Below, one piece after another: positions 1 to 20,338 of a stretch of DNA of 20,338 nucleotides (the stretch's first letter is position 1; each line of letters begins with the position of its first letter). Under the pieces are notes generated by a model. The model did no database searches and was not told the origin of the DNA. It worked only from the letters and a program-made list of their open reading frames with translations. Source of the DNA: Baffinella frigidus (taxonomy: Eukaryota; Cryptophyceae; Cryptomonadales; Baffinellaceae); assembly GCA_026770585.1 (NCBI GenBank), contig MU647430.1, positions 64,780-85,117 of the forward strand. The letters are read 5' to 3'. The translations under genes were made by a program, and so were the position numbers.

Positions 1-117
1 AAACCCCAAACCCCACACCCCAAACCCCACACCCCACACCCCATACCCCACACCCCACACCCCAAACCCCAAACCCCACACCCCAAACCCCAAACCCCAC
101 ACCCCAAACGCTAAAAC
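1..117. repeat. Degenerate telomere-like array (CCCCAAA/CCCCACA)
   Basis: Period-7 array of CCCCAAA and CCCCACA units, decaying into CGCTAAA-like units at 108-125. The C-rich strand is the plus strand, which is the sense strand of the exon that starts at 169. It is most simply the 3' part of an intron of that gene. The left window edge cuts it. Confidence 0.9.
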
Positions 118-168
118 GCTAAACGCAACGCTCAACGTTAAAAAATGCTAAACCGTAACCCACGGCAG

Positions 169-290
169 GTGCGGGCGTTCATCGCGACGCTTCATCAACA
201 GGGCGAGGCTGTCGAGGGTGGTGAGGGTGCTGCTCTGGGCGCGTCCGGGCGTCTCCCAGAGGAGACCGCCCAAGCGCGCTGGGTCCCCAG
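169..290 (+). CDS. Exon of unrecognised gene (VRAFIATLHQQ...)
   Basis: Open frame of 40 codons plus two bases, bounded by CAG (166-168) and GTAAGT (291-296), the closest match to a textbook donor in the window. It contains VRAFIATLHQQGEAVEGG and ends ARWVP. No membrane segment or known motif is seen. Confidence 0.55.
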
Positions 291-1522
291 GTAAGTCTCC
301 ACCTCGCGGTTCCGGTAGGTTACCCTTCACCGTTTGGGGCTGCTGGAGGTTACCGTCTACCGTTTGGGGCTGCTGGAGGTTACCGTTGACCGTTTGGGGG
401 TTGGGGGTTGGGGGTTGACCGACGATGAAGGTGACGTGCGAGGCACCTCGGGAAGACTCCCGCGCCGGAGGCTCGTCCAGTAAGGACCAGGTCAGGCACC
501 ACCCTTGATGTTGTGCTGCAAAACATCAAGGCTTGATGTTTTGCTTCAAAACATCAAGGCTCGTCCCGGTCTCTGCCCCCCCCCGCCTCCCGCCCCCCCC
601 AGCCTCCTGCACGCCCGAGCTCGACCCGTGTGCCCCCCGTTCTCCTCGCCACCACATCGATATCCACCGTTACTTACGGTAACGGAGGTTCCACTTTTGC
701 GTTGAGACGTTGCACTCTGGACTTTTTTCACGGCGGGCAGCGCTCGAATGGTCGCTGCGTTGTGGTCGCTGCGTGTGGTCGCTGGGTTGTTGGCATGCCA
801 CCCTTGCTGGTGGCATACCACCCTTGATGATGAGCAGCGCCCCGCCTCCCCTCTGCCGCGCCACCCCCACCTCTCCCCTCCAGAGGGGACCTCCCCTCCC
901 TAGAGGGGACGCCCGTCCGGCCCCTCTCGCCCCCACAGGGGTACCTCGCTCATGCGAAACCGCCTCCTCCTAGGACCCTACAGTAGGCCTATGTTTAGGG
1001 CCCGATGGTGGTCCGAGAGGGGGGGGGGCGGTTTCTGATGAGCGAGGTACCCTTGTAGAGTGCACGTGACCTCTCTCAGTGCCCCTGCTGAGCCACAGCC
1101 TCGGTGGGATGCATGGCGGCCGTGTGGGTATCAACAACGCCCCTGTACTGGTGCCCCCCCCTCTCTGGATGCTGACTGCCTCCCCTCCTGGTGCGCAGAG
1201 TGGCAAACCCGCTCACTCTCGTTGCCGCTGACGGTCGCCCCCATACTCTAAACCCTGAACCCTACACCCTAAACCATAAACCCTAAACCCTAAACCCTAC
1301 ACCCTAAACCCTAAACCCTGAACCTTAAACCCTAAACCCTAAACCCTAAACCCTGAACCCCAAACCCTAAACCCCAAACCCTAAACCCTAAACCCTAAAC
1401 CCTAAAACCTAAACCCTAAACCCTGAACCCTAAACCTTTAAGCAGGCACGCCCGCGGTGGAGCGTGCAGTGGTCGAGAAATGGGTTGAGGAGTGGAAGAC
1501 ACTGTCCGGTGGGAGAGCCTAG
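169..1522 (+). CDS. 3' end of an unrecognised gene (three exons, stop at 1520-1522)
   Basis: Three exons (169-290, 1199-1233, 1446-1522) join in one frame. Exon 1 has acceptor CAG at 166-168, 40 codons plus AG, then donor GTAAGT. Exon 2 follows CAG at 1196-1198, supplies one base, 11 codons (VANPLTLVAAD) and one base, then donor GTCGCC. Exon 3 follows CAG at 1443-1445, supplies two bases, then TPAVERAVVEKWVEEWKTLS and GGRA to TAG. Both junction phases fit, and codons are rich in G/C at third positions. The product is a small, hydrophilic, acidic C-terminus with a likely helix (AVVEKWVEEWKTL). I do not recognise the family, so no function is given. Upstream exons lie outside the window. What is seen is the frame and splice sites. 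That it is one transcript is inference. Confidence 0.55.
318..400 (+). repeat. 30-bp minisatellite, about three copies
   Basis: Unit GGTTACC..ACCGTTTGGGG followed by CTGCTGGA repeats at about 318, 348 and 378, inside the first intron of the left gene. The last unit runs into a GGGGGTT tract. Confidence 0.85.
424..481 (+). pseudogene. Possible degenerate copy of the 169-290 exon
   Basis: The plus-strand frame reads DDEGDVRGTSGRLPRR, resembling GGEGAALGASGRLPEE of the 169-290 exon. It lacks a matching acceptor and is followed by AGTAAGG. It may be a partial exon copy left in the intron, as seen repeatedly in the right-hand gene. The similarity is short, so confidence is low. Confidence 0.3.
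503..559. repeat. Two tandem short hairpins
   Basis: CCTTGATGTT..AACATCAAGG occurs twice back to back (503-531 and 532-559), each a near-perfect palindrome with a small loop. The stretch 560-935 holds C-rich low-complexity sequence and a CCCCTCC..GAGGGGAC duplication at about 880-910. I see no gene in it. Confidence 0.8.
936..1055. mobile_element. CAGGGGTACCTCG foldback element (MITE-like), intronic
   Basis: Foldback with ends CAGGGGTACCTCGCTCATG and the near-complement ATGAGCGAGGTACCCTTG. It shares inner motifs (CTAGGACCCTACAGTAGG, GGGCGGTTTCT) with the copies at 1577, 2024, 6720, 7505 and 8594. The flanks are CA on the left and TA on the right. It has no coding capacity. Confidence 0.85.
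1199..1233 (+). CDS. Micro-exon of unrecognised gene (VANPLTLVAAD)
   Basis: 35-nt exon after a pyrimidine-rich stretch and GTGCGCAG, ending before GTCGCC. It links the phase-2 end of 169-290 to the phase-1 start of 1446-1522 without a stop, which is the main evidence for it. Confidence 0.45.
1234..1445 (+). repeat. Intron composed of CCCTAAA telomeric repeats
   Basis: About 28 heptamers, mostly CCCTAAA with CCCTGAA, CCCCAAA and CCCTACA variants, fill 1247-1437. Only GTCGCCCCCATACT at the donor side and CCTTTAAGCAG at the acceptor side are non-repeat. The intron is thus almost purely telomere-type sequence, with the C-rich strand as sense. Confidence 0.85.
1446..1522 (+). CDS. Terminal exon of unrecognised gene
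   Basis: Begins after TTTAAGCAG and encodes TPAVERAVVEKWVEEWKTLS followed by GGRA and TAG (1520-1522). Dense acidic and aliphatic spacing suggests a helix. No polyadenylation signal could be assigned before the first foldback at 1577. Confidence 0.55.
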
Positions 1523-1576
1523 AGGCCAAGACGAGCCCTCCCGACAAGTGGCGAGGGGGTCAAAATTGACCCGCGA

Positions 1577-1697
1577 TACAGGGGTACCTCGCTCATAAGA
1601 AACCGCACCCCCCTAGGACCCTACAGTAGGCCTATGCCTAGGGCCCTGTGGTGTTCCTAGGGGGGGGGCGGTTTCTTATGAGCGAGGTATCCCTGTA
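1577..1697. mobile_element. CAGGGGTACCTCG foldback element, full copy with TA flanks
   Basis: TA + CAGGGGTACCTCGCTCAT ... ATGAGCGAGGTATCCCTG + TA. Arms continue inward through AAGAAACCGC and GCGGTTTCTT, so nearly the whole 117 bp folds back. A CAG start with a TA target duplication is typical of pogo/Tigger DNA transposons; assigning this family to pogo is inference. Confidence 0.85.
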
Positions 1698-1839
1698 GGT
1701 CCCTAGGCAGATCCTAGGGCCCTACGGTAGGGCGTGTGAGCCTGCTCGCCGCTTGAGGGATAGAGCAGTGGCTCCAACGTCATCCCGAGGCGGGCTCGTC
1801 CTAGCATAGGTCCTCACGTCCGCCGCACACACTGCAGAG

Positions 1840-1965
1840 TACAGGGGTACCTCGCGCATAAGAAAACGCCCCCTCCTAGGACCACCGTAGGGCCCTAGGC
1901 AGAGGCTTACATGTACTGTAGGGCCCTAGGAGGAGGCGCTTTCGTATGATCGATGTATGTGGGTA
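1840..1965. mobile_element. Decayed CAGGGGTACCTCG foldback
   Basis: Left end is intact (TA CAGGGGTACCTCGCGCATA). The right end has drifted (GATCGATGTATGTGGGTA), while the inner CTAGGACC / GGGCCCTAGGAGG arms remain. Confidence 0.75.
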
Positions 1966-2023
1966 GAGTGGGGAACTCCAACATGGTCGCCCCAGATAGA
2001 TGGGATATCTGGTTCGTGGGGAA

Positions 2024-2144
2024 TACAGGGGTACCTCGCTCATACGAAACTGCCCCCCCCCTAGGACCTCCTTAGGGCCCTAGACATGGTCCTACTGTAG
2101 GGTCCTAGGGGGGGGGCGTTTCTTATGGGCGAGGTACCCCTGTA
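2024..2144. mobile_element. CAGGGGTACCTCG foldback element, full copy
   Basis: TA + CAGGGGTACCTCGCTCATAC ... TTATGGGCGAGGTACCCCTG + TA. Inner CTAGGACC and GGTCCTAGG arms are kept. The surrounding stretch 1698-2217 holds no gene that I can see. Confidence 0.85.
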
Positions 2145-2252
2145 CAGGAGGAAAGCATGTGAGTCGCGTCGCTTGATGTGAGCCTTGGTCGGACAGGTGA
2201 TGAGCCTCAATGGTTGACTAATGGTTTCTCGCTGACTTGCGGCGGTTCTAGT

Positions 2253-2510
2253 CCGCCGCAAGTCAGCGAGAAACATTTTCTTCTGTGTCTACACTTTCTT
2301 CTGTTTCGACTTTACAAGTGATTTTAGCGCGGCCGAACGTTTCTCAGATGTAAACAAGTGACTTTCGATTGCGGGTTTTCCGTTTCTGGGGAATCAACGG
2401 CATTTGTACGACATAAAATCCGAAATAAGGCAGCCTGCGGCGCCAAAAAAGAGATAAAAACACTTGTAAAGTCGAAACAGAAGAAAATGTTTCTCGCTGA
2501 CTTGCGGCGG
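2253..2510. mobile_element. Nested foldback with the same CCGCCGCAAGTCAGCGAGAAAC ends
   Basis: The left arm reads from the CCGCC end through GAGAAACATTTTCTTCTGT to GACTTTACAAGTG. The right arm is its complement (CACTTGTAAAGTC to TTGCGGCGG). The left arm has an extra internal duplication of about 17 bp (TGTCTACACTTTCTTC). It abuts the left end of the 2218-4484 element and shares its terminal 22 bp. Confidence 0.8.
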
Positions 2511-2870
2511 ACTACGAAGGGGTGGGGCACGAATTGACGCACGTTTTTGGGCTTAAAATGAGTATCGAAGACGAAATAATTTACCCCTGCTTCTTCAGAC
2601 CAAATTGAAGAGCAGGACACGGTGAGATCTTTGCCGTTTTCAAAAGTTGAAATAATTAACTTTTGAGCGAGCTGCGGCGCGCTAAAATTTGCTCAGTGTC
2701 AATAAGTGCTCATGGGGCCCTTTAGGCCACTTATTATGGTCGGAAAAATATTTCCTGAGAATTTCGAGTTAAAAGGATTGTAGCCCTACAATTGCACTTC
2801 TAGCGCAACAAGTATTGTATTTGAGAGCTCTTAAAACAAGAAATTCGTACCAGGAATCTGTTTTAAATGG

Positions 2871-2922
2871 ATTTCGATTTCGATTTGAAACACGATTTCC
2901 TGTTTCAAATCGAAATCGAAAT
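2871..2922. repeat. Perfect 22-bp hairpin
   Basis: ATTTCGATTTCGATTTGAAA plus CA at 2871-2892 and its exact complement at 2901-2922 flank an 8-base loop. No gene context; it may be a foldback remnant. Confidence 0.85.
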
Positions 2923-3945
2923 GCAAGACCGTGACTCTTTCAGAAGTCCATCTATTCAACCTCTTCTTGATTTTCAAAGCAAGCATCCCCTCATGGGCTC
3001 CGCGGGTCTCACGGGACCCACGGGCGCCCGAAGGGGGCCCCGTGAAAGTTAGACACGGAATCACACGCGCCGCGCCGCGGGCGTTCCTCTCAGCTATTCA
3101 GATCGACGGTGCGAGTAAAACTTCCCCCTGAGACCCCAGGAGAGGACCCATGGCCCCTACCCGCGCCACTTGCATCCGACTGAGAAACCCCACGTGACAT
3201 GTGTGTCCAACACTCCTTTGTCGGTTTGTCAGCATACGATTTTCTCATGAAATTATCACCAGGAATGGCTGTCATGGAGAATTTGGCCCATATTATCAGT
3301 TTGCCGATCGGCAACTGAAAATCCGGACGAATTACCCGGTTTCGGATCGCTAGAACAGTCAAAGAACGTGTCGGACACATTTGTGATTTGTACGAGGATA
3401 TTTCGAAGGTGACCGAGTAGCCGGAAACAAGCGTGACCTGTAGTAAAAACAGATAGAATCCAATTTTCATCGACCATAATTCGACCATAATGGGGCCCTT
3501 TAGGGCCTTCTAGGCAACTGCACGGGCGTCAGCATAAATTTCTGTGGTTTCGCAGGCCAAGTCTATCCTTCCGTTGAGTTTGTACCTAAAAAGTCCATCT
3601 AAACGTAACCGAAATGCGTGAATATGAATTTCGGAGTGTGTCTTCGCACTCTTGTGTCACAGGCGCGCGCGCATCCGTTTTTGTACCGGGTCACGTCCTG
3701 GTTTTGTACCAGAAAAGTCCACTCGACCGGATTTCCGGTCGAGTCTGAGTTGGAAAGGACCTTCCACGAGAGTCGTGATCCATTTCTTGACCGGAACCAG
3801 ACGTTTTCGAACGGTCACGTCCAAGTTCAAACGTTGGAACGGGCAGACGGAGATTTCCGTGATACCATGTCCTACAGGCTGTCGCGTCCACCCTTTTCGA
3901 CAAAAAAAGCCCCCCGCAGGGGCCGCCGGAGGCCTAAACTTTAAG

Positions 3946-4078
3946 GGCGCCCGAAAATCTCAACACCACCCCCAAACCCCCTGCGGCGCAAGCGAGGCGA
4001 AGAATCGCCGGGCAGGCGATTCTTCGCCTCGAGCCAGCCGCAGGGGGTTTTGGGGGGGTGTTGAGATTTTTGGGCGGA
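3946..4078. repeat. Long foldback (about 130 bp)
   Basis: The arm GCGCCCGAAAATCTCAACAC continues through ACCCCCAAACCCCCTGCGGC, GAGGCGAAGAATCGCC and a short centre, then the complement returns to GTTGAGATTTTTGGGC. Near-perfect over about 60 bp per arm. Confidence 0.85.
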
Positions 4079-4197
4079 GCGAGCCCAGCCGGCAGGCTTC
4101 CCGCGTGACACGAAATTCACTATGTGGCTTGCCTCTGACTTCAAAAGGGCCCCCAGGCCAGAGCCGTGCTCTTCTTCATTTCCCTGTGATCGGATAA

Positions 4198-4415
4198 TTG
4201 ACGCAGTCTTTACCACACAATCCCAGGCAAAATCGCGTGTGAGATGTGTCCTAAACGGGGAATGTGTTGTAAAGACTGATTTTGCCCCATTTGCTGACCG
4301 AAAGCACTTTTAAGATATAAAAATAATCTCGGTACATATCTTAAAAGTGAGATTGTTATTTTTGTACCTGGGTGGAATTCAAACGTTTTGTTTTGTGTGG
4401 TAAAGATTGCGTCAA
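4198..4415. mobile_element. MITE-like element with 23-bp inverted ends
   Basis: TTGACGCAGTCTTTACCACA (from 4198) and TGTGGTAAAGATTGCGTCAA (to 4415) are inverted with one or two mismatches. An inner palindrome (CACTTTTAAGATAT / ATATCTTAAAAGTG, 4305-4349) sits off centre. No coding frame. Confidence 0.75.
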
Positions 4416-4588
4416 TTTTCGAAGATGCGTCAATTTGGACCAACCCCTTCCTAGAACCGCCGCAAGTCAGCGAGAAACCATTAGGAAATTGGCCGCGTGA
4501 CTCTTACATGTGATTGTAATTGGACGCGACCCTGCAATTAAAGCTCCTGCCTCAGCCGGGCCTCCGGCCCGGCGGGCCTTCGGCCCGG

Positions 4589-4823
4589 GAGGCGGGGGGT
4601 GTCGTCCAGCGCGCCAAGGAAAAAACATGGCGCTACGAGCTCGTATGAAGAGTTCGTACGAAGCGAGCACGAGCTAGGATTCCTACGCGCCATGTTTTTT
4701 CCATCAATATTCTGGATGGGCCGCAGACAGCTGGGTCTCGGCCTCGGCTCAGGTATTCTGATATGCAGCGGGGCGGGGGGTGCCGTCCAGCGTCTCGGGT
4801 TGTGTCTCGTGCACGAGACACAA
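4589..4823. repeat. Direct repeat pair framing a foldback and a palindrome
   Basis: GGCGGGGGGTGTCGTCCAGC (about 4590) recurs as GGCGGGGGGTGCCGTCCAGC (about 4772). Between them, 4618-4702 is a foldback with 16-bp ends (GGAAAAAACATGGCGC). After the second copy, 4800-4823 is a perfect 24-bp palindrome centred on CTCGTGCACGAG. The stretch 4824-5498 shows no gene; a weak inverted pair (GCAAACCTCGTGA / TCACGAGGTTGC) spans 5251-5386. Confidence 0.7.
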
Positions 4824-5498
4824 GGCCCGTCGAGGTATCTGATGGGGAAAATATGATCCTACGAAGAGAGCCTTGTTTGGGGTCGCAACTGTCTGGACAC
4901 ACGTGATGTGTGTAGTAATGTCGGAGATTCCCGGCTGGGGGCCCATTTTGCACGGGGGGCCCATACTTTATGGTATCCGTATAATGGTAAGTTTTTCACG
5001 CCAGGGGGCCATATGCGTAATTCACTCCACGACCGCTGCACGCCACATCACGATGCCGTACGACCTGATAGGTTCTATGACATATTATTGTCGTGGTTGT
5101 TTTTCTTGTGTCTTTCGGGTGCATGTATCCATAGTAATTTTTGTACAAATACATGGACTTTGTCCCCTATTCCGCATGATCAAAAAGTGATAGGTGGCTC
5201 GTGAATGTCATACATCGTCCGTTGAAAAATCGACTGCCCTGTAGTAATCTGCAAACCTCGTGATTGCTGACCTTGTGGAGCTTCATGGACTTCGTTAAAA
5301 TGTTCTAAAGATTTTCCAAAGGCGATTTTGACCTTGCGACCCAGAGGTCAAAATCAGGTCAAAATCGTGGGGTCACGAGGTTGCATGCACGAGCCGTATC
5401 CTTCGAGAAAACTTGAAGGAAATTGAAGGAAACGCGACACAGGTGTTCGTATCTACGAGGTCGTATGAGTCGGAACTCGGACTCGTAAGAACTTTGTG

Positions 5499-5602
5499 GT
5501 GTTCCTATCATGATATTGTGTTTCGATCGTATCTCGAGTCATCAAAAAAAATCATGTGTTCCTATTGTGTTTTGATCGTATCTCGAGTCATCAAAAAAAA
5601 AA
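5499..5602. repeat. Tandem duplication, about 55 bp
   Basis: GTGTTCCTAT..TTGTGTTTCGATCG then TATCTCGAGTCATCAAAAAA occurs at 5499-5550 and again at 5555-5602 with few changes. Confidence 0.85.
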
Positions 5603-5823
5603 CATTTTATGGAACCAAACCAAACTGCTACGAAGCTTCGTACTCGCCTCCCGCGTCTCCCACGGCTTGTCCGTCTCCTTCTGCTGGCGTGAGACCCGAC
5701 CACCTCAGCGCGAAACACCTCCGTCTGTTGCTTCCGCGACCCGTCTCCGACCCTTCTTCCGCCTGCCTTCGCGCTGGGTGCTGCGCGCGTTCCAGCGGGG
5801 ATTCACAAGCACGCTCACTCAAC

Positions 5824-6276
5824 ATGCCGTGGCGCGAGTGCATCTTCACCGACTCCGGCGTAGTGTATCCGGCCAGTTGGGACATGCACTCACAGAAGAG
5901 CTGCGCCATCACCGAGTCGGAGCGCACGGTGCTGCATGCCGAAGCCGCCACGCTCAAACACGGCCCAGATGGGCCCATCGCCACTCAAGACATCTTCGCC
6001 CGTCGCGACGCTGGTCCCGGGTTGCCTGCCGCGCCTTCACTCCCTCGGACCGACGAGCGCGCGGCGCTGCCTGCCGCGACGTCGCCCTCCGCCGCTCTCC
6101 GCACCGACAAGCAGCAGGACGGGCAGGCGCTCCGCGGGTGCCGCTCCCTCTCCCCGTTGGCCACTCGCGGGTTTCACTCCCCGGTGGCCACTCGCGGGCG
6201 TCACCCCCCGTCGGTCGCGAACCACTCTCCCTCCCGGTGCCGCTCCCCGTTGGCGACTAGGGACCAGAGCGCGTGA
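5824..6276 (+). CDS. Hypothetical ORF, 150 aa, doubtful
   Basis: The plus-strand frame has no stop from 5413, but only the part from about 5824 looks coding. From ATG at 5824 (MPWRECIFTDSGVVYPASWD) roughly three quarters of the first 60 codons end in G or C. The C-terminal third is low-complexity and repeats SPLATRG/SPVATRG; the stop lies inside a duplicated GGGACCAGAGCGCG sequence. The start is uncertain, and it could instead be part of a longer spliced gene. I recognise no domain. An AATAAA at 6450-6455 lies 174 bases after the stop, which may be chance. Overlapping frames on both strands are also open because the region is GC-rich, so this may be non-coding. Confidence 0.3.
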   Translation: MPWRECIFTDSGVVYPASWDMHSQKSCAITESERTVLHAEAATLKHGPDGPIATQDIFARRDAGPGLPAAPSLPRTDERAALPAATSPSAALRTDKQQDGQALRGCRSLSPLATRGFHSPVATRGRHPPSVANHSPSRCRSPLATRDQSA

Positions 6277-6328
6277 CCGGGACTAGGGACCAGAGCGCGT
6301 GACCCTCGCGGTCACGCGCTCTGGTCCC
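6256..6328. repeat. Direct repeat plus perfect 19-bp hairpin
   Basis: GGGACCAGAGCGCGTGACC occurs at 6260-6278 and 6286-6304, and its exact complement occurs at 6310-6328 after a 5-base loop. It resembles a terminator hairpin, but the context is eukaryotic, so I call it only a foldback. Confidence 0.85.
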
Positions 6329-6719
6329 AGTGAATCGTTCAGAGTGCGCGTGACCACTCCCGTCGTCCCTGCTCACTCACAGCCTCCGCGGGGGTGCACA
6401 ACCACGGCCTATTGTGGCCGTGTTGTCATGCATAGTGCATGAATGTAATAATAAAGGTTTCCAGTGATGATGCGGTGGTGGTGTGGTGCGGATTTCGAGA
6501 TTCGTAGTTTGGCGAATCCCGAGACTACTCAACGCTAACTGGACCTCGCGTAGAGATCCGCTCTCACACTCAGCCCTCCCGCGTAGTGATTTGCTGGAGT
6601 TTCTCGCGAAGGTGGACTCACGCCACCCATAGAGGGGTCCCAAGGCTCCGAAGAACGGGCCCACGGTAGGACCCTCGGGCGCTGCGGGTCCTGCTGAGCG
6701 AACAATAACCCTGTACAGT

Positions 6720-6816
6720 TACAGGGGTACCTCGCTCGTAAGAAACCGCCCCCCCCCTAGGACCACCATAGGGCCCTAGGGGGGGGGCGTTTTCTGATGA
6801 GCGAGGTACCCCTGTA
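6720..6816. mobile_element. CAGGGGTACCTCG foldback, short full copy
   Basis: TA + CAGGGGTACCTCGCTCGT ... ATGAGCGAGGTACCCCTG + TA, only 97 bp, with arms meeting at CTAGGACCACCATAGGGCCC. The stretch 6277-6719 shows no other gene that I can support. Confidence 0.85.
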
Positions 6817-6926
6817 GGGCGAAAGAGCGGGCCCGCATGTCGTGTGTCGTGCGTCCTACCCCCGACCAAAATGTCCTGGATCGTGTCCTAGAGCCGTCCG
6901 GCTCGTGCAAGCACCCTGCTTCCAAG

Positions 6927-6970
6927 TACAGGGGTACCTCGCTTAGAAGGAGCCGCGCCCCACCTACGCC
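6927..6970. mobile_element. Solo left arm of the CAGGGGTACCTCG family
   Basis: TACAGGGGTACCTCGCTTAG followed by about 24 bases of drifted arm. No matching right arm was found before the next copy at 6976. Confidence 0.7.
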
Positions 6971-6975
6971 CACCG

Positions 6976-7200
6976 TACAGGGGTACCTCGCTCATAAGAA
7001 ACCGCCCCACCCTAGGACCCTACAGGGGTACCTCGATTACAAGAAAACGCCTCCCCGTAGGACCCTACAGTAGGGCTATGCCTAGGGCCCTATGGTCGTC
7101 CTAGGGGGATGACGTTTTCTTGTAATCGAGGTATTCCTGTACATAGGCCTACTGTAGGGTCCCAGAGCGGGGCGCTTTCTTATGAGCGAGGTACCCCTGC
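6976..7200. mobile_element. Foldback interrupted by a second copy of its family
   Basis: Left arm 6976-7020 (TACAGGGGTACCTCGCTCAT to CTAGGACCC) and right arm 7142-7200 (CATAGGCCTACTGTAGGG to GAGCGAGGTACCCCTG) pair with each other. Between them lies another complete element. Confidence 0.8.
7021..7141. mobile_element. Inner (younger) foldback copy nested in 6976-7200
   Basis: TA + CAGGGGTACCTCGATTACAA ... TTGTAATCGAGGTATTCCTG + TA. Its arm carries GATTACAAG where most copies carry GCTCATAAG, and both of its arms share this change, so it is a distinct subfamily. Confidence 0.85.
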
Positions 7201-7217
7201 GTGACAGGTCTACTGTA

Positions 7218-7476
7218 CAGGGGTATCTGGGCCAGAACTCAAGAAACCATAACTTCAAAACACAGACCGGATTGAGGCCCCCCGTTTTCTTAATTTAGTT
7301 CCAGAGGGTTGACAATTTCTTGCGTTTAGTCGGTCGGTGTCGGTGTTCTTAAATTATTACCAGCGGATTGACTAAACGCAAGATTTAGTCAACCCTCTGG
7401 TACTAGATTAAGAAAACGGGGGGCCCACATCCGGTCTGTATTCTTAAGTTCTGGTTTCTTAGCCCAGATACCCCTG
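7218..7476. mobile_element. Longer foldback with related ends (CAGGGGTATCTGGGC)
   Basis: CAGGGGTATCTGGGCCAGAA ... GCCCAGATACCCCTG with inverted arms of about 110 bp, including CAGACCGGAT..GGGGGGCC, TTTTCTTAAT and GAGGGTTGACAA..CTTGCGTTTAGTC. TA precedes it; AA follows. The outermost bases match the other family and the interior does not. Confidence 0.85.
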
Positions 7477-7504
7477 AAGGGAGGGGTGCGGCTCCCTATG
7501 CATG

Positions 7505-7629
7505 TACAGGGGTACCTCGCTCATAAGAAACCGCCACCCCATAGGACCCTGCAGTAGGACCATACCTAGGGCCTTATGGTGGCCCTAGCTAGGGGGGGGT
7601 CGGTTTCTTGTGAGCGAGGTACCCCTGTA
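7505..7629. mobile_element. CAGGGGTACCTCG foldback, full copy
   Basis: TA + CAGGGGTACCTCGCTCATAA ... TTGTGAGCGAGGTACCCCTG + TA. A solo end (TGTAGGGGAACCTCGCTCG) follows near 7717. Positions 7740-7790 carry a few CCCTAAA units on the plus strand, and nothing else is seen up to the stop codon at 7968. Confidence 0.85.
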
Positions 7630-7967
7630 CATTGCCGCGGCGCCCGGGAATCAAGATCTTCATTACACTCACTTTCTCCCACCACCTCTCCGCTCTGCGC
7701 GTTGGACCCCCTATCGTGTAGGGGAACCTCGCTCGCACACCGCATCCCTGAACCCTAAAACCCACCACATTCCTGAACCCTAAAACGGAACGCGCACCAG
7801 CGCACCCCCGTGAGATAAGAACCCGTGCTCGCCGAAGTCAACTTTTGACCCTCGAGGTCAACTTAGCCCCTCAGCGTGCCGCGCACAGCTGTACAATACA
7901 CTCTCCTGACTCGAGAATCGTCACCCGTTTTCTTGCCCCGAGGCGGGCCCGTCAGAGACTAGCTGCC

Positions 7968-7991
7968 TCACTTCTTGTCGTCCGGTGCGAT
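7968..7991 (-). CDS. CTL last exon (IAPDDKK, stop)
   Basis: Follows CTCCTGCAG and encodes IAPDDKK then TGA. Phase 0 matches the donor after KNNQ at 9111. It is short, so it rests on phase fit, the strong acceptor and G/C-ending codons. Confidence 0.55.
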   Translation of the reverse strand: MAPDDKK

Positions 7992-10900
7992 CTGCAGGAG
8001 GCGGTAAAAGCTTTAGGGTTTAGGGTTTGGGGTTTGGGGTTTAGGGTTTAGGGTTTGGGGTTTAGGGTTTAGGGTTTAGGGTTTAGGGTTTAGGGTCTGG
8101 GGTGTAGGGTTGAGGGATTAGGGTTTAGGGTTTAGAGTGTAGGGTTCAGGGTTTTCGGTGAGGGTTCAGGGTTCAGGGTTCAGGGTTCAGGGCTCAGGGT
8201 GTAGGGTGTCGGGTGTCGGGTTCAGGGTTCAGGGTGTAGGGTGCTGCATTGAGGTTTTAGGTTTTAGGGTTTAGGGTTTAGGGTGTAGGCAGACCTGATT
8301 GATCTTGACGAAGATCGCAGATTGGAGGGACGCTCCCATCAACTAGACCTTGTCCTAAACCCTAAACCCTAAACGTCAACACTCCGAAACCCTCAACACT
8401 TTTGCAATCAACCCGAAACCCGAAACCCCTATCTAATAAACCCGAACTCCGCCACCCGAAACAAACTCCCGACCCCCGCCACCCGCAACAAAGAAAGTCG
8501 AACAAATTCTTTGGAGGGAGACCGGATTGTCTTTGACGCCGATACCCTTCTACCCCAGGGCGGCCGTGTTGGTAGTAACTAGCGTCCCTCTGCATAGGGG
8601 TACCTCGCTCACAAGAAACTGCCCTCCCCCTAGGACCACCATAGGACCCCAGGCATAGGGCTACTGTAGGGTCCTAGGAGGTGGCCCTTTCTTATCAGCG
8701 AGGTACCCCAGCAGTTCGGGTTGGGGGTTTCTGAGTGGACCTGGTTGTTCTTGACGCCCCCCAACCCCCAAACAGTAGTGAGGGTTGGGCGACCCCCAAC
8801 CCCCAACCAGTAGTGCGGGTTGGGCGACCCCCAACCCCCAACCAGTAGTGAGGGTTGGGCGACCCCCAACCCCCAACCAGTAGTGAGGGTTGGGCGACCC
8901 CCAACCCCCAACCAGTAGTGAGGGTTGGGCGACCCCCAACCCCCAACCAGTAGTGAGGGTTGGGCGACCCCCAACCCCCAACCAGTAGTGAGGGTTGGGG
9001 GTTTGTATGCAAAATTGCATAACAATGCAAGCGGTTTCTCTTGATCCTTTTAATAAGTTCATTTCTCCTGAAGGAGAGAGGAGGTCGGGTTGGGGGGTTC
9101 GGAAGGCGACCTGGTTGTTCTTGACGCCGATCGCTGCCTGGAGTGACGCCGCCATGAAGTACGGCTTGTCCTTTCCGTCATTCACCTCCTGTCACCGTTT
9201 GACGTTGCGTCAGCGTTTGAAGTTGAGAGATCAGTGTTTGTTGCACGTTTGTTTAGGGTTTAGGGTTTAGGATTTGTTGCATTTTGTTGAGGGTTTGGGG
9301 TTTGGGGTTTGGGGTTTGGGGTTTGGGGTTGAGGGTTTAGGGCTTAGGGTTTAGGGTTTAGGGTTTATTGTATTTTGTTTGGGGTTTGGGGTTTGGGGTT
9401 TGGGGTTTGGGGTTAGGGTTTTGGGTTTTTAGGGTTTTGGGTTTAGGGGATTCAGATTACGGGTTTCGGGTGTAGGGTTTGGGGGGTTAAGGGTTTGGGG
9501 TTTAGGGTTGATGGTATTGGGATAGGGTTGAGGGTTGAGGGCCAGGCGGACCACCCTTGATAGGGAGTTGTTGAGGGGGAGAAGTTTATCCGGGGAAACC
9601 TATTTGTCTTTCATTTGATGGCGACGAAATCACTACACAAATAATTTGATATTACCAACACGAACGAATCGTGTAGTAATTTCCGTCGCCACCAAACGAA
9701 AAAAAAACAGGTTTCCCCCGGGGGGATGAGAGTGGGGTGTGTGACCTGGTCGTACAAGAAGGAGAGGAACAGAATGGATTGTACCCGGGGGGGGGGGGTC
9801 AGGATTTCCGGCGCCCCGAAAAGTACAAAAATCGGGAGTTGCTAGCTGTCTTGAGGCAGCCCACGATGAAAGCACACGCAAGGCAGTCACCTCGGACAGT
9901 TGGCTTCGGCGTCCGCGTGACCGGTCACGCGGGCGTTCACGAGCCTGCCGGCGGGGCTGTTCCACGTGGGGTGAGACCTGGTCGTACAAGAAGGAGAGGA
10001 AGATGCAGTCGATGGCAGCCTCGAACGTCGAGAGGAACGATGACGCGATGAACCACGTGCAGAACGCGACCACCTGCCAATCGCCGCGCGATCAGCACAC
10101 CACCCGCGTACCCCGGTGGCTGCTAAGTGGGTACCTGCCAAGTTGTACCCGCCGCGCGATCACCACACCACCCAAGTACCCACTTAGCAACGCTACACGC
10201 TCAGCCCTGCACACTAAGCCCTTCACGCTAAGCCCTGCACGCTAAGCCCCACACGACCACCTGCCAAGTTGCACCCGCCGCGCGATCACCACACCACCCG
10301 CGAAACCCGAAACCCGAACCCTACGCCCTGGACCCTCAACCCAGTGCGCCCTCTCATTCGAGGCTGGACAATTCCTCTGTTTACCTGTCGGTTGTATGTG
10401 CACGTCCAGGTTTGTACGAGAGTTGGGCACGTGTCCACTTAGCAGCCACCGGGGTCTTCACGGATGCAGTCCATCTAAACGATTTGTACTAGAATCTTAT
10501 CCATTGCGATGGATTCCAACCGGAATTTCCCCCGAGAATCCGGGGGAAAATATCTTTGGTCGCTGCTGAGTGGACTGAGGGGGCAGGGAGGCAAAAGGGG
10601 CGCGCGAGGTGAGGAAAATGTGAGGACATGGTCCAGGACGAGCCCACCTCGGGCCAATAGGTCGACTGTAATTGGGGTACGCTCCTACACGGGCTGCACG
10701 GGGTTTCTGGAGCAGACATCGGAACTCAGCGGAAAAGGGGCGCGGAATGAGGAGGTCTCAGGTGAGGAGGGGCGCGAGATGAGGAGATAAGGGGGCGTAC
10801 AATGGGGGCCATCTGGTGGGAAAGGGGCTTACAATGATGGGTATGTGGAGGGAAAGGGCGCAAAACGAGGAGATAAAAGGGCATGCGATGAGTGCCAGGA

Positions 10901-13900
10901 GATGAGGAAAGGGGCGCAAAATGATGGTGATGCGGAGGGAAAAGGGCGTAGGGTGAGAATGATGAGTCGGGCAAGCCACGCGAGGCTAGAAGTGTGACTA
11001 TTTTAAAACAGGGGCTTTTTTACAAGTGAAGGGGGGAAAAGAAGTGTGTAGTACTTTTCACACAAATAAGGGTGCTTGGTCACGTAGCTCAAGGAATTTC
11101 TCGAGCTACGTGACCAAGCCTGCCCGTGACTGGTACTAAATTAAACAACCGCACATTTAAAATACGCCCTCTTCCAGGCTCGAGTGGGGGGGCGTACGAC
11201 GAGGGTGAGCATCGGCGGGCCAGAGGCAAGCTGGAGCTCCACCGCGTAGACAGAGCAGATGAGGTAGACGACCGTGAGGTTTGCCGCCAGGATCAACAGC
11301 TTCCCGAAGAACAGGATCACTATCTGTGTTTCAAGGGCTGGGTTGAGTCTTGGTTTATATCTATTTATCATTTTTAAAATAATATTTATTATTATATAAT
11401 AATATTTATTATTATTATTATATTAATGATCAGTGTTTAGGGTGTAGTGTTGGTTTATATATCTATTTATCATTTTAATAATAATATTTTTTATTGTTAT
11501 TATATGAATAATCTGTGTTTAGGGTATGTATTGTAGGAGGTGCAGATGAGGAATACGATCGTGAGGTTTGCCGCCAAGATGAAGAGCTTTCCGAACAAGA
11601 GGATCACAACCTGTGTTTTCGGGATGCCGGTACAGTGTCGATTTATGTATTCTTTATTTGTGTTTATTTATTTATCATTTATTTCTGTGCGAACGGGGTT
11701 TGGGGTGTAGGGTTTAGGGGTGTAGGGTTTTGGTGTTGATGGTTGGGGGTTAGGGTTGAGGGGTTCAGAGTTCAGGGGTGAGACCGAGGTTGGAGCACAG
11801 GATCGAGCTCTAGTTGTTGAGGGATACGGGTGTAGGGTTTAGGGTTTTAGGGTTCAGGGTTTTAGGGTTTGGGGTTTGGGGTTTGGGGTTTGGGGTTTGG
11901 GGTTTGGGGTTTGGGGTTTGGGGTTTGGGGTTTGGGGTTTGGGGTTTAGACCGCAGTCAGGGTTCAGGGTTTAGAACACAGAGGGTTTAGGATTTGGGGT
12001 TTCGGGTTTCGGGTTTCGGGTTTCGGGTTTCGGGTTTCGGGTTTCGGACCGCGGTGGCGTTGACGGCCGCGACACGCATGATGTTCCGCATCAGCAGCAT
12101 GAACCCTGCGAGACCGCCAAACGTTGAGGCGTTAGGCATCAGGCTTCAGGCATCAGGGTTTCGGGATAAGTGTTTAGTGTTTAGTGGTTCTTGTTTAGTG
12201 TTTTAGGTTTCTTGGTTTATGGTTTAGGGTTTATGGTTCATTTTTTATTTTTTATTGTTAGGGGGTTCGGTTCAGGGTTTGTAGTTGGGGCTGGGGCTCT
12301 GGTGACTCTCTCAAGTTGGGGCTGGGGCTTTGGTGACTCTCTCAAGTTGAGAGAGTCACCAGTTGGGGCCGTTTCAAGAAACGGCAATCGGCAACGCGCG
12401 ACATGGCTTCCGCTGCGCTTGCCTTCGGTTGGAGAAGAGCCAACGCTACACGGCACCGTCCGGGCGTGCCCACGCAGCAGCCACCGGGCGCTTCACGGAT
12501 ACAGTCCATCTAAACGATTTATACTAGAATCTTATCCACTACCCTGGAGTTCTAACCGCGTTGCCCCCGGATATCCGGGGGGGGGGGGACTCGGGGGCTG
12601 GTGAGTGGGGGTAAGGCACCTTGGAAGGCGCCCTTGCAGAAGCCGTGGCCGTGTGTCGCGGACATGATGTACGCGTTCTTGTTGATGTACCTGCCCACCC
12701 CGAAGAGCCCTTAGCGTTGAGTGTTGAGTGTTGATTGTTTGGGGTGTGGGGTGTGGGAATTGGGATTTGGGGTTTGGGGTTTGGGGTTTGGGGTTTGTGG
12801 TTTGTGGTTTGTGGTTTGTGGTTTGGGGCTTAGGGTTTAGGGTTCAGGGTTAGGGTTCAGGGTTCAGGGTTCAGGGTTCAGGGTTCAGGGTTCAGGGTTC
12901 AGGGTTTAGGGTTAGGGTTTAGGGTTTAGGGTTTAGGATTTAGGGTTTGGGGTTGGTTCTTGATGTACCTGGTGTAGGGTATCGTGTTTCGGGTTTCGGG
13001 TGTGGGGTTTGGCGGGTGAGGTGTGGGGTTTGGCGGGTTTCGGGTTTGGGGTTTGGGGTTTGGGGTTTGGGAGTGTGGGTGTGTACCCGATGAACTTCTC
13101 GAGGCACCAGAGGCAGCAGTTCACGATGCACATTATCGCCTGGTTCGCGGTTTGGGGCTTAGGGTTTAAGGTTTAGGGTTTAAGGTTTAGGGTTTGGGAT
13201 TTAGGGTTTAGGGTTTAGGGTTTAGGGTTTGGGGTTTAGATTTTAGGGTTTAGGGTTTAGGGTTTAGGGTTCAGCATGTGGAGTTTAGTGGTTAGGGTGT
13301 CGGGTTTAGGGGAAGGGTTGGAGCGCCTTGCCCGAGAGAGTCTAGGGTTTGGGTTCAGCGTTCAACGTTCAAGGTCCAGGGTTCGTATGGTCCAGGGTTT
13401 ACGATCAAGACTGCGGTTTTAGGGTTCCATTATTTGGGTGTGAGGGTGTGGGATGCAGGAACTTGGTTGTTAGGGTTTGTGATGCAGGTAGTGTTCTAGG
13501 TGCCGGGTTCCAAATCAAACAAAAGGATGGACACACGAAAGGGTGGACAGACCTTGACGGCGGGGTTGTTCTCGAGAGCCTTGGTCTTGCTCACAAAGTA
13601 GTTCATCACGATTCGGATGAACTGCACCACCGCGATGATGAACGACCTGCGGTGCGGTTTCAGGGGATAAGCTTCCACCGTGAAGGATAAGGCTCCACAC
13701 GGTGGACTACGAGGCAACAATTTGAACATAAATATCGCTCAAGTTGACTTGTTTGAGCCCTTTTCAGGTAAAAAGTTAGTCACGCAACCCCCGGATTCCG
13801 GGGGTCGTGGTCTTGCTCGCAAAGTAGTTAATTGCGATGCGGATGAACTGCACCACCGCAATGATCAACTATCTGTGAGCGCCTTGGGGGTTACAACTCT

Positions 13901-16900
13901 CAACAATCATGTATTCCCCACAAGTCTAGAACCCTTACCCTATACCCTCGACGCCGGCAACCCCAAACTCTGATAAACCCGCAACGCTAAACCCAAGACG
14001 CCCGAAACCCGAAACCCTAGACGCGAAACCAAGAGGTACGGTTTGAGGATTGGGGGGTTAGGGTTTAGGGTTTAGGGTTTAGGGTTTAGGGTTTAGGGTT
14101 TAGGGTCTCGGGTTTCGGGTTTGGGGTTTAGGGTTTAGGGTTTAGGATTTATGGTTTATAGTTTATAGTTTCGGGTTTCGGGTTTAAGGTTCAGGGTTTA
14201 TGGTTTATGGTTTAGGGTTTAGGGTTTAGATTTGAGGACGACGTGGAGTTGGGTTTGAGGTTTTGGGTTTTGGGTTTGGGTTGAGGATTTGGGATTCGGG
14301 GTGAGGGTTTCGGATAAACTGCACCACCGCGGTGAATGATCTTGAGGGTTTTGGGTTGTGGAGATTGGGTTTAGGTTTCAAGAATTAGGACTCAGGGCTT
14401 AGCGTTAAAAGAATTTTAGATTCAGGGTGAAAACTATAGGGTCGGATGGGTTCAGGGTGCAGGGTTCAGGGTTCAGGGTCCAGGGTTCAGGAATTAGGGG
14501 TTAGGGTTCTGATTCAGGAAGAAGGTTTCGGGTTTCGGGTTTCGGGTTTCGGGTTTATGGTTTATGGTTTCGGGTTTCGGGTTTAAGTTTCATGGTTTAT
14601 GGTTTAGGGTTTAGGGTTTATGGTTTAGGGTTTCAGGTTGAGGGTTTCGGGGTTTGTGAGTACCCGACGAGGACGGTGCCGAGGTTGTAGCGCACGTACC
14701 GGTATGCCGAGCCTGTTCTCGGGGAGGGGAGGGTAAGCCGAAGCCAGACTCGGGGAACGTGTTCAGCGGTTGGGGTCTGCCAGAGGGTTCAGGATTGCGG
14801 GGTTGGGGGACAAGCCTGTGTTCGGCAAGTTTTGGTTTTGGGTTTCGGGTTTCGGGTTTCGGGTTTAAGGTTTCGGGTCTCAGGTTTCGGGTCTCAGGTT
14901 TCGGGTTTCGGGTTTAAGGTTTCGGGTCTCGGGTTTCGGGTTTGGAGGGGCCAGGCCTGTGATCGGGAATCTTGGCAGAGCCATCTTGTCCAGTGTCCAA
15001 TACCTGAATTAGAGTTTAGGGTTGAGGGTTTAGGGCTTAGGGTTTAGGGTTTAGGGTTTAGGGTTTAGGGTTTAGGGTTTAGGGTTCAGGGTTGACGGTC
15101 TGGGTTTTGGGGTTTAGGTTTCGTGCAGCCAGATTCGGGTGTCGGGTGTCGGGTATTGGGTGTTGGGTTTGGGGTTTGGGGTTTGGGGTTTGGGGTTTGG
15201 GGTTTGGGGTTTGGGGTTTGGGGTGTCGGGTTTCGGGTGTGGGGTACCAAGTGGCGACGGCGCCGGCAATAACATAGTAGCCCGACGACGTTGTGAAGTT
15301 GTTGGTCCACAGGAACATGAAGAGGTGCGCCAGGCAGAGATAGTTGTACGTCGTGCCGTCCAGGGGAATCGGGATGAACGACCTGCCGTGGGGGTTGAGG
15401 GTTTGGTCGTTTGGGGTTAAGTGGTGAGGATTTCGGGTTTCGGGTTTCGGGATTGGGGTTTCGGGTTTCAGGGGTTTTCAGTTTTGGGTTGAGGGTTTGC
15501 GGTTATAACTTGAAGCGATCAAGGGTTTGGGGTTAAGGAAGCGATACCGTAGTACTACCAACACGGCCGCCATGTATGCACCCACACAGAGGCTGTGTCT
15601 GAGCAGGAACTGGAGTTTAGGGGGTCACCGCCAGTTGTCGATAGTGGGAAGCATGTCGAACTTGACGTCGGGGTCCGGGAGTGCAGGGTTATACATTGCA
15701 ACGATCCATGATGTGGGGTGTCGGGGATTCCCTCCGTTACTAGGAGTAACACTGAATTTCATCTCGGAAGATAACTGAATCAGTTCCCTATTTAGCTTTT
15801 TCTTTTAATTAGGGGGCCTAACTAAATTTACTATGCCATACCTAACTTCTCCTATTCAACCTCCTATTGAAAAGGAACTGATGCAGTCATCCTCCGAGAT
15901 GAAGTCACCGCCAGTTGTCGATGGTGGATTCGACGCGTGTCGAACAAATCCGTGCCGATAGGCTCAGCGGGGCTTATATACTATCAACGAAGAGAACATA
16001 TGTTGCTGTTCGGGTCCGGGAGGGTTGTAACTTGCAACAATCAAAGCCTCAGGGTTTAGGGTGTAGGGTTCAGGGTTAAGGGTGTCGGGGGGTACCGCCA
16101 GTTATCGATGGTGGGAAGGGTGTCGAACTTGAGGTCAGCGTCCGGCAGCTCGCGCATGTCCGCCAGCCCCGAGGCTTTCATCTGCCAGGGAGGGGTGTGT
16201 CGGACACAGTCAAGGGTGTGTTCGACACTCTGGAGGGTGTTGTAGGCACACGTAAGGGTATGTTTATCGCATATCCGCGAGGCCCGAGGCTTTCATCTGC
16301 CAGGGAAGGGTGTGTTAGACACAGTCAAGGGTGTGTTAGACACAGAGAAGGGTGTTTTAGACATACTGCCTGGTATGGAAGAGTGTGTTAGATACACGGA
16401 AGGGTGTTGTAGGCACACATGAGGGTGTGTTGGCGACACTTGGTATGGTGTGTCGGTGACTTGTGTATCACTTGGTAGTGTTGGTGACTTGTGTATTGGT
16501 GTGTTGGTGACTTGTGTATTGGTGTGTTGGTGACTTGTGTATTACTCAACTCAAGGATCAAGGACCTGTATCGAGAGTAATAAAGAAGAAGAAGCAGTCG
16601 GTGACGGGGAGAAACCTCAGAGTCTATTCGAAAACCATTCGGTATTTGAACCTGTGAGGAAACGTATCCGAAAAAGGTATTCGAGATTCGATATTCGATA
16701 GAATGCGTCGAATCGAGACTCTTGTGACGGGGGGGAACCTCAGAGTCCTTCTGCTTGGTCAGGATGGGCAGGGACTTCGCGGTCGTGCCTAGCACGTTGC
16801 ATTTCCGCACCTGCGCGTTGAGGGTTTGGGGCTTAGCATTGAAGGCTTCGGGTTTCGGATGTCGGAACCCTGAACAAAGTTCCGAAACCCTGAACAAAAT

Positions 16901-19900
16901 TCAGGGATTCGGGTTTCAGGTGTCAGGGTTAGGGGTGAGGGGTGGGGGAGGGGGGGGCGGACCTACAACTTCACTTACCTTGAGGTAAGTGCAGTCGTAG
17001 TATTAAAACTTTGAAGTTTCGGGTTCCGGGTTTCGGGTTTCTAGTTTTGGGTTCAAGGTGGGGGGAACAGACCGCCTCGAGGTACGTGAAGTTATAGTAT
17101 GAAAGGACGTGCTCGCTTTTCAGCCTCCAGCCCCACGACGTGTTCCCCACCGCCCCGCCTGCAAGCGTTGAGGCCTTAGCCTTGAGGGTGCCTCCTTAGA
17201 GGTTTAGGGTTTGGGATTTGGGGTTTGGGGTTTAGGGCTTGGGGTTTAGGGTTTGGGGTTTGGGGTTTAGGGGTCAGGGTTTAGGGTTTAGGGTTTAGGG
17301 GTTAAGGTTCAGGGTTTAGGGTTTAGGGTTTGGGGATGAGGGTTCGCGGGCGAGGGTTTCGGGTTGAGGGATGAGGGTTTGGGGATGAGGGTTCAGGGCT
17401 GTAGCATTTGGGGTTTCGGGTTTCGGGTTTCGGGTTTAGGGTTTAGGGTTCAGGGAGCGACCTGAGAGGTCCCATGCGCCGCAGGTTCCGTTGCTCGTGC
17501 ACCTTCGGATGTTCGCTGCGACCCCTAGGTCCCTACGGGTGTCCTACCTCAGGGTCCTACGGGACGAATACCGGACGCCCCCGGATCCGAAATAAGCTGT
17601 TTCGGGTTGCTGGTGGTAGGTTGAATGCGAAAAGCTTACGTTAACGGACCCCTTAAGTCCCTCGTCAACGTGGGCTTGCCAGCTCTAAAAAGATTTTAAA
17701 AGCGATTTCAGGACTTTTAAAGCCCAAGAATGTTTTCCATTACAAATTTTGTACCAAAGTTACTACTCCGTTAACGTAAGCTTTTTGCATGAGGTTGTAG
17801 GGTGACCTGTGAGGTCCCATGCGCCGCAGGTTCCGTTGCTCGTGCACCCTCGGATGTTCGCTGCGACCCGTAGGTCCCTACGGGTGTCCTACCGTAGGGT
17901 CCTACGGGACGAATACCCGACGCCCCCGGATCCGAAATAAGCTGTTTCGGGTTGCTGGTGGTGGGTTGTAGGGTGACCTGTGAGGTCCCATGCGCCGCAG
18001 GTGCCGTTGCTCGTGCACCTTCGGATCTTCGCTGCGATCCTGTTTCGGTCGTCAGGGTGTAGGGTTCAGGGTGTAGGGTGTAGGGTGTAGGGTGTAGGGT
18101 TTAGGGTTTGGGGTTTAGGCTTTAGGGTTTGGGGTTTAGGGTTTGGGGTTGAGGAGAAAGGGTTGAGGGTGTAGGGTGTGGGGCTTAGGGAGGGGGCTGA
18201 CGTGATGGTGCCAGGCCCGAGGACTTGCCCCTCCTGTATCCACAGCTTGATCTCGCCTGTCCAGCGTTGAGGGTTTCGGGTTTAGGGTTTAGTGTTTAGG
18301 GTTTGCGGTTTGGGTTTTGGGGTTTTGGGTCTGGGGTCTGGGGTCTGGGGTCTGGGGTCTAGGGTTTGGGGTTTGGATTTTGGGGTGTGGGGTTTAGGGC
18401 AAACGGGATTTAGGGTTTAAGTAGACTGAAGGTTTCGTGTGAAATGCATTTAGGGTTTGGGTTTTGGATTCAGAGTTTGGGGTTTAGGGTTGCAAGTTTC
18501 GGGTTTAATGTTTAGGGTTTAGGGTTCAGGGTTTAGGGTGCAGGGTTCATGTAAACGGAAGATTTCAAGTAAATGTGAAGATTTCAAGTAAAACGGAAGA
18601 TTTCAAGTAAATGTTCCGTTCATGTAAACGGAAGATTTGTTTGGGGTTTAGGGTTTGGGGTTTAGGATCTGACCAGCAGTGGCGTTCCATGAGATCGTTC
18701 CGTTGGACATCCCCGATGGTGTCGTGAAAAAGTCCTGCGTTTGTGGTTTGTGGTTTGTGGTTTGGGGTTGGGGGTTTGGGGTTTGGGGTTTGGGGTTTGG
18801 GGTGTGAGGTGTGGGGTTTGGGGTTTGGGGTTTGGGGTTTGGGGTGTGGGGTTTAGGGTTGAGGGGTTAGTTCAAATCTGCGGCAATAGTGTCAAGAGAA
18901 GGGAGCCGGGTTCAAAGAAGAGGAGAGGGGAGGAGGCGAGAGGCGATGGGAGAGGGTAGGGGAGAAGGGGTGGGAGAGGGTAGGGAGGAGAGGAAAGGAG
19001 AGGAGAGTGGTGATGAGGTGAGAGGAGGTGAGAGAACAGACGAGAAGAGGCAAGGGGGAGCGCATTGGCGAGGACAGATAGGGAGATACGAGGGTAGATG
19101 AGGGCTGCGGAGAGGGTGGAGGAGGGTTTAGGGTTTAGGGTTTAGGGTTTAGGGTTTAGGGTTTAGGGTTTAGGGTTCAGGATTTAGGGTTCAGGGTTTA
19201 GGGTTGAGGGTTTAGGATTCAGGGTTGAGGGTTGTTTAGTGTTAGGGTTTAGGGTTTAGGGTTTAGGGTTTAGGGTTTAGGGTTTAGGGTTTAGGGTTTA
19301 GGGTTTAGGGTTTAGGGTTCAGGGTTTAGGGTTTAGTGTTGATATCGGGACCTTGTTGCGCGTGTCATCAGAGCAGTTGTTGTTCGAGAGCACTCCCAGA
19401 CACCCTCCAATCGGCATCGCCACCGCCCTGCTTCCAGCTTTCGGGTTTGCGGTCTGGAATGCCAAGGTGCGGGGTGTAGGGTGTGCAGGATTGCACATTC
19501 CGGGTTCCAGGTTTCAGGGTGTGGGGTGCATGGTTGCGGGTTCCAGGTTCCGGGTTTGAGGCCCGGGTTTCACAAGAGCACCCCGAGGTACCCCCCAATA
19601 GGCAGCGCCACCACCCTGGTTCCGGGTTTGGGGTGTGGGGTGTGGGGTTTGGGGTTTGGGGTTTGGGGTTTGGGGTTTGGGGTTTGGGGTTTGGGGTTTG
19701 GAGTTTGGGTGTTGGGGTCTGGGGTCTGGGGTTTGGGGTTTGGTGTTTGGTGTTTGGTGTTTGGTGTTTGGTGTTTGGTGTTTGGTGTTTGGTGTTTGGT
19801 GTTGTTTGGGAAGTGGTTTTTGGGGTTTGGGGTTTGGGGTTTGGGGTTTGGGATTCAGGTTTTGGGGTTCAGGATTTAGCGTTTAGGGTTTACCAGGCTC

Positions 19901-20097
19901 AAGAGTAGACCGAAGAGTAAATGTTTGGGTTTCGGGTTTCGGGTTTCGGTTTTCGGTTTTCGGTTTTTGGTTTTCGGGTGTAGGGTGAAGGGTGTGTTTA
20001 GGGTGGGGGTTTCGTGTTTGGGGACGCACGACGAAGTGTTGGTGTTCCCCGTACACTTGTCCGTGTTGAAAATCGCGTCATACTTGCACGATGTACC
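7968..20097 (-). CDS. Choline transporter-like protein (CTL/SLC44 family), 3' part, 19 exons
   Basis: A multi-pass membrane protein of the CTL/SLC44 family, whose studied members carry choline and related amines across plasma or organelle membranes. Reading right to left, exons give an extracellular loop with many Cys and NxS/T sequons, then LFMFLWTNNF, VIAGAVATW, RYVRYNLGTVLVG, SFIIAVVQFIRIVMNY, CCLWCLEKFIGYINKNAYIM, FCKGAFQGFMLLMRNIMRVA, FGKLLILAANLTVVYL, FIASSFLSTFEAAIDC, EVNDGKDKPYFM and a short tail. These match the conserved core of the family (for example human CTL2) in order and nearly in length. Phases fit at every junction from 19427 to the stop if three GC donors are allowed; one join (20026 to 19427) is unresolved. 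The first membrane helices must lie beyond 20338. The loop before LFMFLWTNNF is about 220 residues, much longer than I recall for human CTLs. It is convergent with the left gene. Substrate is not provable here. Confidence 0.9.
8010..8288. repeat. TTTAGGG-type array in the last CTL intron
   Basis: Heptamers TTTAGGG, TTTGGGG, TTCAGGG and GTGTAGGG in runs, ending just before the degenerate exon copy at 8291. On the gene's sense strand these are C-rich. Confidence 0.95.
8291..8355 (-). pseudogene. Degenerate copy of exon EVNDGKDKPYFM
   Basis: The minus strand reads DKV-stop-LMGASLQSAIFVKINQ, aligned to DKPYFMAASLQAAIGVKNNQ of the exon at 9111-9188. It has an in-frame stop and keeps the CAG/GTC donor junction. 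It lies downstream of the intact exon. Confidence 0.8.
8355..8470. repeat. Opposite-polarity heptamer tract (CCCTAAA/CCCGAAA)
   Basis: CCCTAAA and CCCGAAA units on the plus strand, inverted relative to the arrays on both sides. One of the few polarity reversals inside the gene. Confidence 0.85.
8517..8545 (-). pseudogene. Short donor-edge copy of the 9111-9188 exon
   Basis: The minus strand reads IGVKDNPVSLQ, matching IGVKNNQ followed by the donor. The CAG before the donor has mutated (AATCCGGTCTCC). Confidence 0.65.
8594..8711. mobile_element. CAGGGGTACCTCG foldback inside the last CTL intron
   Basis: ATAGGGGTACCTCGCTCACAAG ends against TTATCAGCGAGGTACCCCA, with CTAGGACC / GGTCCTAGG inner arms. 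End bases have drifted (CATAGGGG for TACAGGGG). Confidence 0.8.
8712..8757 (-). pseudogene. Donor-edge copy of the 9111-9188 exon, with intron flank
   Basis: The minus strand reads GVKNNQ then GTCCACTCAG. The similarity continues into the adjoining intron (GTTCGGGTTGGGGGTT here, GGTCGGGTTGGGGGGTT at the intact exon), so the copied segment spans the splice junction. Confidence 0.8.
8755..9003. repeat. 35-bp minisatellite, about seven copies
   Basis: The unit from GGGCGACCCCCAACCCCCAA to CAGTAGTGAGGGTT has exact period 35 (unit positions 8790, 8825, 8860, 8895, 8930, 8965). Because 35 is not a multiple of 3 and the unit lacks minus-strand stops, it makes three long overlapping false ORFs of the LLVGGWGSPNPHY type. 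Confidence 0.97.
9111..9188 (-). CDS. CTL exon: EVNDGKDKPYFM... (26 codons)
   Basis: Phase 0 on both sides; acceptor GTGACAG, donor CAG/GTCGCC. It encodes EVNDGKDKPYFMAASLQAAI and GVKNNQ. The ND-G-x-x-KPYFM stretch after the last membrane helix is typical of CTL proteins. Confidence 0.9.
9251..9545. repeat. TTTAGGG/TTTGGGG arrays, CTL intron
   Basis: Runs of TTTAGGG and TTTGGGG (five or more identical units at 9292-9325 and 9379-9412), then mixed units to 9545. Confidence 0.95.
9590..9722. mobile_element. MITE-like foldback
   Basis: CCGGGGAAACCTATTTGTCT..GATGGCGACGAAATCACTACAC on the left pairs with GTGTAGTAATTTCCGTCGCC..ACAGGTTTCCCCCGG on the right. Arms are about 50 bp, imperfect. Confidence 0.8.
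9732..9778 (-). pseudogene. Donor-edge copy of the 9978-10073 exon
   Basis: The plus strand GACCTGGTCGTACAAGAAGG then AGAGGAA repeats 9975-10002 exactly. The minus strand reads LFLSFLYDQ then GTCACAC. Intron bases past the donor are also copied (GTGGGGTG). Confidence 0.85.
9978..10073 (-). CDS. CTL exon: VVAFCTWFIASSFLSTFEAA... (32 codons)
   Basis: Phase 0/0; acceptor TTGGCAG, donor CAG/GTCTCA. It encodes the final membrane helix and the family signature around STFEAAIDCIFLSFLYDQ (compare the usual F/YxxxxDTLFLCFLED). The reading frame runs on past the donor to 9633, but that extension is arginine-rich and unlike the family, so splicing is preferred. Confidence 0.92.
10067..10302. repeat. 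Three direct copies of the exon 9978-10073 acceptor region
   Basis: ACCTGCCAA..CCGCCGCGCGATCA.CACACCACCC occurs at 10072-10106 (real acceptor), 10133-10175 and 10260-10302. The third copy also keeps the first seven exon bases (GTGGTCG on the minus strand). On the sense strand the extra copies lie upstream. Confidence 0.85.
10111..10455. repeat. Perfect 20-bp inverted repeat pair
   Basis: CCCCGGTGGCTGCTAAGTGG at 10111-10130 is the exact complement of 10436-10455. It encloses one acceptor copy and a short CCCGAAA tract (10300-10345) of reversed polarity. Confidence 0.85.
10443..10555. repeat. Dispersed module, copy 1 (second copy at 12477-12590)
   Basis: CAGCCACCGGG..CTTCACGGAT..CAGTCCATCTAAACGATTT..TACTAGAATCTTATCCA, then a CCCCCG..CGGGGG hairpin, occurs here and at 12477-12590. 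Part of it (AGTCCATCTAAACG) also occurs near 3593. Probably an old mobile element. Confidence 0.75.
10730..10980. repeat. Purine-rich imperfect minisatellite
   Basis: Irregular units such as GAAAGGGGCGCAAAATGATG and GAGGAGATAAGGGGGCG. The plus strand is nearly all purine plus T. I see no coding sequence. Confidence 0.7.
11074..11119. repeat. Perfect 17-bp hairpin
   Basis: GCTTGGTCACGTAGCTC (11074-11090) and its exact complement (11103-11119) around a 12-base loop, in a CTL intron. Confidence 0.85.
11198..11323 (-). CDS. CTL exon: IVILFFGKLLILAANL... (42 codons)
   Basis: Phase 0/0; acceptor AACACAG, donor GTC/GTACGC. It encodes a membrane helix with FGKLLILAANLTVVYLICSV and the short loop ELQLASGPPMLTLV. 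FLGKLLIVG is the corresponding family motif. Confidence 0.92.
11352..11695. repeat. Tandem AT-rich block linked to exon duplication
   Basis: The block TTGGTTTATATCTATTTATC followed by TTTATTATTA runs at 11352-11440, again at 11451-11515, and as a diverged third copy at about 11640-11690. The third copy is preceded by an exon fragment (11540-11610), as the first is preceded by the intact exon. AT content is far above the rest of the window. Confidence 0.85.
11540..11610 (-). pseudogene. Truncated copy of exon IVILFFGKLLILAANL
   Basis: Acceptor ACACAG is kept. The frame reads VVILLFGKLFILAANLTIVF then LICT, against IVILFFGKLLILAANLTVVY and LICS. It loses similarity at 11540 with no donor. Changes are conservative, so the duplicate may have been coding for a time, or gene conversion acts. 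It lies upstream of the intact exon. Confidence 0.85.
11698..12048. repeat. Heptamer arrays in blocks: TTTGGGG then TTTCGGG
   Basis: About eleven near-identical TTTGGGG units at 11868-11947, then seven TTTCGGG units at 11998-12046 running up to the exon's donor at 12049. Each block is uniform and differs from the next. Confidence 0.95.
12050..12105 (-). CDS. CTL exon: FMLLMRNIMRVAAVNATA (18 codons)
   Basis: Starts phase 1 after GTCTCGCAG and ends phase 0 at GCG/GTCCGA. FLLMRNIIRVAVL is one of the best conserved CTL stretches. Confidence 0.93.
12285..12390. repeat. 34-bp tandem pair plus hairpins
   Basis: AGTTGGGGCTGGGGCT then TGGTGACTCTCTCA occurs twice (about 12290 and 12316). The second copy folds with GAGAGAGTCACCA (to 12361). 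A second small hairpin, CCGTTTCAAGAAACGG, follows. Confidence 0.8.
12477..12590. repeat. Dispersed module, copy 2
   Basis: Matches 10443-10555 over most of its length in the same orientation and ends at the same CCCCCGGATATCCGGGGG-type hairpin. Confidence 0.75.
12620..12690 (-). CDS. CTL exon: YINKNAYIMSATHGHGFCKG... (23 codons)
   Basis: One base completes GGG with the previous exon; it ends phase 1 (donor CCAAG/GTGCCT). The family motif NRNAYIM..I.G..FC appears as NKNAYIMSATHGHGFC. Confidence 0.92.
12715..13080. repeat. Heptamer arrays, several uniform blocks
   Basis: Blocks of TTTGGGG, TTTGTGG, TTCAGGG (about eight units at 12850-12905), TTTAGGG and TTTGGGG/GGCGGG. They are interrupted at 12954 by a short exon-edge copy. 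Confidence 0.95.
12955..12970 (-). pseudogene. Acceptor-edge copy of exon YINKNAYIM
   Basis: The minus strand reads ACCAG then GTACATCAAGAAC, against GGGCAG then GTACATCAACAAGAAC of the exon at 12690. It lies upstream of the intact exon on the sense strand. Short. Confidence 0.6.
13087..13139 (-). CDS. CTL exon: AIMCIVNCCLWCLEKFI (17 codons)
   Basis: Phase 0 start after GAACCAG; ends two bases into a codon at GG/GTACAC. CCLWCLEKF is the most distinctive CTL motif and was the first anchor for this gene. Confidence 0.95.
13150..13285. repeat. TTTAGGG-type array
   Basis: Mostly TTTAGGG and TTTAAGG units, CTL intron. Confidence 0.95.
13553..13646 (-). CDS. CTL exon: SFIIAVVQFIRIVMNYFVSK... (31 codons)
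   Basis: One base completes the Gly of LVG; ends phase 0 at AAG/GTCTGT. A membrane helix then SKTKALENNPAVK, matching GS.I..VQFIR..L.Y...K.K..EN of the family. Confidence 0.93.
13809..13878 (-). pseudogene. Copy of exon SFIIAVVQFIR with in-frame stop
   Basis: The minus strand reads LIIAVVQFIRIAINYFASKT after TCACAG, but the first codon in the required phase is TAG. Most differences are conservative. A CCCCCGGATTCCGGGGG hairpin follows the loss of similarity. It lies upstream of the intact exon. Confidence 0.88.
13920..14030. repeat. Reversed-polarity heptamer tract
   Basis: CCCTATA, CCCAAAC, CCCGAAA and CCCTAGA units on the plus strand, against the usual orientation in this gene. Confidence 0.8.
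14046..14305. repeat. TTTAGGG array, CTL intron
   Basis: Runs of TTTAGGG (14056-14105), then TTTCGGG, TTTATGG and mixed units. Confidence 0.95.
14311..14342 (-). pseudogene. Second, short copy of exon SFIIAVVQFIR
   Basis: The minus strand reads SFTAVVQFIR-like sequence (TTCACCGCGGTGGTGCAGTT), lacking one ATC codon. It is embedded between heptamer arrays. Confidence 0.75.
14455..14660. repeat. TTCAGGG, TTTCGGG and TTTATGG blocks
   Basis: Uniform sub-blocks as in the other introns; the array ends at the exon donor (14663). Confidence 0.93.
14664..14712 (-). CDS. CTL exon: SAYRYVRYNLGTVLV (15 codons)
   Basis: Starts with two bases after GAACAG and ends two bases into a codon at GG/GTACTC. RYVRYNLGTVLVG matches R.LRYHLGT..G of the family. 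Confidence 0.92.
14830..14945. repeat. TTTCGGG/TCTCAGG array
   Basis: Uniform TTTCGGG units with TTTAAGG and TCTCAGG variants. Confidence 0.93.
14957..15003 (-). CDS. CTL exon: YWTLDKMALPRFPIT (15 codons)
   Basis: One base completes Trp with the previous exon; acceptor AATTCAG. It ends one base into a codon at ACAG/GCCTGG, so a GC donor is needed. It fits the short cytosolic stretch YY..RDK..LP..P of CTL proteins. Confidence 0.85.
15010..15100. repeat. TTTAGGG array
   Basis: Mostly exact TTTAGGG units, CTL intron. Confidence 0.95.
15140..15246. repeat. TTTGGGG array reaching the exon donor
   Basis: About nine TTTGGGG units (15164-15225) with GTGTCGG variants at both sides. The array touches the donor of exon 15248-15382. 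Confidence 0.95.
15248..15382 (-). CDS. CTL exon: TYNYLCLAHLFMFLWTNNF...VIAGAVAT (44 codons)
   Basis: Acceptor CACGGCAG, one base then 44 codons, donor TG/GTACCC. It encodes the end of the extracellular loop (SFIPIPLDGT), a helix (LCLAHLFMFLWTNNF) and YYVIAGAVATW, matching H..G..W...F..A....IAGAV..YY of the family. Confidence 0.94.
15621..15709 (-). pseudogene. Donor-side copy A of exon MKASGLADMREL
   Basis: The minus strand reads LPDPDVKFDMLPTIDNWR then GTGACC, against LPDADLKFDTLPTIDNWR of the intact exon at 16096. No acceptor. Lies downstream of the intact exon. Confidence 0.88.
15758..15903. mobile_element. MITE-like element, 146 bp
   Basis: TTCATCTCGGAAGATAACTG ... CATCCTCCGAGATGAA inverted ends, with ACTGAATCAGTTCC / GGAACTGATGCAGT inside. 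It sits directly beside exon copy B. The interior is AT-rich. Confidence 0.8.
15904..16045 (-). pseudogene. Donor-side copy B of exon MKASGLADMREL, disrupted
   Basis: The minus strand keeps STIDNWR then GTGAC. About 60 bases of unrelated sequence (15950-16010) interrupt it before GTCCGGGAGGGTTGTAACTT, which matches copy A. Confidence 0.75.
16096..16181 (-). CDS. CTL exon: MKASGLADMRELPDADLKFD... (28 codons)
   Basis: Phase 0 start after CCCTGGCAG; ends two bases into Arg at CG/GTACCC. It encodes hydrophilic, acidic extracellular loop sequence ending FDTLPTIDNW. Confidence 0.88.
16197..16550. repeat. GGGTGTGTTAGACACAG repeat field
   Basis: Irregular repeats of AAGGGTGTGTTAGACACAG (16197-16440), then three to four copies of TGGTGACTTGTGTATTGGTG (16450-16545). 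The unit is part palindrome (GTGT..ACAC). Confidence 0.88.
16268..16345 (-). pseudogene. Acceptor-side copy of exon MKASGLADMREL
   Basis: The minus strand reads CCTGGCAG then MKASGLADMR before losing similarity. The copied segment continues into the intron and repeats with period 115 (16175 and 16290). Lies upstream of the intact exon. Confidence 0.88.
16602..16628 (-). pseudogene. Donor-edge copy of the 16739-16810 exon
   Basis: The minus strand GACTCTGAG then GTTTCTCCCCGTCAC matches GACTCTGAG then GTTCCCCCCCGTCAC at the intact exon. Lies downstream. Confidence 0.75.
16739..16810 (-). CDS. CTL exon: VRKCNVLGTTAKSLPILTKQ... (24 codons)
   Basis: Phase 0/0; acceptor CGCGCAG, donor GAG/GTTCCC. 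Loop sequence with one Cys; G/C-ending codons dominate. Its place in the gene rests on phase and position, not on family similarity. Confidence 0.75.
16971..17008. pseudogene. Inverted pair of copies of the exon 17076-17158 donor edge
   Basis: The plus strand CTACAACTTCACTTACCTTG and the minus strand CTACGACTGCACTTACCTCA form a palindrome. Both resemble CTATAACTTCACGTACCTCG at the end of the intact exon. On the minus strand it reads YYDCTYLK then GTAAGT. Confidence 0.75.
17076..17158 (-). CDS. CTL exon: GAVGNTSWGWRLKSEHVLSY... (27 codons)
   Basis: Two bases then 27 codons after CTTGCAG, ending NFTYLE at GAG/GCGGTC (a GC donor). Sequons NTS and NFT support an extracellular position. Confidence 0.75.
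17195..17455. repeat. TTTAGGG/TTTGGGG array
   Basis: Mixed uniform blocks, ending in TTTCGGG and TTTAGGG units just before the triplicated exon region. Confidence 0.95.
17462..17515 (-). CDS. CTL loop exon, tandem copy 3 of 3 in transcript order (NIRRCTSNGTCGAWDLS)
   Basis: 54 nt, acceptor GTCGCAG, donor CTCAG/GTCGC. Starts with two bases and ends with one, so any number of copies keeps frame. Two Cys and an NGT sequon fit the extracellular loop. This phase joins correctly to GAVGNTSW at 17158. Confidence 0.65.
17624..17791. mobile_element. 168-bp MITE with AGGTTG target duplication
   Basis: ATGCGAAAAGCTTACGTTAA on the left and its near-complement TTAACGTAAGCTTTTTGCAT on the right. AGGTTG flanks both sides (17618-17623, 17792-17797). 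The neighbouring repeat unit gives the empty site (GTGGGTTGTAGGGTGACC). The interior includes ACTTTTAAAGCCC and no ORF. Confidence 0.93.
17807..17860 (-). CDS. CTL loop exon, tandem copy 2 of 3
   Basis: Same 54-nt exon; one base change makes RR into RG, and S becomes T before the donor ACAG/GTCACC. Splice sites intact. Confidence 0.6.
17978..18031 (-). CDS. CTL loop exon, tandem copy 1 of 3
   Basis: Same 54-nt exon (KIRRCTSNGTCGAWDLT); one synonymous GGA/GGC change. Acceptor GATCGCAG and donor ACAG/GTCACC are intact. It is the first copy the spliceosome would meet. Confidence 0.6.
18053..18180. repeat. GTGTAGGG/TTTAGGG array
   Basis: Uniform GTGTAGGG units, then TTTAGGG and TTTGGGG units. 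Confidence 0.93.
18212..18256 (-). CDS. CTL loop exon: EIKLWIQEGQVLGP
   Basis: Acceptor CTGGACAG, two bases complete the Gly after NATA. With a GC donor (CCTG/GCACC) the phase fits the 54-nt exon. A GT donor ten bases later (ATCAC/GTCAGC, end 18202) gives a phase that does not fit. The donor is therefore uncertain. Confidence 0.6.
18268..18540. repeat. Mixed heptamer array
   Basis: TTTAGGG, TCTGGGG (four units near 18329-18358), TTTGGGG and single odd units; no exon seen. Confidence 0.9.
18548..18640. repeat. AAACGGAAGATTTCAAGT tandem repeat
   Basis: Four to five irregular copies of AAACGGAAGATTTCAAGTAA, some with a CATGT lead, between heptamer arrays. Confidence 0.9.
18674..18734 (-). CDS. 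CTL loop exon: DFFTTPSGMSNGTISWNATA (20 codons)
   Basis: Phase 0 start after AACGCAG; ends one base into a codon at GCTG/GTCAGA. Two sequons (NGT, NAT). Phases join both neighbours. Confidence 0.75.
18740..18870. repeat. TTTGTGG/TTTGGGG array
   Basis: Three TTTGTGG units then long TTTGGGG blocks, starting directly at the exon's acceptor. Confidence 0.95.
18890..19120. repeat. Polypurine tract (GAGAGG-rich)
   Basis: About 230 bases of almost pure A/G on the plus strand, hence polypyrimidine on the sense strand of the CTL gene. No coding signal. Confidence 0.9.
19122..19345. repeat. TTTAGGG array, long exact runs
   Basis: Two runs of about seven and ten exact TTTAGGG units, with TTCAGGG and GTTGAGGG between. 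Ends close to the exon donor at 19351. Confidence 0.97.
19352..19427 (-). CDS. CTL loop exon: AVAMPIGGCLGVLSNNNCSD... (25 codons)
   Basis: One base then 25 codons after GAAGCAG; ends phase 0 at AAG/GTCCCG. The frame is supported by comparison with its copy at 19577, whose differences fall mostly at third positions or are conservative. It needs two bases from an upstream exon that I could not place. Confidence 0.7.
19577..19626 (-). pseudogene. Acceptor-side copy of the AVAMPIGG exon
   Basis: The minus strand reads VVALPIGGYLGVLL after AACCAG, then a stop, against AVAMPIGGCLGVLS. Lies upstream of the intact exon. Confidence 0.82.
19625..19905. repeat. TTTGGGG and TTTGGTG arrays
   Basis: About nine TTTGGGG units, then nine uniform TTTGGTG units (19739-19803), then TTTGGGG again. 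Frames through it read GVWGLGF and are not genes. Confidence 0.97.
19921..20010. repeat. TTTCGGG/TTTTCGG array
   Basis: TTTCGGG units changing to TTTTCGG, then GTGTAGGG-like units. Confidence 0.92.
20026..20097 (-). CDS. CTL loop exon: GTSCKYDAIFNTDKCTGNTN... (24 codons)
   Basis: Phase 0/0; acceptor TCAACCAG, donor TGC/GTCCCC. Three Cys and the sequon NTS fit the loop. It does not join in phase to the exon at 19427, so an unseen exon lies between, or one boundary is wrong. Confidence 0.65.
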
Positions 20098-20107
20098 CTG
20101 GTTGAAT

Positions 20108-20338
20108 TTTGAGGGTTTGGGGTTTAGGGGTTGGGTTTGGGGATTGGGGTTTGACCTTTATAGAGGAAAAGCTGGTTTAGTGCATTGGGTACAGGGTTTC
20201 GGATTCATGGGGTTTGTTTAGGGGTCAAGGTTTAGGGTTTAGGGTTTAGGGTTTAGGGTTTAGGGTTTAGGGCTTAGGGTTTAGGGTTTAGGGTTTAGGG
20301 TTTAGGGTTTAGGGTTTAGGGTTTAGGGTTTAGGGTTT
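20108..20338. repeat. TTTAGGG array at the right window edge
   Basis: Mixed units to 20221 (with a non-repeat island at 20150-20210), then about 16 nearly exact TTTAGGG units to the edge. G-strand orientation would suit a right-hand telomere, but the CTL gene needs more exons beyond, so an intron array is likelier. Confidence 0.95.

Follow-up and report, generated by a model that had tools for sequence, protein, structure and literature searches.

Telomere-like heptamer arrays, mostly C-rich on the sense strand, in the introns of a predicted choline transporter-like gene of Baffinella frigidus

Results

A predicted choline transporter-like gene

We analysed a stretch of 20,338 bases of the Baffinella frigidus genome, hereafter the window. 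Its minus strand carries a gene predicted to encode an SLC44/CTL protein, of which the C-terminal half lies within the window (Table 1). Spliced alignment gives 20 exons, from about 20173 down to the stop codon; 18 are clear and the two at the ends are tiny. The first-pass annotation of this DNA had proposed such a gene in many minus-strand exons and suggested a Pfam search of the spliced protein, which bears it out: the product matches PF04515 (choline transporter) with 213.2 bits, over a cut-off of 26.9 (E 7.3e-63). It is also similar in sequence to the choline transporter-like protein 1 of the PDB (7wwb and 9qu3; E about 5e-44, residues 184-444), and alignment to P0001, a protein of a relative, through the 20 exons and across the 19 introns gives 361 identical columns out of 467. 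Its C-terminal end is as in the homologues P0001, P0002, and P0005, and its closest named relatives appear to be cryptophyte. The N-terminal exons fall to the right of the window, in the sampled locus L021, which is the same gene and has them on the same strand. Scans of the window with Rfam (gathering threshold) and for tRNAs gave no match.

The introns are 58 to 1124 bases long; 18 have GT-AG borders and one has GC-AG, with a single reading frame kept throughout. The spliced-alignment script permitted only GT/GC-AG, with a mild preference for a pyrimidine at -3, and the border dinucleotides thus lend the exons no independent support. Better evidence comes from the frame, which is unbroken, and from the acceptors, which are CAG in 19 of 19 introns. 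A separate similarity search also lists exons 2 to 5 and 7 to 19. The donors are a poor fit to the U1 consensus CAG/GTRAGT, agreeing with it at 4 to 6 of its 9 positions. A search for the U1 snRNA gave no match, and its controls were equally silent.

A putative second gene at the left end of the window has two possible exons. It has no match in Pfam up to E 5, and its two matches in the PDB, at E about 0.7, are unconvincing. If this gene is unreal, the two arrays at that end mean that arrays are not confined to genes.

Table 1. Positions of exons, arrays, and exon copies in the window
Feature	Position	Strand	Basis
CTL exon 1 of the model, doubtful, 18 bases	20156..20173	-	spliced alignment, weak
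CTL exon 2	20030..20097	-	spliced alignment
CTL exon 3	19352..19427	-	spliced alignment
CTL exon 4	18674..18734	-	spliced alignment
CTL exon 5	18202..18256	-	spliced alignment
CTL exon 6	17978..18039	-	spliced alignment (separate similarity search gave its two copies only)
CTL exon 7	17073..17158	-	spliced alignment
CTL exon 8	16739..16810	-	spliced alignment
CTL exon 9	16096..16181	-	spliced alignment
CTL exon 10	15248..15382	-	spliced alignment
CTL exon 11, then the sole GC donor	14957..15003	-	spliced alignment
CTL exon 12	14664..14712	-	spliced alignment
CTL exon 13	13553..13646	-	spliced alignment
CTL exon 14	13087..13139	-	spliced alignment
CTL exon 15	12620..12690	-	spliced alignment
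CTL exon 16	12050..12105	-	spliced alignment
CTL exon 17	11198..11323	-	spliced alignment
CTL exon 18	9978..10073	-	spliced alignment
CTL exon 19	9111..9188	-	spliced alignment
CTL last exon, 24 bases, stop codon 7968-7970; few residues to compare	7968..7991	-	spliced alignment
Partial copy of exon 3 with acceptor	19575..19615	-	exon-copy search
Copy of exon 6 (95%), donor present, original acceptor absent	17807..17866	-	exon-copy search
Copy of exon 6 (95%), donor present, original acceptor absent	17462..17521	-	exon-copy search
Copy of exon 9 (5' third), acceptor present	16268..16296	-	exon-copy search
19-base copy of exon 9 (3' end), donor present, E 0.003	15909..15927	-	exon-copy search
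Copy of exon 9 (3' part), donor present	15629..15681	-	exon-copy search
Internal fragment of exon 13	14309..14335	-	exon-copy search
Copy of most of exon 13, in-frame TAG at exon start	13799..13869	-	exon-copy search
Copy of 5' part of exon 17	11533..11607	-	exon-copy search
Copy of exon 18 (3' end), donor present	9746..9769	-	exon-copy search
18-base copy of exon 19 (3' end), donor present, E 0.001	8741..8758	-	exon-copy search
Decayed copy of exon 19 with stop	8295..8356	-	exon-copy search
Array mainly of TTTAGGG, intron 3	19248..19331	+	strict array count; units by eye
Intron 5, 65% strict heptamer arrays	18040..18201	-	strict array count
Intron 10, 69% strict heptamer arrays, purest array intron	15004..15247	-	strict array count
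Array mainly of TTTCGGG, 8 bases from intron 16 donor	11993..12041	+	strict array count; units by eye
Array mainly of TTTGGGG, C-rich on sense, intron 16	11861..11944	+	strict array count; units by eye
Stretch downstream of CTL gene, nearly array-free (cover 0.0% on one strand, 0.2% on the other)	1524..7967	.	strict array count
Possible last exon of putative second gene, ends in TAG	1446..1522	+	by eye
CCCTAAA-type array, C-rich on +, outside CTL gene	1248..1436	+	Tandem Repeats Finder
Possible exon of putative second gene	169..290	+	by eye
CCCCAAA-type array, C-rich on +, outside CTL gene	1..109	+	Tandem Repeats Finder

Heptamer arrays in the introns

Tandem Repeats Finder places 3,558 of the 10,793 intron bases (33%) in period-7 arrays, and a stricter definition gives 24%; strict arrays are absent from the exons (0%). 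A base-shuffled control reached a cover of 0.2% (largest of 50, 0.5%), so these arrays are not due to chance. They are present in 16 of the 19 introns, while introns 8, 15, and 17 lack a strict array in the main direction. The TTTAGGG, TTTGGGG, TTTCGGG, and TTCAGGG arrays listed by the first-pass annotation are real, TTTAGGG being the commonest heptamer (115 of 362 units), and judging by unit and tandem form they are apparently telomere-like. The claim that nearly all intervening sequence is heptameric was overstated, given the cover above, and the description of the introns as built from heptamers suits some (such as introns 5 and 10) and not all. The arrays indeed approach splice sites, as had been claimed: in 8 of the 19 introns the distance from the donor to the start of a strict array is 3 to 20 bases. 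The two junctions quoted for this (12048/12049 and 15246/15247) are each off by one, the borders being 12049/12050 and 15247/15248.

Of 275 pairs of adjacent units, 55% are identical (18.5% expected): blocks of neighbouring units have been homogenised. Such homogenisation is a sign of growth and is silent on strand.

Array polarity at the CTL gene

Strict arrays that are C-rich (CCCTAAA) on the sense strand cover 22.5% of the intron bases, versus 1.6% for the opposite direction. A transcript of these introns would carry the C-rich strand, as CCCUAAA, CCCCAAA, and CCCGAAA. G-quadruplex motifs cover 22.4% of the introns on the antisense strand and 0.75% on the sense strand. The G-rich-sense minority in the window lies mainly in introns 12, 17, and 19 (13% in intron 19). 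The upstream part of the gene, in L021, has 196 bp of arrays C-rich on the sense strand versus 14 bp the other way, and there is no array (0 bp) in the 5,515 bases upstream of the 5'-most exon identified. The polarity of a CTL paralogue on contig C38 agrees weakly (6 short runs versus 3).

Arrays and polarity elsewhere in the genome

In a blind sample of the genome, strict arrays account for 8.9% of 34,409 readable bases. Within the sampled loci, 63 of the 66 arrays follow the majority direction of their locus, or 58 of 61 when L021 is left aside. A further view of strand comes from the neighbourhoods of kinase exons across the 382 Mb genome, where arrays are present in 25 of 54 stretches. By majority, all 25 (24 genes) are C-rich on the sense strand, in three rounds of 9/9, 7/7, and 9/9; the array bases amount to 2,622 bp in this direction versus 56 bp in the other (binomial p about 1e-7 for 24/24). 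Six of the 24 array-bearing genes rest on matches under Pfam's cut-off, and all 18 genes with at least one match over it are C-rich on the sense strand. Beyond the CTL genes, the polarity thus described covers one family, the kinases, and one gene in L029 that was assigned by eye. The 56 bp of G-rich-sense array sit in L057 and L068 and, with the minority in the window, make the polarity rule strong but not absolute.

Biased generation might underlie this polarity: transcription would expose or break one strand, so that the G-rich strand alone would serve as template for the seeding or expansion of arrays. Such a directional process readily yields near-total polarity, as in the 25 stretches, and would fit the near disappearance of arrays past both ends of the CTL gene. 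The small G-rich-sense minority (56 of 2,678 array bases in the kinase stretches) argues against it, and we regard it as possible, though on the unlikely side.

These data also bear on the first-pass view of a gene embedded in interstitial telomeric sequence. A single telomeric block around the CTL gene is rejected by the blind sample; arrays lie beside 24 kinase genes and are nearly absent from the 6.4 kb downstream and the 5.5 kb upstream of the gene. Classical interstitial telomeric sequence, whether placed at double-strand breaks by telomerase or part of an array block next to a chromosome end, would fit with TTTAGGG as the commonest unit and with the end of contig C20, a G-rich variant heptamer array in the telomere direction. 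However, insertion at breaks predicts no link with the coding strand, and the polarity of all 25 kinase stretches already disfavours it. Moreover, the variant units form separate blocks, arrays occur on many contigs, and none of the 13 readable ends among the 20 contig ends sampled has a clean telomere. We consider this origin very improbable.

Among at least 120 listed matches to the read-through heptamer peptide, 11 are Baffinella frigidus proteins. In the same listing, the signature is matched at most once in 34 of the 120 proteins. Three matches do not fit, two named Neisseria gonorrhoeae and one Siphonobacter; two of these (P0158 and P0167) contain short 7-residue repeats. With the TTTCGGG pattern, a scan of viral contigs yielded 14 loci whose tracts are all short and isolated (strict cover 0.3-1.9%) and which were judged unrelated; a scan with a palindrome motif gave 0 viral contigs.

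Broken exon copies

Neighbouring introns contain 12 same-strand exon copies, derived from 7 of the 20 CTL exons, and a control with reversed exons gave 2 matches in all. One splice-site side is retained in 11 of the 12 (by eye). Mutually exclusive exons are ruled out, since every copy is partial, bears a stop, or is without one original splice site. These copies, the sense-strand polarity, the extension of the gene past the right edge, and the occurrence of the pattern on many contigs go beyond the first-pass annotation.

Broken copies and weak donors might be taken as signs that the gene is itself a decayed copy, in which arrays are tolerated because it is dead. Yet its exons are open in one frame and close to P0001, and the array-bearing kinase genes would need to be dead too. 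This seems hardly credible, and the CTL gene has the appearance of a working one.

Splice signals near intron ends

Eight of the 19 introns have the motif CTCAAC, picked after looking, within the 29 bases upstream of the CAG (1.0 expected). Several introns have common 3' ends like CCCTCAACGC..CAG. Two acceptors in L021 come directly after heptamer units, and an acceptor there reads CCCTAAACCCTAG/G.

These common ends and adjoining units would be expected of an introner-like mobile family that brings its own splice sites, inserts in a single orientation, and carries the heptamers along. The many short exons also fit, as do the intron positions, most of which differ from those of the C38 paralogue when compared by eye. 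Nevertheless, for the 20 of 21 direct-repeat families (at least 40 bases) covered, different introns share just one non-heptamer repeat (10430-10546 and 12465-12581, 81%), and intron lengths are widely spread. We find such a family improbable.

Discussion

The explanation we favour, and hold to be probable, is that the arrays grow locally by tandem duplication, that those with a G-rich sense strand are removed by selection, and that C-rich ones persist. Short telomere-like seeds would give rise to arrays, which would lengthen in place by tandem duplication or slippage; at times the duplication would include the edge of an exon and leave exon debris behind. Selection would then remove the arrays that put the G-rich strand in RNA, since their repeated GGG runs would fold into RNA G-quadruplexes, give rise to R-loops, and interfere with splicing. 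A C-rich pre-mRNA would be free of such runs. C-rich arrays would be harmless and could supply acceptors and putative branch-like motifs near intron ends. A more far-reaching proposal is that the heptamer is, in this cryptophyte lineage, a genome-wide, strand-locked material for building introns. Its arrays would expand only C-rich on the sense strand of transcribed genes, their units would serve as acceptors and branch sites, and their growth would give new or longer introns and reshuffle pieces of exons. We put this forward as doubtful.

The near-strict coupling of repeat orientation to transcription, which holds for all 24 of the sampled kinase genes with arrays, makes it testable, in one organism, whether RNA structure causes G-rich repeats to be purged from introns or such repeats never arise there. 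How simple repeats enlarge introns and duplicate pieces of exons becomes testable in the same system. One-way arrays are a testable new case of intron growth and of the sequence that introns may carry, and, if heptamers do supply splice sites, introns could grow by this route with no need of transposons. In such genomes, gene models may contain false peptides translated from intron repeats, and several Baffinella entries seem to be of this kind.

Comparison with known systems

The conserved core of the SLC44/CTL family (PF04515) is common to the family and the gene in the window, and we noticed no oddity in the protein. The novelty of the locus is in its introns, not in its protein.

Interstitial telomeric sequences have been widely described. 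They consist of tandem telomere-type units at internal sites, which the arrays of the window match. We would expect their orientation to be independent of genes, whereas 25 of 25 kinase stretches are C-rich on the sense strand. The arrays also differ from the TTTAGGG type by their many variant units in homogeneous blocks.

Introner elements have been described in Micromonas, Aureococcus, and Amoebophrya (PMC7789003, PMC9860276) and, as here, place repetitive sequence inside many introns. The main text of PMC9860276 contains neither 'cryptophyt' nor 'telomer'. Introners form families of similar introns with common ends, whereas the CTL gene has no such family among the direct repeats covered and its repeat is a 7-base tandem.

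The Baffinella frigidus / CCMP2293 genome has 41.1% repeats in an assembly of 534.5 Mb (PMC9756366, Table 1 for the repeats), the genome sampled here being of 382 Mb; neither 'intron' nor 'telomer' occurs in the main text of that paper. Two cryptomonads, Guillardia theta and Goniomonas avonlea, have many introns, as does the CTL gene, with means of 106 and 171 bases, respectively (PMC6260743), whereas those of the CTL gene extend from 58 to 1124 bases.

Gene model and extent

The window (C1004:64780-85117) belongs to a genome of 382,457,362 bases in 1,364 contigs, and it holds a minus-strand choline transporter-like (CTL) gene, as the first-pass annotation had proposed. Crudely joined minus-strand exon translations matched PF04515 (E 4.3e-51) and at least 328 proteins, when scoring was confined to the 7,996 candidates with most shared words and the best 120 were listed. 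The best match was P0001 (882 aa, source 'lgn', E 6e-201). The matches listed include P0002, an MMETSP0047 sequence, and P0005 (taxid 77928, organism name starting 'Proteo'), whose sources we take to be the cryptophytes Chroomonas (a strain) and Proteomonas, respectively. Together with the Baffinella matches described below, they make a cryptophyte the most probable host. Spliced alignment to P0001 from residue 418 on yielded a model with 20 exons separated by 19 introns and identity in 361 of 467 columns. Eighteen introns are GT-AG and one is GC-AG; since the script permits only GT/GC-AG, these borders do not support the model independently, unlike the intact reading frame across the exons. 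After splicing, the 464-residue product reaches 213.2 bits against PF04515 and resembles CTL1 structures by sequence match. The SLC44 assignment and the minus-strand core thus stand, whereas the proposed nineteen short exons become 20 in our model, including a doubtful first one. N-terminal parts of P0001, P0002, P0005, and a further homologue, P0010, were matched on the same strand in L021, a locus starting at 95118 of the same contig. The gene is therefore about 27 kb long, and the window contains only its 3' part.

Features of the CTL locus and its surroundings (window coordinates unless L021 is stated)
Feature	Position	Length	Strand or direction	Remark
CTL stop codon	7968-7970		minus	spliced alignment to P0001
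CTL first exon of model		18 bases		doubtful
CTL last exon		24 bases		few residues for comparison
N-terminal CTL matches	L021: 4399-4485, 2260-2349, 1185-1289, 29-157		strand of CTL gene	matches to P0001, P0002, P0005, P0010
Left-end arrays	1-109, 1248-1436		C-rich on +	
Palindromic element sites	938-1053, 1581-1693, 1844, 2028-2140, 6724-6812, 6980-7197, 7509-7625, 8597-8709			GGGGTACCTCGCTCATAAGAAA ends
TTTCTCGCTGACTTGCGGCGG motif	2217-2510, 4456-4482		inverted copies	by eye
Open reading frame	5824-6276	150 codons	+	
Tandem repeat, intron 19	8758-8999	35-base unit		6.9 copies, 98% matches
Repeat common to introns 17 and 15	10430-10546 / 12465-12581	117 bases		81%; non-heptamer

Heptamer arrays in the introns

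In the CTL introns, strict arrays account for 22.5% of bases when read one way and 1.6% when read the other; they are absent from the exons (0%), and a shuffled control yields 0.2%. They occur in 16 of the 19 introns. The broader period-7 arrays of Tandem Repeats Finder make up 33% of intron bases. The introns do carry heptamer arrays, but the earlier statement that these form nearly all intervening sequence is too strong, because the remaining intron sequence lies outside them. The arrays are nearly absent on both sides of the gene: strict arrays cover 0.0% and 0.2% of bases 1524-7967 downstream for the two directions, and in L021 the 5,515 bases that lie past the 5'-most CTL exon found contain no array bases in either direction.

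The commonest of the 362 units in the CTL arrays are TTTAGGG (115), TTTGGGG (87), TTTCGGG (41), and TTCAGGG (29). Of 275 adjacent pairs, 55% consist of two identical units (expectation 18.5%, maximum in 2,000 permutations 26.5%), which shows that arrays are homogenised locally, in blocks. Two other intronic repeats are listed in the table; the 35-base one contains CCCCCAA runs whose direction is the reverse of that seen elsewhere in the gene.

Array polarity follows the sense strand

The sense strand of the CTL gene is the C-rich strand of its arrays. This extends to the 5' part of the gene (L021 1-4485), where the C-rich strand is sense over 196 bp and antisense over 14 bp. Outside the gene, arrays in window bases 1-1523 are C-rich on the plus strand (17.0% against 1.4% opposite) and adjoin two apparent exons, read by eye, of a candidate plus-strand gene. 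Pfam and PDB searches found no homologue of these exons, and the left-end arrays are therefore only consistent with the polarity rule. Contig C38 carries another CTL gene (L022, about 1978-9001, plus strand), poor in heptamers and with mostly different intron positions from the window's gene; its six C-rich-sense and three G-rich-sense short runs (at least 14 bases) agree weakly with the rule.

We then used protein kinases as strand markers across the genome, with at least 108 exon matches (145 of 217 candidates scored). The sample comprised 54 stretches (26,288 bases, no masking): 20 gaps, each between consecutive exons within a kinase gene; 601-base slices from 13 further gaps plus one complete gap; and 451-base flanks taken from 20 other exons at their higher-coordinate end and assumed to be intragenic. 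Arrays were present in 9/20, 7/14, and 9/20 stretches, respectively, leaving 29 without, and all 25 array-bearing stretches (6 in plus-strand and 19 in minus-strand genes) were C-rich on sense by majority. Array bases were 1,108 against 0, 763 against 56, and 751 against 0 in the three sets. Since one gene was sampled twice, this amounts to 24 of 24 genes (binomial p about 1.2e-7); the kinase matches fall below Pfam's cut-off for six of them, and the remaining 18 alone give 18/18. In a blind sample of regions picked by position alone (13 of 15 positions existed, and 6 of these loci were readable, 34,409 bases), arrays made up 8.9% of readable bases, and 63 of 66 arrays of at least 20 bases followed their locus's majority direction (58 of 61 without L021), an agreement matched by none of 20,000 permutations. 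The three exceptions all sit in one locus, L025. A minus-strand gene recognised by eye in another, L029, also obeys the rule.

Two contigs, at L073 and L081, terminate within heptamer arrays, the former pointing the wrong way for a telomere, the latter the right way but with variant units, and assembly breaks may thus fall in such arrays.

Arrays probably grow through local duplication. On the antisense strand of the CTL introns, 22.4% of bases lie in G-quadruplex motifs, against 0.75% on the sense strand. This is the outcome expected of selection on RNA, by which arrays G-rich on sense would be eliminated because of RNA G-quadruplexes and R-loops. A strand-biased process of array birth would produce the same asymmetry and look identical.

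Exon debris, splice signals, and other elements

Twelve partial same-strand copies derive from 7 of the 20 CTL exons, all in neighbouring introns (18-75 bases, 76-100% identical; E 0.001 and 0.003 for the two shortest). Five more weak matches (E 0.003 to 0.05) are distant or on the opposite strand, and reversing the exons as a control produced 2 hits. On visual inspection, seven copies extend through the donor, four begin at the acceptor, and one is internal; none of the 12 preserves a whole exon together with both of its original splice sites. Further apparent copies occur in L021. Such debris is consistent with tandem duplications whose two ends lay in an exon and in a repeat-rich intron.

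All 19 introns have a CAG acceptor, and donors agree with CAG|GTRAGT at 4 to 6 of 9 positions, being C-rich after GT. In 8 of 19 introns, CTCAAC falls within the 29 bases that precede CAG (mean 1.0 in interior windows; 0/2,000 draws reached 8), which is only a lead because it is one of six motifs tried and was chosen after looking. By eye, two L021 acceptors directly adjoin the preceding heptamer units. The C38 paralogue model has CTGAC before the acceptor in four introns, and only one of its introns placed alike by several queries shares place and phase with the window's gene (by eye).

The window also contains a palindromic element with inverted GGGGTACCTCGCTCATAAGAAA at both ends, in pairs spanning about 90-220 bases, which looks like a miniature inverted-repeat element. 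When up to 3 mismatches are allowed, 16 end matches occur (0 expected), 14 left of the CTL stop codon and two in intron 19; neither the other 109 loci, many of them short or masked, nor viral contigs contain an exact match. The open reading frame in the table is GC-rich, with an AATAAA motif further on; its Pfam matches are all at E 0.72 or worse.

Comparison with other sequences

The genome paper on B. frigidus (PMC9756366) gives a size of 534.5 Mb with 41.1% repeats; neither 'intron' nor 'telomer' appears in its main text. The titles and abstract openings covered by the literature search described no strand-polarised telomere-like arrays in cryptophyte introns. The read-through peptide of one array matched 259 proteins at E 0.01, with a sense-type query only, which does not address polarity in the matched proteins. 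Among the best 120 of these, 86 contain two or more signature matches, and 11 come under the name Baffinella frigidus; the others listed are mostly unnamed metagenome proteins, a few of which pair the repeat with a Pfam domain (e.g., P0160 with PF00071). A 7-residue repeat, NTKHQTP, that resembles the read-through peptide is also present in P0158, listed under the name Neisseria gonorrhoeae glycosyltransferase; this is a separate heptamer-like tract inside a coding gene.
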